DNA of 64,000 bases from Nocardioides kongjuensis. GTDB lineage: Bacteria > Actinomycetota > Actinomycetes > Propionibacteriales > Nocardioidaceae. Made by a program: the position numbers and the translations under genes. Of the stretch, positions 1-64,000 are shown piece after piece. Location of the stretch: NCBI RefSeq assembly GCF_013409625.1, contig NZ_JACCBF010000001.1:3661001-3725000 (forward strand), in the 5' to 3' direction. How positions within the stretch are numbered: position 1 is the stretch's first letter; each line of letters starts with the position of its first letter. The notes under the pieces were generated by a model. The model searched no databases, was not told the DNA's origin, and saw nothing but the letters and a program-made list of their open reading frames with translations.

Positions 1-609
1 CGAAGGCACTCGCTCCTCGACGTGCGGCACCGAAAAGACGACCAAGGCGCCGATCGCGACCGCCGCTGCAGTCAGGAGCCAGCGCCCCTCCGGCGCGATG
101 CCCCTGTCGACCGCTGCCCGATGGAGCGCGAATACGACTCCGACGAAGAGCACGCCGACCAAGATGATCAACAGATATATCAGCGTCCGCCGGCCCACGG
201 TGTCCGAGCTGCCGATCCCGGGCGGATTAGCCGGCACCATCACGCTCGGCACGGCAGCGACGACGGTGAACGCCAGCGCCGCGAGGCTCAGCGCCCTTCC
301 CCGATCCGTCTCCTCAGAGAAGCGGTGCTGCACACGCGCGTAGATCACGGCGAATGCAAGTCCGAGGAGCACGCCAACGACGAGAACGGTGATCGTGCCC
401 CCGATCTGCTGCTGCAGGCGCGTCACCGTGGCGCCGTGGTCGTGAGCACCCCCGGCCTCGTGCCGGCCGTGCATCTCCTCCTCGAGCAGGATGGCTCGGC
501 CGATGACCGGTTCGACCATCAGCCAGAGCACCACGACAGACGCTAGGCCGCCCGCTGCTCCCGCGACCGCACCACACCTGAGGCGCAGCCCCCAGGACGT
601 CGCAGCCAC
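1..609 (-). CDS. cbtA: Cobalt transporter subunit CbtA, cut by window edge
   Basis: This is the large membrane subunit of a CbtAB-type cobalt importer. It starts at GTG 609, four bases after the cbtB stop, and runs off the window, so 203 codons are seen and the C-terminus is missing. The first membrane helix (about residues 11-31) is followed by the family's VEP motif (32-34). A His-rich stretch (47-58, containing HGRHEAGGAHDHG) comes next, then at least three more hydrophobic segments. Its place directly behind a cobalt-type nitrile hydratase and activator indicates that it feeds Co into that enzyme. No Shine-Dalgarno is obvious, so translational coupling to cbtB is likely. Confidence 0.85.
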   Translation of the reverse strand, partial: MAATSWGLRLRCGAVAGAAGGLASVVVLWLMVEPVIGRAILLEEEMHGRHEAGGAHDHGATVTRLQQQIGGTITVLVVGVLLGLAFAVIYARVQHRFSEETDRGRALSLAALAFTVVAAVPSVMVPANPPGIGSSDTVGRRTLIYLLIILVGVLFVGVVFALHRAAVDRGIAPEGRWLLTAAAVAIGALVVFSVPHVEERVPS

Positions 610-613
610 GGTG

Positions 614-817
614 TCAGTCGCACGGCACGCCGAGTGCATGCCGTCCATCGTGCGTGACCTCGTGCAGCCACGAGTCCATCTCGGCAGAGAGGAGAGAGTC
701 GTTCCCCTGGAGGATCAAGAACACGGCAAGCAGCGCCACGGCCGCGAGTGCCGAGGCCCAGAGCGGCACGGCCGACGGGGTGGGACGATGGGCGAGGGGG
801 GTGGATTCGATGTTCAC
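614..817 (-). CDS. cbtB: Cobalt transporter subunit CbtB
   Basis: A 67-residue protein with one hydrophobic helix (about residues 20-37) and the typical C-terminal His/Cys segment HEVTHDGRHALGVPCD. CbtB is the small partner of CbtA in cobalt uptake systems. The GTG start at 817 has a GGAGG sequence just upstream and overlaps the stop of the nitrile hydratase activator gene (GTGA). It is therefore translated with the nitrile hydratase operon. Length and motif fit the family. Confidence 0.85.
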   Translation of the reverse strand: MNIESTPLAHRPTPSAVPLWASALAAVALLAVFLILQGNDSLLSAEMDSWLHEVTHDGRHALGVPCD

Positions 818-1251
818 GGTGCCTCCGGGATCGACGTCGTCCTCGCGGGGTCGACGGCGATCGGCTCGTAATGCGGTTCGTGATGGTTGCGGTTCTTGGG
901 GGTGGCGAGGACATCGCACGTCCGTCGATCCACAGCGTTCCGGTCGACGGCCCCTCGCCCGGCCAGCACTGACTCGAGCGCCCGGACCCAGTGCTGGTAG
1001 TACGACCACGACGCATCGGTGTCGTCGGCGGATTCCTCCCACTCCCGAATGGACGCGATGAGCTCCTGCTGGAACTCGGCCCAGGCATACCCACCCGCCT
1101 CATGCGCGGCGACCACGAGCGCGAAGGCACGCAGCTCCCACGGCTCGTCGAACGCAAGATCGTTGGACCGGCCGGGGAGATCGCCGATCAGCTCGTCCAC
1201 GCTGCGCCGCTCTCCGGCCGTCGACTCCGACCCCACGGCTGACGTCGTCAT
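814..1251 (-). CDS. Nitrile hydratase accessory/activator protein
   Basis: A 145-residue protein related to the N-terminal part of nitrile hydratase beta subunits, seen in the segment [20 protein letters not shown] followed by the WAEFQQELI and [10 protein letters not shown] stretches. Proteins of this kind (the P14K/NhlE type) shuttle cobalt-loaded alpha subunit into the mature enzyme in Co-type systems. The ATG at 1251 overlaps the nthA stop as ATGA, so expression is coupled. The last 35 residues are Pro/Arg-rich and less typical. Assignment rests on the homology-like segments plus position between nthA and cbtB. Confidence 0.85.
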
Positions 1252-1847
1252 GACACTGCCTCGATGGGAGCGACGCCGATCATCGAGTCGCGGGTGACCA
1301 ACCCGGCGAGCTGTTCCTCCGACCACCCCTCGGTACCCGGCGGACGCTGGGGCAGCACCCAGTAGCGGATCTCGGAGCTGGAGTCCCAGACGCGGATCTC
1401 CCTGGTTTCTGGGATCTCGTATCCGAAGTCCTCGGCCAGCACCTGTCGCGGCGCTCGGACCATGCGCGAGCGATACTGCGGCTCCTTATACCAGTTGGGC
1501 GGCAGGCCAAGGACGGGCCACGGGTAGCAGGAGCACAGCGTGCAGACGATGGCGTGGTGCACCTCATCGGTGTCCTCGAGCACCACCATGTGCTCGCCCT
1601 GCCCCCCACCGATGCCCAGCTCGGCGCAGGCCGCAGTCCCGTCCTCAAGGAGCCGCTCCTTGAACTCCGGATCGGCCCAGGCCTTCGCCACCGCCTTCGC
1701 GCCGAGTTGCGGGCCGACCTCGTTCTCGTAGATGTCGACGTAGCGGTCGATCATCTCGGTGGTCAGCAGGCCCTGCTCGATCAGCATCGACTCCAGGGCC
1801 TTCACCCGCGCCGCGATCGCCTCCGACGTGCGGTCGGCTTCGCTCAT
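1248..1847 (-). CDS. nthA: Nitrile hydratase alpha subunit, cobalt type
   Basis: The alpha subunit of nitrile hydratase, which hydrates nitriles to amides in the cytoplasm. The 199-residue protein carries the metal-binding claw C-T-L-C-S-C at residues 102-107. Thr at the second position is the cobalt-type signature, whereas iron enzymes have C-S-L-C-S-C. The flanking HHAIV and [10 protein letters not shown] segments are also typical. The start at ATG 1847 follows the beta subunit stop in an ATGA overlap; a longer in-frame reading to 1943 lies inside nthB and was rejected. The gene order beta-alpha-activator-cobalt importer supports the metal assignment. Confidence 0.95.
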
Positions 1848-2551
1848 GTTCCCGCTCCTTCGCTCTCTCGCACCAGCTCGATGTAGGGTTCCCAGACGTC
1901 GAACGTCGAGGAGGTCCGGGGATCGGCGTATTCCTCGCCCCATAGCTCGGTGCCCTCGAGCCGGATCGTGTAGAGGTGGTGCGGATCCTCACCACGGTCG
2001 TTGCCGGCCGAGTCTGGGAACACGAACGAGCCGCGGTACGCAACGACCGTCCCGACCTTGCCGCGGACGTAGCGGGCCAGGCGCGTGTGGCCCAGGGGTG
2101 CGATGCCACGGACCCGGACGACGTCGCCCACCGCAAAGCCGATCGGCGCCTCGGTCGGTCGCGACGCCGGGGCACCGTGCGTCGAGAGCGCATCGACGAT
2201 CTCGATCAGCTGCGGCTTCGGCTCATGGACCGGGAGCGCCGCGTCCGGGTGGTCCAGGAAGTACTGCGTCCGACGGTCCAGCTCGTCGGGGTCGATGTGA
2301 CCCTTGGCGATGCCGTGATGCTCAAACGAATGGAGCCAGTGCTCGTAGTACGACGAGTTGAGATAGGTCACGGGGTCCATCAGCTCGATGCCGTGCCGGA
2401 AGGAATCCAGGCCAAACCAGCCGCCGATCATGCAGGACAGCTGCATGGTGAAGACGACCCGCTCCCAGTCATGGAAGAACGGCGGTTCTGAAGGGGATGC
2501 CTCGGTCGGCCCGAGGCCATCGGTCCCGCCAAGGTCGAATACTCCGTTCAT
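1844..2551 (-). CDS. nthB: Nitrile hydratase beta subunit
   Basis: The 235-residue beta subunit, opening with the near-invariant [15 protein letters not shown]. It contains the [13 protein letters not shown] helix and ends with the SH3-like barrel ([18 protein letters not shown] and the [13 protein letters not shown] region) that packs against the alpha subunit. Start ATG 2551 overlaps the amidase stop (ATGA), so amidase, beta and alpha form one coupled operon. In many rhodococci the amidase and nitrile hydratase genes are adjacent in the same way. Confidence 0.95.
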
Positions 2552-4089
2552 GCGTGGTCCTTCGTTCGTTCCCATCGCTGGAATCCGCCCACCTCGGCTT
2601 CGAAAGCATGGGCGACGCGGAGCACAGCGGCGTCGTCGAATTTCCGGCCGATGATCATCATCCCTACCGGCAGACCCCCGGCCATGCCAGCGGGCACTGA
2701 GCACGCGGGGTGGCCAGTCACGTTGAAGGCGGCGGTGTTGGCGAGCATCTCGGTACCGCGAGCGAGGATCTCGGGAATCTCTGCGCCAGGTCCCGGAAGT
2801 GGCGTCGCTCGAATCGGCGACGTCGGCATCACCAGCACGTCATAGTGACGCAGGGCGTCGTCGTAGGCGGCGGAAAGCGTGGGCTCGAGGTTACGCGCCA
2901 TCGCGTAGTGCCTGCCGTGGGCAGTGTTGCGGGCGTGGCGGCCGGCAAGCATCGTCAGGTGGAGCGACTCGGAGAACGCGGCGGGGTCCCTCTGCCGCCG
3001 CGAGCCGTAGTAAGACATCAGCTCGGGGTCGTACCGGCCCTTCCACCCAGAGCCGAAGGTGTTGCCGTCGACGAGCTGCGCGAGGGCGCCTTCGAAGGCA
3101 ATGACGCTGAACAGCGCAGCGGCGTGAAGGTGCCAGGGGATGGACACCTCTTCCGCGACCGTTCCCGCTGATCGGAGGAATCCGACAGCAGCACGAACCG
3201 TCTCGTCGACCTCAGGCTCGGAGTTGGCATGTCCGAAACCCTCAGTGACCACTCCGACCCGCAGGCCGGCCACTCCTTCGTCGAGCCGTCCGGCATAGTC
3301 GGTCGGCTCCAGGAAGGACGGCTGGCGTGGGTCGAGGCCATCGGTTCCGGCGATCACGGTGAGCATCTGGGCAGCATCCGTGACCGTCCGGGCCGTGGGC
3401 CCGAGGTGGTCCAGCGTGAGCTCGACCGGCACCGCGCCGGTATAGGGCACGAGTCCCCAGGTGGGCTTGTGCCCGACCACGCCGAGGCATGCGGCCGGGA
3501 TGCGGATGGAGCCTCCCTGGTCGCCCGACACTGCCATGTCGGCCTCGCCCGTCGCGACGAGCACGCCACTGCCGCTCGACGAGCCCCCCGTCGAGCGGCT
3601 CGGATCCCAGGGATTGCGCACCGGACCGGTCTTGCTGGTGTGCGATCCCGCGGACATGCAGAGGTCTTCGCACACGGACTTCCCCACGATCACGGCGCCG
3701 GCCCTCAGCAGTCGGGAGACCACCGTCGCGTCCTCTCGAGGGGTGAAACCCTCGAGCATCCGCGAGCCGTTCATCATGGGTACGCCCGCGACGCTGGTGT
3801 TGTCCTTGATGACGATGCGCCGGCCAGCCAGCGGACCGTCATTGCACTCCTGGATCTCAGTCTGGACATACCACGCCCCCAACGGGTTGTCGTCGTCCGA
3901 TGGATGGGTCCAGGTCCGGTCCGGCGCTGCTGGCACATGCTCGGCGTAGAGCAGCTCGACGAGGTCCCATGCGGCCATCGATTCGTCGGCCGCGACACGG
4001 TAGTGCTGCAGGTCATCCGGCGAGACGTCGAAACCGTAGGCTGCGGCGATCTGGGCGAGGGCCGACGCGGTGGGCCGCTCCATCGGCAT
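2548..4089 (-). CDS. Amidase-signature amidohydrolase
   Basis: Hydrolyses the amide made by nitrile hydratase to a carboxylic acid and ammonia. It is a member of the amidase signature family: Lys95 in VIKDN, the cis-Ser in GGSSSGSG (about residues 168-175) and the nucleophile Ser194 in GDQGGSIRIPA form the Ser-Ser-Lys triad. The length of 513 aa suits nitrile-hydratase-linked amidases. ATG 4089 was chosen because a GGAGGAGAAGAGG run lies about seven bases upstream; TTG 4095 is also open. It is first in the operon, so the promoter should lie in 4090-4228, where I see no clear operator. Confidence 0.93.
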   Translation of the reverse strand: MPMERPTASALAQIAAAYGFDVSPDDLQHYRVAADESMAAWDLVELLYAEHVPAAPDRTWTHPSDDDNPLGAWYVQTEIQECNDGPLAGRRIVIKDNTSVAGVPMMNGSRMLEGFTPREDATVVSRLLRAGAVIVGKSVCEDLCMSAGSHTSKTGPVRNPWDPSRSTGGSSSGSGVLVATGEADMAVSGDQGGSIRIPAACLGVVGHKPTWGLVPYTGAVPVELTLDHLGPTARTVTDAAQMLTVIAGTDGLDPRQPSFLEPTDYAGRLDEGVAGLRVGVVTEGFGHANSEPEVDETVRAAVGFLRSAGTVAEEVSIPWHLHAAALFSVIAFEGALAQLVDGNTFGSGWKGRYDPELMSYYGSRRQRDPAAFSESLHLTMLAGRHARNTAHGRHYAMARNLEPTLSAAYDDALRHYDVLVMPTSPIRATPLPGPGAEIPEILARGTEMLANTAAFNVTGHPACSVPAGMAGGLPVGMMIIGRKFDDAAVLRVAHAFEAEVGGFQRWERTKDHA

Positions 4090-4228
4090 GTTCAATCCTC
4101 TTCTCCTCCCGGGCGTATGTGGCGATCCTCACGCCGGAGGCGCGGTCAGGGGAACAGAGACACCCCAGAGCCGGAGGACAAGGCTTCTCGGAATACGCAA
4201 GCCCGTCGTCCGACCGCGGCGGAGGCGG

Positions 4229-5374
4229 TCACAGACCGAGGTCGCGCCCGATCAGCTCCTTCATGATCTCGTTCGAGCCGGCCCAGATCTTCGTGATCCG
4301 AGCGTCCCGCCAAGCGCGACCCACGCGATACTCGTTCATGAACCCGTAGCCGCCGTGCAGCTGTACGCAGCGGTCGAGCACCTCCGACTGCGCCTGGGCT
4401 GCCCACCACTTGGCCTTCGCGGCATCGATGGCGGTGAGCTCTCCCCGCACGTGGGCCATGACGCACTTGTCGACGTATGCCTCCGCGACCTCGATCTGGG
4501 TGAAGAGCTCGGCGAGCAGGAACTTGTTGTGCTGGAAGGTTCCGACAGGTTGCCCGAACGCCTCGCGCTCCTTGGTGTAGACCAGCGTCTCCTCAAGGAT
4601 CTGCTTGGCATGAGCGACATTGCTGATGGCGGACCCGAGTCGCTCCTGCGGGAGCCACTGCATCATGTGGATGAAGCCGTGGTCGAGCTCGCCGATGAGC
4701 TCCGCATCCGTGACCCGCACGTTGTCGAAGAACAGCTCTGCCGTGTCCGACTCCTCCTGGCCGACCTTATCGAGCTTGCGGCCGCGGGAGAAGCCCTCCT
4801 TGGTGGTCTCGACCGCGAAGAGCGAGATCCCGCGCGCCTTCTTGTCGGGGCTGGTCTTGGCCGCGACCAGGACCAGGTCGGCGGAGTAGCCGTTGGTGAT
4901 GAACGTCTTGGAGCCGTTGATCACCCACTCGTCCCCGTCACGGACCGCGGTGGTCTTCAACGCGGCCAGGTCCGATCCCCCGCTCGGCTCCGTCATCCCG
5001 ATCGCACACAGGATCTCGCCCGACGCGATACCTGGCAGCCAGCGCTTCTTCTGCTCCTCGGTGCCCAGCTCGACGAAGTAGGGCACCACCGTGTCCGAGT
5101 GGATGCCCCAGCAGCTGTTGAGGGCCGCGACGACCTTCGAGGTCTCCTCCCCCAGCACCGCCGCGAACCGGAAGTCCTCGGCGCCGCTGCCGCCGTACTC
5201 CTCCGGGATGCCGAGGCCCAGCAACCCCTGCTCGCCCGCTGCAAGCCATAGCTCGCGCGGGAAGGCCTTGTTCTCCACGTAGGAGTCAAGATTCGGAATG
5301 ACCGAGCGCTCCATGAATTCCCGGACGGACTTCCGGAACGCCTCGTGGTCACTGTCGTAGATCTCGCGTCTCAC
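4229..5374 (-). CDS. Acyl-CoA dehydrogenase
   Basis: An FAD-dependent acyl-CoA dehydrogenase of 381 aa catalysing alpha-beta dehydrogenation of an acyl-CoA. It shows the family segments CAIGMTEPSGGSDLAAL (flavin/substrate loop), GSKTFITNG and the C-terminal QLHGGYGFMNEY and IWAGSNEI motifs. The last motif lacks the Glu used as base in short/medium-chain enzymes, a pattern found where the base sits elsewhere. GTG 5374 is preferred because homology begins at RREIYDSDHEAFRK; the longer frame to 5422 is unlikely. It lies 50 bases downstream of the aldehyde dehydrogenase and probably shares its promoter. Confidence 0.9.
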   Translation of the reverse strand: MRREIYDSDHEAFRKSVREFMERSVIPNLDSYVENKAFPRELWLAAGEQGLLGLGIPEEYGGSGAEDFRFAAVLGEETSKVVAALNSCWGIHSDTVVPYFVELGTEEQKKRWLPGIASGEILCAIGMTEPSGGSDLAALKTTAVRDGDEWVINGSKTFITNGYSADLVLVAAKTSPDKKARGISLFAVETTKEGFSRGRKLDKVGQEESDTAELFFDNVRVTDAELIGELDHGFIHMMQWLPQERLGSAISNVAHAKQILEETLVYTKEREAFGQPVGTFQHNKFLLAELFTQIEVAEAYVDKCVMAHVRGELTAIDAAKAKWWAAQAQSEVLDRCVQLHGGYGFMNEYRVGRAWRDARITKIWAGSNEIMKELIGRDLGL

Positions 5375-5424
5375 GTGCTGCTGCCTTGCCTTTCGTGATG
5401 TGGTGAGTCGGCGTTTCCGCACAC

Positions 5425-6768
5425 TCAGCGGACGATCCGGATCATCTTCCGGTTCAGGAACTCCTCGATGCCGAGCCGGCCAAGCTCACGGCCGAAGCCC
5501 GATCGCTTGACACCACCGAAGGGCATCTCGGGTCCCATCGCGTTGACCCCGTTGACGAAGACCATGCCGGCGTCCAGCCGGGTCGCGACCCGACGCGCCT
5601 GCTCGGCGTCCGTGGTGAAGATGTAGGAGCCGAGTCCGTAGTCGGTGTCGTTCGCGACCCGGATCGCCTCCGCCTCGTCTCGAACCTTGAACACCATTGC
5701 GACCGGCCCGAACAGCTCTTCGCGAGCGACGGCGCTGCTCTCGACGCCCGTGAGCACACCGGGGGCGAACCAGGCACCTCCCTGCTCCTCGGCGCCGGCG
5801 AGGGTCGCGCCGTCAGCGACGGCCTGCGACACCTGCTCCTCCAACCGCTCCGCCGCAGCACCGGACGACAACGGCGCCGCGGGCATCGCCGTCAGCCGTG
5901 CACTGAACTTCGTCACAAAATCGTCGTACAGGTCCTCGTGGACGATCATGCGCTTGCCTGCGTTGCACGCCTGGCCGCCGTTGGCCACACGTGCCATCAC
6001 GGCCGCGTCCACGGTTGCGTCCATGTCATCGGTGCTGAGCACGATGAACGGGTCGGAACCACCGAGCTCGAGGACGACCTTCTTCAGGTGCCGGCCGGCG
6101 ATCTCGGCGACTGCCGCGCCGGCCCGCTCGGATCCGGTCAGCGACACACCCTGGACGCGGCGGTCGGCGATCACGGCCTCGATCTGGGCGTTCGTCGCGT
6201 AGATGTTGTTGTACGCGCCGGCCGGGAAGCCGGCGTCGGCGAAGAGCTGGGCCAGCGCGGCGGCGGACTCCGGGCACTGTGGGGCGTGCTTGAGGACGAT
6301 CGTGTTGCCGGCCACCAGGTTCGGCGCGGCGAAGCGGGCGACCTGATAGACGGGAAAGTTCCACGGCATGATGCCGAGCAGCACTCCGAGCGGCTGCCGC
6401 TGGATGAGGGCGGAGCCGCCGCCCCACTGGACCGGGATCTCCTCGTCGGCGAGGAAGGCCTCTGCGTTCGCCGCGTAGTAGGCGAAGATGCTGGCGCTGA
6501 AGTCGACCTCCATGAGCGCCTGGTCGAGCGGCTTTCCCATCTCGCGGCTGATGATGGCCGCGAGCTCGTCCCGCCGCTCCGTGTGGAGCTCGGCGGCGCG
6601 CCGCGTGCACTTCGCCCGGTCGCTGACGGCGGCGTCGCGCGCCCAGGTCTCGTAGGCCTCGGACGCGTTCGCCACGGCTGCCATCACGTCGTCGTCGGTG
6701 GCCGTCGGATAGGCGCGGACCTCCTCGCCCGTTGCGGGGTCGACCACGGCATAGCGTTGCTCAGACAT
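5425..6768 (-). CDS. NAD(P)+ aldehyde dehydrogenase, succinate-semialdehyde type
   Basis: An aldehyde dehydrogenase of 447 aa oxidising an aldehyde to the acid. Visible are the nucleotide-binding and Glu segment VVLELGGSDPFIVL, the catalytic Cys in NGGQACNAGKR and the C-terminal PFGGVKRSGFGRELG. The short N-terminus and overall pattern resemble succinate-semialdehyde dehydrogenases (GabD/Sad group), but the substrate cannot be fixed from sequence. It is the first gene of a two-gene unit with the acyl-CoA dehydrogenase, behind a promoter with an overlapping palindromic operator at 6868-6883. Confidence 0.9.
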   Translation of the reverse strand: MSEQRYAVVDPATGEEVRAYPTATDDDVMAAVANASEAYETWARDAAVSDRAKCTRRAAELHTERRDELAAIISREMGKPLDQALMEVDFSASIFAYYAANAEAFLADEEIPVQWGGGSALIQRQPLGVLLGIMPWNFPVYQVARFAAPNLVAGNTIVLKHAPQCPESAAALAQLFADAGFPAGAYNNIYATNAQIEAVIADRRVQGVSLTGSERAGAAVAEIAGRHLKKVVLELGGSDPFIVLSTDDMDATVDAAVMARVANGGQACNAGKRMIVHEDLYDDFVTKFSARLTAMPAAPLSSGAAAERLEEQVSQAVADGATLAGAEEQGGAWFAPGVLTGVESSAVAREELFGPVAMVFKVRDEAEAIRVANDTDYGLGSYIFTTDAEQARRVATRLDAGMVFVNGVNAMGPEMPFGGVKRSGFGRELGRLGIEEFLNRKMIRIVR

Positions 6769-6866
6769 CCATCTCTCCGTTCATGAGGGCCGACGAGTCG
6801 CTGCCGTCAGCGGGTCGCGCTCGGCGCGGGCGTCGAGGGCGACTCGATCTGGTCGCACGCCCTCAA

Positions 6867-6896
6867 ATGATAGTGCGCTATCACTGTAGCGGTCAC
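6867..6896 (-). promoter_or_regulatory. Candidate promoter with overlapping palindromic operator (ALDH/ACAD)
   Basis: On the minus strand a -35-like GTGACC (6891-6896), an 18-base spacer and a -10 TATCAT (6867-6872) precede the aldehyde dehydrogenase. The palindrome TGATAGTGCGCTATCA (6868-6883) covers the -10 box and differs by one base from a perfect 16-bp palindrome. A near copy occurs at 25633-25648. This placement suits a repressor. The promoter is by eye only; the palindrome is certain. Confidence 0.55.
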
Positions 6897-6951
6897 TGTG
6901 AAGTGCCGGCAAGGGGATCGGGGAGATTTGTCCTTCGAGAGGACCAGGTGA

Positions 6952-7743
6952 TCAGAGCTGCCAGGAGCGCAGCGCCCGCGTCACGCTCTCGGGCGGCGTC
7001 ACCGACCGCTGCGCGCGGGCGTCGAAGAACACCAGGGTGGAGCTTCCCCTGGCCACGATCGTGGCGCCGCTTGCCACCACCGAGTCGATGGCCATCGAGC
7101 GGTTGCCGATCCGGGACACCCAGCTCCACATCTCCACGGACTCCCAGTGCTCGGGAGCGGGGCGGTGGAAATGGACGTCCTTCTGGGCGACCACGGTGGA
7201 GGTCGGCTCGAGGTCCATCTCCGCCATCAGCGCGATCCGCGCCTCCTGAAGGAACTCGAAGACCGCGGTATCCGCCACGTCCCCCCGCGGCGACAGGTCC
7301 GCCACACGGACGGCGACCCGCAGGTGATGACCGCGTTCGACCACGATCGGGGCCACCGAGGGCCGCTCCCCCTGGCTCCGTGATGGCGGGGAACCCAGGA
7401 CGGCTCTCGACCTGGCATGCACACGCGGGCTCCCGGTCCCTTCCTCGCACAGCTCGGCCAGGACGACCGGTTCCTGAGGGCTCGGGTCGACCCAGGCGCG
7501 GGTCGCGATGGTCGCGCCGGTGCCGAACATGAGGGGCCTGAGATAGGTGACGGCCTGCCGCGTCACCGCCAGGCCATCCTCGAGGAAGGCGCGATGCGCG
7601 TCCTCGAAGTAGGCGGCGTACGCGACGTTGTTGACATGCCCCAGCGCGTCGACGTCGGCCCACCGGAGCTGCACCGCCCGCCGCACCGCGTCCGACCGTT
7701 CAGGACCATCCGGCACCGCCGGTGCGGCTCCTTGCAACGACAT
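6952..7743 (-). CDS. Acyl-CoA thioesterase, tandem hotdog fold
   Basis: A 263-residue protein with two 4HBT hotdog units. The first begins at about residue 20 with RWADVDALGHVNNVAYAAYFED, shortened here to its key D-x-x-x-H-V-N-N-x-x-Y pattern. The second, at about 140, has VADTAVFEFLQEARIALM. Such proteins hydrolyse acyl-CoA thioesters or act as fatty-acyl thioesterases (FadM-like). Start ATG 7743 has AGAGG eight bases upstream; ATG 7749 in frame is an alternative. It is divergent from the TetR gene at 7887, which probably controls it. Confidence 0.8.
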   Translation of the reverse strand: MSLQGAAPAVPDGPERSDAVRRAVQLRWADVDALGHVNNVAYAAYFEDAHRAFLEDGLAVTRQAVTYLRPLMFGTGATIATRAWVDPSPQEPVVLAELCEEGTGSPRVHARSRAVLGSPPSRSQGERPSVAPIVVERGHHLRVAVRVADLSPRGDVADTAVFEFLQEARIALMAEMDLEPTSTVVAQKDVHFHRPAPEHWESVEMWSWVSRIGNRSMAIDSVVASGATIVARGSSTLVFFDARAQRSVTPPESVTRALRSWQL

Positions 7744-7886
7744 CCACATCACCTCTCGCCTCGCACCGCGGCGTCGTGCCGGATGTTCCTCCTGGCAGCC
7801 CCCGCGACATGGCACCTCCGCGTGTTCACGGCGCCGACCCGGGCGACACGCCCTAGACTGCGCCGCAGACCGAAGGAGAGGTGCGC

Positions 7887-8567
7887 GTGGCATCGGACAG
7901 TCCCCCGCAGTTGGGCCTGCGGGAGCGCAAGAAGCAGGAAGCCATGGGCCGGATGCTCGCCGCGGCCCGCGACCTGATGTGGGATCGCGGGTTCGACGCT
8001 GTCACGACCAAGGAGATTGCTGCGCGCGCTGACGTCGGGGAGGCCACTCTCTTCCGCTATTTCCCATCGAAGCTCGACTTGTTCCTGATGGTCTACGGCG
8101 AGGAGTTCGAGCGGGTCGTCGACGCGTGCGCCGAGCAGGAGGCCGACAACCACGCGACCGTGTCGCGCGATGCCGAGGCCTATGTCGATCGCATCCTGGC
8201 CAGCTACCGCATGTTCGCCGAGCTCTATGTGAGATATCCCGACCTGGCCTTCACCTACGTGAAGGAATCGTTCGGCGCCCACACGGACGTGGCACAGAGC
8301 GGGCTCGCCTACGCGAACCGGTGGTTCGAACTGCTCGAGGCGATCGTGGTGCAGGCCCAGACGGCACGCGCGTTCGCGAGCATCGACGCGGCGGTCGTCG
8401 TCCAGAACTGTCACGCGCTCTACGTCCACGAGGTGCTCCGCTCCCATGCACGGGGCCTGCCGTCGGCGAAGCTGCCGGATCGCCTGACGCATCGCCTCGA
8501 GGTTCTGCTGCGCCCGCTCCAGATCCTCCCTAAGGCGAAGTGGCTCGAGCAGCTGGCCTCGATCTGA
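7887..8567 (+). CDS. TetR-family transcriptional regulator
   Basis: A 226-residue regulator with an N-terminal helix-turn-helix (about residues 12-58; VTTKEIAARADVGEATLFRYF) and a C-terminal ligand-binding domain of the kind often sensing acyl-CoA. GTG 7887 has AAGGAG (7873-7878) at ideal spacing; GTG 7881 is too close. It is divergent from the thioesterase. It is a candidate, not proven, for binding the TGATAGTGCACTATCA-type sites at 6868 and 25633, though no copy lies in its own upstream region. Confidence 0.9.
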   Translation: MASDSPPQLGLRERKKQEAMGRMLAAARDLMWDRGFDAVTTKEIAARADVGEATLFRYFPSKLDLFLMVYGEEFERVVDACAEQEADNHATVSRDAEAYVDRILASYRMFAELYVRYPDLAFTYVKESFGAHTDVAQSGLAYANRWFELLEAIVVQAQTARAFASIDAAVVVQNCHALYVHEVLRSHARGLPSAKLPDRLTHRLEVLLRPLQILPKAKWLEQLASI

Positions 8568-8576
8568 GGACCGCAC

Positions 8577-8591
8577 CCCGACCGCTTCGGG
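8577..8591. terminator. Short hairpin between convergent genes
   Basis: CCCGA (8577-8581) pairs with TCGGG (8587-8591) over a five-base loop in the 25-base gap between the convergent TetR and monooxygenase genes. It is short and has no T tract, so it is only a weak terminator candidate. Confidence 0.3.
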
Positions 8592-8592
8592 C

Positions 8593-9972
8593 TCAACTCA
8601 GACTGTCGTCGGCCCGGACCGCTCTCGCCCCGGGGTGGGTTGCCGATAGCCGCTTGTTCCCCGGTCCTGCGACGTACTCCCGCAGGGTCTCGCCCTCGTA
8701 GTCCTTCCAGACCCGTCCGCGCTTCTGCAGTTCGGGAACGACCGTGTCGACGAACGCTTCGATGTCGTACGGCGCGACGGCGTACGACAGGTTGATCCCG
8801 TCGAGATCGCCCTCGTCGATCCAGCGCTCGATCTCGTCCGCGACGGTCTCGGCGCTGCCGACGAGGACCGGCTCGACCCCTCCGATGCTCATGTGGTCAC
8901 CGATGTCGGCCGGCGTCCACTCCCGCGTCGGGTCCAGCTTGGTGAACAAATCCAGGACCGTCTGGATGGCATTGGTGTCACCGGCGGCCAGCGGGCTGTC
9001 CCGGTCGAAGCGCGCGAGGTCGACCCCGGAGAAGCCGCCGAACAGCGCCATCGCTCCCTCGGGCGACGCGTACTGCTGGTACTGCTTGTACCGGCGCTCA
9101 GCCTCCGCATCGGAGTCGGCGACCACCGCCGTGAGAATGGTGTAGATCTTGACGTCGTCCCGCTTGCGGCCGGCGGCCTCGACCTGGTCGCGGATGTCCT
9201 TGGTGATCACCCGGCTCAGTCGGGAGTTGAGGACGTTCACGAAGAGGCCTTCGCCATGCTCCGCAGCGAAGGAGCGGCCGCGGGACGAGGCGCCCGCCTG
9301 AAAGATCACCGGGGTCTTCTGCGGCGAGGACTCGGCCATGTTGAAGCCGTCGACCTCGAAGTAGCGGCCCTTGTGGCGAATGGGGTGGACCTTCTCCGGG
9401 TTGACGTAGATGCCGCGCTCGCGGTCGAGCTCTACGGCGTCGTCGTCCCACGACCTCTCCCACAGCTTGTACATGACCGACATGAACTCCTCGGCCATCT
9501 CATAGCGCTCGTCGTGCGGCAGGGGCTTCGTGCCGAAGTTCCGCGATGCGCTGGGGAGGTACGACGTGACGACGTTCCAGCCCACCCTGCCCTTGGTCAG
9601 GTGGTCCAGGGTGCTGAAGCGCCGCGCCAGCGGGTAAGGGTGCTCGAACGTGGCCGACGCCGTGAGAGCGAAGCCCAGCCGCTCGGTCACCGACGCCATC
9701 GCCGAGACGTACTGGAAGGGGTCGTTCGCGGGGATCTGCATCCCGTTGCGCAGCGCTGGGTCGACCGAGCCCTCGTAGATGTCGTAGGGGCCCAGGACGT
9801 CGGCGAGGAAGATGGCGTCGAACCGTCCACGCTCGAGAGTGCGCGCCAGGTCCAGCCAATGGTCCAGGTCCTTATAGCGATGGGCCTGGCTCTGCGGGTG
9901 CCGCCACAGGCCCGAGCTCTGGTGCCCTGCGGCCGTCATGTTGAAGGCGTTGAGGGCGATGCGCTTGCTCAC
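8593..9972 (-). CDS. FMN-dependent monooxygenase, NtaA/SnaA/DszA family
   Basis: A 459-residue flavin-dependent monooxygenase of the bacterial luciferase superfamily. The group includes nitrilotriacetate (NtaA), dibenzothiophene sulfone (DszA) and pristinamycin (SnaA) monooxygenases, which use reduced FMN from a separate reductase. Family segments include MTAAGHQSSGLWRHP, FDAIFLADVLG, GRVGWNVVTSYLPSASRNFG and FQAGASSRGRSFAAEHGEG. ATG 9972 is the natural start. A perfect palindrome at 10004-10017 sits just upstream. A possible reductase partner is encoded at 24402-25583, though it is not adjacent. Confidence 0.9.
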   Translation of the reverse strand: MSKRIALNAFNMTAAGHQSSGLWRHPQSQAHRYKDLDHWLDLARTLERGRFDAIFLADVLGPYDIYEGSVDPALRNGMQIPANDPFQYVSAMASVTERLGFALTASATFEHPYPLARRFSTLDHLTKGRVGWNVVTSYLPSASRNFGTKPLPHDERYEMAEEFMSVMYKLWERSWDDDAVELDRERGIYVNPEKVHPIRHKGRYFEVDGFNMAESSPQKTPVIFQAGASSRGRSFAAEHGEGLFVNVLNSRLSRVITKDIRDQVEAAGRKRDDVKIYTILTAVVADSDAEAERRYKQYQQYASPEGAMALFGGFSGVDLARFDRDSPLAAGDTNAIQTVLDLFTKLDPTREWTPADIGDHMSIGGVEPVLVGSAETVADEIERWIDEGDLDGINLSYAVAPYDIEAFVDTVVPELQKRGRVWKDYEGETLREYVAGPGNKRLSATHPGARAVRADDSLS

Positions 9973-10003
9973 TCGTGCTCCTGAACTTGTCGAGATGAAC
10001 TAC

Positions 10004-10017
10004 ACTTCGATCGAAGT
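10004..10017. promoter_or_regulatory. Perfect 14-bp palindrome upstream of monooxygenase
   Basis: ACTTCGATCGAAGT reads identically on both strands and lies 32 bases before the start of the NtaA-type gene, in a locally AT-rich stretch. It is probably an operator. No second copy was found in the window, so its regulator is unknown. Confidence 0.5.
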
Positions 10018-10098
10018 ATACTCTCACTTTCTCATGCCCAAGCCCGAAGCGGAAGTGTCCGCAGCAGGTGCGGCGCGGATGCTGCGGCAGGGGCGGCC

Positions 10099-10503
10099 TC
10101 AGCCGCCTTGGGCCCCAACCGTGGCGGTGACGTCCTCGACACCGTGGATGATGTGGGTGATCGCGCCGCTCTCGTCGAACACGGGCTGGTTGACCGGCCT
10201 CCAGTACCGGGCCTGGAAGACGCCGTCGGCGTCCGCGATGTCGTACCGCGTCACCGGCATCGCGTGGCCGGCCTTCTCGTCCAACACCCGCTGGAGAGCC
10301 GCGAGCATCGTCGCGGTGCCCGAGGCCTCGGGATCGTCGGGGTTGTCCGGGAACACCTCGAACTGGCTCCGCCCGACGACCTCGTCACGAGCCCGCCCGT
10401 CCAGACAGGTGTCCGTGACGGCCACGATTTGCCAGTCGAGGTCGAGCACTAGGTAGTTGGCGGGGATCGCGTTGAAGAGGCGCTCGAAGTCGAGTGTGTT
10501 CAT
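10099..10503 (-). CDS. Stand-alone PAS-domain protein
   Basis: A 134-residue protein made almost wholly of one PAS fold: IPANYLVLDLDWQIVAVTD opens the domain and GVFQARYWRPVNQPVFDESG with ITHIIHGVEDVT closes it. PAS modules bind small ligands or cofactors. No kinase, GGDEF or HTH domain is attached, which is unusual, since this variant is normally the sensor part of histidine kinases. It may be a truncated sensor or a free-standing adaptor. It is transcribed away from the acyl-CoA synthetase, with 262 bases between them. Confidence 0.75.
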   Translation of the reverse strand: MNTLDFERLFNAIPANYLVLDLDWQIVAVTDTCLDGRARDEVVGRSQFEVFPDNPDDPEASGTATMLAALQRVLDEKAGHAMPVTRYDIADADGVFQARYWRPVNQPVFDESGAITHIIHGVEDVTATVGAQGG

Positions 10504-10765
10504 GGGTGAGGCTCCTGGCTGGGGTCGACGGGTGCTGACAGCAGTCGAGCATGTGACCGAACCTGCTGACGAGTACGAACTTCGGACCCATCACCCGAGA
10601 CACCTCGCGGCCGCACATGAGCCCTTGGCGATAATGCAAGGTCCGCCGCCAAAAGGCTGCGCACTCCCTATAGCGGGGTGTACACGGAGCCTCCAAGATC
10701 ACGTCTGCCACAGGTTCCGCAGACATCTCAGGGACGTGGCTGTCGCGCGACGGAGGAGAGCTCAC

Positions 10766-12301
10766 ATGGTCAATGCGGTGCAGAACATCTGGCGTCATGC
10801 AGATGCGAATCCCGACCACGTCGCCCTGCGGGTCGACCGGCGCTCGTGGAGCTACGGCGAACTGCGGGCCCACGCCCGCAACGCCGCGCGTGAGCTGGCC
10901 GGGCGCGGCGTGACCCGTGGCGACCGCGTCCTCATCATGCTTCCGACGAGCGCGGAGTTCGTCTTCGTCTACCACGGCGTGCTGGCGCTCGGTGCCGTCG
11001 CCGTCACGGTCAACACTCTGTGCACGCCCCGCGAGATCGACTACTTCCACTCCGACGCCGAGTGCGTGCTGGCCGTCGGTTGCCCTGACACTCGAGACGC
11101 CCTTCTCGCGTCGTCCGACAGGCCGGCCTGGATCGTCGAGCCCGACTCGCTCGTGGCGGCTAGGACACCGGTCGACAACGCGATGACCTACGTGGAGGCG
11201 GATCCGGTCGATGCCGCCGTCCTGCTCTACACGTCTGGAACCACCGGGAGCCCCAAGGGCGCGGTCCTGACGCACGGCAACCTCCTGGCCTGCGGCCGGT
11301 CGTTGTCACAGATCCAGGGGCTCGAGCCGGAGGACCGGGTGGGCACGGCGCTTCCACTCTTCCACGTCTTCGGCCAGGCCTCGGTGATGGCCTCGGTGCA
11401 GCACGCCGGTGCCGCGCTGTCGCTGCTTCGGCCATTCGATGCCGTGCAGATGCTCGACATGGCTGTCTCCCACCGACTGACCATGATGGCCGGCGTACCG
11501 ACCATGTGGAACGAGATGCTTCATGCCGACACCCCCATCACGGCCGACGACCTTCCCGACCTTCGCTACTTCCTCACAGGCGGCGCACCGCTTCCCCACG
11601 CGGTCAGGATCGAGTTTGAGACCCGGTTCGGCGCGCGCGTACTCGACGGCTACGGGCTGAGCGAGACGACTGGAGCCGCCACCGGCCAACCCCTCGCCGA
11701 GGAACCCAAGGAGGGCAGCGTCGGTCGCGCCGTCCCTGGCTGCCAGCTTGCCATCCTCGGGGCAGATCATCAGCCGGTGCCCGCCGGTGAGATCGGCGAA
11801 GTCGCCGTCCAGGGACCCAACGTCATGCGGGAGTACTGGAACCGGCCGGATGCCACCGCCGCCGTACAGAGCGGCCCCTGGTTCCTCACCGGCGATCTCG
11901 GCCGGATGGACGAAGACGGGGACCTGTGGATCGTCGGCCGGCTCAAGGAGCTGATCATCCGCGGGGGGTACAACGTCTACCCCGCTGAGGTCGAGGACGT
12001 CCTCTACCGCCACCCGGCAGTCGTGGAATGCGCGGTGATCGGCATCCCCGACGAACGCCTGGGCGAGGAGGTTGCCGCCGTCCTGGTCCTCCAACCGGGT
12101 CACGACCTCGACGTGGCCCAGGTGCGCACCTGGCTGGGTGAGCGACTCGCCTCGTACAAGGTCCCGCGCGTCTACCACCTCCGCGATGCCCTCCCGAAGG
12201 GCTCGACGGGCAAGATCCTCAAGCGCGCGATCGACGTCGACGACGTCGCACAGCACGGCATCAGGACCCGCCGCAGCGACAGCACGAAAGCGACCGCCTG
12301 A
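10766..12301 (+). CDS. Acyl-CoA synthetase (AMP-forming)
   Basis: A class I adenylate-forming ligase of 511 aa activating a carboxylic acid to its CoA thioester with ATP. The P-loop LLYTSGTTGSPKGAVLTHGN (20 residues), the GYGLSETTG motif, the hinge region WFLTGDLGRMDEDGDLWIVG, YNVYPAEVEDVL and the C-terminal catalytic Lys in PKGSTGKILKRA are all present. ATG 10766 has GGAGGAG (10752-10758) at good spacing. It would activate the acid released by the nitrile hydratase/amidase pair for the nearby dehydrogenase, MaoC, SDR and thiolase. Its exact chain-length preference is unknown. Confidence 0.92.
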   Translation: MVNAVQNIWRHADANPDHVALRVDRRSWSYGELRAHARNAARELAGRGVTRGDRVLIMLPTSAEFVFVYHGVLALGAVAVTVNTLCTPREIDYFHSDAECVLAVGCPDTRDALLASSDRPAWIVEPDSLVAARTPVDNAMTYVEADPVDAAVLLYTSGTTGSPKGAVLTHGNLLACGRSLSQIQGLEPEDRVGTALPLFHVFGQASVMASVQHAGAALSLLRPFDAVQMLDMAVSHRLTMMAGVPTMWNEMLHADTPITADDLPDLRYFLTGGAPLPHAVRIEFETRFGARVLDGYGLSETTGAATGQPLAEEPKEGSVGRAVPGCQLAILGADHQPVPAGEIGEVAVQGPNVMREYWNRPDATAAVQSGPWFLTGDLGRMDEDGDLWIVGRLKELIIRGGYNVYPAEVEDVLYRHPAVVECAVIGIPDERLGEEVAAVLVLQPGHDLDVAQVRTWLGERLASYKVPRVYHLRDALPKGSTGKILKRAIDVDDVAQHGIRTRRSDSTKATA

Positions 12302-12352
12302 ATCGACCAGGTTGCAAACGGTCGTCATCCCCCGTCGCAGCGCGTCGGGTCG

Positions 12353-14002
12353 TCACAGGTAGTACAGCCGCGAGAGCGCGACCTTGTCGACCGGTCGACT
12401 CGTGAGGGCGTGCCCGTCGAGGGTGACCGAGGTGGTGTCGGGATCGACCTCGACCACGCCCGTGCGTCCGTGGTGAACCATCGCGGACAGGTCGACGGTG
12501 CGGGTGTCCCGCACGGCGACGCGGAGTCGCCGGGTCGGTGCCGTGTCCTTGCCGGAGTCGAGGCTGGCCTGGCTCACGTAGAGGACGGAGAGCTCCATCG
12601 CGGCGGCTCCATGGCCGCCCAGGTGGGGCCCGAGGACGATGGGCTCGGCGAGCGGGACGGAGGCGTTGGGATCGCCCGTCGTGCCCCAGGCCGGGAACCC
12701 GGACTTCAGAACCATCTCGGGAGTCGTCCCGAAACGGGCGGGTGACCACAGGACGAGGTCGGCTCGGAGACCGGGTGCGACGCGGCCGATGTCATGGCTC
12801 AGGCCGTGTGCGATCGCAGGGTTCGTGGTGAGCTTGGCCAGGTAGCGCAGCACACGGGCGTTGTCGTGCCGCTCGTGATCGGCCCCTCGCTCAGCCTTCA
12901 TCTTGCCCGCGAGGGCGAAAGTACGACGAACCGTCTCCCCGGCCCTGCCCATGCCGAGTGCGTCGGAGGAAGTGATGGGAATGACACCGAGGTCGTGGAG
13001 GACGTCCTCGGCCGCCATGGTGGAGGCGCGGATCCGGTCGCGTGCTCGTCGCGTCGCATCGGCCATGTCGCCCGAATGACCGTGCACCGCCAAGATCATG
13101 GGCACGTGCTCGGCGATCGCATCCCGACCGAAGGGGAGTGTCGGGTTGGTCGAGGACGCGATCACGTTGGGGACGCCAGCGAGCCGCAGCACGTCCGGGA
13201 CGTGTCCTCCACCGCAGCCTTCGACGTGGAAGGCGTGCACGGTCCGTCCACCGATCACGGCCAACGTGTCGGCGACCGAACCTGACTCGTTGAGCCCGTC
13301 GGTGTGCAGCGCGACCTGGACGTCGTACTCGTCGGCGACGTTGAGAGCAGTGTCCAGGGCGCGGGGATGAGCCCCCAGGTCCTCGTGGACCTTGAAGCCG
13401 CACACGCCGCCATCGACGACTGCTTCGACCAGCGCGTGCGGAGTGGAGGACGACCCACGGCCGAGGATGCCGACATTGACCGGCCAGTCGTCGAATGCCG
13501 ACTGTGCCGCGCGCAGAGCCCACGGCGAGTTGACGCCGACTCCCCACACGCGTCCGAACTCCTGACAGATGACGGTCGTCACGCCGCTGGACAGTGCTTC
13601 CTCGAGGACGCGCGGCGTCAGGAGGTGGACATGGGTGTCGATCACCCCGGCGGTGAGCAGCATGCCGTCGGCGTCGATGATGGTCGTGCCGGTTCCGACC
13701 ACGACATCGACGCCGTCGAGTGTGTCGGGATTGCCGGCGCGACCGATGGCCGAGATCCGCCCTGACCGGACGCCGATCGAAGTGCGCACGACGCCGAGCT
13801 CGGGGTCCAGGACAAGCGCATTGACGATGGCGATGTCACACGTCTCCCCTGCCCTCGCTGCCTTGAGATGGAGGCCGTCCCTCGCGGTCTGAGCGAAGCC
13901 CACGGTGAACTCTTCGGTGGGCTTCTCCGCGTCGTGCTCGACCTCGACGACCAGTCCGCTGTCGCCCAGCACCACGCGATCGCCTTGATGGAAGCGCGTC
14001 AT
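12353..14002 (-). CDS. Divergent urease alpha subunit-like amidohydrolase
   Basis: A 549-residue relative of UreC. By my alignment to the classical enzyme, the metal and catalytic residues persist: H124 and H126 (DTHVH), K204 for carbamylation with H206 (FKVHEDLG), H233, H259, H307 on the flap and D347 (SSDALGMGR). The flap Cys (C319 in Klebsiella numbering) is replaced by Val306, and the loop between H126 and K204 is three residues shorter. Its ATG overlaps the stop of the fused gamma-beta gene (ATGA). No ureD, E, F, G or H lies in the window. True urease, or an enzyme for another ureide or amidine, are both possible. Confidence 0.85.
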   Translation of the reverse strand: MTRFHQGDRVVLGDSGLVVEVEHDAEKPTEEFTVGFAQTARDGLHLKAARAGETCDIAIVNALVLDPELGVVRTSIGVRSGRISAIGRAGNPDTLDGVDVVVGTGTTIIDADGMLLTAGVIDTHVHLLTPRVLEEALSSGVTTVICQEFGRVWGVGVNSPWALRAAQSAFDDWPVNVGILGRGSSSTPHALVEAVVDGGVCGFKVHEDLGAHPRALDTALNVADEYDVQVALHTDGLNESGSVADTLAVIGGRTVHAFHVEGCGGGHVPDVLRLAGVPNVIASSTNPTLPFGRDAIAEHVPMILAVHGHSGDMADATRRARDRIRASTMAAEDVLHDLGVIPITSSDALGMGRAGETVRRTFALAGKMKAERGADHERHDNARVLRYLAKLTTNPAIAHGLSHDIGRVAPGLRADLVLWSPARFGTTPEMVLKSGFPAWGTTGDPNASVPLAEPIVLGPHLGGHGAAAMELSVLYVSQASLDSGKDTAPTRRLRVAVRDTRTVDLSAMVHHGRTGVVEVDPDTTSVTLDGHALTSRPVDKVALSRLYYL

Positions 14003-14790
14003 GACTGGGCTGCCCCGTCGCTGCTGGGCCAGCAGCTCGCGTACGGAACGCCAGACGTGCCGAGAAGACCAGCCTCTCGGGCACGACGGAAGGCCGCGTC
14101 ACGCACGGCAGGGTCGTCGAGCTGACCGTCGACATAGCCGGAGAAGCCCACGACCACACGATCACCCCCGATGGGTACGAGCTCGACATCCTTCGCCACA
14201 CCTGGGTCGAAGCGGATGTTGGAGCCGCCCGCCAAGGCCAGCCGCCGTCCGTAGGCGGACGCACGATCGAAGCGCAGCAGCGGATTGACCTCGAAGAAGT
14301 GGAAATGGGAGGTGACGGTGATCGGCACGGCTCCCGTGTTGGTCACCACGAGCCTGACGACACTCGCCGGATCGAACGCGGCGCCCCGGGACGCGGTGGC
14401 CGCCATCTCACCTCGGAGCACCGTGCCGGGAGGCAACCTGCCCGCCTCGGCTGCGCTCAGCGTCGGGTCCGGTGGGGGTGAGCTGGCGGGGCCGAACGGT
14501 TCCGTCACGACAACGAGGCGGGCCCCGTCGTCGAAGGTCGCCTCCACGGCCACCGCGCCGACGATCTCCGGCACACCGGGCAACAGCTGGGCGCGGGATA
14601 GCGCGTGTTGGCCGGCGACCAGCGCCTCCGTGTGCCTGAGGCCGTCCCTCGCGGCTTCGACCACCGCGTCGGCGACGATCGCCGTGGCCTCCGGGGCGTT
14701 GAGGAGAACGCCTCGCTGCAGCCTGCGGCGCGCGAGCTCGGCGACGAGGAAGATCTGGAGGTGGTCGTTCTCCGTCGGAGTCAGGTGCAT
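13999..14790 (-). CDS. Fused urease gamma-beta subunit
   Basis: A 263-residue fusion. Residues 1 to about 100 match UreA (gamma; opening MHLTPTENDHLQIFLVAELA, then LLPGVPEIVGAVAVEATFDD). Residues about 120-235 match UreB (beta; PGTVLRGEM, VTSHFHFFEVNPLLRFDR). Gamma-beta fusions also occur in Helicobacter. In urease these parts form the scaffold around the alpha active site. The gene is followed by ureC-like in an ATGA overlap and preceded 37 bases upstream by the deacetylase-fold gene, all in one operon with an ABC importer. Confidence 0.88.
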   Translation of the reverse strand: MHLTPTENDHLQIFLVAELARRRLQRGVLLNAPEATAIVADAVVEAARDGLRHTEALVAGQHALSRAQLLPGVPEIVGAVAVEATFDDGARLVVVTEPFGPASSPPPDPTLSAAEAGRLPPGTVLRGEMAATASRGAAFDPASVVRLVVTNTGAVPITVTSHFHFFEVNPLLRFDRASAYGRRLALAGGSNIRFDPGVAKDVELVPIGGDRVVVGFSGYVDGQLDDPAVRDAAFRRAREAGLLGTSGVPYASCWPSSDGAAQS

Positions 14791-14827
14791 CGGGGCTTCT
14801 TCGTGGGCGACATCGTGGCGCGTTCGG

Positions 14828-15946
14828 TCAACCGTGCTGGGGTACCCGGCTCAGGTTCTTCGCCGCGACCTCGATCGCGGCACCTTGGTGCGGCAGCAGA
14901 CCGAGCCCCTCGGTCGTCGCGTACCCCTGGTAGGGGTCGACGACCTCCGTCGCGATGCCAGACAGTTCCTCGAGGACCGCGAGTCCGTAGTAGGGCACGG
15001 TCCAGCGGGAGTAGCCGCCCTCATGCAAGAACACCAGGCGACCGTCACACAACTGGTCTGCGGCCACCAGCAGCTTCTGCGTGAGCTCGCGATACCCGCT
15101 CGAATGCATGAGCATCCTCCCCATCGGGTCCATGTGACCGGCATCGAAGCCACAGGGGACGATGATGAGGTCGGGACGGAACCTCTCCAGCGCGGGAAGC
15201 ACGATGGTGTCGAAGACTTCGTTGTACGCCGCCGCCGAGCAGCCGGGAGGCAGCGGAACGTTCAGGTTCGTTCCCGCCGCCGGCCCCTCGCCGACCTGGT
15301 CAACGAAGCCGTCGTCCGGTGGGAAGAGGCGGTCCTGGTGAATCGAGATCGTGAGCGCCCGAGGCTCGTCGTACAGCGCGGCCTGGGTCCCGTTGCCGTG
15401 ATGCACGTCCCAGTCGACGAGAGCAACTCGGTCCAGCCCGCCCTGTTCCAGAGCATGCCGCGCAGCGATCGCCGCGTTGGAGAAGATGCAGAAGCCCATC
15501 GAACGATCCGGCTCAGCGTGGTGTCCCGCAGGCCGGAGGAGGGCATAGGCATTGTCCACCTCGCCCTTGACGACCGCGTCGACCGCAGCGATGGCTCCGC
15601 CCGCAGCGAGGGAGGCGATCTCGTACGCGCCGCGGGGAACGGGTGCGAACACCCCGATCTCACCACCCATGGGCAGGTCGGAGAGGTCCTTCACCGACTG
15701 GATGAAGGCGGCGGGGTGGACGAGGGCGAGCTCAGCCTCCGACGCCTTGCGAGGCGCGACCCGGGTCAACTGGTCGAGCAAGCCGCTCACCTCGACCAGG
15801 CTGCGGAAACGCCGTACGACCTCATGGTCATAGACATGTCGATCGGGTTGGATGCTCAAGCCGTCCGGGTGGACGAGGCCCGCGTCTTGGCCCAGGTCGA
15901 ACCATGCGTACTTCTCGTGCCAGACGAATCCGGTGCGTCGTGTCAT
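14828..15946 (-). CDS. Histone-deacetylase-fold amidohydrolase
   Basis: A 372-residue zinc amidohydrolase of the arginase/deacetylase superfamily, related to acetylpolyamine amidohydrolases and class II HDACs. The active site looks intact: His142-His143 (RPAGHHAEP), metal ligands Asp180 and His182 (DWDVHHGNG), Asp268 (CGFDAGHMDP) and the transition-state Tyr312 (HEGGYSRW). It probably removes an acyl group from an amine or amide in the cytoplasm. Its place between the importer and the urease-like genes suggests it prepares the imported compound for the urease-like enzyme. This is inference; the substrate is unknown. Confidence 0.88.
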   Translation of the reverse strand: MTRRTGFVWHEKYAWFDLGQDAGLVHPDGLSIQPDRHVYDHEVVRRFRSLVEVSGLLDQLTRVAPRKASEAELALVHPAAFIQSVKDLSDLPMGGEIGVFAPVPRGAYEIASLAAGGAIAAVDAVVKGEVDNAYALLRPAGHHAEPDRSMGFCIFSNAAIAARHALEQGGLDRVALVDWDVHHGNGTQAALYDEPRALTISIHQDRLFPPDDGFVDQVGEGPAAGTNLNVPLPPGCSAAAYNEVFDTIVLPALERFRPDLIIVPCGFDAGHMDPMGRMLMHSSGYRELTQKLLVAADQLCDGRLVFLHEGGYSRWTVPYYGLAVLEELSGIATEVVDPYQGYATTEGLGLLPHQGAAIEVAAKNLSRVPQHG

Positions 15947-15961
15947 CGGTGTTCCTTTCCC

Positions 15962-16987
15962 CTACGCCTTGCCTGAGCGTCGTTGGGAGATTGCAGTGGA
16001 CACGGCGACAGCCACGAGGAGTGCGACGCCGTTGAATGTGGGCTCGACCCAGTCCGCCGCGCCGGCGAGCACCAGGCCGTTGACGCTGAAGGCCACGAAA
16101 AGGACTCCGAGGAGCGTGCCGACAACATTGAAGGTTCCAGGCTTGATCGCGGTAGCGCCCAGGAACGCCGCGGACAAGGCGGGAAGGGTGAATCCCGGAC
16201 CGACCAGCGGATTGGCCGTTCCGGCACGAGCCAGCAACAACACGCCCGCTATGCCGCACAGCACACCGGAGAGCACGAAGCTGGAGAGGACCATGCGGGA
16301 GACGTCGAGTCCCACCAGACGTGCTGACGTCGGGCTCGAACCCACCGACGCGAGGTAGCGCCCATAGGGCGTGTGTCGGAGCAGGTAGTAGACCAGCACC
16401 GAGATGAACACAAGCGCCCACAGGGTGCGCGGAACTCCCAGCCACTGCCCGGATCCGACGTTGGTCAGGGCTTCGGGAATCCCGGTACTGAGCACCTGGT
16501 TCTCCGTGTACAGGCTGATCAGTCCCGCAACAACGGTCGAGGTACCAAGAGTTGCGATGAGGGCGTTCACGTCGCGATAGGCGACCAACCAGCCATTCAG
16601 CAGTCCGACTACAGCTCCCGAGAGAACTCCCAGGGAGACAGCGACGGCAAGGGGCAGTTCGTGCGTTGCAGCCGCGCTACCCGTGACGATGGACGACAGG
16701 CCGATCATGGCACCCACCGACAGGTCGAACTTGCCACACGTGAGGGGAAGAATGGAGGCAAGGGCTGCCACGGCGATGACCGACTGACTGCCGAGCACGT
16801 TCCTGAAATTCGCAAGGGTCGGGAACGTCTCCGCCGTCTGCCCATAGACCGTGAAGAACAGGCACAGCGCCGCGAACAGGACGGCGAGCGCGTACTTCTC
16901 GAGCTGGGCAAGCAGTTCTGGACCTCTGCGCAAAGTCGCAGGCGCCGCGGAGCCAACAGTCGCTTCACGGTTGGTTGCCATGGTCAC
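15962..16987 (-). CDS. ABC transporter permease, RbsC/BPP class
   Basis: A 341-residue inner-membrane permease of the ribose/autoinducer-2/simple-sugar group, with about ten hydrophobic segments. Family stretches include LGSQSVIAVAALASILPLT, KFDLSVGAMIGLSSIV and GVLCGIAGVLLLARAGTANP. GTG 16987 is chosen because GAGGAG lies eight bases before it and it overlaps the ATPase stop (GTGA); ATG 16981 is the alternative. It works with the ATPase at 16984 and the lipoprotein at 18528. The 15-base gap to the deacetylase gene shows operon membership. Confidence 0.9.
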   Translation of the reverse strand: MTMATNREATVGSAAPATLRRGPELLAQLEKYALAVLFAALCLFFTVYGQTAETFPTLANFRNVLGSQSVIAVAALASILPLTCGKFDLSVGAMIGLSSIVTGSAAATHELPLAVAVSLGVLSGAVVGLLNGWLVAYRDVNALIATLGTSTVVAGLISLYTENQVLSTGIPEALTNVGSGQWLGVPRTLWALVFISVLVYYLLRHTPYGRYLASVGSSPTSARLVGLDVSRMVLSSFVLSGVLCGIAGVLLLARAGTANPLVGPGFTLPALSAAFLGATAIKPGTFNVVGTLLGVLFVAFSVNGLVLAGAADWVEPTFNGVALLVAVAVSTAISQRRSGKA

Positions 16988-18531
16988 GCCACGTTCTCCT
17001 CGGACAGGTATGAAAGCTCAGTGAGACGATGGGCCTCGATGTCAGCGCCGGTCACCTCTGCGCAGACTCGTCCCTCCCGCAGGACCAGGACCCGGTCGGC
17101 CGCGAGGGCGAGTTCCTCGAAGTCGGAGGTGACGAGCAGAACGGCAGTCCCCGCTTCGACGGAGCGTCGGACATGGGCGTAGATGTCTGCGCGCGCCTGG
17201 ACATCGACGCCCTGGGTCGGCTCGTCCAGCATCAGGACGAGCGGATCGCGCCGCAGCCACCTGGCGAGCACGACCTTCTGCTGGTTGCCGCCGGAGAGGG
17301 TTCCCGCCAGAGCAGTGTCGCTGGCGGGCTTCACGCCAAAGCTTGCGATCAGACCCCGCGCATCGGCGCGCTCCCTGCGATGCTGTAGTCGACCCGCTGA
17401 CCAGTAGCGGGGAACGACAGCAGCCGACAGATTCTCCCGCACCGACTGAGAGGGGAACAACGCCTCGTCACCGCGGTCCTCCGGCACCAGTCCGAAGCCC
17501 GCCCGGATCGCCGCGGCCGGACGGGAGGGCATGTAGGGAGCCCCGTTCAGGCGAATCTCGCCCTCCGTGGCGGGCAGGTCGCCGAACAGTGCCCTCAACA
17601 GTGCACTGCGGCCCGACCCCAACAGGCCTGCGATGCCCAGGATCTCGCCCCGATGCAGGTCCAGGTCCACTCCCCGGAGCGGACCGGCGACAAGTCCCCG
17701 TACCGACAAGACGCGCTCCTTATCGATCTCGCCCACCCGAGCAGGAATCACCCGGTCGAGGCTGCGGCCTGCGATCAGCTCGACCAACTGCCCTTCGGTC
17801 ATGCCGGCCACCTCGCGGGTCACCACCTGGGCGCCGTCTCGCAGCACCGTGACGCGGTCGGCGATCTCGAGGATCTCTGAGAGACGATGACTCACGTAGA
17901 CGATCGTTTGGCCGGCCGCTGCGAACTTGCGCAGAGCGCCCAGGAGGATGCCGACCTCCCAGTCCGGCAGCGAGGCGGTCGGCTCGTCCAGGACGAGCAC
18001 CCCGTCATGAGCACCATCTTGGTCCTGGAGTGCCCGTGCGATCGCCAGCATCGTGCGCTCTGCTGGGCGCAGGGTTGATACCTGTGAGTCGGGTGAGATG
18101 TCCAGGGAGAACCGCTTCAGCACGTCGGCCGCGTGTCGCCGGGTCGTGCCCCAGTCGATGCGACCACCCGTCGCTCGGGCGAAGCCGCGGCCGATCGCGA
18201 GGTTCTCGGCCACGGTCAGCGCACCGAAAACAGCCGGGTCCTGGTGCACGAAAAGCAGTCCAGCGGACCGAGCCAGCGTGGGAGACCACTCATCGGCATC
18301 CGCGGAGACGCCTTGGACCTCGATCGTCCCGCCCGGATCGGCGTCGTAGACCCCGGCCAGCAGCTTGATGAGTGTGGACTTGCCCGAGCCGTTGCCCCCC
18401 AGCAGCGCGTGCACCTCCCCGCGACGCACCACCAGGCGGGCGTCGCGAAGGACCGCGGTACCGGCGAAGGTCTTGCTGAGCCCCTTGGTCCGCAGCACGA
18501 TGTCGTCGACGCCAGCAGGAACACCGGTCAT
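16984..18531 (-). CDS. ABC transporter ATP-binding protein, double-domain sugar type
   Basis: A 515-residue protein with two fused ATPase domains, as in RbsA/MglA/XylG. The first has Walker A GGNGSGKST, a diverged signature (LRPAERTMLAIARAL) and Walker B VLVLDEPTASL. The second has a degenerate Walker A (GLLGSGRSALL), the signature LSGGNQQKVVLARWL and LVLMLDEPTQGVD. One intact and one degenerate site is normal for this class. The start ATG 18531 overlaps the binding-protein stop (ATGA). The substrate class of such importers includes sugars and also other polar molecules, so the transporter type does not fix the substrate. Confidence 0.93.
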   Translation of the reverse strand: MTGVPAGVDDIVLRTKGLSKTFAGTAVLRDARLVVRRGEVHALLGGNGSGKSTLIKLLAGVYDADPGGTIEVQGVSADADEWSPTLARSAGLLFVHQDPAVFGALTVAENLAIGRGFARATGGRIDWGTTRRHAADVLKRFSLDISPDSQVSTLRPAERTMLAIARALQDQDGAHDGVLVLDEPTASLPDWEVGILLGALRKFAAAGQTIVYVSHRLSEILEIADRVTVLRDGAQVVTREVAGMTEGQLVELIAGRSLDRVIPARVGEIDKERVLSVRGLVAGPLRGVDLDLHRGEILGIAGLLGSGRSALLRALFGDLPATEGEIRLNGAPYMPSRPAAAIRAGFGLVPEDRGDEALFPSQSVRENLSAAVVPRYWSAGRLQHRRERADARGLIASFGVKPASDTALAGTLSGGNQQKVVLARWLRRDPLVLMLDEPTQGVDVQARADIYAHVRRSVEAGTAVLLVTSDFEELALAADRVLVLREGRVCAEVTGADIEAHRLTELSYLSEENVA

Positions 18532-19754
18532 GAAATGCCCCAGATCTTCCGGTAATTGGCCTCGTAGTCCTGTTTGGGGGTGCCGTCCGCGTCCACGTTC
18601 CCGTCGTAGTACGTCGTCTCGCTCGGGAAGGGCCCCTCGCCGTCGATCGTCTGGTAGCCGATCCCAGAGTCCACCTGGGGCTCCCCCTGCAACAGGCGGT
18701 TCATGCCGTCGATAGCAGCCCAACCCACCCAGCGCGCCGGCGTACCCGCAATGAAGTCCTGGCCCTTGTCGTCCCGCACGAAGCCGACGTTGGGAGTCAA
18801 ACCCTCACCACCGACGACCAACACATCGTCGTTGCGTCCTGAGGCCACCACGGCCTGGGCAATGCCTGCAGTCAACGCTGCGTCGTAGGGCACGTAGACC
18901 ACATCGGCCTGCGGGTTCTGCGTCAGTGCGGCCTCGGTCTTGCCCTGGAGCTTCCCCGTCACGAGGTCAGTCAGGGTGAAGGGCACCTTCTTCACGATCT
19001 CGCACCCGCCGCAGTTGGCGATGCGCTTCTCGAAGCCCAAGTTCAGGTGCTGAGCGATTAGGATGTCCGTCTCGGTGAACTCGATGATCTTCGCCCCACC
19101 GTCCGTGCTGGCGATCGCGTAGTCGGCCTGGCTGCGGGAGTAGCGCTCCTCGCTGAACTCCTGATACGTGATGCCGCCCGCTAGGAGAAGTTGGGCGTCG
19201 AACAGGGGGGCGCCACCCGAGGCGAGCATCGGGTCGTCGCAGTCGAAGGCGTAGAAGGCGAACGTCTTGACTCCCGCCTGCTTGGCATTCTCCAACGCGC
19301 TCTTGGCATTGACGCAGTCGACGTTCGCGAGGATGATCCCGTCCGCCCTGGCCGCAATGGCGGAGTTGATCCCGTTGGCATACTCCTCAGGGCTGCCTTT
19401 GCCGTCGACGATCGTGACGTCCCAACCGACGGCTTCACCAGCCTCCTTGGCTCCCTCGGCAGGCACCGAGCAGCCCTCGGCCGCCATGGTCGAGCAGATC
19501 ACCCAGATGTTCTGGCCGGCCTGTGGCGCCGGCCCAGTGGTGGGCAGCGGGCCGTCCTGGCCCTCTCGATTCGCTCGCACTGCCGCTGTGGCCTCTGTGA
19601 GGACGTCCTCAGAGGTTTCGCCACCGCTGCCGGAATCGGCGCCAGAACCTCCGCACGCGGAAAGGAACAGCAGACCTGCGGTCAGCGATGCCATCAACAA
19701 CTGATGCCGAAGCTTCCGAGGGGCGCATCCACGCGTACCGGTGATCTGTGTCAT
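18528..19754 (-). CDS. ABC transporter substrate-binding lipoprotein
   Basis: A 408-residue lipoprotein whose signal peptide ends in the lipobox LSACGG (Cys about residue 34). The mature part has the periplasmic-binding fold of the sugar/autoinducer class: GQNIWVICSTMAAEG, the ADGIILANVDCVNAKSAL loop and the hinge VVIASGRNDDV-like segment. It is the first gene of the importer-deacetylase-urease operon. The 211 bases upstream hold a Shine-Dalgarno GGAGTGGC before ATG 19754 but no operator I can identify. Confidence 0.9.
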   Translation of the reverse strand: MTQITGTRGCAPRKLRHQLLMASLTAGLLFLSACGGSGADSGSGGETSEDVLTEATAAVRANREGQDGPLPTTGPAPQAGQNIWVICSTMAAEGCSVPAEGAKEAGEAVGWDVTIVDGKGSPEEYANGINSAIAARADGIILANVDCVNAKSALENAKQAGVKTFAFYAFDCDDPMLASGGAPLFDAQLLLAGGITYQEFSEERYSRSQADYAIASTDGGAKIIEFTETDILIAQHLNLGFEKRIANCGGCEIVKKVPFTLTDLVTGKLQGKTEAALTQNPQADVVYVPYDAALTAGIAQAVVASGRNDDVLVVGGEGLTPNVGFVRDDKGQDFIAGTPARWVGWAAIDGMNRLLQGEPQVDSGIGYQTIDGEGPFPSETTYYDGNVDADGTPKQDYEANYRKIWGIS

Positions 19755-19965
19755 GCCACTCCAATCGATCGCGGGTACCGCCGAGCCGTGAGGTAAGTCA
19801 CGCGGTGGCGATCAGTGTGGGAGGGCCGCGAGCCGGCCGGGTACAGAGGAAGTCCAGCCTTTCCCGCGTCTGTGTCGCAGAATGCGCAACGCCCTGCGAG
19901 TGAAGGCGTGCTCGATCAGGACAGAGCCCCGCCGCGGTGGTGGGCTTTGAGGTGATCCTCGGTGC

Positions 19966-20600
19966 CTACTCGCCGCTGTTGATCGCGGCGATGGGTCCGG
20001 TATCGCTGTCGGGGTAGAGCAGCGCCATGGATGCCTCGGACAGGTAGCGGCGGTCGCCGGCTTGCCACTCGTCGTGCATGTCGGCCAGGACGGCGCCGAC
20101 GAGGCAGATCACGGCGGCGGGGTTGGGGAAGATCCCGACCACCCGGGCGCGGCGCTTGAACTCGTTGTTGACCCGCTCGGGTTGGTCGACCAGCTCTTCT
20201 GCGAGTGCGCGCGGGAGAACGCGGCGGAAGCGAGGACCTTCGCCTTGGCCTCGTCCATCAGTGGCCCGATCTTGGGGAACGACTTCGCGAGCGGTCACGA
20301 ACCTCGTCCCCATGCCGTGACGACCGCGTCAGCGTCAGGTTGCGCGAAGGCGGTACGGAACGCCGCGGCGGCCGTGCTTCCACGACGGCGGGGTTCGAGG
20401 ATGACGGGCAGGAACGAGCCCTTGCGGAGCTTGGGGATGCGCAGCTCGACGTCGCCGGCCTTGGTCGTGAGCATCCGCGGGCGGTGGCCGTTGCGGTCAG
20501 TGACGCGCTCAGGGGTGCGTTCGTAGGGTGCGGCGCCGATACGTTCGGTCGCCTCGATCTCGATCAGTTCCTGCAGTGTGTCCAGACTCGCGATAGCGAT
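19966..20600 (-). pseudogene. Decayed IS256-family transposase remnant
   Basis: On the minus strand, pieces of a mutator-type transposase are recognisable. The N-terminal part (about 20590-20330; ELIEIEATERIGA, KAGDVELRIPKLRKGSF, ILEPRR) is joined directly to AAFRTAFAQPDADAV, so the catalytic core between them is deleted. Frameshifts then separate the C-terminal end (RVNNEFKRRARVVGIFPN, LVGAVLADMHDEWQAGDRRYL). It cannot encode a working transposase. I found no convincing terminal inverted repeats. It lies between the importer operon and the MDMPI gene and appears to have altered the end of the latter. Confidence 0.85.
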
Positions 20601-21435
20601 GGTTACCTGACCGTCGATTCAGGCGGAATAGAAGAGTCGCGAGAACTGGTCTGCCAGCCACGGACGAGGGCCAGGCCGCAACCCCGTCGGCGAGGACGCG
20701 CGTATCGGCGCTGAGACGACCGTAGCTGAGCAAGAGCCACGTCACGGGGTCTGCGTCGAACTGGACGTCGACCGGGCCGGGGCTGTCGGGGTCGACCGTC
20801 AGAGTTCCGTCGTGGAACTGGTAGATGTGGCTGATGCCCAGACCGCGGAGCTGGAGCCGGTACACAGCACTGAGTCCCGCCGCAGCGACCGGATTGACCC
20901 ATCCAGGCATGACCTGGTGCGTTCCTTGCAGAATCAGCGGGACGTGCGCCGGATCGATCGGCCAGTCCTCGCCGACAGTGTCCGCGATGTCGTATCCGTG
21001 GACGACGAACTCTCCGAGGAGAGTTCCCAGTGAGCGGTCGGCGCGGATGCGCTGGTTCCCATCGAAGTTCATGAGGCGGGGTTCGCCGTCGAACGAATCG
21101 ATGAGCTCCACGAACTGACGGGTGTCGGTCGTCAGCCTCACCGCCAGCTGCTGGGCGTCGCGCGTGGGGAGGGTGCGAACCTGCTCGGCGTTGTAGGCAG
21201 GCAGCTCCGACGAGCAGGCCGGCCACGTGCCGCCACCTAGCGCAAGGGCGTGGTAGCGCGATGGCTCCATCGCCACGTGGCCGAACGTGTCGAGGATCGA
21301 CCAGCCAGGCGTCGCGGCCACCGCCCGATCCGGATCGGCGGCGTTCGAGGCGAGCTGCGCGAACCGCTGAGCCATGGTGAGCACCGCCGTCGCGCGCGTG
21401 GCCGACATCATTCGTACGCCGTCGATGTAGCTCAT
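20509..21435 (-). CDS. Maleylpyruvate isomerase/DinB-family (mycothiol-type) protein with replaced C-terminus
   Basis: Residues 1 to about 265 resemble the MDMPI/TIGR03083 family: a four-helix DinB-like N-terminal domain (ATPGWSILDTFGHVAMEPSRY) and a C-terminal domain with DADPVTWLLLSYGRLS. The last 40 residues, from about LLFRLNRR on, are Arg-rich and encoded by the IS256 remnant in another frame, so the native tail was probably lost. Such enzymes use mycothiol in isomerisation or conjugation reactions. ATG 21435 has AAGG upstream. A partial copy of the TGATAGTGCACT-type site lies 56 bases before it. Confidence 0.65.
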   Translation of the reverse strand: MSYIDGVRMMSATRATAVLTMAQRFAQLASNAADPDRAVAATPGWSILDTFGHVAMEPSRYHALALGGGTWPACSSELPAYNAEQVRTLPTRDAQQLAVRLTTDTRQFVELIDSFDGEPRLMNFDGNQRIRADRSLGTLLGEFVVHGYDIADTVGEDWPIDPAHVPLILQGTHQVMPGWVNPVAAAGLSAVYRLQLRGLGISHIYQFHDGTLTVDPDSPGPVDVQFDADPVTWLLLSYGRLSADTRVLADGVAAWPSSVAGRPVLATLLFRLNRRSGNHRYRESGHTAGTDRDRGDRTYRRRTLRTHP

Positions 21436-21748
21436 GTTCGCCTTTCGTAGCGGCCGATCCCCACCAGCCGAGTGCGACTCGGCCCCTCCGTGAGAGTACA
21501 CTCCGAAATTTCTGTTCGCGAGGGTCCAAGCTCTACTCCCTGTGGGTGGTCATGCTCAGTCGGCGCCTGGGAGGCCAAAGCGGACCGGGCTTGCCTACGG
21601 CCATCGGCACACGAGGGGCGAGGGAGGAGAGGCGCCCCGCATGCCGCCCGACTGGGCAGCCACGGGGCGGCCTTCCCCACCACGGACCTCGATGCCTCCC
21701 TCGCGGAAGCCGCTCCGCATACCAGCGAGCTATCCGCTGCCCAGCAGA
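21436..21748. other. Intergenic stretch with one partial operator
   Basis: These 313 bases between the MDMPI-type gene and the MaoC gene contain no open frame I can defend. The minus-strand frame covering 21432-21683 looks like a shadow. The only signal is TGAGAGTACACTCCGA (21491-21506), which matches the 16-bp TGATAGTGCACTATCA palindrome at 11 positions, mostly in the left arm. Confidence 0.4.
21491..21506. promoter_or_regulatory. Weak copy of the TGATAGTGCACTATCA operator
   Basis: The sequence TGAGAGTACACTCCGA agrees with the consensus palindrome in 11 of 16 positions, with the left half and centre (TGA.AGT.CACT) best preserved. It lies 56 bases upstream of the MDMPI-type start. It may be a low-affinity or decayed site. 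Confidence 0.3.
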
Positions 21749-22201
21749 TCAGGAAACGAGCAACGACAACGTTTCCACGACGCAGACCGGTTTGCCGCCC
21801 TCACGGCGCTCGACCGTGACCCGCGAGGAGACGAGGTCACCGTGGACTCCCGGCGTCACTGACACCAGCTCGACGCCAGCCCTCACTGCCGAGTCGACCG
21901 GCAACGGCGCCGGGAAGCGCAGCCGGTCGGCGCCGTAGTTGACACCCATGCGAAGACCCACGACCTCGTAGATCTGCCACACGAGCTTCGGAACGACAGC
22001 GAGAGTCAGATAGCCGTGCGCCACTGTCGTACCGAAGGGCCCCTGGGCTGCCGCTGCACGATCCACGTGGATCCACTGGTGATCGCCGGTGGCGTCGGCG
22101 AACTGGTCGATCTGACCTTGCGTCACGACATGCCAGTCGGAGTACCCGAGATGGGTCCCGACCGCCGATCGCAGATCCTCGACGCCATCGAAGGTCCTCA
22201 T
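21749..22201 (-). CDS. MaoC-family (R)-enoyl-CoA hydratase
   Basis: A 150-residue single hotdog-fold protein. The hydratase motif ADATGDHQWIHVD with its Asp-His pair (about residues 36-44) and the GTTVAHGYLTLAVVP segment mark MaoC/PhaJ-type enoyl-CoA hydratases. It would hydrate an enoyl-CoA to the (R)-3-hydroxyacyl-CoA for the SDR encoded upstream. Its ATG at 22201 overlaps the SDR stop (ATGA), so thiolase, SDR and hydratase form a coupled operon. Confidence 0.9.
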   Translation of the reverse strand: MRTFDGVEDLRSAVGTHLGYSDWHVVTQGQIDQFADATGDHQWIHVDRAAAAQGPFGTTVAHGYLTLAVVPKLVWQIYEVVGLRMGVNYGADRLRFPAPLPVDSAVRAGVELVSVTPGVHGDLVSSRVTVERREGGKPVCVVETLSLLVS

Positions 22202-22968
22202 CCGCGTGGCCCTCCTGCCACATACAGGACCTGGCCGGAGACGAAACCTGCCTCAGGGCTGACGAAGAACGAGACGCAGTGTGCGATGTCGCCAGGATGG
22301 CCGACTCGTCCGACCGGGATCTCCTCAGCTGCACGAGCGGTGAACTCCGCGAACGGGACACCGACCCTCTCAGCGGTCTCGGCAGTCATCTCCGTCTCGA
22401 TGAACCCCGGGGCCACGGCGTTCGCCGTCACTCCGAACCTCCCCAGCTCCAGGGCCAGGGTCTTGGTGAATCCCTGCAAGCCCGCCTTTGCGGCGGAGTA
22501 GTTCGCCTGTCCACGGTTGCCCAGTGCGGAGCCGCTCGACAGGTTCACGATCCGACCGAAGCTCGCCGCGACCATGTGGCTCTGCACCGCCCTGCTCATC
22601 AGGAAGGCCCCGCGCAGGTGCACCTCCATGACGCTGTCCCAGTCCGCAACACTCATCCGGAACAGCAGATGGTCCCGGATGATCCCGGCGTTGTTGACGA
22701 GCACCGTCGGCGGGCCGAGGTCGTCGGTGACCCGCGCCACGGCGCTCTCGACCGCCGCCTCGTCGGCGACATCGGCGCTCACCGCGACGGCTCGGCCGCC
22801 CGCCGCCCGGATGTCCTCCACCACGGGCTCACAGGCTGCGGCGTCCAGGTCGACGAGGCCGACTGCCAGACCGTCCGTAGCTAGCCGGCGCGCGACTGCT
22901 GCACCGATTCCTCGTGCGGCGCCCGTCACGATGGCGACACGGGCGTTCACCGTCGGCTGCGATGTCAC
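22198..22968 (-). CDS. SDR oxidoreductase, FabG-like 3-hydroxyacyl-CoA dehydrogenase
   Basis: A 256-residue short-chain dehydrogenase. TGAARGIG near the N-terminus binds NAD(P), NNAG is at about residue 95, and the catalytic Ser-Tyr-Lys triad is seen in NLSSGSALGNRGQANYSAAK (20 residues). It probably oxidises (R)-3-hydroxyacyl-CoA to 3-oxoacyl-CoA between the MaoC hydratase and thiolase. The GTG start at 22968 overlaps the thiolase stop (GTGA); the longer frame to 23049 lies inside the thiolase gene and was rejected. Confidence 0.9.
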   Translation of the reverse strand: MTSQPTVNARVAIVTGAARGIGAAVARRLATDGLAVGLVDLDAAACEPVVEDIRAAGGRAVAVSADVADEAAVESAVARVTDDLGPPTVLVNNAGIIRDHLLFRMSVADWDSVMEVHLRGAFLMSRAVQSHMVAASFGRIVNLSSGSALGNRGQANYSAAKAGLQGFTKTLALELGRFGVTANAVAPGFIETEMTAETAERVGVPFAEFTARAAEEIPVGRVGHPGDIAHCVSFFVSPEAGFVSGQVLYVAGGPRG

Positions 22969-24182
22969 GAGAGGCGCTCCAGAACCATGGCCATGCCCTG
23001 TCCGCCGCCGACGCACATCGTCTCGAGCCCGAACTGCTTGTCGTGCCATTGAAGAGAGTTGATAAGCGTGCTCGTGATCCGGGCTCCGGTCATGCCGAAC
23101 GGGTGACCCACTGCGATCGCGCCGCCGTTGACGTTGAGGCGATCCTCCTCGATCCCCAGCTCGCGTGCGGAGGCGATGACCTGGGCGGCGAAGGCCTCGT
23201 TGATCTCGACCAGGTCGATGTCACCGATACTCAGGCCGGCCAGGTCCAGGGCACGACGAGACGCGTCGACGGGCCCCAAGCCCATGATCTCAGGCGAGAG
23301 ACCGCTGATGCCGGTGCTGACGATCCGAGCCAGGGGCGTCAGACCGAGCTCCTTGGCCTTGATGTCCGACATGATCACCAACGCCGCCGCCCCGTCGTTG
23401 AGGGGACAGCAGTTGCCGGCCGTGACCGTCCCGTCGGGGCGAAAGACCGGCTTCAGGGAGGAGACGCTCTCGATCGTCACGCCGGCACGCGGGCCGTCGT
23501 CAGCGCTGACGACCGTGCCGTCGGGCAGGGTCACCGGAGTGATCTCACGAGCCCAGAATCCCTTCGCGATGGCCTCCTGAGCCAGGTTCTGACTGCGGAC
23601 GGCGAACGCATCCTGGTCGGCGCGGCTGACACCCTTCGCCTGGGCCACGTTCTCCGCCGTGTGACCCATCGAGATGTAGACGTCCGGCAGGTCCCCGGCG
23701 ATCCGGGGGTCCGCCCAGGTCTGCCCGCCACCTGCGAACTTCTCGGTCCGGGCCCGGGCCTCGGCGAACAGCGGGTTCTCGGTGCCGGGAGGCCCGTCGG
23801 CGCCACCGTTCGTGTAGCGGCTCACGGTCTCCACGCCACCGGAGATGAACACCTGGCCCTCGCCCGACCGGATCCCGTGCAGTGCCATCCGAGTCGTCTG
23901 CAGGCTCGCCGAGCAGTACCGGTTCACCGTGACGCCGGGCAGGTGGTCCATTCCTGCGAGGACCGCGACGGTCCGTCCGATGTTGAAGCCGGCCTCTCCT
24001 GCGGGCTGACCGACGCCGAGCATCAGGTCCTCGATGTCCCGGCGGTCCAGCTCGGGGACCTTCGAGAGAGCCGCCTCGACCATCTGGACGGCCAGGTCGT
24101 CGGGGCGCATCTCCCGGAGCGATCCCTTGGACGCTCGGCCGATCGGCGAACGGGCGGTGCTGACGATGACGGCTTCTGGCAT
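22965..24182 (-). CDS. Thiolase (acetyl-CoA acyltransferase)
   Basis: A 405-residue thiolase cleaving 3-oxoacyl-CoA with CoA. The nucleophilic Cys90 lies in NRYCSASLQT, the GHPFGMTGAR His and the C-terminal Cys in CVGGGQGMAM complete the active site, and NEAFAAQ is present. ATG 24182 is preceded by AAGGAG at six bases. It is the first gene of the thiolase-SDR-MaoC operon, which supplies the last three steps for acyl-CoAs formed elsewhere in the window. No operator was recognised in the 219 bases upstream. Confidence 0.93.
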   Translation of the reverse strand: MPEAVIVSTARSPIGRASKGSLREMRPDDLAVQMVEAALSKVPELDRRDIEDLMLGVGQPAGEAGFNIGRTVAVLAGMDHLPGVTVNRYCSASLQTTRMALHGIRSGEGQVFISGGVETVSRYTNGGADGPPGTENPLFAEARARTEKFAGGGQTWADPRIAGDLPDVYISMGHTAENVAQAKGVSRADQDAFAVRSQNLAQEAIAKGFWAREITPVTLPDGTVVSADDGPRAGVTIESVSSLKPVFRPDGTVTAGNCCPLNDGAAALVIMSDIKAKELGLTPLARIVSTGISGLSPEIMGLGPVDASRRALDLAGLSIGDIDLVEINEAFAAQVIASARELGIEEDRLNVNGGAIAVGHPFGMTGARITSTLINSLQWHDKQFGLETMCVGGGQGMAMVLERLS

Positions 24183-24401
24183 GACATGCTCCTTGGATCT
24201 TGATCGACCGGGATGATGGGCGCCCGGCTCGTGTTGACTTCCGACCTCGCCGAACCTGCGTGACGAAACGGTGCGGACCACACAAGGCTGGAGGCACAGG
24301 TCAGGACCGGCGTACGGGAATGGCGAAGAGTTTCGGACGGGGTCCTCTCGATTACGTCAATCGCCGACCGGCAGTTGTGACGTGGACCGCATCAGGCCGG
24401 G

Positions 24402-25583
24402 CTACGCAACGACCGCGACGACCCGGGAGGCCGCCGCCGCCGCTCGAATCAGGGCCGCCGCGCGCTGCTCCACGTCCGCAGGCGACGTCAGGCCGGGCCG
24501 CCCCCACAGCGTCAGCATGTACGCAATCCGCCCGTCAGGGCCGAAGACCGGAGCGCTGAGCGAGCGCAGCTCGACGTCACCATCGGGGTCCTCGACGCGG
24601 TTGTACCCCGGAAGTGCGGAGAAGAGCGCTTCGCGCAGGTCCTCCGGCGACGTCGCAGGGTCACCGGCATTGACCCGCGTCGCCACGGACTCGAGGTGAG
24701 CGCCTTCGCGGTGACCCACGGCGATGGCATAGCCGCGCTGACGGACCAACGCTGGGACGCGCCGGAGGGCGGCCAGCTCGTCGGCATCCATCCCGTCGGC
24801 CACGCGCGCTATCCACCGCTCGCACAGCTCGTCGTCGCCCCAGGCAGCGAAGCAGCTGCCGATCGGAGCCATGAAGGGCAGGCGTTGACCGACGCGCGTG
24901 GGCGACACAGCGATGTCGGTGTGTCCCGCGGCTGCGGCAAGCACCATCTCGTTCCCGACGAGGGCGATCGCCGTCACCTCGGTGTCCAGGTCAGCGGCCA
25001 GCGACTCCATCTGCGGACGAGCCAGGTCGATCAGGCCGAGGTGCGCCAGCAGATCGGAGTCACCCGAGACCAGGGACGAAGGTCGGAACGAGCCGTATCC
25101 TCCGCGGAAGAAGAGCAGCGGCTCGCCGGGCGAGCCGAAGTCGAGATCGACCACGCGACCCACCACGATGTCGTGATCCCCACCGTCATGGATCTCGTCG
25201 GTGACGCAGTCGATCCACACCACCGCGTCTCCCAGGACCGGGTTTCCGCCCGGTGAGCGGCGCCATTCGAAGCCGGCGAACTTGTCGCTCTTGCGCATGG
25301 CCACGGCACGACACAGCTCCTCCTGGTCCGCGCGGAGCACGTTGATGCAGAACCGGTCACCCGTCGCCCGCAGAGCGGCCCACGACGACGACGTCTTGCT
25401 CGGCAGGAATGCCACGAGAGGCGGGTCGAGTGACACCGAGGTGAACGAGCCGACCGTCATCCCGACCGGCTCGCCGCTGGCGTCCGAAGCGGTGACGACG
25501 ACCACGCCCGTGGGGTACTGGCCCAGAACCTCTCGGAAGTGCCGAGCCTCGATCCGGGTCCTGACGTGATCCCCGTCTGACAT
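24402..25583 (-). CDS. Flavin reductase fused to an IclR effector-binding domain
   Basis: A 393-residue two-domain protein. Residues about 12-165 are a flavin reductase of the HpaC/DIM6-NTAB type (LGQYPTGVVVVTA, MTVGSFTSVSLDPPLV, DGGDHDIVVGRVVDL). Residues about 185-390 match the ligand-binding half of IclR regulators (VGQRLPFMAPIGSCFAAW, RGYAIAVG, SLSAPVFGPDGRIAYMLTLWG). The IclR helix-turn-helix is absent. The effector domain may therefore gate reduced-flavin supply by substrate rather than DNA binding. ATG 25583 has GGAGG nearby. A palindromic operator lies at 25633-25648. It could serve the NtaA-type monooxygenase at 8593. Confidence 0.85.
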   Translation of the reverse strand: MSDGDHVRTRIEARHFREVLGQYPTGVVVVTASDASGEPVGMTVGSFTSVSLDPPLVAFLPSKTSSSWAALRATGDRFCINVLRADQEELCRAVAMRKSDKFAGFEWRRSPGGNPVLGDAVVWIDCVTDEIHDGGDHDIVVGRVVDLDFGSPGEPLLFFRGGYGSFRPSSLVSGDSDLLAHLGLIDLARPQMESLAADLDTEVTAIALVGNEMVLAAAAGHTDIAVSPTRVGQRLPFMAPIGSCFAAWGDDELCERWIARVADGMDADELAALRRVPALVRQRGYAIAVGHREGAHLESVATRVNAGDPATSPEDLREALFSALPGYNRVEDPDGDVELRSLSAPVFGPDGRIAYMLTLWGRPGLTSPADVEQRAAALIRAAAAASRVVAVVA

Positions 25584-25632
25584 GAAGCCTCCGTCTCCTC
25601 TGCGCTCGCACATGCATTTAGTGCACTTTGTT

Positions 25633-25648
25633 TGATAGTGCACTCTCA
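25633..25648. promoter_or_regulatory. Palindromic operator TGATAGTGCACTCTCA
   Basis: This sequence differs by one base from the perfect palindrome TGATAGTGCACTATCA and by two from the site at 6868-6883. It lies 50 bases before the flavin reductase-IclR gene. A further AGTGCACT is found at 25620-25627, so two half-related motifs are spaced 18 bases apart, as for a dimer-of-dimers repressor. Confidence 0.55.
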
Positions 25649-25699
25649 TTAGAGCATCGGCGCCGCGGGGATCGCAAGGGCGTACGTTCAGATCCCGGA

Positions 25700-26902
25700 C
25701 TACCTGATGATCAGCTCCCGCGGCACCGCAGTGATGGGGGCGGGCCCGTTCGCGGTGACCTCCACGGTCTCCCCCAGCACCATCGAGAGGCCGGTCCGTC
25801 GGTCCAGCAGGATCATGTGGGTGAACACGGCCATCTGCTCCTGCAGCACCAGCGGAACACCTGCGGCGATCATCGGCGGCTCCATCCAGGTGGTCTCCCA
25901 GACGGCGCCCATCGAGTAGCCACAGGCCTTGAGCGCAGCATCCTCGAAGCCGTGCTCGGCGAAGGTGGCTCGGTGCACCTCGTACAGGTCGCCGAACGTG
26001 TTGCCCGGCCTGATCATCTCCTGCACGCGAGCGAGTGCGTCGACGCAAGCGGCATGCATCGCGAGATGGCGCGGATCGACCGAGGGACCGGTGAGGACGG
26101 AGAACATCGTCGTCGCGCAGTAGTGCCGATAGGCCACGCCTGGCTCGAAGAGGACCTGGTCGCTCTCGCCGACGTGACCACGGCCGGCCACGGGCCGCAC
26201 CAGCAGCGCGCGAGGACCTGCCCCGAGCGGGAACCCGGCGAAGGCCTCCCCGTCGGAGGAGAAGACGGTCTGTTGGAAGGCAGCCATGATGTCGCCCTCG
26301 AACGCTCCCGGCTTGACGACGTCGATGGCGCTCGCCGAGGCCTGATGGAGGATCTCGCCGGCACGGCGAAGGTAGGCCAGCTCCTCCTGGCTCTTGACCC
26401 GGCGGATGTCGCGGACCAGGGCAGAGGTGTCGGTCGTCCGGCACCAGCCGGTCAAGGCGGCCTGCAGCTCGTGGTGGAGCGCGAGCGACATCCCGACGCT
26501 GTCGGTCTCGACCCCGACCACCCGTCCGGCCATCCCCAGACTGGCCAGCACGTCCTTAATGGCCTCGCCCTTCGAGCTGCCGTGGGCGTCGTCGAACACG
26601 AGGACGTTGCGGCACTGGGACGTGTAGGCGATGTTGCTGAGGTCGGCCGAACGCGACAGGTGCAGCAGCTGGCCATCGACGGTGAAGAAGAGGACGTGGA
26701 AGACCGATGCGGCTCCAGAGTCGAACCCGCACAGCCAGTATTGGTCCTCGAGGCGCGTGATCAGCAGACAGTCCACGCCGCGGGCGGCCATCGCGTCCTG
26801 GACAGCATGGCGCCGGCGAGCGAACTCTGCCGGTGAGAAATGGGCCTGCGCGGGCGAGCTGGTCGCGATGTCCTCGACGGGCCGGACGGAGGGTGATCTC
26901 AC
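25700..26902 (-). CDS. M24 pita-bread-fold hydrolase, DoeA/creatinase-like
   Basis: A 400-residue protein with an N-terminal creatinase-type domain and a C-terminal M24 fold. The usual metal ligands of aminopeptidases are not all kept: the region normally holding two Asp residues reads FEPGVAYRHYCATTMF. That resembles the metal-free hydrolases ectoine hydrolase (DoeA) and creatinase, and the ending TAVPRELIIR is DoeA-like. It probably opens a C-N bond in a small cyclic or guanidino compound. GTG 26902 has AAGGA seven bases upstream. It is the last gene of an amino-acid ABC importer operon that also encodes a creatininase-family enzyme. Confidence 0.75.
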   Translation of the reverse strand: MRSPSVRPVEDIATSSPAQAHFSPAEFARRRHAVQDAMAARGVDCLLITRLEDQYWLCGFDSGAASVFHVLFFTVDGQLLHLSRSADLSNIAYTSQCRNVLVFDDAHGSSKGEAIKDVLASLGMAGRVVGVETDSVGMSLALHHELQAALTGWCRTTDTSALVRDIRRVKSQEELAYLRRAGEILHQASASAIDVVKPGAFEGDIMAAFQQTVFSSDGEAFAGFPLGAGPRALLVRPVAGRGHVGESDQVLFEPGVAYRHYCATTMFSVLTGPSVDPRHLAMHAACVDALARVQEMIRPGNTFGDLYEVHRATFAEHGFEDAALKACGYSMGAVWETTWMEPPMIAAGVPLVLQEQMAVFTHMILLDRRTGLSMVLGETVEVTANGPAPITAVPRELIIR

Positions 26903-26943
26903 AGTGATTCCTTCGGGAGGGGGACGGATTGGGGGTGATGGGC

Positions 26944-27615
26944 TCAGGCGTGCCGGTTCATGCGCCTCTCGACGCCGATGCTGAGCCACGTGGTCGGGAT
27001 CGAGATGGCGGCGTAGAGGAGGCCGGCCGCGACGAGCGCGTTGAGATAGCGGAAGTTGGAGGAGCCGATCGAGTACGCCTGGCTCATCAGCTCCGGCACC
27101 GCTACCGAGTAGGCCAGTGACGTCGCCTGGAAGAGCATCACCGCGAAGCCCATCAGCGACGGGAGCGCGATCCTCAGGCCCTGGGGTACGACGACGAAGC
27201 GGAGTGTGTCGCGGCGGTTCATCCCGAGCGCCTGACAGCCCTCGATCTCGCGGTTGGGTACGGCGGCAAGGCCGCTGCGGATGTACTCCGCGCCGTAGGC
27301 CGCGGTCGTCCAGCTGAGCGCCGTAATCGCCGACAGCACCGCCGGAAGGACGATCCCTGCATTCGGCAGGCCGAAGTAGGCCAGTTGCAGCAGGACCAGC
27401 GCGGGAGCGCCGCGTCCGACCTCGACGAAGACGACGGCACCGGCCTGCAGCCACCGCACTGACGACATCTGCGCCAGAGCGGCCGCCAGGGCGAGCGGCA
27501 GTCCGAGAGTCAGGCCACCGCCGGTCAACAGGGCGCTGACTTGTAGGCCGTCGAGCAGTCGCGGCAGGCTGGAGCCGAAATCCTCGATGAAGGAAGTCAT
27601 CAACGGAGTGGTCAC
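26944..27615 (-). CDS. Polar amino acid ABC transporter permease
   Basis: A 223-residue inner-membrane protein of the HisM/GlnP family with five or so hydrophobic helices. The cytoplasmic loop that contacts the ATPase reads QALGMNRRDTLRFVVVPQGLRIALP, of which the EA/QALG start and the P-Q-G/A-R ending are the recognised pattern. The GTG start at 27615 overlaps the stop of the partner permease (GTGA). The two permeases form a heterodimer with the ATPase at 28253. Confidence 0.9.
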   Translation of the reverse strand: MTTPLMTSFIEDFGSSLPRLLDGLQVSALLTGGGLTLGLPLALAAALAQMSSVRWLQAGAVVFVEVGRGAPALVLLQLAYFGLPNAGIVLPAVLSAITALSWTTAAYGAEYIRSGLAAVPNREIEGCQALGMNRRDTLRFVVVPQGLRIALPSLMGFAVMLFQATSLAYSVAVPELMSQAYSIGSSNFRYLNALVAAGLLYAAISIPTTWLSIGVERRMNRHA

Positions 27616-28250
27616 ACCGCCACCGCCTCGTGCAGCCGGCGATGGAGTCTCCGGGACCCGGATGCGACCAGGATCGACAGCACGACGTACACGGCCCCGG
27701 CCAGCACGAACACGAAGATCCCCAGGTCCGAGGTCCGAGAGAGCTGTCCGGATCGGCTGACGATCTCAGCGACACCCACGATGGAGACGATCGAGGAGTC
27801 CTTGAGCAGCGCGATGGCGTAGTTGGTGTAGGCGGGCAGCGCGGTGCGCCAAGCCTGGGGGCCGATCACGTCGACCCAAGCCGCCCCCCGGCTCAGACCG
27901 AGTGCGGTTGCCGCCTCGGCCTGGCCGAAGTGGATCGACTTCAGCGATCCCCGGAAGATCTCGGCGAGATAGGCCGACGCCACGAGTCCGAGCGCGCCGA
28001 TGCCCGCCGACAGCGGAGACAGTCGCACCGCGCCGACCGATACTCCGTAGAACAGGATGAAGAGCCACGCCACGGGCGGCACGCCGCGCACCAGGTCGAC
28101 GATCACGCGGCACAGGAACCACACGGGGCCACGACGCAGCTCGAGGCCCAAGGTGAGGGGTAGGGCGAGCGCCGTGCCGATGAGGAGGGCACCGGCCGTG
28201 ACGCCGAGCGTCATCGGCAGGCCGAGCAGGACGGTACGGAGAGCTTCCAT
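27612..28250 (-). CDS. Polar amino acid ABC transporter permease
   Basis: The partner permease, 212 residues, same HisQ/GlnP family. It has VIVDLVRGVPPVAWLFILFY in an early helix and the ATPase-contact loop AATALGLSRGAAWVDVIGPQ followed by AWRTALP. ATG 28250 follows the ATPase stop by two bases. The surrounding gene set (binding protein, ATPase, two permeases, then metabolic enzymes) shows an uptake system dedicated to the linked catabolic enzymes. Confidence 0.9.
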   Translation of the reverse strand: MEALRTVLLGLPMTLGVTAGALLIGTALALPLTLGLELRRGPVWFLCRVIVDLVRGVPPVAWLFILFYGVSVGAVRLSPLSAGIGALGLVASAYLAEIFRGSLKSIHFGQAEAATALGLSRGAAWVDVIGPQAWRTALPAYTNYAIALLKDSSIVSIVGVAEIVSRSGQLSRTSDLGIFVFVLAGAVYVVLSILVASGSRRLHRRLHEAVAV

Positions 28251-28252
28251 GG

Positions 28253-29074
28253 CTAGCGGTCCAGGACTGCTTTGAGGAACCGCTGCGTGCGCGGGTGTTG
28301 GGGGTCGCTCATGATCTGGTGCGGGTCGCCGCACTCGATGATCTGCCCGTCCGCCATCACGACGAGCTGGTCCGAAACGTTCGCCGCGAATCGCATCTCG
28401 TGGGTGACGACCACCATCGTCATGCCTTCCGACGCCAGCTCGCGCATCACCTCGAGCACTTCGGCGCCCACCTCGGGATCCAGTGCCGAGGTCGGCTCGT
28501 CGAACAGCATCACCTCCGGCTCCAGCGCGAGCGCGCGGGCGATGGCGATCCGCTGCTGCTGCCCGCCCGAGCAGCGGTTCGGGTATTGCGATGACTTGTC
28601 CCGCAGACCCATCCGCTCGAGCAGGCGATGGGACACCTCGTCCGCCTCCGCCCTGCTGCGGCCGAGCACGCGCTGCTGAGGGAGCGACACGTTGCGCAGC
28701 ACGCTCATGTGCGGGAAGAGGTTGAAGCTCTGGAAGACCATGCCAGCGCTGCGACGGAGCTCGGCCAGGTTGGCCGGCAGGATCCCCTTCTCCACGTCGA
28801 TCGAGTGTCGACCGATCTGGATCAGACCCGAATCGGGCCGTTCCAGAAGGTTCAGACAGCGCAGCACCGTTGACTTGCCGGCGCCGCTGGGCCCGATCAT
28901 CGCCGTGACCGAACCGGCCTCGACCCCCAGACTGACATCGCTGAGGACGACGTTCGTGCCGAAGGCCTTCGCGAGGCCGCGCACGCGCACCATGCTGGCG
29001 TCGGGTGCTCCTGTGGGGAGGATCACGGGGCCGGCTTGGGTCGACAGTGCGGGGTTGCTGGCGACGTTGACCAT
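28253..29074 (-). CDS. Polar amino acid ABC transporter ATPase
   Basis: A 273-residue HisP/GlnQ-type ATPase. Walker A GPSGAGKST, signature CSGGQQQRIAIARAL, Walker B VMLFDEPTSALDPE and the switch His in VVVTHEMRFA are present. It has an N-terminal extension of about 28 residues before the usual start MVRVRGLAKAFG; the in-frame Met there is a possible alternative start. It energises the two permeases just downstream. Confidence 0.93.
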   Translation of the reverse strand: MVNVASNPALSTQAGPVILPTGAPDASMVRVRGLAKAFGTNVVLSDVSLGVEAGSVTAMIGPSGAGKSTVLRCLNLLERPDSGLIQIGRHSIDVEKGILPANLAELRRSAGMVFQSFNLFPHMSVLRNVSLPQQRVLGRSRAEADEVSHRLLERMGLRDKSSQYPNRCSGGQQQRIAIARALALEPEVMLFDEPTSALDPEVGAEVLEVMRELASEGMTMVVVTHEMRFAANVSDQLVVMADGQIIECGDPHQIMSDPQHPRTQRFLKAVLDR

Positions 29075-29128
29075 GGCTGAGACTCCTGTGCCGGTCGTAG
29101 GGATGGGAACACCGCGAGTCCGGATCGA

Positions 29129-29983
29129 TCAGTTGAGGAGCCGCGGCTCGCCGACGTCGAGGATGTCGGTGGAGGCGCCGTACTTCTCGAGGATCTCGAC
29201 CAACGTGCCGTCGGCCTGCCAGCCCTGGATCGCGTCGTTCAACGCGGTCTCCAGCGACGTGTTGCCGCGAGTGAATGGGAAGCCGATCTGTGCAGGCTCC
29301 TTGGTCGACGCGATGCGGTCGTCAGGCTCGAGAACCTCGATATTCAGATCCTTCTCGTCACCGAAGACGAACTTCGCCCCTCCGAAGGAGTCGAGCGCCA
29401 CGTCGATGCGGCCAGCCTCGAGGTCGGCCTTCATCTCGACGTTCGACGGGTAGACCGAGAGGTCCGAGCCGAAGACCTTCTTCGCATCAGCGGTCCACAG
29501 GTAGCCGTCGACGGTGCCGACCTTGTGACCGTCGATCTGGTTCACGCTCGACAGGCCGTCCTCCGAGATGGCGCCGAGCCGATCAACGTAGACCGGGCCG
29601 GAGAGCCCGACGACCTCGGCGCGCTCGGCCGTGCGGTAGAAGCCGCCGATGGCGATATCTGCACGTCCGGAGTCGACGGCCGGGATCGCACCGGCGAAGT
29701 CGACCTTGACCACCTTGACCTCGAGGCAGTTCTGCTTGGCGAAGTCCTTGACCATGTCGGCCTCGGTGCCCTTGAAGGGACCGTCGCTGGTGACGGAGAC
29801 AGGGAAGTAGTCGACCGCCGCGACCGCGAGGACGCCCTCCTTGACGGTGTCGACGTCGTGGGCCGGCGTGCAGTCGCTGGCCACCTTGTTGACGGTCTCG
29901 CTGCTGGTGCAGGCACTGAGCGTGAGGACAGTGGCCAGGACAGTGGTGCTGCCCGCCAGGGCTCGGCGGTGGTGTCGGTTCAT
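29129..29983 (-). CDS. Amino-acid-type ABC substrate-binding lipoprotein
   Basis: A 284-residue extracellular lipoprotein with a signal peptide ending at the lipobox LSAC (Cys about residue 25). The mature part is an SBP family 3 protein (polar amino acids, opines): GPFKGTEADMVKDFAKQN, RADIAIGGFYRTAERA, DGHKVGTVDGYLW-like segment and the C-terminal EILEKYGAS. The family usually binds amino acids or derivatives, so the imported compound is probably a modified amino acid. A good GGAG precedes ATG 29983. Confidence 0.9.
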   Translation of the reverse strand: MNRHHRRALAGSTTVLATVLTLSACTSSETVNKVASDCTPAHDVDTVKEGVLAVAAVDYFPVSVTSDGPFKGTEADMVKDFAKQNCLEVKVVKVDFAGAIPAVDSGRADIAIGGFYRTAERAEVVGLSGPVYVDRLGAISEDGLSSVNQIDGHKVGTVDGYLWTADAKKVFGSDLSVYPSNVEMKADLEAGRIDVALDSFGGAKFVFGDEKDLNIEVLEPDDRIASTKEPAQIGFPFTRGNTSLETALNDAIQGWQADGTLVEILEKYGASTDILDVGEPRLLN

Positions 29984-30027
29984 GGGTAGCTCCTTGATGC
30001 GAAGGTGGGAGAGGAGTGCGGGGGCGG

Positions 30028-30852
30028 TCACGGACGATCCCCGCCGATGGGACCGTCGTTCGTTCGGAGCCAGTCGACGAGCTCGCACAGGCGCCCGACG
30101 ATGTGGTCGTGGAACTGCTGGCCCTTCTCGGGCTGTACGCCGAGTGACGAGCTGAGGCTGCCGGTGGGGGCGAACCGACGCTGCTCGGCACTCGACCAGA
30201 CGATGTCGACTCCGTCGGGGGCAGGGCCGAAGAGGTCGTCCCCGACGAATCCCCCAAAGATCTGGCCGAACGCCGCGCCCTCGGACGTGAGCCGGTCCAT
30301 TCGGATCAGCCCCGGATGGCGGTAGGCGACCTGCGAGAGCTCCAGCTCCCCGCCGTGGTGCTCGTTGACCTCCTTGATGGTCGGTGCGACCGAGCGGGCG
30401 AGGTGGAGCGGATCGGCGACGGCGAAGACCACGTCGGGATGCGAGCTCTCGTGTAGTGCCCGCACCGCGGATCCGAGCGCGGGCAGGTTGGACCCCTTGT
30501 GTCCGTTGACGAGGACGATCTTGTCGAACCCGTGGGAGGCGAGGCTGCGGCACACGTCCGTGACGAGTGCCATCAGGGTCTCGGTCCGCAGGCTGATCGT
30601 GCCGGCGAAGGCCATGTGATGGGGCGAGTCACCGAACCACAGGGGCGGAGCGCAGAGCGCCCCCATCCGCTGGGCCACGTCCTCGACGATGCCGGTCGCA
30701 ACGTAGGTGTCGACTCCCAGGACGCCGGCAGGTCCGTGCTGCTCGGTACTGCCACAGGGCACGAGTACGACGCGATCACTCTCGAGGTGCTGTTCGACCT
30801 CCTGCCAGGTGAGGTCCTGGAGCCACACGCTCGGTCCGTTGGGGTGGTTCAT
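30028..30852 (-). CDS. Creatininase-family amidohydrolase
   Basis: A 274-residue metal-dependent amidohydrolase. The creatininase ligand pattern is visible: Glu37 and His39 (GSTEQHGPA), Asp48 (GVDTY), the VNGHKGSN loop and a Glu in HHGGELELS. The family opens cyclic amides (creatinine) or cleaves formamides in cofactor pathways. ATG 30852 overlaps the racemase stop as ATGA; the GTG at 30864 is the alternative. Together with the M24 enzyme downstream it recalls the creatininase-creatinase route, but neither substrate is established. Confidence 0.85.
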   Translation of the reverse strand: MNHPNGPSVWLQDLTWQEVEQHLESDRVVLVPCGSTEQHGPAGVLGVDTYVATGIVEDVAQRMGALCAPPLWFGDSPHHMAFAGTISLRTETLMALVTDVCRSLASHGFDKIVLVNGHKGSNLPALGSAVRALHESSHPDVVFAVADPLHLARSVAPTIKEVNEHHGGELELSQVAYRHPGLIRMDRLTSEGAAFGQIFGGFVGDDLFGPAPDGVDIVWSSAEQRRFAPTGSLSSSLGVQPEKGQQFHDHIVGRLCELVDWLRTNDGPIGGDRP

Positions 30853-31589
30853 CGCTCGCTCCACTTCGTGCCGGTCTCAGACAGCAGTGCGGCGGAGGCG
30901 AGTGCTTCTGCGTGCGCGACGGCGCTGTCGATGATCGGGATGGGACTGTCATCCGGGCCGATCAGCAGGCCGATCTCGGTGCAGGCCAGCACCACTGCCT
31001 GCGCCCCACGGTCGGCGAGATCGCGGATCACCTCGACGTACTTCCTGCGCGACTCCTCGCGGACCACGCCCTGGGTCAACTCGTCCCAGATGATCCCGTC
31101 GACCACTTGGCGGGCATCGGGATCGGGCATCACGGTGTCGATCCCGCGCTCCTTGAGCCGGGACTCGTAGAACGACTCGTCCATGACCCACTGCGTGGCC
31201 AGGACGCCGAGGGTTCTCCATCCGTTCCGGCTCGCCTGCGCCGCCACGGCGTCACCGATGTGCAGGAGCGGGACGTCGATGGCGTCCTCCACCTGAGGGG
31301 CGACCTTGTGCATCAGGTTCGTGCAGATGGCCAGGATCTCGGCGCCACCCGCGACGCACCGCTGCGCGGCCTCGGCGAGCAGCTCGGCCGCGCGGTCCCA
31401 GTCCTCGCGCACCTGGCAGTCACGGATCTCGGCGAAGTTCACCGACTGCAGGGCGATGCTGGCCGATGCGTGCCCGCCGACCACCGTGGCCACGGCCTCG
31501 TTGATCATGCGGTAGTAGGTCACGGTCGAGTGCCAGCTCATCCCGCCGACCAGGCCGATCGTTCGGAGCCGCGGGGAGATCGTGTTCAT
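30849..31589 (-). CDS. Aspartate/glutamate racemase family protein
   Basis: A 246-residue member of the cofactor-independent Asp/Glu/hydantoin racemase superfamily. The two catalytic cysteines are seen in AICTNLMHK and VLACTEIGLL, and the N-terminus TIGLVGGMSWHST is typical of the RacD/YgeA group. It would racemise an amino acid product of the pathway. ATG 31589 is the natural start; the frame extends further to 31682 without support. It is the first gene of the racemase-creatininase-importer-M24 operon, 89 bases downstream of the LysR gene. Confidence 0.88.
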   Translation of the reverse strand: MNTISPRLRTIGLVGGMSWHSTVTYYRMINEAVATVVGGHASASIALQSVNFAEIRDCQVREDWDRAAELLAEAAQRCVAGGAEILAICTNLMHKVAPQVEDAIDVPLLHIGDAVAAQASRNGWRTLGVLATQWVMDESFYESRLKERGIDTVMPDPDARQVVDGIIWDELTQGVVREESRRKYVEVIRDLADRGAQAVVLACTEIGLLIGPDDSPIPIIDSAVAHAEALASAALLSETGTKWSER

Positions 31590-31678
31590 GACCGCGACTA
31601 TCGCGTGACCTGGACCACCCCCGGTAGACACCAATTTCTGACCGGGCCCATTAGTTGAAGTGATGGCTTGAAGGTCGA

Positions 31679-32605
31679 TCATCGGGCGCGGGGCGCGCCC
31701 GGGCGCAAGGGCTCACGGAGCGCGAGAGAGGTCGCTGCCTTCAACTGTTCTAGGAGTGCTCGGGTGGCCGGGACCTGCTCTGCACCCGGACGGTAGACGG
31801 CAGAGACGGTTCGCTCGCCGAAGTCACCGGCCAGGCGGGCCTCGACGCTTGGATGGCGGAAGGTGGTCAGGGCGAGCCGAGGTAGCACGGCCACGCCCAG
31901 ACCGTGAGCAACCAGCGACTGGAGCACCACGTAGTCATCGCTCTCGTGCATTACGCGGGGCACGAAGCCGGCGGACCGGCACCGTTCGACCAGGTGCTGG
32001 CGACAGTCCTGGCACCCTGCGATCCAGTCCTGTTCAGACAGCCACTCCTGGGCGATCGGCCTGTCGTCGGGGGCGCTTTCCTGCGAATGGACCAGGAACA
32101 TCGACTCCACCCCGAGCGACTCCGACTCGAGAGCCAGCTCGTCGGCCGGTACGTCGTCGTAGTCGAAGACGATGGCGATCTCCGCCTCGCCCGCCTGGAT
32201 CGCCGCCTTGGCAGCAGGGGGCTCTGCCTCGACGAAGCGGACCTCGATCCCCGGCGCGCGTCGACGCAGCCGTTGGATCGCCACCGGCACCACACTCGAG
32301 GCCGCGGACGGGAAGGCGATGAGCCGTACCTTGCCGGCATGGAGGTTGGCCAGGGAGGCGAGCTCCTCGGTCGCCATGCTCAGCTCACCCGAGATCGCGT
32401 CGGCACGCCGCAGAAGCAGGACTCCCGCCTCGGTGAGATCGATCCCACGGGTGCTTCGCACCAGGAGTGGACTGCCGGCCTCGCGCTCCAGCAGCCGGAG
32501 CTGCTGACTCACCGCGGACTGGGTCAGCCGCAGCTGGCGTGCGGCGGAACTCATGGAGCCACACCGTGCGACCGTTCGGAACAGGAGAATCCTCTTCGCG
32601 TCCAC
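31679..32605 (-). CDS. LysR-family transcriptional regulator
   Basis: A 308-residue LysR protein: winged helix-turn-helix at residues about 3-60 (SMSSAARQLRLTQSAVSQQL) and a periplasmic-binding-like effector domain after it (GKVRLIAFPSAASSVVPVA). GTG 32605 is chosen for the AAGGGG six bases upstream. It is co-directional with, and just ahead of, the racemase operon, which it probably activates. Divergent placement, the commoner LysR arrangement, is not seen here. The 89-base gap would hold its target site. Confidence 0.9.
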   Translation of the reverse strand: MDAKRILLFRTVARCGSMSSAARQLRLTQSAVSQQLRLLEREAGSPLLVRSTRGIDLTEAGVLLLRRADAISGELSMATEELASLANLHAGKVRLIAFPSAASSVVPVAIQRLRRRAPGIEVRFVEAEPPAAKAAIQAGEAEIAIVFDYDDVPADELALESESLGVESMFLVHSQESAPDDRPIAQEWLSEQDWIAGCQDCRQHLVERCRSAGFVPRVMHESDDYVVLQSLVAHGLGVAVLPRLALTTFRHPSVEARLAGDFGERTVSAVYRPGAEQVPATRALLEQLKAATSLALREPLRPGAPRAR

Positions 32606-32660
32606 GGTGCGCCCCTTCCTCACACGGCGTCGGATCTCCCGGTGGCCGCCACAGGCAGCG

Positions 32661-34058
32661 TCAGACAGCCACGGCCGTCCGACGAGCTAGGTTCTCCAGC
32701 GCTGCGTCCTTCCACTTCTTCGACTCCTGCATCGCTGCCACGACCCGCGGGTCGTCCAACCTCTCGCCCAAACCCCGGACCGGGTTCAGCCGGGTCTGCT
32801 GGGACCAGGTGCGGACCTCGGGCACGCCGTTGCGCCGAGAGGCGCTCTCCAGGTAGGTGCTCGTGAACGACATCAGGTCGTCGATGTGGCCGGTGTAGAC
32901 CACCGGAAGCGACAGGTGCTCCTTGACCGCATCGTCATCGAGAACCGCCTCGACCACCCCGAGCGTCGCTGCGCTCAAACAGGCGAACCCGGGCGTCACG
33001 TACTGCAGCGTGATGCGTCCGCTCTCAAAAACCGGCCGCGGCTCGATCGTGCGCAGCCCGGTGGCAGTGCAGTCCACGTAGACCTGGTCGAGGGGCTGGT
33101 CGACGTGCTGACCGTTCTCGAAGTCCATCCGGCCACGCGCCACGCGGCGGACTCGGCCGGCACGGACGACGTTGCGGATGCTCCGCAGCCCCTCGACCTC
33201 GGCGGGACTGATCGTGGCACCCCGGTAGGCGGTGGGTGGGACATCCTGGTCGAGACGGAGGAAGAGGCCAGCCTCCTCGAGCCGGAGGGCCATCTCAGCG
33301 CCACTACTGGACTCCGCCGCGGCCCGCATCCAGGTCCCGCCGTAGCGGACCTGGGTGTGCACGAGGTCGAGCGGCTGGGTCCACTCCCGGTTGACCGACC
33401 ACACGTCGCGTGAGCGGACCCAGGTGATGGCGTTCGGATCGACCCCGTGCTCGAGCAGCCACGTGCACACGTCCATGGCGGTCTTCCCGGCCCCGAGGAC
33501 CGTGAAGCCCGCAGCTGCGGAGCCGAGGTTGACCAGGTCGTTGGGAGGGACGACGAGGACACCGGCCTCGACCTCGTACGGCGGGCGCCGGGTCGCCGGA
33601 ATCTCGGGCTCAATGTAGGTGGCATCCACCAAGCGCTTTCGGACCTTGACCTGCACCTCCTCCCCGGTGAGCAGCGACACGACCCGGTGATCGCCCGGCG
33701 CCACCTCCCGGTACTCCGACATGCCCATGAACCGCACCTGGCCGGAGGGCAGCAGCACCCGGTCCATGACCTCGGAGAAGTAGCTGCAGATCTCCGATGC
33801 GGACGACAGCTCATACATCCCGGCGTTCACTCCGGCCGTGTCGATCCGGTCGCCACCGAGCATGGTGGACGAGACCCCGTAGGCCGCCGCCGGTTGGTGG
33901 AGTCGAACGAATGGGTAGGCGTCATGCCAGTGCCCGCCGGGCTTGTGCCGACGATCGACCATGATCACGTCGGCGTCCGAGTGCTCGATGAGGGCGTCGA
34001 CGAACGCCATGCCGGAGGCTCCGGCTCCCACGACGAGGTAGTCGGTCTCAAGCTGCAT
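32661..34058 (-). CDS. FAD/NAD(P)-binding oxidoreductase, monooxygenase-like
   Basis: A 465-residue flavoprotein with an N-terminal FAD-binding Rossmann motif (VVGAGASGMAFVDAL) and the monooxygenase-like GGHWHDAYPFVRLHQPA. A second dinucleotide motif, TVLGAGKTAMDVCTWLL, is at about residue 190. It resembles FMO/Baeyer-Villiger-type enzymes but the FMO fingerprint is not complete, so the reaction is uncertain. ATG 34058 is the start where homology begins. It stands between LysR and an APC permease; 55 bases separate it from LysR. Confidence 0.75.
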   Translation of the reverse strand: MQLETDYLVVGAGASGMAFVDALIEHSDADVIMVDRRHKPGGHWHDAYPFVRLHQPAAAYGVSSTMLGGDRIDTAGVNAGMYELSSASEICSYFSEVMDRVLLPSGQVRFMGMSEYREVAPGDHRVVSLLTGEEVQVKVRKRLVDATYIEPEIPATRRPPYEVEAGVLVVPPNDLVNLGSAAAGFTVLGAGKTAMDVCTWLLEHGVDPNAITWVRSRDVWSVNREWTQPLDLVHTQVRYGGTWMRAAAESSSGAEMALRLEEAGLFLRLDQDVPPTAYRGATISPAEVEGLRSIRNVVRAGRVRRVARGRMDFENGQHVDQPLDQVYVDCTATGLRTIEPRPVFESGRITLQYVTPGFACLSAATLGVVEAVLDDDAVKEHLSLPVVYTGHIDDLMSFTSTYLESASRRNGVPEVRTWSQQTRLNPVRGLGERLDDPRVVAAMQESKKWKDAALENLARRTAVAV

Positions 34059-34110
34059 GTTGGATCTATCCGTTCTGAAGTGACAGGTGGTGACGCTGGC
34101 CCGGCGGGAC

Positions 34111-35586
34111 CTACGCGACAGGACTCGAAGGCTGCTCCGGAGCCTGAGCAACGTCGAACCGCCGCGAGCGCCGCCGCACCAGTGCGCCGATCACGAAGCA
34201 AAGCGGCGCGGCTCCGATCATGAGCGCGTTGGGGAGCGTGTCGGTGTAGCCGCTGAGATAGCTGAAGTTGGAGATCATCAGGTACAGCGCTACGGCGAGG
34301 CCGACGAGACCCAGCGCGGGCGCCACCAGGACACGCAGGGCGCTGTGGCCGCGACGGTCCCGGAGGAAGTAGGCCACGACCGCGAGCGCGCAGACGGCCT
34401 GAGCCGCCACGACGCCAATCACCCCGGAGGCGTAGAGCCATGTCCCGAGCTCGAGATAGGGATCCAGGCCGGCGATCATCGCGGCGATCACGACCACGTA
34501 GGTAATCGCGGTCAGGACCAGGCTCGCGATGTGCGGCGACGACATCCGCGCATGGGTACGCCCGAGGGCACGCGGCAGCATGCCGTCGCGACCCAAGGAG
34601 AACATGTAACGGGTGCACGCGTTGTGGAACGCGATGACCGTCGCCAGGAAGCTCGTCACGATGAGGATGCGCAGTGCGGTCACGAGGCCACCGCCGACGT
34701 ACTGATCGGCCTGAACGAAGACCATATTCAGGAAATCATCGCCCTGCGCCGCCGCCAGGGCGCTGTCGACCCCGTAGCCGTAGACCACCACCCAGAAGCT
34801 GAGCGTGTAGAACAGCGCCAGGAATCCGACCGCGAGATAGGTCGCGCGCGGCACCGAGCGCGCGGGGCTCTTCGCCTCCTCCGCGTAGATGGCGGTCCCC
34901 TCGAAGCCGATGAAGGCGCCGAAAGCGAGGAGGAAGAGGGTTCCGGATCCGTCGGCGAAGAAAACGTTGTCGACCGACAGCGGCGCGGCCGAGGGGCTCT
35001 CGGCGCCGCCCTGGAAGAGGACCGCCACGAGCAGGACCACGATGACGCCGATCTCGAGGGTCAGCAGCACGCCCAGCACCGTCGCGCCCACGTCGATCTG
35101 GCCATAGCCGACGATGCCGACGATCGCGGCGAACAGGAGCGACCAAACCTGCCAGGGCAGGTCGAGGTGCAGGACGTCGGTGGCCGACTGGTCGGCGAAG
35201 ACGCCGAGGTAGCCGATGAAGCCGATGACGCACAAGCCGTAGGCCACCATCGTCATCAGCGCGGTGCCCGCACCGGGGCGCGGACCCAGCCCCTCGCCGA
35301 CGTACGCGTAGAACGCGCCGGCGTCCCGGACGTACTTCGACATCGCGGTGAAGCCGCAGGCGAACAGGATCAGCACCCCTCCGGTCGCCAGCATGGCGCC
35401 GGGTGCGCCGATCCCGCCGAAGCGGAGCGAGAAGGGACCCGTGCTGAGCACGACGGTCAGCGGCGACGCGGCCGCGATGACGAAGAAGACGATCTGGAGT
35501 GTCCCGAGCCGCCCCCCGGCCAAGCGACCATCCGCGATGTCGGCGCTCTGCTGCGCCGCATCGTCGTTGACGGATCCGGTTGTCAT
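34111..35586 (-). CDS. APC-family amino acid permease
   Basis: A 491-residue integral membrane transporter with about 12 helices. It belongs to the amino acid-polyamine-organocation family: TLQIVFFVIAAASPLTVVLS in TM1, FIGFEGTAIYAEEAKSPAR in the TM6 region and a C-terminal Arg-rich tail. It imports an amino acid or amine by cation coupling. ATG 35586 has AAGGAG at five bases; the frame is open far upstream to 36651, but that part is antisense to HxlR and is rejected. Its regulator may be the divergent HxlR gene. Confidence 0.9.
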   Translation of the reverse strand: MTTGSVNDDAAQQSADIADGRLAGGRLGTLQIVFFVIAAASPLTVVLSTGPFSLRFGGIGAPGAMLATGGVLILFACGFTAMSKYVRDAGAFYAYVGEGLGPRPGAGTALMTMVAYGLCVIGFIGYLGVFADQSATDVLHLDLPWQVWSLLFAAIVGIVGYGQIDVGATVLGVLLTLEIGVIVVLLVAVLFQGGAESPSAAPLSVDNVFFADGSGTLFLLAFGAFIGFEGTAIYAEEAKSPARSVPRATYLAVGFLALFYTLSFWVVVYGYGVDSALAAAQGDDFLNMVFVQADQYVGGGLVTALRILIVTSFLATVIAFHNACTRYMFSLGRDGMLPRALGRTHARMSSPHIASLVLTAITYVVVIAAMIAGLDPYLELGTWLYASGVIGVVAAQAVCALAVVAYFLRDRRGHSALRVLVAPALGLVGLAVALYLMISNFSYLSGYTDTLPNALMIGAAPLCFVIGALVRRRSRRFDVAQAPEQPSSPVA

Positions 35587-35676
35587 GAGAACTCCTTGAG
35601 CGCCAGCAGGAACGTGATCCGTGACTCGTGCCACAGTTGACGATGATGGTGAGCCCCCCGGAATGGGGCGGGCCAT

Positions 35677-35697
35677 GGGGAAGTCCCAGACTTTTCC
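35677..35697. promoter_or_regulatory. Imperfect inverted repeat in the permease/HxlR intergenic region
   Basis: GGGGAAGTC (35677-35685) and GACTTTTCC (35689-35697) form a 9-bp inverted repeat with two mismatches, near the middle of the 291-base divergent region between the APC permease and HxlR genes. It could be the HxlR operator. Nothing else was recognised in this stretch. Confidence 0.35.
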
Positions 35698-35877
35698 GCG
35701 ATTGCTCGCGATTCCCCCGAGGATTGCGGATCGTCGCAGACCTGCCTCCTGATCTTGTCGGGTTGACCGTCGCGCTTGAGTCCATCGCCCACGTAGGGTC
35801 GCCCGACAGTGAGCGCCGTGCGTCAGGACACGGGCAGCGGTGATGCGGCTCGGACGCCCGAGTGGAGGTGCTGAAGG

Positions 35878-36576
35878 ATGTCTCCAGTGACGGAGGTCGC
35901 CGGGTACGACGAGGTCTCCACCGCGGTCCGCCTGCTCGGCGACCGGTGGTCGCTCCTCATCGTGCGCGAGATGTGGGCCGGCAACAATCGGTTCACAGAG
36001 ATCGTCGAGGCCCTCCCCGGTCTGTCGAGAAGTCTCCTCTCGAGTCGCCTGCGCTATCTCGAGCGCCACGGCATCGTCGAACGACGCGACTCGGCCGACG
36101 AGGACCGCCGACGCAAGCAGCACTACGCGCTGACCGAGATCGGTGCGGGCCTGGCTCCGTCCCTGCGAGCCCTGGGAGAGTGGGCGACCACCTGGGACGC
36201 GCACTTCCGCGGTGACGACGCACAGCTCGCCTTGGACGTCGTGGATGCGATGAAGGAGAACATCGAGGTCACCGCCCTGCCCAGCGACCGGATGATCATC
36301 CAGCTCTTCCTCGCCGACACGGCCGAGGGCGCGGCCTACCTCCGCGCGAGCAGAGGTCTCATCCGCGGCCGACTGGGCCATGCCGAAGAGAACCCCGACC
36401 TGGTGGTCAGGACGACCCCGGCGACGCTGAGCGCCCTCCATTGGGGCCACATCAGCTGTGCCCAGGCCATCTCGCGACGCGACATCGTCTTCGAGGGTCC
36501 TACGGCGAACATCCGGGCCTTCCCGGACTGGTTCCCGAACCGGCCGGCACTCACGGCACACCGGCGGGATGCCTGA
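35878..36576 (+). CDS. HxlR-family transcriptional regulator
   Basis: A 232-residue regulator. Residues about 10-110 form the HxlR winged helix (LLGDRWSLLIVREMWAGNNRF, of which DRWSLLIVREM is the hallmark, then LSSRLRYLERHGIVER). A C-terminal extension of about 110 residues resembles the sterol-carrier-like domain found in long HxlR proteins. ATG 35878 has GGAGG at a workable distance. It is divergent from the APC permease, which is a likely target. Confidence 0.88.
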   Translation: MSPVTEVAGYDEVSTAVRLLGDRWSLLIVREMWAGNNRFTEIVEALPGLSRSLLSSRLRYLERHGIVERRDSADEDRRRKQHYALTEIGAGLAPSLRALGEWATTWDAHFRGDDAQLALDVVDAMKENIEVTALPSDRMIIQLFLADTAEGAAYLRASRGLIRGRLGHAEENPDLVVRTTPATLSALHWGHISCAQAISRRDIVFEGPTANIRAFPDWFPNRPALTAHRRDA

Positions 36577-36588
36577 ACCGAGGAATGC

Positions 36589-36623
36589 GCAGGTGCCCGC
36601 GGGTATGGCCCACGGACACCTGC
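36589..36623. terminator. Hairpin between convergent HxlR and ABC operon
   Basis: GCAGGTG (36589-36595) pairs with CACCTGC (36617-36623); the loop is 21 bases and itself partly complementary. It lies between the end of HxlR and the end of the leftward ABC operon, so it could terminate both. It lacks a T run. Confidence 0.4.
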
Positions 36624-36647
36624 TCACGGCGAACCCACGCCGCTGGT

Positions 36648-37433
36648 TCACACGGGCTGGGCCTGCACTTCCCTGATGGTGCTGAGGATCCGACCGCGCA
36701 GATCGGCGAAGACGCTCACCTCACGGGTGTGGATCTGGTCGCGCTCCGCGCCAAGTGGGACGTCGACGACCTCGACCAGCCGCGCCGGGTTCTTCGACAG
36801 GACGGCGATCCGGTCGGAGAGGTAGACCGCTTCGTCGATGTCGTGGGTAACCAGGACGATCGTCATCCGGTGGTCCTGCTGGAGACGGCGGGTGAGGTCC
36901 TCAAGATCCATCCGGGTCTGCGCGTCCACCGAGGCGAAGGGCTCGTCCATGACGAGGACCTCCGGCTCGGTCACCAGGGCCCGCGCGATCGCCACGCGCT
37001 GCTGCATGCCGCCCGAGAGCTGCCATGGGTACTTGGCCTCGACTCCTGACAGGCCGACCTCGGCCAGCACCTTCGCGACGCGGCTCGTGCGCTCGGCGCG
37101 GGGGACGCCGCGCGCACGCAGAGGGAGCGCGACGTTCTTCCCGATCGAGGCCCACGGCATCAGCGAGCGGGTGTACTCCTGGAACACCAGGGACATCTTC
37201 GGGCTCGGCTCCGAGAGCGGTATGCCGTCGAGGGTCACCTGGCCATCGGTGGGGCGCATCAGCCCGGTCAGGCAACGCAGCAGGGTGGTCTTGCCGGCGC
37301 CCGAGGGTCCGACGATCGAGAAGAACTCGCCTGCGCCGACGGTGAGGCTGATCCCGTCCAGGACGGGCGTCGACCCGTCGTACGTCTTCGAGAGGTCGGT
37401 CAGCGCGAGCCGAGGCTGGGAGGTGTCTGACAT
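36648..37433 (-). CDS. NitT/TauT-type ABC transporter ATPase
   Basis: A 261-residue ATPase of the SsuB/TauB/nitrate group. Walker A GPSGAGKTT, Q-loop VFQEYTRSLMPWASI, signature LSGGMQQRVAIARAL, Walker B VLVMDEPFASVDAQ and the switch VTHDIDEA are all present. The Q-loop and the DEPF-SVD pattern are typical of the taurine/nitrate/sulfonate importers. Start ATG 37433. It is the last gene of a six-gene operon beginning with the enolase-superfamily gene at 42326. Confidence 0.93.
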   Translation of the reverse strand: MSDTSQPRLALTDLSKTYDGSTPVLDGISLTVGAGEFFSIVGPSGAGKTTLLRCLTGLMRPTDGQVTLDGIPLSEPSPKMSLVFQEYTRSLMPWASIGKNVALPLRARGVPRAERTSRVAKVLAEVGLSGVEAKYPWQLSGGMQQRVAIARALVTEPEVLVMDEPFASVDAQTRMDLEDLTRRLQQDHRMTIVLVTHDIDEAVYLSDRIAVLSKNPARLVEVVDVPLGAERDQIHTREVSVFADLRGRILSTIREVQAQPV

Positions 37434-37441
37434 GGGGTTCC

Positions 37442-38215
37442 TTAGGAAGAGGCGCGCGAGACGCGCATGCCGGTGTGCCAGGAGAGAACACGGTTGCGAA
37501 TGGCCACGAACACGGCGTTCGCTGTGAAGCCGAGAAGGGCGAGCAGCAGGGTGCCGGCCCACATCGTCACCGAGTCGAAGGTGACCTGCGCCTGCATCGT
37601 TAGATACCCGATGCCACGGTAGGCGGCGAGCATCTCACTGGCGACCATGAGGACGAAGGCGGCCTGCAGTCCGATCTGGATCCCGCCGAGGATCGCGGGA
37701 GAGCCCGCGCGCAGATAGATGTCGACCATGGTCTTGAGCGGTCCGAGCCTCATCGCTCGGACCGCGTCGACGAGGGTCGGGTCGGCCTGCCTCATGCCGT
37801 CGGCGGTCGCCACGCAGACCGGGAAGAAGCTGCCGACCGCGATGATCGTGACCTTGGCGGAGTCCTCGATCCCCAGGATCAGCACCAGCGGTGGGATCAG
37901 CATGATCGGAGGAACCGATCGCCAGAAGTCGAGGAGCGGGCCGAACATCTCCCCCATCCATCGGATCCTGCCGAGGATCGCTCCGCAGGGAATGCCAGCG
38001 ATGACCGCCAGGAGGAGGCCCAGGCCGAGATTCTTCAGGCTCGGCAGGACGTCGCTGGCAACGAGGTCGAACAGCCACAGCTCACGGAAGCGCGTCAGGA
38101 TGACGTCCAGAGGGGGGAAGTACGGGCTGGCCGCGTTCGCCGACCACAGGGCGTAGGACACGACGATCGCAACCGGAACCACCAGGCCCAGTGCGACGCG
38201 GGAGCGGAGGGACAT
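37442..38215 (-). CDS. NitT/TauT-type ABC transporter permease
   Basis: A 257-residue permease (SsuC/TauC family), six hydrophobic helices, with the ATPase-contact region DAVRAMRLGPLKTMVDIYLRAG and the LDFWRSVPPIMLIPPLVL segment. ATG 38215 lies one base after the stop of the second permease. Two different permease genes in one operon imply a heterodimeric channel, which is less common in this family, where a single permease usually forms a homodimer. Confidence 0.9.
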   Translation of the reverse strand: MSLRSRVALGLVVPVAIVVSYALWSANAASPYFPPLDVILTRFRELWLFDLVASDVLPSLKNLGLGLLLAVIAGIPCGAILGRIRWMGEMFGPLLDFWRSVPPIMLIPPLVLILGIEDSAKVTIIAVGSFFPVCVATADGMRQADPTLVDAVRAMRLGPLKTMVDIYLRAGSPAILGGIQIGLQAAFVLMVASEMLAAYRGIGYLTMQAQVTFDSVTMWAGTLLLALLGFTANAVFVAIRNRVLSWHTGMRVSRASS

Positions 38216-38216
38216 C

Positions 38217-39020
38217 TCACCGACCCCCTCGGTGCTGGCGCAGGAGTGCCTCACCGGCGGTGAGGATCGAGTTGAAGGTCAGCCCGAGGAGGCCGGACCA
38301 CAGCACGAGACCGAAGACACGGGCCGGATCGCCGGTCTGCTGGGCGACCAGGATCAGCTGGCCGAGGCCGGGTGCTCCGCCGAGGATGCCGGCACCGATG
38401 ACGAGCATCAGGATGAAGGCGGCCGAGATGCGGATCCCGGTCGCGAAGTAGGGCACGGCGCTCGGCAGCACGATCGTCGACAGGGTCAGCCGCCGGGGCA
38501 GGCACATCGCCCGGCTGGTCTCCAGAATCACCGGGTCGATGTCACGCACACCGACCTGTGCCTGCACGAGCACCGCCCAGACGCCACCCAGGAAGCCCAT
38601 CGCGATGCCGAGCTCCGGGGCCGGTCCCAGCACCATCAGCAGCAGGGGCAGCCAGACCACGGCCGGGATCGGACGAAGGACCTGCGAGATCGGGTCCAGC
38701 AGGGCGCTCACGACCGGCGAGAATCCCATGGCCACGCCCGCCGCGATGCCGGCAACCACGGCGAAGGCGAGCGCGATCGCGACCAGCCACAGCGTCGTAC
38801 CGAGGCTGGACCACAGCTGCGAGCTGCCGGCGAGCTCGAGCGTCGAGGAGAGTGTCTGGGACGCCGTGGGCAGCCCGTCGGTGTCGGCCATCGGTCCGGT
38901 CGTCGTCATCCACTGCCAGAGCCCGAGCCAGACGACGAACCCGGCGGCTGCCAGCCCGACCTGGCGGAGCTTGACGCCACCGGTCGGGCGCCACAGCAGC
39001 GTGCTCGTCGCCTCGCTCAT
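38217..39020 (-). CDS. NitT/TauT-type ABC transporter permease
   Basis: A 267-residue permease of the same family as its neighbour, with ISQVLRPIPAVVWLPLLLM and ILETSRAMCLPRRLTLSTIVLP as landmarks. ATG 39020 overlaps the binding-protein stop (ATGA). The long reading frame that continues to 40010 is the antisense-like shadow inside the binding-protein gene and was discarded. Confidence 0.9.
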   Translation of the reverse strand: MSEATSTLLWRPTGGVKLRQVGLAAAGFVVWLGLWQWMTTTGPMADTDGLPTASQTLSSTLELAGSSQLWSSLGTTLWLVAIALAFAVVAGIAAGVAMGFSPVVSALLDPISQVLRPIPAVVWLPLLLMVLGPAPELGIAMGFLGGVWAVLVQAQVGVRDIDPVILETSRAMCLPRRLTLSTIVLPSAVPYFATGIRISAAFILMLVIGAGILGGAPGLGQLILVAQQTGDPARVFGLVLWSGLLGLTFNSILTAGEALLRQHRGGR

Positions 39021-40072
39021 CCAGCCTGTCCTTCGAGGACGGGCGCGGCCATCAGGTCCTCGGCCGTGCGCTTCTTCTTGAGCTGGCCGAACTCGAGCAT
39101 GACGTCCTGGACCCGGTCGAGGCTCTGGAAGTCCGGCTTCTCGAAGAACCACGACACCTTCTGCGCTGCGTACGTCGCCGGGTCCACGCCCTGCTCGCGG
39201 GCGATCGCCATACGGACCTCGTCCGGGTGCTCGTTGGCGTAGCGATCGGACTCGGCGATGGCGCAGGCGAAGCGGGCCACGACGTCGGGCTTCGCGTCGA
39301 TGAACTTGTTGCTCGCCGCCATGTAGGACATCGCGCCGTCGTGGAAGACGTCGACCTCCAGCCAGGAGAGGTTGCGCAGGCCCTTCTTCTCGAAGCCGGA
39401 CATCAGCGGCTCGAAGCTGTAGGCCGCGTCCACCTTGCCCGCCTGGAGCGCGGGGTAGGCGTCGACCGCTGGCATCAGCACGTAGTTGACCTTGTCGGGG
39501 TCGCCGCCGTCGTGCTTGATGACCCACTGGACCATGAGCTTGGTGAACGCCGGGTCCTGGACGGCGACGGTCTTGCCCTCGAGATCCTTCGGAGAATCGA
39601 TGCCGCTGTCGTCGTGCACCAGCAGGCCGTTGATGCCGGTCGTGTAGCCCTCCTCGCCGGCCTGCATCTTCTCGTAGTAACCCGGCTCGATGCCCGCGAA
39701 CTGAGCCACCCCACGGATCGCCTGGCCCTGGTCGATCGCGCTGAGCATGCTCGCCGTCGCGACGAAGGCGAAGTCGACATTGCCGCCCACGAGCGAGGCG
39801 ATCGCACCCTGGGCGTTGGGGACCAGCTCGATCTCGGGATCGAGTCCGTGCTTCTCGAAGAAGCCCTGGTCCAGGCCGGCATAAAGGGCGCCGTTGGTCA
39901 GGATCGGCAGCCCGGCGACACTGACCTTGGTCGTCGAGTCGGCGTCCGGCTTGCTGCAGTCGTACGTCGACGACGCGGTGCCGCCGCTCGACCCACTCCC
40001 GCCGCTGCATCCGCTGAGGGCAGCGGCGGCGAGGCAGGACGCAAGGAGGGCGGATGTCAGCTTCAAGTTCAT
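39017..40072 (-). CDS. NitT/TauT-type ABC substrate-binding lipoprotein
   Basis: A 351-residue lipoprotein with a clear signal peptide and lipobox LSGC (Cys about residue 22) followed by a Gly/Ser linker. The mature domain is of the NMT1/THI5/SsuA type: GALYAGLDQGFFEKHGLDPE, GGNVDFAFVATASML and GIEPGYYEKMQ. This class captures sulfonates, nitrate, pyrimidines, amines and aromatic acids, so the substrate cannot be named. It is third in the operon after the enolase-type and ketopantoate-reductase-type genes. Confidence 0.9.
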   Translation of the reverse strand: MNLKLTSALLASCLAAAALSGCSGGSGSSGGTASSTYDCSKPDADSTTKVSVAGLPILTNGALYAGLDQGFFEKHGLDPEIELVPNAQGAIASLVGGNVDFAFVATASMLSAIDQGQAIRGVAQFAGIEPGYYEKMQAGEEGYTTGINGLLVHDDSGIDSPKDLEGKTVAVQDPAFTKLMVQWVIKHDGGDPDKVNYVLMPAVDAYPALQAGKVDAAYSFEPLMSGFEKKGLRNLSWLEVDVFHDGAMSYMAASNKFIDAKPDVVARFACAIAESDRYANEHPDEVRMAIAREQGVDPATYAAQKVSWFFEKPDFQSLDRVQDVMLEFGQLKKKRTAEDLMAAPVLEGQAG

Positions 40073-40154
40073 GCGAGGCTCCTCAAGCAGGGGGAGATCC
40101 GGGGAGGGAAGGGATGGATCCCGAGATGGTCGTGCCGGCTCGTCCTCTTGGAGC

Positions 40155-41096
40155 TCACGCGTCGGCCGAGGTGGCGGTCGGATCGAAGACCTCGACGACC
40201 TTGCCGTAGTTCGTCATCGGCACGCCCAGGCTGCGGCCGAGCCGGTAGGGCTCGAGGAACATCGTGCGCCACTCGGTCGGCTTGCCCGCGAGGAAGTCGT
40301 ACATGAGCGAGGTCTTGTAGTTCGGGTCGATGCTTCGCGCGAGCTTCAGATTCTCCGCGAGGACGTCGAAGTCGGCCGGGAACGGGCAGCCGGCCGCCTC
40401 GGCCACGGCGATGATCTCGCGGGTGAGCGTCTGGCTGAACTCGAACTTGACCGGGTCGTCGAGGATCTCGGCGTTGCTGGCTCGGAAGTAGACCATGCCG
40501 GCCGACCCGACCGAGACCCGTGCGAACTTCAACAGGGCTGCCTGCAGCATGTCCTCGGCGATCTCCGCCGTGGCCCCCATGTCCTCCAGGTCCTGTCGGA
40601 TCGCCGGCGCCAGCTCGATCGCAGGACCCCCGGGACGAGCACCGAGGACGATGCGGAAGAACGCCTCCTTGTGCTTGCACCTGCCCGGCGCGACGAGCTC
40701 GCACGCGACGTATGCGACGCCCTGGGCGACCGTGGCCGGCTGCGTCATCGCGTCAGCGATCTCGTTGCCGATCGTCAGTGCGTTCATCAAGGGCAGGATC
40801 ACGGTCTCCGGGGTTGAGATCCGGTCCAGGAGCGGGTAGATCGACTCCAGGGAGTAGGCCTTGGTCGCGATGATCACGACGTCCGGCTTCTCGTCGTACT
40901 CCTCCTCGCTGGCCACGGCGACGGGGACCTGGTCGGTCTTGTCGTCGGGGGCGTAGTGGACCTCGAGCGCACCGTTGGCGCGGATCGTCTCCAGGTGCTT
41001 GCCGCGGGTGAGCAGAGTGACGTCCTTGCCGGCACGCGCCATGTAGGCCGCGATCACCGATCCCATGGCGCCACCGCCAACAACCAGGTACTTCAC
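40155..41096 (-). CDS. 2-dehydropantoate 2-reductase-like oxidoreductase
   Basis: A 313-residue protein of the ApbA/PanE fold. GGGAMGSVIAAYMARAG at the N-terminus binds NADP, and the C-terminal helical domain has KTSLMYDFLAGKPTEW with the substrate Ser/Asp-type pattern. Many members outside pantothenate synthesis reduce or oxidise other 2-oxo or 2-hydroxy acids. The operon position between an enolase-superfamily dehydratase and an importer argues for a catabolic role rather than vitamin synthesis. ATG 41096 is 46 bases after the upstream gene. Confidence 0.85.
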   Translation of the reverse strand: MKYLVVGGGAMGSVIAAYMARAGKDVTLLTRGKHLETIRANGALEVHYAPDDKTDQVPVAVASEEEYDEKPDVVIIATKAYSLESIYPLLDRISTPETVILPLMNALTIGNEIADAMTQPATVAQGVAYVACELVAPGRCKHKEAFFRIVLGARPGGPAIELAPAIRQDLEDMGATAEIAEDMLQAALLKFARVSVGSAGMVYFRASNAEILDDPVKFEFSQTLTREIIAVAEAAGCPFPADFDVLAENLKLARSIDPNYKTSLMYDFLAGKPTEWRTMFLEPYRLGRSLGVPMTNYGKVVEVFDPTATSADA

Positions 41097-41141
41097 GTCT
41101 CATTTCCTTTCGGGATGACTGCGTCTCGCTGTGATCGCAGG

Positions 41142-42326
41142 TCAGTTGACGAGGAGGGTCTCCGACTTCGCGTAGGCCTCGGGGGTGAGGTCCTGACCGA
41201 TCCCCGGGAGATCCGGCACGGCGTAGTAGCCGTCGACCGGCTGGTAGTCGTAGAGGCAGGACGCGACGTTGTCCGGCATCAGACTCGTGTTGTTGTGCTC
41301 ATGGATGACGAAGTTCGCAAGCACGGCCTCCAGCTGGAGGGCGGCCGCGGTGGAGATCGGGCTGCCGATCAGGTGCAGTTGCACGCCGATGTCGTAGACG
41401 GCTGCCATGTCGGCGATCTTCTTCGTCTCGGTGAAGCCGCCGCTCGTGCCCAGATCGGGCTGAGCGATGTCGACGACCTGGTTCTCGATGAAGGGACGGA
41501 ATCCGAACGCCGTGTAGAGCCGCTCGCCGGTCGCGATCGGGATCGACAGCTCGCGCTTGACCTTGGCCATCGCCTTCCAGTTGAGCGGCGCGGTCGGCTC
41601 CTCGTAGTAGAGGATGCGGAACCGCTCGAGCTCGCGGCCGAGCTGGACCGCCGTGCCGGCGTCGGTGTGGCAGTGCAGCTCGATGATGATGTCGAGGTCG
41701 TCGCCGCCCGCCTCGCGCACCGCCGCGATCCGGTCGACGGCCGTGCGGACCTGCTCGGCGGTCAGGACGCCCCGGGTGTTCCATCCCATCCACGTCCCGG
41801 CCAGGTCGAAGCCGATCGGGTTGACCTTCACGCAGTCGAAGCCGTCGGCGAGGGCCTTGCGGGTGGCCTCGGCGTACTCCTCGGGCTTGACCATCGCGCC
41901 CATGCGGGGCGACCAGTCGAACTGGATCTGCGAGGCATAGCTGCGCAGGCGGGTGTTGGTCTGCCCGCCGAGGAGGCGATGGACCGGTACGTCGAGTGCC
42001 TTGCCCTTGATGTCCCACAGCGCGATGTCGATCGCGCTCATCACGGCGAAGATGAGGGTGCCACCGCCCATTCCCCAGAAGGTGGACCGATAGAGCCTCT
42101 CCCACACGGCGGTCGTGTCGAACGGATCCATCCCGAGGACGAGGGCACAGAAGTCGCGGGCCAGGCCGACCTGGCCGTGCGCGGCGTTGCCCATCGGCAG
42201 GCCGATCTCGCCCACCCCATGGATGCCCTCGTCGGTCTCGACGCGCAACACGGTCGGACTCCAGGCGATCCCGAACTCGCCGGCGCCGGTGTCCAGTCGA
42301 ACGATCTTCACAGCAGTGATGCGCAT
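41142..42326 (-). CDS. Mandelate racemase/enolase-superfamily dehydratase
   Basis: A 394-residue enolase-superfamily enzyme. The barrel-domain pieces CVKVNPIGFD (Lys region), IIELHCHTDAGT (first Glu with a nearby His), YYEEPTAPL (second Glu), PIATGERLY (third Glu) and VQLHLIGSP (catalytic His) are visible. The pattern is closest to the mandelate racemase/galactonate dehydratase subgroup, which dehydrates or epimerises acid sugars and hydroxy acids. GGGAG precedes ATG 42326. It opens a six-gene operon controlled by a promoter with an operator over its start site. Confidence 0.87.
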   Translation of the reverse strand: MRITAVKIVRLDTGAGEFGIAWSPTVLRVETDEGIHGVGEIGLPMGNAAHGQVGLARDFCALVLGMDPFDTTAVWERLYRSTFWGMGGGTLIFAVMSAIDIALWDIKGKALDVPVHRLLGGQTNTRLRSYASQIQFDWSPRMGAMVKPEEYAEATRKALADGFDCVKVNPIGFDLAGTWMGWNTRGVLTAEQVRTAVDRIAAVREAGGDDLDIIIELHCHTDAGTAVQLGRELERFRILYYEEPTAPLNWKAMAKVKRELSIPIATGERLYTAFGFRPFIENQVVDIAQPDLGTSGGFTETKKIADMAAVYDIGVQLHLIGSPISTAAALQLEAVLANFVIHEHNNTSLMPDNVASCLYDYQPVDGYYAVPDLPGIGQDLTPEAYAKSETLLVN

Positions 42327-42338
42327 GGTCTCCCTTAC

Positions 42339-42349
42339 CTGTCGGACAA
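42339..42349. promoter_or_regulatory. FadR/GntR-type operator CTGTCGGACAA
   Basis: An 11-bp inverted repeat matching the FadR-subfamily consensus TNGTNNNACNA when read on the minus strand (TTGTCCGACAG). It lies 13-23 bases upstream of the enolase-type start and just downstream of a good promoter, so bound protein would block initiation. The same motif is found at 46084, 48251, 49069 and, in part, 51312. Confidence 0.7.
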
Positions 42350-42354
42350 CTGAC

Positions 42355-42384
42355 AACATATGACCTACATTCAGTCTGTGTCAA
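42355..42384 (-). promoter_or_regulatory. Sigma-70-type promoter of the enolase/NitT operon
   Basis: On the minus strand, TTGACA (42379-42384), an 18-base spacer and TATGTT (42355-42360) lie just ahead of the operator at 42339-42349. The -35 box is a perfect match and the -10 box matches at four or five positions. The operator would span about +1 to +12. Confidence 0.65.
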
Positions 42385-42418
42385 CGGTCACAGCCGAGAT
42401 CCGACGCTGGATCCGCCT

Positions 42419-42464
42419 CCGGACGGGCCTGCTTGAGCTGCTGCTCCAACGCAGACCCGTCCGG
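42419..42464 (-). terminator. Strong stem-loop after the crotonyl-CoA reductase gene
   Basis: CCGGACGGGCCTGC (42419-42432) pairs with GCAGACCCGTCCGG (42451-42464) with one mismatch over an 18-base loop, seven bases past the stop of the gene ending at 42471. It separates that gene from the enolase operon promoter. There is no U tract, which is common in high-GC actinobacteria. Confidence 0.65.
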
Positions 42465-42470
42465 TCCCGG

Positions 42471-43751
42471 CTAGCGGCGCCCGGCCGTCGGGTCCGCGGC
42501 ACCCAGAAGGTGGACGGTGTTGCCGAAGACCTCCTCGCCGCGGCCCATCTGCGCGTGCGAACGAGGGATGTCGGTGAACGGGAGGACGCGTCCGACGACC
42601 GGATCGACGCTCCCCGCCCGCACCAGCTCGTTATAGGCGTAGGCCTGCGCGTCGTTCGTGCCGTGCGAGCCCTGGAGTCGCTTCTGGCGCGTCCAGTGGT
42701 AGCGCAGGTCGACCATGGCGTCGAAGCCCGTGGTGCCGGCGCAGATGACCACCATGCCGCCGGGCTCACAGAGGAAGATCGACGTCGGGATCGTCGCAGC
42801 CCCGGGGTGCTCGAAGACGATGGCGGGGTCCACCCGTCCTCCGGCGACCGCCCACAGGTCCTTGCCGAACGCGCGGACGCCGGCCGTCCAGGCCTTCTGG
42901 CCGGCCGCGTCGTCGACGAGCGGAGGGATGCCCCAGTGGTCGTACTTGCGGCGGTCGAGGTAGCCGATGGCGCCGTGCTTCATGGCGTACTCGCCGCGAT
43001 CGTCGCCGGAGACGACGGCGACCGCTCGGCCTCCCGCCGCCCGGACGAGCTGGCAGGCCTGGGTGCCGAGTCCGCCCGAACCACCCCAGACGAGCACGAG
43101 GTCGCCCTCCTGCACGGTGTTGCCCTGCCAGCCGTGGAGCATGCGGTAGGCCGTCGTACCGACGAGCGTGGGAGCCGCCGACTCGGCCCAGGAGAGGTGC
43201 TCGGCCTTGGGCATCAGCTGGTGCGACTGGACCCGGGCGAACTGGCCGAAGGACCCGTAGTTCGTGTCGTAGCCCCAGATGCGGGCGCTGGGCGCGATCA
43301 TCTGGTCCTTGCCGGCGGCGATCCAAGGGTCGTCCCGGTCCCACACGCCCGGGTGCACGACGACCTCGTCACCGACCTGCCAGTCGGTGACGTCCGCCCC
43401 GACGGCGTAGACGATGCCCGACGCGTCGGAGCCGCCGACGTGGAAGTCCTCCGGCTCGCCGCGCTTCTGGCGGGTCGCGACCTGGTCCACGGGATAGCCG
43501 CGCGCCGCCCAGACGTTGTTGTAGTTCACGCCGGCAGCCATCACGGCGACCAGCACCTCGTCCGGGCCGATCCGGGGCGTGGGCACCATCTCCGGGACGA
43601 ACGCCGTCGCGGGATCGCCGAAGCGGTCCTGCCGCACGACCTGCGCGTGCATGCGCTCCGGTACGACGCCCAGCGGCGGAAGGGAGCCGATCTCGACCGG
43701 CGCGGCACCCGGGGTGACCACGGAGACGCGCTCCTCGTCGCCAACCATCAT
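42471..43751 (-). CDS. ccrA: Crotonyl-CoA carboxylase/reductase-like enzyme
   Basis: A 426-residue medium-chain reductase close to crotonyl-CoA carboxylase/reductases, which reductively carboxylate enoyl-CoAs with NADPH and CO2. Landmarks are VMAAGVNYNNVWAARG, the GGSDASG motif, GSFGQFARVQSHQLMPKAEHL, the cofactor loop WGGSGGLGTQACQLV and the LQGSHGTNDAQAY region containing the CO2-site His. ATG 43751 is preceded by AGGAGAGG. Whether it carboxylates or only reduces cannot be told without aligning all CO2-pocket residues. It sits in a catabolic block with an enoyl-CoA hydratase and an MFS carrier. Confidence 0.85.
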   Translation of the reverse strand: MMVGDEERVSVVTPGAAPVEIGSLPPLGVVPERMHAQVVRQDRFGDPATAFVPEMVPTPRIGPDEVLVAVMAAGVNYNNVWAARGYPVDQVATRQKRGEPEDFHVGGSDASGIVYAVGADVTDWQVGDEVVVHPGVWDRDDPWIAAGKDQMIAPSARIWGYDTNYGSFGQFARVQSHQLMPKAEHLSWAESAAPTLVGTTAYRMLHGWQGNTVQEGDLVLVWGGSGGLGTQACQLVRAAGGRAVAVVSGDDRGEYAMKHGAIGYLDRRKYDHWGIPPLVDDAAGQKAWTAGVRAFGKDLWAVAGGRVDPAIVFEHPGAATIPTSIFLCEPGGMVVICAGTTGFDAMVDLRYHWTRQKRLQGSHGTNDAQAYAYNELVRAGSVDPVVGRVLPFTDIPRSHAQMGRGEEVFGNTVHLLGAADPTAGRR

Positions 43752-43918
43752 TCGAACCTCTCCTCTCAGTTCCTGCACGCGTCGCGCAGGAGGCGGAGAC
43801 CGCGGCCCGGCAGGGGACGCGGTCGTCCACCGAGAGTGCCGAGCCCGACGCGGTGACCTCTATGGGAAGAGAGAGGACTTATCGCGAGACTGGTTGGGGT
43901 GTTCCTGAACCTCCCGCG

Positions 43919-45139
43919 TCAGGCGGCCAGCGCACGGGAGCCGGCCCTTCGTCGGTCGGCGGCGATCATCGCGAGGATCCCCACGGCGGGACCGAGCGCC
44001 AGCGCGACGAGCGCGGCGCGCCACGAGACGTGCTCGACCAACTGCGGGACGAGCCACAGCGACACCATCGTGGTGACATAGCCGAAGGCCAGTTGGAGGG
44101 ACAGCGCTCCGCCGACGTAGTCGGGGTCCGCCGTCTCGGTGACCAGTGCCGAGAACTGGGCCGAGTCGGCGATCACCCAGAACCCCCAGAACGCGCAGAG
44201 CAGGACGGTGACGGTCAGCGGGAACGCGTCGTACGTCGCGGCGAGCACCAGCGCCGTGCCTCCCGAGCAGATCAGCGCGGTCAGCGCCGCGCGAGGACGA
44301 CCCCACCGGTCCCCCAGCACGCCGCCGACGAGACAGCCCGCGGCTCCGGTCCCGATGCACACGAACGCGAGCAGCGCGGCGAGATTGTCGCCGTTCGGAC
44401 GCTGGGCGACGGACGGCAGCGCGGCGATGAAGACGCCCACTCCGGCCCACATCGCGTAGAGCTCCCACATGTGACCGACATAGCCGAGGTTGGCCAGCAC
44501 CACGTCCCGGTTGCGCATCGACCTGAAGCCTGCCGCGAGGCTGACCGGACGTCGAGGGAACGGGTGCGCGCCCTCACCCCGGACGACGCAGACGACGAGG
44601 CCACCGGCTGCCGAGAGCACGCTCGTGGTCGCGATGACCACGCGCCAGTCCACGCCGCCGACGGCGCCGACGAGGTGCGGGAGTGCCGAGCCGATCGTGA
44701 GCGCCCCGATCATGACGCCGAGGGCCTTGCCGCGGCTGCGCAGATACCACGTCGAGACCTCCTTGAGCGCAGGGGGATAGACGCCGGCGAGGAAGATCCC
44801 GGTGAGGATCCGCAGCGGGAGGGCCCCTCCCACGCCGTCGCAGAGGAGCAGTCCCGCATTGCATGCCGCGGCCCCCAGTCCGCCGATGCACATGAGCATC
44901 CGCCCCGGCACGGCGTCGACGAGGCCGGTCGCTGCGGAGAGCAGAGCTCCGACCACGAAGCCGAGCTGGACGGCGATCGTCAGTGCGGAGGTTTCCGCGG
45001 CCCCGAGTCCCCACTCGACCCGGAGCTGAGGCACCACGAAGGTCGCCGAGAACCAGGCGCTCATCGAGAGCAGGGTGCTGGCCGCGATCAGGCCCACGGC
45101 CACGACCGGTCGCATGGAGATCCCGGGGGCTCGGGACAT
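43919..45139 (-). CDS. MFS transporter
   Basis: A 406-residue membrane protein with about 12 hydrophobic segments. It is a major facilitator of the cyanate/aromatic acid-like group, with the loop GLVDAVPGRMLMCIGGLGAA (20 residues) between helices 2 and 3 and GDRWGRPRAAL between helices 8 and 9. ATG 45139 follows the enoyl-CoA hydratase stop by two bases, so the two are co-transcribed. It probably imports or exports an acid handled by the regulon. Confidence 0.88.
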   Translation of the reverse strand: MSRAPGISMRPVVAVGLIAASTLLSMSAWFSATFVVPQLRVEWGLGAAETSALTIAVQLGFVVGALLSAATGLVDAVPGRMLMCIGGLGAAACNAGLLLCDGVGGALPLRILTGIFLAGVYPPALKEVSTWYLRSRGKALGVMIGALTIGSALPHLVGAVGGVDWRVVIATTSVLSAAGGLVVCVVRGEGAHPFPRRPVSLAAGFRSMRNRDVVLANLGYVGHMWELYAMWAGVGVFIAALPSVAQRPNGDNLAALLAFVCIGTGAAGCLVGGVLGDRWGRPRAALTALICSGGTALVLAATYDAFPLTVTVLLCAFWGFWVIADSAQFSALVTETADPDYVGGALSLQLAFGYVTTMVSLWLVPQLVEHVSWRAALVALALGPAVGILAMIAADRRRAGSRALAA

Positions 45140-45141
45140 CC

Positions 45142-45993
45142 TCAGCTCTGCCCGGAGAGGTGAGCCGCGACGACGGCGTCCAGGCGGTCCTGGAGGTCTC
45201 GCGGATGGTCCGGGTAGGTCGCGGGGCGCTTCTCCAGGAAGGCCGCCACTCCCTCCTGGCCGTCGGCGAGCGGTCGGATCGCCGCGGCGAGCGCCGGCTC
45301 GAGAGCCATGCCGACGTCGAGACCTTGACTCCGGGTCACCCGCAGCCCGGTCTTCACGGCGCGCACGACCGCCGGGGACGCCGACGCGATCTGCTTGCCC
45401 AGCTCGACGGCGCGGTCGACCGTGTCGGCCGGATCGCAGACCGCGGCGACGAACTGGCAGGCGAGTGCCTCGTCGGCGTCCATCGGCACTCCCGTCGCGA
45501 GGAGCTTGAACGCCGTCGGATAGGTGAGGACGTCGAGGATCCGGCTCAGCTGGCCGCCGACCGGCACCAGTCCGATCTTGGCGCCGACCGCACAGAAGCG
45601 GGCATTGCGACCGGCGATCCGCAAATCGCAGTTCAAGGCGAGGATGAACCCGGCGGCGTACGCATTGCCGTTGATCGCGCCGATGACGGGCGTGCCGAGC
45701 TCGGGTGGAGTGGTGAACGCAGCGTTGGCGACCGGGTCGCCCGCGGTCTCGGGATCCTCGAGCACCTCGCGGAGATCGTGACCGGCGGAGAACGAGGTGG
45801 TCCCGGCACCGGTCACCACGATGCACCGCACCGCAGGATCGGCGTCCGCCTCGTGCATCAGCTCCTTGAGGCGGGCGGCCATATCTCCGCTGAAGGCGTT
45901 GCGCTTGGGCTCGTTGCAGAGGGTGAGCACGCGAACCGGCCCGTCGTCGTGAGCGTCGACCCTGGGGACGGTGACCGGTTCTACGGTTGTCAT
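45142..45993 (-). CDS. Enoyl-CoA hydratase/isomerase family protein
   Basis: A 283-residue crotonase-fold protein. The oxyanion-hole segments SFSAGHDLREV and GAINGNAYAAGFILALNCDLRI are clear. The region that normally brings the catalytic Glu reads AVGAKIGLVPVGGQLSRI and does not show the usual PE pair, so the reaction may be isomerisation, hydrolysis or hydration. ATG 45993 starts a two-gene operon with the MFS gene. A GntR-type operator copy lies 91 bases upstream, in the divergent region with the PucR gene. Confidence 0.85.
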   Translation of the reverse strand: MTTVEPVTVPRVDAHDDGPVRVLTLCNEPKRNAFSGDMAARLKELMHEADADPAVRCIVVTGAGTTSFSAGHDLREVLEDPETAGDPVANAAFTTPPELGTPVIGAINGNAYAAGFILALNCDLRIAGRNARFCAVGAKIGLVPVGGQLSRILDVLTYPTAFKLLATGVPMDADEALACQFVAAVCDPADTVDRAVELGKQIASASPAVVRAVKTGLRVTRSQGLDVGMALEPALAAAIRPLADGQEGVAAFLEKRPATYPDHPRDLQDRLDAVVAAHLSGQS

Positions 45994-46083
45994 GTTCGTG
46001 TCTCTCCAGTTGCAGCGCGGCCGATGCCGCTCGGTACTGTCGGCACGTGATCGTGCCTACTTGCCGTTGGCGCCTGCTAGCGC

Positions 46084-46094
46084 AAGTCCGACAA
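46084..46094. promoter_or_regulatory. FadR/GntR-type operator AAGTCCGACAA
   Basis: Read on the minus strand this is TTGTCGGACTT, sharing the TTGTC-N-GAC core with the four other sites. It lies in the 162-base divergent region, 91 bases before the enoyl-CoA hydratase and 62 bases before the PucR start. It could control either or both. Confidence 0.55.
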
Positions 46095-46155
46095 CTTCCG
46101 ATGCCATCCCTTGCGTACTTCCTGAACTCCCGCCGAGCCGAAGGGGCGTCCGCTC

Positions 46156-47406
46156 ATGGATGAGGGCCACGCCGCGATTCCGCTGCCCGCGACCGAGCTG
46201 TCCCCTGACGCGCGTCGACTGGTGGAGCGCCTGCTGCTGCGCCGCGAGGAGTTGGCGCGGGCGATCGTGGCCGACGTCCAGCACGAGGTGGTCGACTACA
46301 GCGGCCTCGGACGGCTGACGGTCTCCGACGACATCCTGGCGACGGCCCTGCTCACGATCAGCGATCTCCTCGAGGGACTCTTGGAGGAGGACACCGCGAT
46401 GCGCGCGAACGTGGAGGCCATCCGGCGCAGCGCGTCCCGACGGGTCCACCAGGAGGTGAGCCTGCCGGCACTGCTCCACAGCTATCGGATCTGGGGTGCG
46501 AAGGTCTGGCAGGCGGTGCTCACGGAGGCCGAGGCGGACCCTGCCCTGCAGCAGGGCGCGCTCGAGCTGGTCACACCGATCTTCGCCTACGTCGACCTGC
46601 TCTCGATCACGTTGGCGCAGGTCTACGTGGAGGAGTCCGCCGGCGCCTTCCGCGGACGCGACGTGCTGCGCAGCGACGTCCTCGAGAGCCTGCTGCTGGG
46701 CAAGGCCCTCTCCGACCGGGCCCGGGTCGAGCTCGCCCGGCTGCACCTCTCGGGGGAGAGCGAGGTCGTCGTGATGCTCGTCCGGCTCACCGATGTCGCG
46801 CCGGAACGGCTGCGGGCGGAGTCCCTCGATGTGCTGCAGGCCTGCCGGGACCTCCTCGCCGCCGAGGTGAAGATGCTGCTCGGCGTACGCGACAGCGACG
46901 TGCTGTGCCTGGTCCGGCTGGCCAACCGGATGGAGGGCGATCCCCTGGTCGCCGCGGCTCACGAGCTGGCTGCGCGCAACCCGCTCTGGAGGGTCTGCGT
47001 CGGACGCCCCCACCAGGGCCTGGACGGCATCCCCCGCTCGTTCCGCGAGGCCCAGGACGCTGCCGCGGTCGCCGCCGCACAGCACCGGCGCGGCCGGGCC
47101 GTCCTCTTCTCCGAGGTGATCCTCGACCGGATCCTGGTCCACAGCGAGTACGCCGAGGAGCTGCTCGAGGAGGCGATGCGGCCGTTGGTGGCCTACGACG
47201 AGCGGCACTCCGCGGACCTGGTGCCGACGCTGCGCGCCTACGTGACCAACGACCTCAACATGACGCGCACGGCCAAGGACCTCCACGTCAACCCGAACAC
47301 CGTCGCCTACCGGTTGCGGCGGATCGCGATGCTCACCGGGTACGACCCGACCCACTCGAGCGGAATGGTGACGCTGGCGTTGGCCCTGCGGCTGCTCGAC
47401 GCCTGA
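46156..47406 (+). CDS. PucR/CdaR-family transcriptional regulator
   Basis: A 416-residue regulator with an N-terminal sensory region (RsbRD-like, with VHQEVSLPALLHSYRIWG), a middle GGDEF-like CdaR segment and the C-terminal PucR helix-turn-helix (LVPTLRAYVTNDLNMTRTAKDLHVNPNTVAYRL, shortened: the Y-x-x-N-x-N hallmark then HVNPNTVAYRLRRI). Such proteins activate catabolic operons for purines, sugar acids and aromatics. It is divergent from the enoyl-CoA hydratase-MFS unit, a probable target. ATG 46156. Confidence 0.88.
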   Translation: MDEGHAAIPLPATELSPDARRLVERLLLRREELARAIVADVQHEVVDYSGLGRLTVSDDILATALLTISDLLEGLLEEDTAMRANVEAIRRSASRRVHQEVSLPALLHSYRIWGAKVWQAVLTEAEADPALQQGALELVTPIFAYVDLLSITLAQVYVEESAGAFRGRDVLRSDVLESLLLGKALSDRARVELARLHLSGESEVVVMLVRLTDVAPERLRAESLDVLQACRDLLAAEVKMLLGVRDSDVLCLVRLANRMEGDPLVAAAHELAARNPLWRVCVGRPHQGLDGIPRSFREAQDAAAVAAAQHRRGRAVLFSEVILDRILVHSEYAEELLEEAMRPLVAYDERHSADLVPTLRAYVTNDLNMTRTAKDLHVNPNTVAYRLRRIAMLTGYDPTHSSGMVTLALALRLLDA

Positions 47407-47427
47407 GGGGGCGCGACCACCCGCTGA

Positions 47428-48204
47428 TCAGACGGTCACGGAGATCGTCTCGCCCGGGCGTACCGGCAGGAAGCGATCGCCGAGACCGGCCGCCTCGAAG
47501 GCCGCCTGCATCGAGTCGGCACCCTCGGTGAAGTGCCGCCAGCCCTCGGTGTGGCACGGGACGATCCGCTTCGCCTCGACGAGTCGGGCGACCTCGACCA
47601 TGCCGTCGTTCGGCATCGTGATCATCTCCCCGTCGTTCACCCCGTCGAAGCAGGCGCCACCGCCGTACATCACCACGACGTCGACCGGAGCGATGCGCGC
47701 CGCGACCTCCTTGGAGACGTCGAGTGAGTAGTTGTCACCGGTGAGATAGACGGTCGGAGCACCGGGCGCCTCGAGCAGGAAGCCGAGGACCTGTCCCATC
47801 ACCTGGCACAGGGGCTCGGGACCATGCTGCGCGGGGAGGCCGGTGATCGTCATCGCGCCACCGCCGGGGAGCGGGACCTGCATCGACTCGAACTCGGCGA
47901 GCCCGTTGACCTCACCGCCGAGTCGTCCGGCACCGTCCGTGGTGGTGACGACGGTCGCGACGGCGAGCGCGACGGCGCGGCCCGCCGCGTCGAGGTGGTC
48001 GATGTGATGGTCGTGGGTGATCAGCACCAGGTCGACGGCGCCGATGTCGCTCGCCGCGATCGCCGGCGTCGTCGTCCTGACCAGTTCGACGCCGTCGTGG
48101 TGGTAGGTCTTCGGCGCGTCGAAGGTCGGGTCGACGAGGATGCGCAGTCCGGCGTAGTCGATGACATTGGTCGCTCCGCCGACCAGGGTGTAGGTCAGGT
48201 GCAC
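47428..48204 (-). CDS. Metallo-beta-lactamase-fold hydrolase (UlaG-like)
   Basis: A 258-residue metallo-beta-lactamase-fold protein. The metal motif THDHHIDHLD gives HxHxDH, AQHG and the downstream TGDNYSLD supply further ligands, and PCHTEGWRHF is near the end. The shape resembles UlaG/L-ascorbate-6-phosphate lactonase relatives and other MBL hydrolases, and a lactonase or ester hydrolase role is plausible. GTG 48204 has GGAGG seven bases upstream; the longer ATG frame is unlikely. An operator copy at 48251 precedes it. Confidence 0.85.
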   Translation of the reverse strand: MHLTYTLVGGATNVIDYAGLRILVDPTFDAPKTYHHDGVELVRTTTPAIAASDIGAVDLVLITHDHHIDHLDAAGRAVALAVATVVTTTDGAGRLGGEVNGLAEFESMQVPLPGGGAMTITGLPAQHGPEPLCQVMGQVLGFLLEAPGAPTVYLTGDNYSLDVSKEVAARIAPVDVVVMYGGGACFDGVNDGEMITMPNDGMVEVARLVEAKRIVPCHTEGWRHFTEGADSMQAAFEAAGLGDRFLPVRPGETISVTV

Positions 48205-48250
48205 GGTTGTTCCTCCGGTCCGGGGTTCCATCGATGAGGGGATCTGTCGG

Positions 48251-48261
48251 TTGTCGGACAG
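48251..48261. promoter_or_regulatory. FadR/GntR-type operator TTGTCGGACAG
   Basis: This 11-mer fits TNGTNNNACNA and is the reverse complement, apart from the central base, of the site in front of the regulator gene. It lies 47 bases upstream of the UlaG-like gene and just past the end of the GntR gene. Confidence 0.7.
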
Positions 48262-48310
48262 CCTACGACTCACCGAACCATGGCCGCACCGGTCTTGTCC
48301 AGCGCAGGCG

Positions 48311-49033
48311 CTACCGGTCGGCGCCCGGCTCCACGAGCGACGGGGGCAGATTGACGATCGAGTGGATCAGCGCGAGGGCGCCCGCCTCGTCACGACGTCG
48401 AAGCGCCTGCGCAAAGAGCTGATGGGTCTGGGCGCTCGCCTTGAGCGCGTCCGGGTAGGCCTCGGCCGTCTTGTCGAGATTCGAGCGGATGCGCAGCTTG
48501 AACAGGTCGCGGATGCTGCCGTACATCCACTCGTAGAGCGGGTTGTGACTGAGCTTGCACAGCGCCAGGTGGAACTCGTAGTCGTCGTCGAGATAGGTCC
48601 CGAGATCGTGCTCGCCCGCGCGAGCCAGCAGACTGTCGGCGAGCTCGACGAAGCGGTCGAGCTCCGCGTCACTCGCCCGCTCGACCGCCAACGACGTCGA
48701 CGCCCTCTCGATCAGCTCCCGGAACTCGGTGACATGCGGAGTCATGGAGTCGCGCGCGACCAGGGGGCTGACCTCTCGGGAGAGCGACTCGAGCGAGCTG
48801 TCGCGCACGAAGGTGCCCTCGCCGACCCGGCTCTCGACCAGACCGAGCGTCGCGAGCTTCTGCAGTGCGGCCCGAACGGACGCGCGGCTGACGCCGTAGC
48901 TCTCCGACAGCGCATGCTCGGCCGGCAGCCTCACCCCGGGCTCGAACTCGCCGGCCAGGATGCGCGACATGAGATCGCTGAACACCTGCTGCGCGACGCT
49001 GTCGCGATTGATCTTCTCGATCGGGCGTACCAC
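48311..49033 (-). CDS. FadR-type GntR transcriptional regulator
   Basis: A 240-residue GntR protein. The winged helix spans residues about 8-75 (LPAEHALSESYGVSRASVRAALQ, with R-A-S-V-R-A-A-L as its core). It is followed by an all-helical FCD effector domain with its metal-binding pattern (DDDYEFHLALCKLSHN, then LHSI-like HxLF). GTG 49033 has GAGGAG ten bases upstream; ATG 49063 lacks a ribosome site and overlaps the operator. An operator copy at 49069-49079 lies 36 bases before the start, so it should autoregulate and probably controls the other four sites. Confidence 0.9.
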   Translation of the reverse strand: MVRPIEKINRDSVAQQVFSDLMSRILAGEFEPGVRLPAEHALSESYGVSRASVRAALQKLATLGLVESRVGEGTFVRDSSLESLSREVSPLVARDSMTPHVTEFRELIERASTSLAVERASDAELDRFVELADSLLARAGEHDLGTYLDDDYEFHLALCKLSHNPLYEWMYGSIRDLFKLRIRSNLDKTAEAYPDALKASAQTHQLFAQALRRRDEAGALALIHSIVNLPPSLVEPGADR

Positions 49034-49068
49034 GTTGTGTCTGCTCCTCGGGCGACCGCGCATGTCCG

Positions 49069-49079
49069 TTGTCCGACAG
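49069..49079. promoter_or_regulatory. FadR/GntR-type operator TTGTCCGACAG
   Basis: An exact match to the minus-strand reading of the site at 42339. It lies between the GntR gene (start 49033, minus) and the metallo-hydrolase gene (start 49236, plus), so it could govern both divergent units and autoregulate the repressor. Confidence 0.72.
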
Positions 49080-49235
49080 GAGGGTACGACCTCCGCCGCC
49101 CCCAGGGATCGCTGGCTCCCCCGTCGGGCGCCGTGCGATGGTCCAAGTCTAGAACTTTCCGCGCGGACGACGGCGCCGTTGAATGCAGGCATCCATGCCG
49201 GACGGTGCGCCGGCCTGCCCTTCGAAGGAGTTCCC

Positions 49236-49853
49236 ATGGACGACATCACCCTCCCCGACACCGCGGTCGACGACTGGGGGGTCCTGAGCGACGGCTACGC
49301 ACCCTGGCCGCTCGGCGGCCTGGGCGAGACCGGCAGCGTCGCGGCGACGGTCTCCTTCGTCCGCAGCGGCGACCAGCGGATCATCCACGATCCCGGCCTG
49401 ATCCGGAGCCGCTCGGCCGTCCTCGGCCCGCTCACCGAGCGGGGATTCTCCGCGGCAGAGGTGACCGACGTGGTCATCAGCCACCACCACCCCGACCACG
49501 CCCTGAACATCGCCTTGTTCGAGAACGCCCGCACGCATGACGTGTGGGGCATCTACAAGGACGATCAGTGGCACAGCCGGATGGCTGACGGCGCCGAGGT
49601 CGCACCCGGGGTGAAGCTCATCCAGACCCCGGGGCACACCGAGCAGGACATCACCACGCTCGTCCTCACCAAGGACGGCCCTGTCGTCTTCACCCACCTG
49701 TGGTGGACCGCCACGGTTCCCGAGGAGGACCCGTTCGCAGTCAACGCGGATCTGCTGCACTCCCACCGTGAGCGGATCCTGGGCCTGAACCCGATCCTCA
49801 TCGTGCCCGGCCACGGCCCCGCCTTCGAGCCGACGAACACCACGCCGCGCTGA
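49236..49853 (+). CDS. Metallo-beta-lactamase-fold hydrolase
   Basis: A 205-residue MBL-fold hydrolase with the metal motif SHHHPDHALN, GHTEQDIT and a C-terminal GHGP. It resembles the small glyoxalase II/lactonase-like proteins. ATG 49236 has AAGGAG (49225-49230) at ideal spacing; the frame is open to 48960, but that part overlaps the regulator region. It is the only plus-strand structural gene of the regulon and is divergent from gntR. It could open a lactone produced by the oxidising enzymes; this is inference. Confidence 0.85.
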   Translation: MDDITLPDTAVDDWGVLSDGYAPWPLGGLGETGSVAATVSFVRSGDQRIIHDPGLIRSRSAVLGPLTERGFSAAEVTDVVISHHHPDHALNIALFENARTHDVWGIYKDDQWHSRMADGAEVAPGVKLIQTPGHTEQDITTLVLTKDGPVVFTHLWWTATVPEEDPFAVNADLLHSHRERILGLNPILIVPGHGPAFEPTNTTPR

Positions 49854-49873
49854 GCCTGGTCCTCGGCGTACGA

Positions 49874-49908
49874 ATCCGGCCGGTCTCCCTCGGGGAGACC
49901 GGCCGGAT
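49874..49908. terminator. Bidirectional terminator, 16-bp perfect stem
   Basis: ATCCGGCCGGTCTCCC (49874-49889) pairs perfectly with GGGAGACCGGCCGGAT (49893-49908) over the loop TCG. It lies between the convergent metallo-hydrolase and amine oxidase genes and can terminate both. Confidence 0.85.
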
Positions 49909-49934
49909 CTGGTTGTACCAGTTGTCGAGTAGTC

Positions 49935-51290
49935 CTACGAGGAGAGTCCGCCGAGCACCTCTGCGGCGGCCCGCTGCCCCGAGCGGACGGCGCCCTCCAT
50001 GTAGCCGTTCCAGACCTCCGCGGACTCCGCACCTGCCCAGTGGATCCGACCGACCGGCGCGGCGAGGGCCGGACCGAAGCTGGTCCACGCGCCGGCCCCG
50101 AGGCGTCCCCCGTAGCAGCCCCGGGTGAACTCCTCGGCCATCCAGTCCTGCTCGACGTAGTCGATGGGGTCTGCCGCCTCCGGGCCGAAGAATGTGACGA
50201 GCGACTCGATAGCCAAGTCCTTGCGCTGCTCCGGCGTCAGGTCGGCGACCGCGCGCGCCTCTGCCCCCTCGAAGAAGCCGACGATCACCCCACAGGAGCC
50301 GTCATGCGGCGAGTTGTCGAGAGTGACGCTGAGCCCGCCGTCGTCGAAGTTGCTGGCGAGGCCGTTCAGGCCCGCCTCACGCCAGAAGGGCTTCGGGTAG
50401 GCGATCTGCGTCTTGATGACCGAGCCCATCGGCATCTGCTGGGTCAGCGCGTCGCGCTGCGCCGGCAGGGCGGGCTCGTAGTCAATCCGCCCGGCCAGAG
50501 CCGGCGGAACCGTCACGATCACCCTTCGAGCAGTCACCTCTGCACCGTCTGCATGCACGTGGACGCCGGTGTCGGTCTGCACGATCCGGGTGACGCGCCT
50601 GCCGAGTCGAACCACGTCGCCCAGACCTTCGGCCAGGCGTTCGGAGATCTGGTGAGTGCCGCCGACGACACGCTGCTCCTGCGCGCCGCCCGTCGTACTG
50701 ATGAGGACCTCCAGGCTGGTGTTCGACTTGACGTAGAACAGGAAGTGGAGGAGGGAGAGCTCCGCCGGCTCTGCGGCGAAGACACCACGCACCAGCGCCT
50801 GCCAGTACGCCACCGCCTCAGGCTCGGTGGTGTTCGAGCGGACCCACTCCGCGAAGGTGGTGGCGTCCAGGGTGGCCGCCTCCTCGGTGAGCCACGGGGC
50901 TGAGAGCGAGACGGTCTCCGCCAGCTCCGCGAGCAGTCCGGCCATCCGGTCGACCTCCGGGGCGGCCGTGGGCGTGAGGCCAAGCTGACTCAGGTCGGTG
51001 GCCCGGGTGACCTGACCGCGGAAGAGGGTGATCGGAACGCCGTCGTCGTACGAAGCGAAGGTCTCCAGGCCGAGCTCGCCGACCAGCCCGAGCACCTCGG
51101 TGTGGCCCTCAGCGATCCACTGCCCGCCCATCTCGACGGCGACGCCGTTCTTGAGATGGCCGCCCAGGTTACGTCCGGCGACGCGGTCTCTCGCCTCCAG
51201 CACGATCACCCTCTGGCCTGCTGCCAGGAGGTCCCGTGCGGCCGTCAGCCCTGCCAGCCCAGCACCTACCACTACGACGTCGCAATCCAT
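49935..51290 (-). CDS. Flavin-containing amine oxidase (putrescine oxidase-like)
   Basis: A 451-residue FAD amine oxidase. The FAD-binding start VVVVGAGLAGLTAARDLL, VEMGGQWI with the Glu-Met-Gly-Gly flavin motif and the C-terminal WAGAESAEVWNGYMEGAVRSG are clear. Family members oxidise polyamines, monoamines or tyramine to aldehydes, with peroxide and ammonia. The usual AG(T/S)E(T) segment reads AGAESAE, a small difference. A partial GntR-type site (51312-51322) lies 22 bases upstream, and the divergent TetR gene follows. It can supply an aldehyde for dehydrogenases elsewhere in the window. Confidence 0.9.
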   Translation of the reverse strand: MDCDVVVVGAGLAGLTAARDLLAAGQRVIVLEARDRVAGRNLGGHLKNGVAVEMGGQWIAEGHTEVLGLVGELGLETFASYDDGVPITLFRGQVTRATDLSQLGLTPTAAPEVDRMAGLLAELAETVSLSAPWLTEEAATLDATTFAEWVRSNTTEPEAVAYWQALVRGVFAAEPAELSLLHFLFYVKSNTSLEVLISTTGGAQEQRVVGGTHQISERLAEGLGDVVRLGRRVTRIVQTDTGVHVHADGAEVTARRVIVTVPPALAGRIDYEPALPAQRDALTQQMPMGSVIKTQIAYPKPFWREAGLNGLASNFDDGGLSVTLDNSPHDGSCGVIVGFFEGAEARAVADLTPEQRKDLAIESLVTFFGPEAADPIDYVEQDWMAEEFTRGCYGGRLGAGAWTSFGPALAAPVGRIHWAGAESAEVWNGYMEGAVRSGQRAAAEVLGGLSS

Positions 51291-51311
51291 CTTGTCCTCA
51301 ATTTCGGTCGG

Positions 51312-51322
51312 TTGTCCGACTT
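51312..51322. promoter_or_regulatory. Partial FadR/GntR-type operator TTGTCCGACTT
   Basis: The left arm and core TTGTCCGAC are identical to the site at 49069, but the right end reads TT instead of AG. It lies 22 bases before the amine oxidase start. A further TTGTCCG occurs at 51340-51346. Confidence 0.55.
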
Positions 51323-51329
51323 ACGTTAG
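51320..51329. promoter_or_regulatory. CTTACGTTAG near-palindrome, candidate TetR site
   Basis: This ten-mer is one base pair from the perfect palindrome CTTACGTAAG found at 52177-52186, and the shared run CCGACTTACGT extends 11 bases in both places. It overlaps the end of the GntR-type site, in the divergent region between the amine oxidase and TetR genes. It could be the TetR autoregulatory site. Confidence 0.4.
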
Positions 51330-51385
51330 GTGGATCACGTTGTCCGTGCAAGAGTTCTCCGGCATTCGAAAAGAGAAGGAGTCCC

Positions 51386-51988
51386 GTGGCCTACGTCAGA
51401 GCAGCCGAGCGCGAGGAGCAGATCGTCGCCGCGACCCTCCGGGTCCTGAGAGCGACCGGCGTCGCGGGTCTGACCCTTCGCGCCGTTGCGACCGAAGCGG
51501 GCGTCCCTCTGGGAACGTTGCACTACGTGTTTCCGACGAAGGAGCTGCTCCTGCGGTCCGTGATCGACACCGTGATCCGCGATCTTGCGGCCGTGCTGCG
51601 CACGGACGTGGATCTCGATCGCGGCCTCGAGCACGCACTGCGCCAATCGATGATGAACTACTGGCGCCACCTGGTGGAGTCGGATACGAGCGGTCAGATC
51701 GTGCAGTACGAGCTCACGACCTACTCCGTGCGTTCAGAGAGCGCCCTGGCTCGCCTGCAGTACGAGTCATACGTGTCGGTCGCGAGCGAGCTGTTTGAGC
51801 AAGCAGCGACCGCCGCAGGCGAGGTTTGCGCCATCGCCTTCGATGAGTTGGCCCGGCTCTCCGTGGCGGGCACCGACGGTCTCATTCTCCAGTACCTCGC
51901 CGACCCCGCCCACGACCGCGCGATGATCGACTTGGAACGACTTCTCAAGATGTTGCACTCCCTTGCAGCCCCGCAAGCAGGCGGCTGA
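51386..51988 (+). CDS. TetR-family transcriptional regulator
   Basis: A 200-residue regulator: helix-turn-helix at residues about 8-52 (GLTLRAVATEAGVPLGTLHYV core) and a TetR C-terminal domain after it. GTG 51386 has AAGGAG just upstream with a short four-base spacer; the frame is open to 51236 without better starts. It is divergent from the amine oxidase, which it probably controls alongside the GntR protein. Confidence 0.88.
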   Translation: MAYVRAAEREEQIVAATLRVLRATGVAGLTLRAVATEAGVPLGTLHYVFPTKELLLRSVIDTVIRDLAAVLRTDVDLDRGLEHALRQSMMNYWRHLVESDTSGQIVQYELTTYSVRSESALARLQYESYVSVASELFEQAATAAGEVCAIAFDELARLSVAGTDGLILQYLADPAHDRAMIDLERLLKMLHSLAAPQAGG

Positions 51989-52461
51989 CAAACTGCGAAC
52001 CGAGATCTGACCTGCCGCGGTCGTCGCGATGCCCGGCATCTCGGCTGCCCGACACATCCCAAGGCGCTGACGTGCACATGCCCCGCGCCTGAGCACGCAC
52101 ACTCGAAGAGACGTTCAGCTCGGTGCGTTCGTTTCGCTCCTGGCAGTCGCCGCTGTCCGGGAGGACGGCGGCCCGACTTACGTAAGCCATGGCTACTGGC
52201 GTTGGAAGTCGAGCAGGTTCTAGATCCCGAGTCTCGTCGTAAGACCTCGGAGCCGCCAGCACGATCGCACCAGCACGCTTCGGATCGTTGTCGTCTCGCC
52301 CCTCATGACGTCCATTGACGAGTTCACCCACCACTTCCGGCAACGCCCTTCACAACCTCCACACCGAGCGGCACGCATGCTACGAAGGTTCGTAGTTCGG
52401 TCCGTCCCCTTGGGACGGGCCGTGCGTCATTTCTGGGGTGATTGACGAGTTGTGACGGGCG
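51989..52461. other. Non-coding stretch at the left edge of the mobile element
   Basis: 473 bases without a credible gene; the minus-strand frame to 52343 shows no known fold and is read as a shadow. It contains the perfect palindrome CTTACGTAAG (52177-52186) inside CCGACTTACGT, a copy of the candidate TetR site at 51320. It also holds the two hairpins at 52380-52418. It probably spans the left junction of the inserted element, but I could not identify an attachment core. Confidence 0.45.
52380..52418. other. Candidate origin-of-transfer hairpins upstream of relaxase
   Basis: CTACGAA-GG-TTCGTAG (52380-52395) is a perfect inverted repeat with a two-base centre. It is followed at once by CCGTCCC-CTT-GGGACGG (52402-52418), a 7-bp stem with a three-base loop. 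Two inverted repeats within 80 bases of a MobF relaxase start are the layout of an oriT. The nick site is not identified. Confidence 0.4.
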
Positions 52462-55158
52462 GTGACTCGGGCCATGCACGGTGGGGTGAAGTTCTACCGC
52501 GGCTGCGCGAAGGCAGCCCGGACCTACGTGGAGGCAGACCGCTCGCGGGCCGATGACTACTACCTGACTGAGGGTTCCGGGGTGGCGCAGCGCTTCGTCG
52601 CGACGCGAATTCCTGACGGTGGCACGACCGTCGCCGCGGCCGGCGACCTCGACGGGGACGGGTACGAGGCATGGGTCGCGGGCTACGACACCAACCGGCA
52701 TCCGAAGGGCCGGCTGCGCACGGACGAGAAGGGGCTGCGGTTCGTCGAAGTCGTTGTCAATGGTCCGAAGACGTGGTCGCTGGCCGCATCGCTGCACCCT
52801 GAGATCGGTGACGTGTACGACGCCGTGCAAGAGCGGGCGGCGGTCGAGATCATCGACTGGCTGGCGGAACACTCGACGACCCGGATCGGACCACGCGGAC
52901 TGCAGGTCCAGGTCCCCGTCGAGAAGCTCGAGGCCGCGGTCGTGCGGCACTACACCTCCCGTGCTGGCGACCCGCACCGCCATCTGCACCTCCAGATCAA
53001 CGCCCGAGTGTTCGCCCAAGGACGGTGGCGAGGTCTGCACTCGGTCGGGGTCATGGACTCGATCGAGGCCATCAACGGCATCGGTCACGCCGCTGTCATG
53101 TGCGACCTCGAGTTCCGTCAGGTTCTTGCTGCCTACGGGTACACGCTCGCCCCCGACTCCGGCGAGATCGCGGAACTGGCTCCGTTCGCCGGCGAGTTCA
53201 GCCACCGCGCGGCGCAGATCGGCCGGCACGTCGACCGGTACGAGGCCCAGTGGCGCGCCGAGCACCCCGGCCAAGAGCCCGGCACCGGGCTGCGGCGGGC
53301 CTGGGACCGGCGGGCGTGGGCCGAGGCGCGGCCGGACAAGGTGGTCCCGACCGACGGCTCCGAGCTGGTCGCCCGGTGGCGCGAGGAGCTCCACGACCTC
53401 GGGTTCCGACCGCCCATCGTTGCCGCAAGGTTGTCGGCTGCCTCGGTCGGAGGGATCGATCGCGACGGCGTCACCGATCTGGTGCTCACCCGGCTCGGGT
53501 CACGTCGCTCGTCGTGGAACAGCGCGGACGTCCGCGGCGAGGTCGAACGGATCGTCGCGACCGCCGGCGTCGTCGTAGAACCGGTCGTGCGACGCGAGCT
53601 GGTCGAAGACCTCACCGCCCGAACCGTCGGCGCCTGTCTTCGGCTGGTGGACCGTGAAGACGTTCCCGATCACATCCGCTCGCTGACCTCCGAGCGGGTG
53701 CTCGCGGTCGAGACGGACCTGATCGGCCTCATCGCGCGGCGCGCTGACCAAGGCGGTCAGGATCCGTCGGCGACGCGACCGGTCCGGATCGGTCCCGTCG
53801 TCGCCCGGCGGCGCCTCGACGCCGGTCAGCGGCAGGTGGTCGCGACGCTCGTTGGTCGCAGTCCGTTGGTAGTCGTCGAGGGCGCCGCCGGCGCGGGCAA
53901 GACCACCACACTTGCGGCGACCGCTGCAGTCCTCGGGATGGAGGAGCGCCGGATGATGGTGGTGACGCCGACCCTGCGCGCCGCGCGAGTCGCCGAGGCC
54001 GAGGTCGGCACCCCGGCGTCGTCCGCAGCTTGGCTGGCCCATCAGTACGGCTACCGGTGGGACGCCGATGGCCGCTGGACACGCGAACCATTCGACGCCC
54101 GTGCCGGCCGACATCTCCTCGACCCACGAGCACGACTGACGCCGGGCGACCTGCTGCTCGTCGACGAGGCCGGGATGCTCGACCAGGACACCGCCCACGC
54201 CCTGTTCACCATCGCCGACGAGACCGGCGCCCGGCTCGCTCTCATGGGTGACCGCCACCAGCTACCCGCCGTCGGCCGCGGCGGTGTTCTCGACCACGCC
54301 ACCCGTTGGGCACCCGCCCATGCCCAGGTCGCGCTCGACGCGGTCCACCGGTTCACCGATCCGGCCTACGCCGAGCTGTCCCTGCTGATGCGCACAGGCA
54401 ACCGTCCGGTGCACGTCTTCGACGAGCTCCTCGGCCGCGGCGCCATCGTCATCCACCGTAGCGACGTCGAACGCACCGCCGCCCTCATCGGGGCCGGGGC
54501 CGACGGTGACACCGTCATTACCGACACCCGGGACCAGGTCGCCGACCTCAACGCCGGCATCCGCGACCGCCGCCACGCCGACCACCGCTCCGGCCACGGT
54601 GCCGACTCCAGCGACGCTCCGGTCGGTCGCACCCGGTCCGGCGAACCACTCTGGATCGGCGATCAGGTCACCACCCGACGCAACGACCGCGACCTCGACG
54701 TCGCCAACCGCGACCGCTGGACCATTACCGGAACCGATCACCATGGCACCCTCCAGATCCGAGGCGACCGAGGCACCCGAGCCCTCCCCCGCGACTACGC
54801 ACAGGCCCATGTCGAGCTCGCCTACGCCACCACGGTCCACGGCGCCCAGGGCGACACCGTCGACCACGCCCACTTCGCCCTCAACGAGACCACCGGCGCC
54901 GCCGCGACCTACGTCGCCATGACCCGCGGCCGGCACTCCAACACCGCCCATCTCGTCGCCGACAGCGTCGAGGACGCCCGTCAGCAGTGGCTCACGACGT
55001 TTGCCCGTGACCGGGCCGATCTCGGCCCCGCCCGTGCGCGCGAACGTGCCCTGGACGACATCGACCGCTACGGCCCCACCCCACGCCCAAGGCGACCCGA
55101 GTATCAGCTTCCCCTACCCGTCCGGCAGGTTCCCCCCAGCCCGACCATCGGCTTCTGA
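52462..55158 (+). CDS. MobF-family conjugative relaxase-helicase
   Basis: An 898-residue TrwC/TraI-type protein. Residues 1-300 form the relaxase domain: Tyr33-Tyr34 in RADDYYLTEGSG are the catalytic tyrosine candidates, and the three-His metal motif is H172-x-H174-x-H176 (DPHRHLHLQIN). Residues about 440-800 form an SF1 helicase with Walker A EGAAGAGKTT (about 473-482), LLLVDEAGMLDQD and MGDRHQLPAVG, ending in the UvrD-like YATTVHGAQGDTVD and YVAMTRGR. It nicks oriT and unwinds the strand. GTG 52462 is used; ATG 52474 is equally possible. Confidence 0.93.
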   Translation: MTRAMHGGVKFYRGCAKAARTYVEADRSRADDYYLTEGSGVAQRFVATRIPDGGTTVAAAGDLDGDGYEAWVAGYDTNRHPKGRLRTDEKGLRFVEVVVNGPKTWSLAASLHPEIGDVYDAVQERAAVEIIDWLAEHSTTRIGPRGLQVQVPVEKLEAAVVRHYTSRAGDPHRHLHLQINARVFAQGRWRGLHSVGVMDSIEAINGIGHAAVMCDLEFRQVLAAYGYTLAPDSGEIAELAPFAGEFSHRAAQIGRHVDRYEAQWRAEHPGQEPGTGLRRAWDRRAWAEARPDKVVPTDGSELVARWREELHDLGFRPPIVAARLSAASVGGIDRDGVTDLVLTRLGSRRSSWNSADVRGEVERIVATAGVVVEPVVRRELVEDLTARTVGACLRLVDREDVPDHIRSLTSERVLAVETDLIGLIARRADQGGQDPSATRPVRIGPVVARRRLDAGQRQVVATLVGRSPLVVVEGAAGAGKTTTLAATAAVLGMEERRMMVVTPTLRAARVAEAEVGTPASSAAWLAHQYGYRWDADGRWTREPFDARAGRHLLDPRARLTPGDLLLVDEAGMLDQDTAHALFTIADETGARLALMGDRHQLPAVGRGGVLDHATRWAPAHAQVALDAVHRFTDPAYAELSLLMRTGNRPVHVFDELLGRGAIVIHRSDVERTAALIGAGADGDTVITDTRDQVADLNAGIRDRRHADHRSGHGADSSDAPVGRTRSGEPLWIGDQVTTRRNDRDLDVANRDRWTITGTDHHGTLQIRGDRGTRALPRDYAQAHVELAYATTVHGAQGDTVDHAHFALNETTGAAATYVAMTRGRHSNTAHLVADSVEDARQQWLTTFARDRADLGPARARERALDDIDRYGPTPRPRRPEYQLPLPVRQVPPSPTIGF

Positions 55159-55224
55159 ACCTCCCCGCACCCGTCACCGGCACCGTCACCGGCACCGCGT
55201 CAAGACCATCTGGAAAACGACTTA

Positions 55225-55301
55225 GGGGAACCTGCTGACCTGCGCAAACACCAGGTTCCCCCCAGGTATCCCCCTCCTCGAGGCGCAAAAGGGGGTACCT
55301 G
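55225..55301. repeat. Two consecutive hairpins downstream of relaxase
   Basis: GGGGAACCTG (55225-55234) pairs with CAGGTTCCCC (55252-55261) over a 17-base loop. CAGGTATCCCCCT (55263-55275) pairs with AGGGGGTACCTG (55290-55301) with one bulged base. Both loops contain GCGCAAA. They may act as terminators of the relaxase gene or as binding sites of the HTH proteins or integrase. The rest of 55159-55419 holds nothing I recognise. Confidence 0.55.
55235..55250 (+). repeat. 16-bp direct repeat, left copy
   Basis: CTGACCTGCGCAAACA is identical to 57115-57130 at the integrase end of the element. The two copies flank the excisionase-integrase module. They may be arm-type integrase sites or part of an attachment site. 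Confidence 0.5.
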
Positions 55302-55419
55302 CGTCGTCATCATCGGTCCGTCCGGGATCGCACCCGTCGAGATCACTCGTCAGGAACTGATCGCTCCCAGTGCCTCTCCGGACCTAGGTGACTATCCACG
55401 ACACCGAAGGGACCACCTG

Positions 55420-55635
55420 ATGAACCCGATCGACGTCCCCACCGAGTGGAACGACAGCGCGCTGCTCACCTTCGAGGAGTTCTGCGCCCTCATCCACATC
55501 CCCCAACGCACCGTCCGCGACTGGCGCCGACGCGGCGTCGGCCCACGCTTCTGGCGCTTCAACGGCACCGGCCGGCTGTACACGACCGTCGCCGAAGTCC
55601 GGCGCTTCACCAATCCCGTCAACGCCTCGCGCTAG
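55420..55635 (+). CDS. Excisionase-like helix-turn-helix protein
   Basis: A 71-residue DNA-binding protein of the MerR-like HTH_17/excisionase group: LLTFEEFCALIHIPQRTVRDWRRRG is the helix-turn-helix (key: E-E-x-C/A, P-x-R-T-V-R-D-W), followed by a wing with FWRFNGTGRLYTTVAEVRRF. Recombination directionality factors of actinobacterial integrative elements look like this. It lies nine bases before a second protein of the same type, and no good ribosome site other than GGGACCACCTG is seen. Confidence 0.75.
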   Translation: MNPIDVPTEWNDSALLTFEEFCALIHIPQRTVRDWRRRGVGPRFWRFNGTGRLYTTVAEVRRFTNPVNASR

Positions 55636-55644
55636 GAGTGCCCG

Positions 55645-55908
55645 ATGTCCACTGCCCGTCCCGACAACGACGACCACGCGAACGACGAGATGCTCACCAT
55701 CGACGAGGCTGCGGCTTTCCTCCGGGTCCCCGTCGCGACCATGCGCTACTGGCGCTACTGCGGCACCGGCCCGTTCAGCTTCAAGATCCAGCGCCACGTC
55801 CGCTACTGGCGCGCCGACCTCGTGCTCTGGCGCGCAGAGCAGGGTCGTCAGCCCGAGGGTTCTCCACAGGCTGCGCGGAGCGCACGACGCTCCGCCGCCG
55901 ACGACTGA
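55645..55908 (+). CDS. Second excisionase-like helix-turn-helix protein
   Basis: An 87-residue protein with the standard excisionase helix-turn-helix at residues about 16-60 (MLTIDEAAAFLRVPVATMRYW), a wing (FKIQRHVRYWRADLVLW) and a basic tail. It is more canonical than the preceding protein. One of the pair is probably the directionality factor for the integrase; the other may be a repressor or replication-control protein. A GGAGTG precedes ATG 55645. Confidence 0.8.
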   Translation: MSTARPDNDDHANDEMLTIDEAAAFLRVPVATMRYWRYCGTGPFSFKIQRHVRYWRADLVLWRAEQGRQPEGSPQAARSARRSAADD

Positions 55909-55934
55909 CACTGGAAGTCAGGAAGGGAGCAGCC

Positions 55935-58097
55935 ATGGCCGGAAACATTGCCAAGCGGCCCGACGGTAGCTGGCGCGCCCGCTACCGCGACGAGCAAGGG
56001 CGCGAGCGGTCCCGCCACTTCGGCCGCAAGATCGACGCGCAGCGCTGGCTCAACGAGGTCGCATCCGCCGTCCTGACCGGGACCTACGTCGATCCCGACG
56101 CGGGGAAGGTGACGTTCCGAGAGTTCTATGAGCGATGGTCGGCCCGGCAACTGTGGGTGTCCTCGACCCGGACCAACGCCGACCTCGCCACCCGATCGGT
56201 GCCCTTCGCCGACCTGGCGATGCGAAGCATTCGTCGCTCGCACATCGAGGAGTGGGTGAAGGACCAGAGCAGTCGTCTCGCGGCCACGACCATCAAGACA
56301 CGGTTCGTCGTCGTCCGCTCGGTCTTCCGGGCCGCGGTCACCGAGCGGGTGATCACCGCTGACCCGTGCACAGGCGTCGTCCTGCCCCGACGCCGCCGGG
56401 CAGACGCCGCGATGAGGATCCCCACGGTCGAGGAGGTGGGACGTCTGCTCGAGCACGCCGACAGCGAGCGGGTCTCGACACGCAAGGGCTTCCGCGCCTA
56501 CGTCGCGCTCTGCGCCTTCGCCGGCCTGAGGAAGGCCGAGGCCGCCGCAGTACAGCTCGGCGATCTCGACCTGGCGCGCGGGCAGCTCGCGGTCACCCGG
56601 CAGCTCCAGCGGGAGGGGTCGACGTACGTCCTGCGTGCTCCCAAGTACGGCTCGGAGCGAACCGTCTACCTGCCCGACCAACTCGTGAGCATCCTCGCCC
56701 GTCACGTCCGCGACCACGTCAGGGAGCGCACCACGGAGCACTGGCTGTTCACCGTCGGCGACGAGCCGATGTACGACAACGCCATTCACTGGCGGTGGCG
56801 GGCCACCCGCTCAGCCGCCCACCTCGCCCGCATCCGGCTCCACGACCTGCGCCACTTCTACGCCTCCGGCCTGATCGCGGCCGGGTGTGACGTCGTCACG
56901 GTGCAGCGGGCACTCGGCCACTCCAGCGCGACCACCACGCTCAACACCTACAGCCACCTGTGGCCGACGGCCGAAGACCGCACCCGGGCGGCAGCCGCTG
57001 ACCTGATGCGGCAAGCGCTGGCGACGCCCGCCGGAGGCGCGTCTGAGGGCCCAGCGGAGGGACCTCTCTCGAATTTTGCGGACTTTTTGCGGACTAGAGA
57101 GGGTCCGCAACGCTCTGACCTGCGCAAACAGGCCGATTCAGTAGTACCAGGGGTACGGCGACCAGTCCGGCTCGCGCTTCTCCAGGAACTGGTCGCGTCC
57201 TTCCTGCGCCTCGTCCGTCATGTAGGCGAGCCGCGTGGTCTCGCCGGCGAAGAGCTGCTGGCCGACCAGGCCGTCGTCGAGCAGGTTGAACGAGTACTTG
57301 AGCATCCGCTGGGCGGTGGGGCTCTTGCCGTTGATCAGGCGTCCCCACTCGAGCGCCGTGGCCTCGAGCTCGGCATGGGGCACGGAGCGGTTGGCGGCAC
57401 CCATCCGGACGGCGTCGTCGGCGGAGTACTCCTGGCCGAGGAAGAAGATCTCGCGAGCGAACTTCTGGCCCACCTGCCGGGCGAGGTACGCCGACCCGTA
57501 GCCGCCGTCGAAGGAGCCCACGTCGGCGTCGGTCTGCTTGAAGCGGGCGTGCTCGGTGGAGGCGAGGGCGAGGTCACAGGTGACGAAGAGGCTGTGGCCG
57601 CCGCCGGCCGCCCAGCCGGGGACCACGCAGATGACGACCTTGGGCATGAAGCGGATCAGGCGCTGGCACTCCAGGATGTGCAGGCGGGCCAGGCGTGCCT
57701 TGTCGATCGGGCTCGGCTCCTCGGCACCCGTGTCGCCGGCACCGGCCGAGACGTCCTCGTACTGATAACCGGCGCGACCGCGGATCCGCTGGTCGCCGCC
57801 CGTGCAGAACGCCCACTTGCCGTTCTTGGCGCTCGGGCCGTTGCCGGTGAGCAGCACGCATCCGACGTCGGCGGACTGGCGGGCGTGCTCGAGGGTGCGG
57901 AGCAGCTCGTCGACGGTGTGCGGGCGGAACGCGTTGAGGACGTCGGGGCGGTCGAACGCGATCCGGACCGTGCCGTGCGCCTTCGCGCGGTGGTAGGTCA
58001 GGTCGGTCAGGTCCTCGAAGCCGGGGACGACGTCCCACTGGCTCGCGTCGAACGTCTCGCTCACGCCCTCGATCGCACTCATGGCACCGAACGCTAG
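55935..58097 (+). CDS. Tyrosine integrase; frame runs on antisense through menB
   Basis: Recognisable integrase covers residues 1 to about 370: an N-terminal Arm/AP2-like domain (KRPDGSWRARYRDEQGRERS), a core-binding domain, and the catalytic domain with the Arg of CAFAGLRKAEA, the HDLRHFYASGL box, GHSSATTTLNTYSHL and the nucleophilic Tyr there. A normal protein would end near 57040-57137, but no stop exists in this frame until 58097, so translation would add about 320 residues that are antisense to menB. The element boundary at about 57130 therefore seems to lie inside the gene, and insertion changed its C-terminus. ATG 55935 has GGGAG upstream. Confidence 0.8.
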   Translation: MAGNIAKRPDGSWRARYRDEQGRERSRHFGRKIDAQRWLNEVASAVLTGTYVDPDAGKVTFREFYERWSARQLWVSSTRTNADLATRSVPFADLAMRSIRRSHIEEWVKDQSSRLAATTIKTRFVVVRSVFRAAVTERVITADPCTGVVLPRRRRADAAMRIPTVEEVGRLLEHADSERVSTRKGFRAYVALCAFAGLRKAEAAAVQLGDLDLARGQLAVTRQLQREGSTYVLRAPKYGSERTVYLPDQLVSILARHVRDHVRERTTEHWLFTVGDEPMYDNAIHWRWRATRSAAHLARIRLHDLRHFYASGLIAAGCDVVTVQRALGHSSATTTLNTYSHLWPTAEDRTRAAAADLMRQALATPAGGASEGPAEGPLSNFADFLRTREGPQRSDLRKQADSVVPGVRRPVRLALLQELVASFLRLVRHVGEPRGLAGEELLADQAVVEQVERVLEHPLGGGALAVDQASPLERRGLELGMGHGAVGGTHPDGVVGGVLLAEEEDLASELLAHLPGEVRRPVAAVEGAHVGVGLLEAGVLGGGEGEVTGDEEAVAAAGRPAGDHADDDLGHEADQALALQDVQAGQACLVDRARLLGTRVAGTGRDVLVLITGATADPLVAARAERPLAVLGARAVAGEQHASDVGGLAGVLEGAEQLVDGVRAERVEDVGAVERDPDRAVRLRAVVGQVGQVLEAGDDVPLARVERLAHALDRTHGTER
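57074..57110 (+). repeat. Tandem 11-bp repeat and inverted copy at integrase end
   Basis: TTTTGCGGACT occurs twice in tandem (57074-57084 and 57085-57095) and its core TTGCGGAC recurs inverted as GTCCGCAA (57103-57110). The block is flanked by CCTCTCT and AGAGAGG, which are also complementary. It lies inside the integrase frame, just before the menB end. It is a likely attachment or integrase-binding region. Confidence 0.55.
57115..57130 (+). repeat. 16-bp direct repeat, right copy
   Basis: CTGACCTGCGCAAACA, identical to 55235-55250, ends eight bases before the stop codon of menB. It marks the right edge of element-like sequence. Confidence 0.5.
57138..58082 (-). CDS. menB: 1,4-dihydroxy-2-naphthoyl-CoA synthase
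   Basis: A 314-residue MenB of the menaquinone pathway, cyclising o-succinylbenzoyl-CoA. It has the crotonase oxyanion segments AFCTGGDQRIRGR and CVVPGWAAGGGHSLFVTCDL, QTDADVGSFDGGYGSAYLAR with the Asp/Tyr pattern typical of MenB, and the conserved C-terminal EPDWSPYPWYY. The start at ATG 58082 matches family N-termini; the open frame to 58166 crosses the MerR promoter and was rejected. The mobile element ends directly after its stop without damaging it. Confidence 0.95.
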   Translation of the reverse strand: MSAIEGVSETFDASQWDVVPGFEDLTDLTYHRAKAHGTVRIAFDRPDVLNAFRPHTVDELLRTLEHARQSADVGCVLLTGNGPSAKNGKWAFCTGGDQRIRGRAGYQYEDVSAGAGDTGAEEPSPIDKARLARLHILECQRLIRFMPKVVICVVPGWAAGGGHSLFVTCDLALASTEHARFKQTDADVGSFDGGYGSAYLARQVGQKFAREIFFLGQEYSADDAVRMGAANRSVPHAELEATALEWGRLINGKSPTAQRMLKYSFNLLDDGLVGQQLFAGETTRLAYMTDEAQEGRDQFLEKREPDWSPYPWYY

Positions 58098-58116
58098 CCC
58101 CTCCCGGATCCCGGGC

Positions 58117-58146
58117 TTGACCTTGACCCCAGGGGCAAGGTCTACC
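58117..58146 (+). promoter_or_regulatory. MerR-type promoter with operator in the spacer
   Basis: A -35 TTGACC (58117-58122) and a -10-like TCTACC (58141-58146) are separated by 18 bases. Between them ACCTTGACCCC meets AGGGGCAAGGT (58120-58141), an inverted repeat with arms ACCTTG and CAAGGT. This is the classical layout of a promoter bound by MerR proteins. Transcription would begin only two or three bases before the GTG at 58156. Confidence 0.7.
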
Positions 58147-58155
58147 GTCACTCCC

Positions 58156-58539
58156 GTGCTCATCAAGGACCTCGCCGCACGCGCCGGCGTGAGCGTGAAG
58201 GCGGTGCGCTACTACGAGTCGCGCGGCCTGATCACGCCGGAGCGGGCGGCCAACGGCTACCGGGAGTACGACGACGCCGACGTGCTCGTCGTACGCGAGA
58301 TCCGCGCCCTGCTCTCCCTCGGCCTCACCGCCGACGAGACGGTGCCGTTCGTCGAGTGCCTGCGTGCGGGCAACGAGCGGGCCGACGTGTGCCCGTCGTC
58401 GCTGGACGCGTACCGGCTGCGGATCGCCGAGATCGACCAGCGGATCGAGGAGCTGAGCAGGTTGCGCGGCGAGCTGTCCGGGCTGCTGCGCGACGCCGAG
58501 AACTACCCGACCAACCCCCAGGACCAGGAGAAGCGATGA
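58156..58539 (+). CDS. MerR-family transcriptional regulator
   Basis: A 127-residue regulator: helix-turn-helix at residues 1-35 (LIKDLAARAGVSVKAVRYYE), wing and a coiled coil to residue about 115 (RIAEIDQRIEELSRLRGEL). It has only one Cys (in VCPSS), so metal sensing by a Cys pair or an FeS cluster is unlikely. GTG 58156 lies two or three bases after the predicted transcription start and has no Shine-Dalgarno, so the message is probably leaderless. It overlaps thioredoxin by ATGA, so it likely controls a small redox operon. Confidence 0.9.
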   Translation: MLIKDLAARAGVSVKAVRYYESRGLITPERAANGYREYDDADVLVVREIRALLSLGLTADETVPFVECLRAGNERADVCPSSLDAYRLRIAEIDQRIEELSRLRGELSGLLRDAENYPTNPQDQEKR

Positions 58540-58862
58540 CCCTGCAGGAGATCACCGACGCCGACTTCGAGACCGAGGTGCTCGCCTCCGACCAGCCCGT
58601 GCTGGTGGAGTTCTGGGCGCAGTGGTGCGGCCCGTGCCACCAGGTCGCGCCGGCGCTGGCACGGATCGCCGACGAGCGGGCCGGGGCGCTGCGCGTGGTG
58701 AAGCTCAACAGCGACGAGAACCCGGTGACCTCGGCGAGGTACCGCGTGATGGGGCTGCCGACGATGATCGTGTTCCGCGGCGGCGTACCGGTCCACGAGC
58801 TGCGGGGCGCCCGCCCGAAGGCCGCCCTCGACCGGGAGATCGACCACGCCCTCGCCGGCTGA
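58536..58862 (+). CDS. Thioredoxin
   Basis: A 108-residue thioredoxin with the active-site WCGPC (Cys31, Cys34), the cis-Pro loop GLPTMIVF and the usual length for the family. It reduces protein disulfides in the cytoplasm. The ATG overlaps the MerR stop (ATGA), and GGAG is nearby. Co-transcription with a MerR regulator suggests redox- or electrophile-responsive expression. Confidence 0.95.
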   Translation: MTLQEITDADFETEVLASDQPVLVEFWAQWCGPCHQVAPALARIADERAGALRVVKLNSDENPVTSARYRVMGLPTMIVFRGGVPVHELRGARPKAALDREIDHALAG

Positions 58863-58899
58863 CCGGAATAGCCGGGCGCCCGGCGCCCTTGGGGAAGTC

Positions 58900-59346
58900 A
58901 TGACACTTCACGGTGAGTACGAGCCCAGCAGCCAGCAGTGGGTCCGCGACCAGGTCGCGGAGTACGAGGCCTCGGGCGGCACGAAGGCCAACACCCTGCG
59001 CGGCTCGAAGGACCCGATCGTGGTGATCACCTCGGTCGGCGCGAAGTCCGGCAAGCTGCGCAAGAACCCGGTGATGCGGGTGGAGAAGGACGGCGTGTAC
59101 GCCGCCATCGCGTCGAAGGGCGGAGCCCCGGAGAACCCGAGCTGGTACGCCAACTTCGTCGCGAACCCGCTCGTGGACCTGCAGGACGGGCCCCAGCCGA
59201 AGCCGTACACGGTGCGCCTCGCCGAGGGCGAGGAGCGCGCCCGGTGGTGGGAGCACGCCGTCGCGACCTGGCCGACCTACGCGTCGTACCAGGAGAAGAC
59301 GGACCGCGAGATCCCCGTGTTCCTGCTGGAGCCGGTCGCCGCCTGA
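58900..59346 (+). CDS. Deazaflavin (F420)-dependent nitroreductase-family protein
   Basis: A 148-residue DDN-like split-barrel protein. Typical segments are TLRGSKDPIVVITSVGAKSG (20 residues), GKLRKNPVMRVEKDG, YAAIASKGGAPENPSWYANF and the P-D/DGP loop. Such actinobacterial enzymes use reduced F420 to reduce quinones, nitro compounds and other substrates. ATG 58900 lies 38 bases after thioredoxin, with only a weak GGG-rich ribosome site, so it is probably part of the same unit. Confidence 0.9.
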   Translation: MTLHGEYEPSSQQWVRDQVAEYEASGGTKANTLRGSKDPIVVITSVGAKSGKLRKNPVMRVEKDGVYAAIASKGGAPENPSWYANFVANPLVDLQDGPQPKPYTVRLAEGEERARWWEHAVATWPTYASYQEKTDREIPVFLLEPVAA

Positions 59347-59357
59347 GCCTGGACGAC

Positions 59358-59425
59358 GAAACTGGCGCTTGGACGACGATGCTTCCTCGTCCAAGCACGA
59401 GTTTCACCGGCCGGCCGGTGAAACT
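59358..59425. terminator. Bidirectional terminator with two competing hairpins
   Basis: GCTTGGACGA (59367-59376) pairs with TCGTCCAAGC (59387-59396). Immediately after it, 59400-59425 is a perfect 26-bp palindrome (AGTTTCACCGGCC and its complement). AGTTTC (59400-59405) can pair with GAAACT upstream (59358-59363) or downstream (59420-59425), so the two structures compete. It lies between convergent genes. Confidence 0.75.
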
Positions 59426-59432
59426 GGCACCG

Positions 59433-60044
59433 TCAGCTGTTCGCGATCGTGACGGTCAGGCCGCACAGGTGGCCCAGCCGCATGATCTCCGAGTCGGCGA
59501 AGTCCGGGCCGCCGCGACGGCCGACGACGACGATCTCGTTGCCGTCGAGCCGCGCGGCCGCGAACAGGGTGACCTCGCCCTCGGGGGACTCGAGCCGGGT
59601 CGGCGACTCGATCTCGATGAACTCGAACTCGTCCGGCGCGGCGCTCGTGCCGTGGACGACACCCTTCGCCCGGTGCACGCGCGCGGCCCAGTCGACGCGG
59701 AAGGTCGCGGGCAGCAGGTCGATCAGCTTGTCGAAGGCCTGGTCGGGTGCAGCGGTCAGCTCCTCGACCGCCTCGAGGTCGAGCATCAGGTTGCCACCGG
59801 CCGGGTAGCGGCTGACGAAGAGCACCTCGACGCCGTCGAGCGCGTTGCACGCCGACACCACCGAGTCGGGCATCATGCCCTGCTCCAGCTCGAGCAGGAC
59901 GTCGTCGACGGCCGTGCCGTCGTCGATGCGGTGCTCGACGATCTCGATCGCCTCGATGTCGCCACCCGCCATACCGATCGCCGTCGCGACGCGACCCAGC
60001 GAACCGGGGACGTCGGGCAGCAGCACGCGGAGCAGGAATGGCAT
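59433..60044 (-). CDS. ACT-domain protein
   Basis: A 203-residue protein beginning with an ACT domain (LRVLLPDVPGSLGRVATAIGMAG, with the D-x-P-G-x-L hallmark). A second, less conserved region of about 110 residues follows. ACT domains bind amino acids, but no catalytic domain is attached here, so it may be a ligand-responsive regulator. ATG 60044 was chosen at the first ACT residue; the frame stays open to 61607 only as a shadow of recD. The function is not known. Confidence 0.75.
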   Translation of the reverse strand: MPFLLRVLLPDVPGSLGRVATAIGMAGGDIEAIEIVEHRIDDGTAVDDVLLELEQGMMPDSVVSACNALDGVEVLFVSRYPAGGNLMLDLEAVEELTAAPDQAFDKLIDLLPATFRVDWAARVHRAKGVVHGTSAAPDEFEFIEIESPTRLESPEGEVTLFAAARLDGNEIVVVGRRGGPDFADSEIMRLGHLCGLTVTIANS

Positions 60045-60112
60045 GGTCTCGACACTAACCCGCCCAGGTTTCGGTCGGGTTGCAGGCCCACCGGTTGGGC
60101 CCGAGGTCAAGG

Positions 60113-61882
60113 TCAGGGAGCGAGCCGGTGCCGCAGGCCGGTCGCGCGCTGCGCGGTCGTCGTCACCGCAGCGCGTACGGCGGCCTCGGACCCCACCACG
60201 AGCAGGCTCTCCCGCGCCCGGGTGACCGCGGTGTAGAACAGCTCGCGGCTGAGCAGGCGCGAGCCCTCCTCCGGCAGCAGTACGGCGATCCGCGTGGCCT
60301 GGCTGCCCTGGCTCTTGTGGATCGTCATCGCGTGCATGGTCTCGATCGCGTCGAGGCGGGCCGGGGCGAACGGGCGGGGCGCGCCGGCGCCGGCGATCCA
60401 CGCGCGGGGCCTGCCGGACGGGTCGGTCACGACGACACCGGTCTCGCCGTTGTAGACGTCGAGGGCGTAGTCGTTGCTGGTCACGAGGAGCGGGCGTCCG
60501 GCGTACCAGGCCGAGCCGAGGGGTGCTCCGAGCTCGGTGGCGAGCCACTGCTCGACGTGCCGGTTCCAGACCCGGACGCCGTAGGGGCCGTCGCGGTGGG
60601 CGCAGAGCAGGCGGAAGCCCTCGATCTCGGCGAGGGCGGGCTCGGGCCCCGCGTCGACCGCGGCGGTCCGCACGCGCAGCGCTGCAGCGGTGCACTCGGC
60701 CTGCAGTGCCTCGACGGGGTCGTCGGTGTTGCGCCACTCGACCTCGCCGGTGCCGGCGCGCAGGACCTCGATCACCCGGTCGGCGGCGTCGGGCGAGTCG
60801 TCGCGCAGGGCGGCGGCGAGGTCCTTGATCTCCTCGGTGGAGCGGTGGTTCTCGGTGAGGGCGACGACGGGCGAGTCGGGGTGCTCGGAGAAGCCGGCGA
60901 CCAGGTCGGAGAGCACGGCCCCCGCGCCGACGGACGTGAGCTGGCGCGGGTCGCCGACGAGGACCAGCCGGCTGTCGGGGCGCACCGCCTCGAGCAGCCG
61001 GGCCATCATGGTCAGGTCGACCATCGACGCCTCGTCGACGACGACGAGGTCGTACTTGAGCCGGTTGCCGCGGTCGCTGCGGAACCGCGTCGTGTTGTCG
61101 GGGCGCCAGCCCAGCAGCCGGTGGAGGGTCATCGCCTCGGGCGGTGTGAGCTGGTGGTCGGCGTCGCCCAGCGCCCCCAGGGCACCGAGCTCGGCGGAGA
61201 CCGCCTCCTGCAGCCGGGTCGCGGCCTTGCCGGTCGGCGCTGCCAGCGCGATCGACATCCGCCGCTCGTTGGCCACCGCGAACTGGTCGGCCAGCGCGAG
61301 CACCAGGCGCGCGACGGTGGTGGTCTTGCCGGTGCCGGGGCCGCCGGTGAGCACGGTGGTGCGGTGGCGGGCGGCGTGCTCGACCGCGGCCGCCTGCTCG
61401 GCGCTGAGGTGCTCGCCGCTCACCCGCTGCAGGGTGGCCGCGAGGACGGCCTCGTCGAGGGGCGGTGGACCGAGCTCGATGCGGGCGGTCAGGTCGTCGG
61501 CGACCTGGCGCTCGAGCCGGTGGTAGCGGTCGAGGTAGACCAGGTCGTGCTCGACGTGCAGCACCTCGGCGGACACGAGCACGGAGGACTCGACCGCCGC
61601 GACCCACTCGGCGCGGTCCGGCCAGAGCAGGCCGGTGCCGTCGAGGTCGGGCAGCGCGTCGAGGTCGAGGCCGACCGATCCCCCACGCACCGAGCGGACG
61701 GCGAGCGCGGCCGCGAGCAGCACCCGCTCGTCGTCCTCACCCGCGAGCGCAGCGACCCGCTCGGCCACCCGCACGTCGGCCGCGTCCACGACCCCGGCGG
61801 TGTTGAACGAGCCCAGCAACCCGTCGACCCGGCGGGCCAGGCGCGGGTCGTGGGGCGAGGTCGGCTCGAAGATCTCGGTCAC
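60113..61882 (-). CDS. recD: Exodeoxyribonuclease V alpha subunit RecD
   Basis: A 589-residue SF1 helicase of RecBCD. The N-terminal region is followed by Walker A GGPGTGKTTTVARL, VVVDEASMVDLTMMARLL (motif II), LVGDPRQLTSVGAG (motif III) and the C-terminal MTIHKSQGSQATRIAV and FYTAVTRARESLLVVG. It helps process double-strand ends for recombination. GTG 61882 overlaps the recB stop (GTGA), so recB and recD form one operon. Confidence 0.94.
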   Translation of the reverse strand: MTEIFEPTSPHDPRLARRVDGLLGSFNTAGVVDAADVRVAERVAALAGEDDERVLLAAALAVRSVRGGSVGLDLDALPDLDGTGLLWPDRAEWVAAVESSVLVSAEVLHVEHDLVYLDRYHRLERQVADDLTARIELGPPPLDEAVLAATLQRVSGEHLSAEQAAAVEHAARHRTTVLTGGPGTGKTTTVARLVLALADQFAVANERRMSIALAAPTGKAATRLQEAVSAELGALGALGDADHQLTPPEAMTLHRLLGWRPDNTTRFRSDRGNRLKYDLVVVDEASMVDLTMMARLLEAVRPDSRLVLVGDPRQLTSVGAGAVLSDLVAGFSEHPDSPVVALTENHRSTEEIKDLAAALRDDSPDAADRVIEVLRAGTGEVEWRNTDDPVEALQAECTAAALRVRTAAVDAGPEPALAEIEGFRLLCAHRDGPYGVRVWNRHVEQWLATELGAPLGSAWYAGRPLLVTSNDYALDVYNGETGVVVTDPSGRPRAWIAGAGAPRPFAPARLDAIETMHAMTIHKSQGSQATRIAVLLPEEGSRLLSRELFYTAVTRARESLLVVGSEAAVRAAVTTTAQRATGLRHRLAP

Positions 61883-64000
61883 GGCTTCGCCCCGTCCAGG
61901 AGGTCCGACAGCGCGACGACCAGCTCGACCGGCGGCTGCCAGGTGAAGATGCCGCACGGGTTGCCGTCGACCCGGGGCGTCTGCGGACCGCACATGCCGC
62001 GCAGGTAGAGGTACGCGACCCCGCCGAGGTGACGCACGGGGTCGTAGCCGGGCTGGCGCCAGCGCAGGAAGCGGTGCAGCACGACGGCGTACAGCAGGGC
62101 CTGGAGCGGGTAGTCGGAGTGCCCCATGGCGTCGTCGAGCGCGCTCGGCCGGTAGGCGCCCGCGGTGAGCGGCTCGTCGGTCGGCCCGAGCCAGTTGGTC
62201 TTGTAGTCGACGACGACGTAGCGGGGGTCGCCGTCGGCCGACGGCAGCCGGAGCACCACGTCGATCGAACCGGTCAGGTAGCCGCGGAGCACCTGGCCTC
62301 CGAGCAGCGGGTTGTCGAGCGCGTCGGCGTAGGCACGGACCGGGTCGCCCTCCGGCAGGTGCTTGCGCAGCAGGGACGCGATGTCGCCCAGCAGCACCTC
62401 GTCAGCCGACCGCGCCTGGTGGACCGGGTGGTCACCGCCGGAGAGCGGCAGCTCGAAGTCGAGCTCGCACAGGCGGTCGGTCGTGCCGACCCGGCGCAGC
62501 GTCGTGTCGTCCATCAGCGGCCCGAGCGGCGTGTCCAGCACCGCTACGAGGGCATCGGCGAGCTCCTCGGGATCGAGCGCCACCGGCCACCACGTCAGCT
62601 GCTCCGCGATGTGGCCGAGCAGCTCGGCACGCAGGTCGGGCACCGCGGGGTCGGCGTGCTCGAGGACCGCGTGGACCAGCGAGCCGAAGGTCGCACCGAG
62701 CGGCAGACCCGCCATCGGGGAGGGCAGGGCGAGCGCCGGGTCGGGTGCGGCGGTCTCGACCAGCGGCGGCAGGTCCTCGTCGTCCTTCGGCTCGATCTCG
62801 GGCTCGCTGCCGACGCCCGGGGCCGGGGCGCCGAGGTCGACGTGGCTCAGCGCGGAGTACGACGTACGCCGCCACCCGGTGTCGACGGACCGGGTGAACC
62901 CACGGGCGCCCAGTTCGGCCGGCGGCTCCTGCGGCAGCGGCGGGAGCTCGGTCGCGGGCTCGGCGACCTCGGGCACGAAGGCGCCCCGGTCGCGCCAGGT
63001 CGCGAAGAGCCGGGTCGCGGCGTCCTCGTCGGGCACCGGCGGGTCGACGGGGACCACGCTGCTCAGGCCCTTGCCGTCCGGCGCCGGACCGCGGAGCAGC
63101 AGGCGGTGCAGCGGGGACGCCTTGGCGTTGCTGGTCGGCGCCCACCAGGCGACGACCTGGCTCTGGGCGCGGGTGAGGGCGACGTAGAGCAGCCGCAGCC
63201 ACTCGCCGTTCTCCTCGTCCTTCCAGCGCCGGACGTGGTCGGCCCAGTCGGGGCCGGCATTGACGACGTCGAGGCAGCGGCGGCCGTCGGCGTCGTGGAA
63301 GAGCGGCTTGTCGGCCGTCTGCGCGACCCAGCGGTCGGCGAGCGAGGGCAGGTAGACGACGGGGTACTGCAGGCCCTTGCTCGCGTGGATCGTCACGAGC
63401 TGCACGGCATCGGCGTCGGAGTCGAGGCGGCGGGTCCGCTCCGCGCCGCGACCGTCGCGAGCCTCGAGCACCTGCTGGCGCAGCCACGCCAGCAGCGCGA
63501 CGGCGCCCATCTGCTCGCGCAGCGCGGCCTCGTGCAGCACCTCGCCGATGTGGCGCAGGTCGGTCAGGGTGCGCTCGCCACCGACCTGGCCGAGGAGCCG
63601 CTCGGGCATGCCACCGGACGTCGCGGCCTCGACGACTGCGGCGACGCCGCGCCGGCCGAGCGCCTCGGACCAGGACCGGAGCCGGTCGCCGAGGTCGTCG
63701 CTGAGGTCGTCACCGCCGGCATCGAGGGTCGCGGCGTCGTACCCGAGGAAGGAGGTGAGCGCCGCTGCCCGCACCCGGGGGGTGCGGTGGGGCTGCTCGA
63801 GGGCCTCGAGCAGGGAGAGCCACTCGACCGCGGCCGGCGTCGCGAACACGCTGCCGCCGCCGGCGATGACGGCGGCGACGCCGACCTCCTGCAGGGCGGC
63901 GCGGACCGCGGCCAGGTCGGCGTGGCGGTAGCAGATGACCGCGATGTCGTCGGGTCGCAGGTCGCGTCCTTCGAACTGCGCCCCGCTGGTGATCAGCGCC
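61879..64000 (-). CDS. recB: Exodeoxyribonuclease V beta subunit RecB, cut by window edge
   Basis: The 3' part (707 codons) of recB; its start lies beyond the window. Visible are helicase motifs VQLVTIHASKGLQYPVVYLP (20 residues) and LRLLYVALTRAQSQVVAWW. A long acidic linker follows, then the nuclease domain with YVVVDYKTNWLG, which carries the Asp and Lys of the RecB nuclease motif. The last residues reach TGA at 61879. It forms the helicase-nuclease of the RecBCD complex; recC is presumably further upstream. Confidence 0.93.
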   Translation of the reverse strand, partial: ALITSGAQFEGRDLRPDDIAVICYRHADLAAVRAALQEVGVAAVIAGGGSVFATPAAVEWLSLLEALEQPHRTPRVRAAALTSFLGYDAATLDAGGDDLSDDLGDRLRSWSEALGRRGVAAVVEAATSGGMPERLLGQVGGERTLTDLRHIGEVLHEAALREQMGAVALLAWLRQQVLEARDGRGAERTRRLDSDADAVQLVTIHASKGLQYPVVYLPSLADRWVAQTADKPLFHDADGRRCLDVVNAGPDWADHVRRWKDEENGEWLRLLYVALTRAQSQVVAWWAPTSNAKASPLHRLLLRGPAPDGKGLSSVVPVDPPVPDEDAATRLFATWRDRGAFVPEVAEPATELPPLPQEPPAELGARGFTRSVDTGWRRTSYSALSHVDLGAPAPGVGSEPEIEPKDDEDLPPLVETAAPDPALALPSPMAGLPLGATFGSLVHAVLEHADPAVPDLRAELLGHIAEQLTWWPVALDPEELADALVAVLDTPLGPLMDDTTLRRVGTTDRLCELDFELPLSGGDHPVHQARSADEVLLGDIASLLRKHLPEGDPVRAYADALDNPLLGGQVLRGYLTGSIDVVLRLPSADGDPRYVVVDYKTNWLGPTDEPLTAGAYRPSALDDAMGHSDYPLQALLYAVVLHRFLRWRQPGYDPVRHLGGVAYLYLRGMCGPQTPRVDGNPCGIFTWQPPVELVVALSDLLDGAKP

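Follow-up and report, generated by a model that had tools for sequence, protein, structure and literature searches.

The urease-like enzyme encoded in this region of the Nocardioides kongjuensis genome is accompanied by a deacetylase and an importer, with no gene for UreD, UreF or UreG close by, which raises the question of what the enzyme hydrolyzes and how it comes to be there. A preliminary description of the 64,000-nucleotide stretch that was analyzed (the window) had proposed that six genes act in one pathway, importing an acylated ureide, amidine or polyamine-like compound, removing the acyl group and hydrolyzing the urea-like part. We examined the locus together with its homologues and the genomes that carry them; family identity, residue changes, the absence of UreD and UreF, gene neighborhoods and island conservation were all computed directly.

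Organization of the six-gene locus

Six open reading frames were confirmed at positions 12353-19754, all on the minus strand, and the reading frames, profile matches and coordinates agree with the earlier account of six adjoining genes, their domains and overlaps or gaps of at most 37 bases. The features are as follows, with UreC2 denoting the urease-alpha-like family defined below.

814..9972, minus strand: island genes for nitrile hydratase subunits, amidase, acyl-CoA dehydrogenase, aldehyde dehydrogenase and an NtaA/DmoA-type FMN monooxygenase, with counterparts in N. albidus and two further Nocardioides genomes (G042 and G119)
7881-8567, plus strand: TetR gene, within the 814..9972 island stretch
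10457..12301, plus strand: acyl-CoA (AMP-forming) ligase, convergent with ureC2, its true start probably downstream of 10457
12353..14002, minus strand: UreC2, a urease-alpha-like metallohydrolase of 549 aa (PF00449 and PF01979, ligand alignment)
13999..14790, minus strand: fused urease gamma-beta subunit UreAB, 263 aa (PF00547 and PF00699)
14828..15946, minus strand: HDAC-fold amidohydrolase, 372 aa (PF00850; among PDB entries closest to propanil hydrolase, followed by HDAH-type enzymes)
15962..16987, minus strand: ABC permease (PF02653), resembling arabinose/ribose permeases and scoring under their equivalog cut-offs
16984..18531, minus strand: ABC ATPase of the ribose/arabinose type with two nucleotide-binding domains (two PF00005 stretches), likely 515 aa
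18528..19754, minus strand: substrate-binding protein (PF13407)

From these coordinates, the UreAB and UreC2 genes overlap by 4 bases, as do those of the ATPase and permease, and gaps of 37 and 15 bases separate HDAC from UreAB and permease from HDAC, respectively. The binding protein and ATPase genes also overlap by 4 bases given an ATPase start at 18531, which is matched by the ATPase reading frame of N. albidus, likewise 515 aa. All parts of a ribose-type (CUT2) importer are present (PF13407 binding protein, two-domain ATPase and PF02653 permease), none of them reaching an NCBIfam equivalog cut-off, and the binding protein looks like a lipoprotein when its N terminus is judged by eye. Comparison with N. 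albidus gave dN/dS values of 0.08-0.19 for five of the six genes, the binding protein being unmatched and hence outside the comparison. Searching the window against Rfam at gathering thresholds yielded 0 matches, so the window holds no known riboswitch.

The HDAC-fold enzyme scored 281.6 bits against PF00850, and motifs and alignments revealed the His-His pair, the Asp/His/Asp zinc ligands and the Tyr, which we take to have the catalytic and zinc-binding roles of classical zinc deacylases; the active-site residues claimed earlier are thus in place. In sequence and active-site motifs it is like propanil hydrolase, dimethoate hydrolase and HdaH, and judged from its best PDB matches (the top one being 9gku, E 4.8e-101) it probably falls in sub-cluster 1b of the bacterial classical deacylases, as delineated in the available text of PMC11532494. 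It differs from these enzymes in its setting, with a ribose-type ABC importer and a nitrile/amide island around it.

A distinct clade of urease-alpha-like proteins

By sequence, the fused UreAB-UreC pair belongs to a distinct clade represented in many actinobacteria, which we name UreC2 here. Members are 54-100% identical, and other UreC proteins reach at most 49%. All 38 sampled UreC2 tips fell into one group in a FastTree/LG tree; because node support was only 0.226 after midpoint rooting, the grouping is based on the identity gap and the diagnostic residues. Against the NCBIfam urease-alpha equivalog TIGR01792 the window protein scored 566.6 bits, below the cut-off of 680, and it passed the broader subfamily model PRK13207 (661.1 bits versus 354), as UreAB did PRK13192 (266.8 bits versus 243).

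Residues were counted on non-identical proteins whose alignments spanned at least about 480 residues of the query. UreC2 shares with nickel urease (UreABC, e.g. of Klebsiella aerogenes) its subunits, its fold family and the six metal ligands, which are kept in 101 of 101 UreC2 sequences, the bridging Lys included; in the window protein these are H124, H126, K204, H233, H259 and D347, and the alignment therefore bears out the earlier statement that the metal ligands are retained. The H219, H320 and R336 positions of urease are also kept (H206, H307 and R323 in the window). In contrast, Cys319, presumably a residue of the mobile flap, is lost in 95 of 101 UreC2 proteins (V306 in the window) and present in 25 of 26 comparison UreC proteins, and His321 is replaced. 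The loop after the Ala167 position and Ala363, both of which we take to be substrate-site elements of urease, are altered throughout: the loop has 9 residues in 101/101 UreC2 against 13 in 26/26 comparison proteins, the A167 position itself is V, I or L in 101/101, and Ala363 is Gly in 101/101 (G350 in the window).

One listing of UreC2 loci contained 64 of 80 from Streptomyces, by title. Among the 120 closest proteins listed (66-97% identity), every name assigned by a source is urease subunit alpha, although the clade includes members from genomes that lack UreD and UreF, as described below. Titles, abstracts and passages of the open-licence PMC literature yielded no paper describing UreC2 as a non-urease.

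UreC2 occurs in genomes without UreD and UreF

Whole-genome profile searches found UreD, UreF and UreG in this genome only near 1.39 Mb, beside an ordinary urease (G000:C1:1391417), and the genes are absent from the window, as had been noted. Across genomes UreC2 is found both alongside and without ordinary urease. We searched 45 hand-chosen genomes, comprising all 17 with UreC2 only, 10 of the 25 with both kinds, 10 with canonical UreC only and 8 without UreC; the UreC2-only genomes come from seven families and gave no other UreC at E 1e-50, a threshold that short UreC fragments could escape. Neither UreF nor UreD was found in any of these 17 genomes, and UreG was represented by one sub-cut-off fragment at a contig edge, whereas all three proteins were present in 20 of 20 tested genomes with ordinary UreC (Fisher p 6e-11 for the UreF/UreD contrast, kinship among genomes being ignored). 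In one genome (G281) UreC2 is intact, the ordinary UreC is broken and UreF is missing. For the clade, we rejected on these counts an ordinary second urease served by UreDFG encoded elsewhere, the alternative against which the first account had set its proposal. A changed pocket alone does not imply independence of UreDFG, because three other UreC lineages (L197, L198 and L201), in which position 363 is likewise Gly and the loops are altered, have UreG adjoining and UreF in the genome.

Genes in the neighborhood of UreC2

An agmatine-deiminase-family gene lies within 5 kb of UreC2 in 65 of 80 well-covered loci; no such gene was found within 10 kb in 19 of 101 loci, some of them on short contigs. 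The family occurs in 22 of 27 UreC2 genomes versus 3 of 18 others, and in each of the latter three an AguB-like gene sits beside the deiminase. Five of the 17 UreC2-only genomes gave no agmatine-deiminase-family gene. The two deiminases that were scored reached 254 and 309 bits, under the agmatine-deiminase equivalog cut-off of 381.8, and the AguB-like genes of the 45 genomes all fell short of the AguB cut-off. An AguB-like neighbor also accompanies two deiminase genes of UreC2 genomes, with 2 deiminase fragments among 36 rows excluded and AguB-like matches below 150 bits uncounted. Other neighbors include Amidohydro_3 (within 10 kb in 13 of 101 loci) and, in one genome (L133), two AAT-family genes. 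The agmatine deiminase of N. kongjuensis lies about 880 kb from UreC2 and adjoins a PF01425 amidase, which weakens the case for UreC2 as its partner.

Two modules joined in Nocardioides

The HDAC and ribose-type ABC genes sit in a catabolic island of about 50 kb with nitrile hydratase, amidase, NtaA-type monooxygenase and acyl-CoA genes. All four Nocardioides genomes in which a close orthologue of the HDAC gene occurs (this one, N. albidus, G042 and G119) carry the island, and in G042 and G119 it contains the HDAC and ABC genes without UreC2. Among 101 distinct UreC2 loci, the HDAC gene was found beside UreC2 only here and in the sister N. albidus, where the six genes have the same order. The six genes are two joined modules, part of the HDAC/ABC island and the UreAB-UreC2 pair. 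The adjacency expected from the preliminary description is therefore not conserved, nor do the six genes form one conserved pathway; the ureide idea itself gained partial support, as the family of the usual neighbor makes ureides and hydrolases acting on amide-like bonds occur beside UreC2. Import followed by deacylation and hydrolysis of the urea portion would be one way in which two modules of separate inheritance might be used together.

A candidate ureide hydrolase on a urease scaffold

The reading we favor, with confidence just short of even, is that UreC2 hydrolyzes ureides on a urease scaffold, does not depend on UreDFG and was recruited into this catabolic island. The enzyme would keep the scaffold and its pair of metals, with a lysine (presumably carbamylated) as the bridge, gain these metals without UreD, UreF and UreG, and use its rebuilt pocket to take not urea itself but a substituted form of it (R-NH-CO-NH2), giving R-NH2, CO2 and NH3. 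The agmatine-deiminase-family enzyme encoded nearby would be the source of the ureide in most genomes, with UreC2 in place of AguB or AguY. In this genome, where the pair joined the island, the importer may take up a nitrogen-containing compound, the HDAC-fold enzyme and the island amidase may cut amide bonds, and UreC2 may strip off the ureido group, either from the substrate itself or from an intermediate. We infer the ureide chemistry, metal identity, import, step order and the sharing of one compound by these activities. A broader statement, held more tentatively, is that UreC2 proteins are widespread mis-annotated UreDFG-independent metal ureidohydrolases that join AguB and AguY, to which they are unrelated, in hydrolyzing the ureide from agmatine-deiminase-type enzymes, and that they have been re-used in Nocardioides with an HDAC-type deacylase and importer on N-acylated ureido compounds. 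The unreached AguB cut-off and the other atypical UreC lineages count slightly against both statements.

The strongest competitor, a real possibility that we rank somewhat behind, is compatible with the first half of this reading: the UreC2 pair may have been inserted beside the HDAC and ABC genes and serve general ureide salvage on a different compound. The UreC2-free islands of G042 and G119 fit this, as does a paralogous HDAC gene adjoining ribose-type ABC genes, with UreC2 absent, in 8 of 17 loci examined; the overlaps and tight spacing on one strand, the gene order in N. albidus and purifying selection suggest co-expression instead.

We consider it unlikely that UreC2 is a true urease loading a metal such as iron without accessory proteins, a nickel-independent back-up like the second urease of Helicobacter mustelae. 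That enzyme, UreAB2, reportedly contains iron, and we know of no link between it and agmatine deiminase. The retained ligands and H219, H320 and R336 positions agree with a urease, and the available text of PMC2846917 provides a precedent for independence from accessory proteins and nickel, the former being common to UreAB2 and, by gene absence in UreC2-only genomes, the UreC2 clade. Unlike our reading of UreC2, however, UreAB2 is a urease used under nickel limitation, and the clade-wide changes to the loop and substrate-surrounding residues, the usual deiminase-family neighbor and the occurrence of UreC2 both with and without ordinary urease speak against this role.

Cleavage of another C-N bond, in a hydantoin-, guanidine- or amidine-like compound, appears similarly improbable. 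NCS1-type (cytosine/purine permease-like) genes within 5 kb in 29 of 80 loci and Amidohydro_3 in 10 of 80 would suit it, whereas the deiminase neighbor points to ureide products and the kept general acid/base residues of urease would favor urea-like chemistry. A role for UreC2 as a second urease of the ordinary kind, with maturation by the UreD, UreF and UreG at 1.39 Mb, is very unlikely, given its altered pocket and the 17 genomes that keep UreC2 without UreF and UreD.

Should UreC2 prove to hydrolyze ureides, soil actinobacteria would contain fewer ureases than are now counted, polyamine or guanidine metabolism would acquire a step that has gone unrecognized, and the clade would offer a natural experiment on building a lysine-bridged two-metal site without UreDFG.

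Comparison with characterized and annotated systems

Streptomyces coelicolor SCO5525-5526 is likewise a fused AB plus C pair with accessory genes absent, and the available passages of PMC2492869 call these urea-utilizing genes and place SCO5526 in a UreC tree with fused-AB ureases that possess accessory genes, a placement that counts against the ureide-hydrolase reading. SCO5527 is listed among homologues of the arginine-decarboxylase pathway in the accessible part of PMC3293853; from other Streptomyces loci, we infer that SCO5527 is the deiminase and SCO5526 UreC2. The labels SCO5526-5524 are used for nrdABS in a passage of PMC4991794, which is probably a slip.

In most well-covered loci, this genome being an exception, UreC2 has the position beside an agmatine-deiminase-family gene that the N-carbamoylputrescine amidohydrolases AguB and AguY occupy, and the protein families are unrelated. 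AguB belongs to the nitrilase family. AguY is described as an amidase homologue in the available text of PMC12283126, according to which its location next to aguA had been a correct guide to its activity as an N-carbamoylputrescine amidohydrolase. In some other genomes, AguB-like or AguY-like amidases are found beside the deiminase, where UreC2 usually sits.

A Six-gene Run under Purifying Selection

Six open reading frames at 12353–19754 on the minus strand encode the binding protein, ATPase and permease of an ABC importer, an HDAC-fold amidohydrolase, a fused urease γ-β subunit (UreAB) and a urease α-like subunit (UreC), as the preliminary description stated; Pfam and NCBIfam assignments agree, and the tight spacing claimed there was confirmed, neighbors overlapping by 4 bases or lying 15 or 37 bases apart given an ATPase start at 18531. 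The host genome (G000) is a single 5.67-Mb contig, with the window at C1:3661001–3725000. The nearest genome_contigs record, Nocardioides albidus, has the same gene order and a UreC that is 97% identical. The dN/dS values against it, calculated for the five genes other than that of the binding protein, were low (UreC, 0.083; HDAC gene, 0.096; permease, 0.126; ATPase, 0.174; UreAB, 0.188), indicating purifying selection.

UreC2 Is Distinguished by Changed Pocket Residues

A search of 196 genomes from the genus and 296 from the class gave UreC matches in two groups, at ∼54–100% or at most 49% identity to the window protein, with no UreC between 48.1 and 54.1% among the loci compared; we call the former group UreC2. 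In a tree, all 38 sampled UreC2 tips formed one group, with low node support (0.226). When 101 distinct UreC2 were compared with 26 other UreC proteins (K. aerogenes urease numbering, taken from the alignment), the six metal ligands and the positions of His-219, His-320 and Arg-336 were invariant in both sets, extending the earlier claim of retained ligands in the urease-like enzyme to 101 of 101 UreC2. In every UreC2, however, Ala-363 is replaced by glycine, position 167 (alanine in urease) is valine, isoleucine or leucine, His-321 is replaced by aspartate, glycine, alanine or serine, and a loop has 9 residues as opposed to 13 in all 26 others. The flap cysteine is absent from 95 of the 101 and is valine in the window protein. 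We take these positions and the loop to have roles in urea binding.

Not all of these traits are unique to UreC2. The short loop, flap valine and Gly-363 are shared with the UreC of loci L193 and L196, the short loop and Gly-363 with that of L201, and Gly-363 with those of L197 and L198. L193 (4432–6695) and L196 (3655–5930) hold a second atypical UreAB-UreC lineage, followed by an Amidohydro_3-like gene, and UreF, UreG and UreD were not found beside either in the 10.5 kb examined for each; in the genome of L196 (G460), which is without UreF, the atypical UreC is the only one. At L201 (4227–6544), L197 and L198, a UreC with an altered substrate loop has UreG next door. The genomes carrying L197, L198 and L201 (G472, G243 and G449, respectively) all contain UreF, and a changed pocket alone does not, therefore, imply independence of UreDFG.

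UreC2 Persists without the Urease Maturation Set

Maturation genes were sought in 45 genomes, comprising all 17 found with UreC2 only, 10 of the 25 with both UreC kinds, 10 with canonical UreC only and 8 with neither. UreF, UreD and UreG (above its family cut-off) each occurred in 0/17, 10/10, 10/10 and 0/8 of these, respectively. The 17 UreC2-only genomes represent seven families and are 93–100% complete. G470 has one partial UreG, just under the cut-off and at the edge of a contig, and may therefore contain an unassembled urease; the UreG matches of G222, G054 and G402 are weak and all below the cut-off. UreF was present in 14 of the remaining 15 genomes with both UreC kinds, the exception being G281, where UreC2 is intact, the ordinary UreC is broken and UreF is absent. 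At G281:C1:445412–448905, the ordinary ureC is split into two pieces, one with an internal stop. The lack of UreF, UreD and above-cut-off UreG in the 17 genomes, together with G281, indicates that UreC2 persists where the maturation set is missing. The caveat that the enzyme could be an ordinary urease served from elsewhere is not borne out for the clade, given UreF and UreD in 0 of 17; G000 itself also has an ordinary urease at 1.39 Mb, adjoined by UreF, UreG and UreD.

According to passages of PMC2846917, UreAB2 of Helicobacter mustelae is a precedent for an accessory-independent urease. Streptomyces coelicolor SCO5525–5526 is named a urea-utilizing ureABC in part of PMC3293853, and sections of PMC2492869 describe a ure(AB)C cluster that lacks accessory genes and, in a tree, groups with fused-AB ureases of other bacteria that do have them. 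Judging from other Streptomyces loci, SCO5526 would be a UreC2. The named proteins among the 120 matches listed were all “urease subunit alpha,” and no proposal of a non-urease function for UreC2 was found in the portions of the open-licence PMC literature that our search returned.

UreC2 Usually Neighbors an Agmatine-Deiminase-Family Gene

An agmatine-deiminase-family gene lies within 10 kb of UreC2 in 82 of 101 distinct loci. Within 5 kb, the 80 loci covered by at least 5 kb on each side contained this family in 65 cases, TetR in 57, an NCS1 permease in 29, Amidohydro_3 in 10 and a PotD-type binding protein in 5. Of the 80 genome_contigs records listed for the UreC search that gave N. albidus as nearest, 64 are Streptomyces by title. 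The family occurred in 22 of 27 genomes with UreC2 (12/17 UreC2-only and 10/10 with both), 3/10 canonical-only genomes and 0/8 with neither. UreC2 genomes contained 31 of the 34 deiminase genes, and 17 of these were no more than 12 kb from UreC2. Counting AguB-like genes from 150 bits upward (AguB is an N-carbamoylputrescine amidohydrolase), one lay within 6 kb of 2/31 deiminase genes in UreC2 genomes and beside 3/3 in the others. No AguB-like gene in the genomes searched reached the AguB equivalog cut-off (410 bits), and the two deiminases scored were both under theirs. AguY, an amidase beside aguA, is presented in parts of PMC12283126 as a second, unrelated N-carbamoylputrescine amidohydrolase, Actinomycetota included. 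By these neighborhoods, UreC2 occupies in the majority of genomes the position that some other genomes give to AguB or AguY.

At L164 (7234–9986), the deiminase-family gene of G000 is adjoined by a 563-residue PF01425 amidase. The amidase is 92% conserved in N. albidus and had no match at 60% coverage in the UreC2 loci compared. By position and size the amidase may be of the AguY type, the two genes forming an AguA-AguY-like pair. With the amidase place taken, UreC2 of G000 would be free for another role. The pair is conserved in N. albidus (L165), where it adjoins a sequence that partly matches the NCS1 permease found at UreC2 loci of Streptomyces.

The HDAC and ABC Genes Belong to a Catabolic Island

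An HDAC gene at least 75% identical to that of the window was found only in G000, N. albidus (G081) and two other Nocardioides (G119 and G042) among the 196 genus genomes. In the stretches of the latter three that were examined, tblastn of the window genes revealed ABC importer counterparts (61–94%) and nitrile hydratase, amidase, acyl-CoA and aldehyde dehydrogenases, NtaA-type monooxygenase, ligase, SDR, thiolase, flavin reductase, amine oxidase and crotonyl-CoA reductase, shared content that places the importer and HDAC genes in a catabolic island for amides and nitriles. The genus-wide UreC search did not find UreC2 in G119 or G042. The urease-like pair is an addition to the island, seen in two of the four genomes, and the reading of the six genes as one conserved pathway is not supported; nor is conserved HDAC adjacency, an HDAC gene occurring in 1 of the 80 well covered UreC2 loci (N. 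albidus).

The closest PDB matches of the window HDAC are propanil hydrolase and related deacylases, a family treated in sections of PMC11532494. Distant HDAC genes had at least one ribose-type importer gene next door in 8 of 17 loci (L140, L166–L170, L179 and L180). At L140 (7249–12004), an HDAC-fold paralogue in G000 precedes genes for a binding protein, a ribose-type ATPase and a permease; an amidase and an amino-acid permease are close by, and the arrangement recurs in other Nocardioides.

The observations cover which family the proteins belong to, which residues differ, which genes are present and what lies beside them; the chemistry and order of steps that follow are inferred. UreAB and UreC2 would form a urease-like assembly binding two metals without UreDFG, and UreC2 would hydrolyze a ureido group to amine, CO2 and ammonia. 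For an island compound, the ABC system would act in import and the HDAC-fold enzyme would deacylate before or after the UreC2 step.

Other Regions of the Window

Matched genes at 36648–58166 are 97–100% identical to N. albidus as opposed to 60–97% at 814–36651 (a range that leaves out 25700–32623, mostly without matches). A TrwC-type relaxase is encoded at 52462–55158, and together these features suggest recent horizontal transfer of the 36648–58166 region. The block at 25700–32623 contains an M24/creatinase-like gene, amino-acid-type ABC genes, a creatininase, an Asp/Glu racemase and a LysR gene; it is almost entirely unmatched in the examined stretches of the three related genomes and looks like an insertion.
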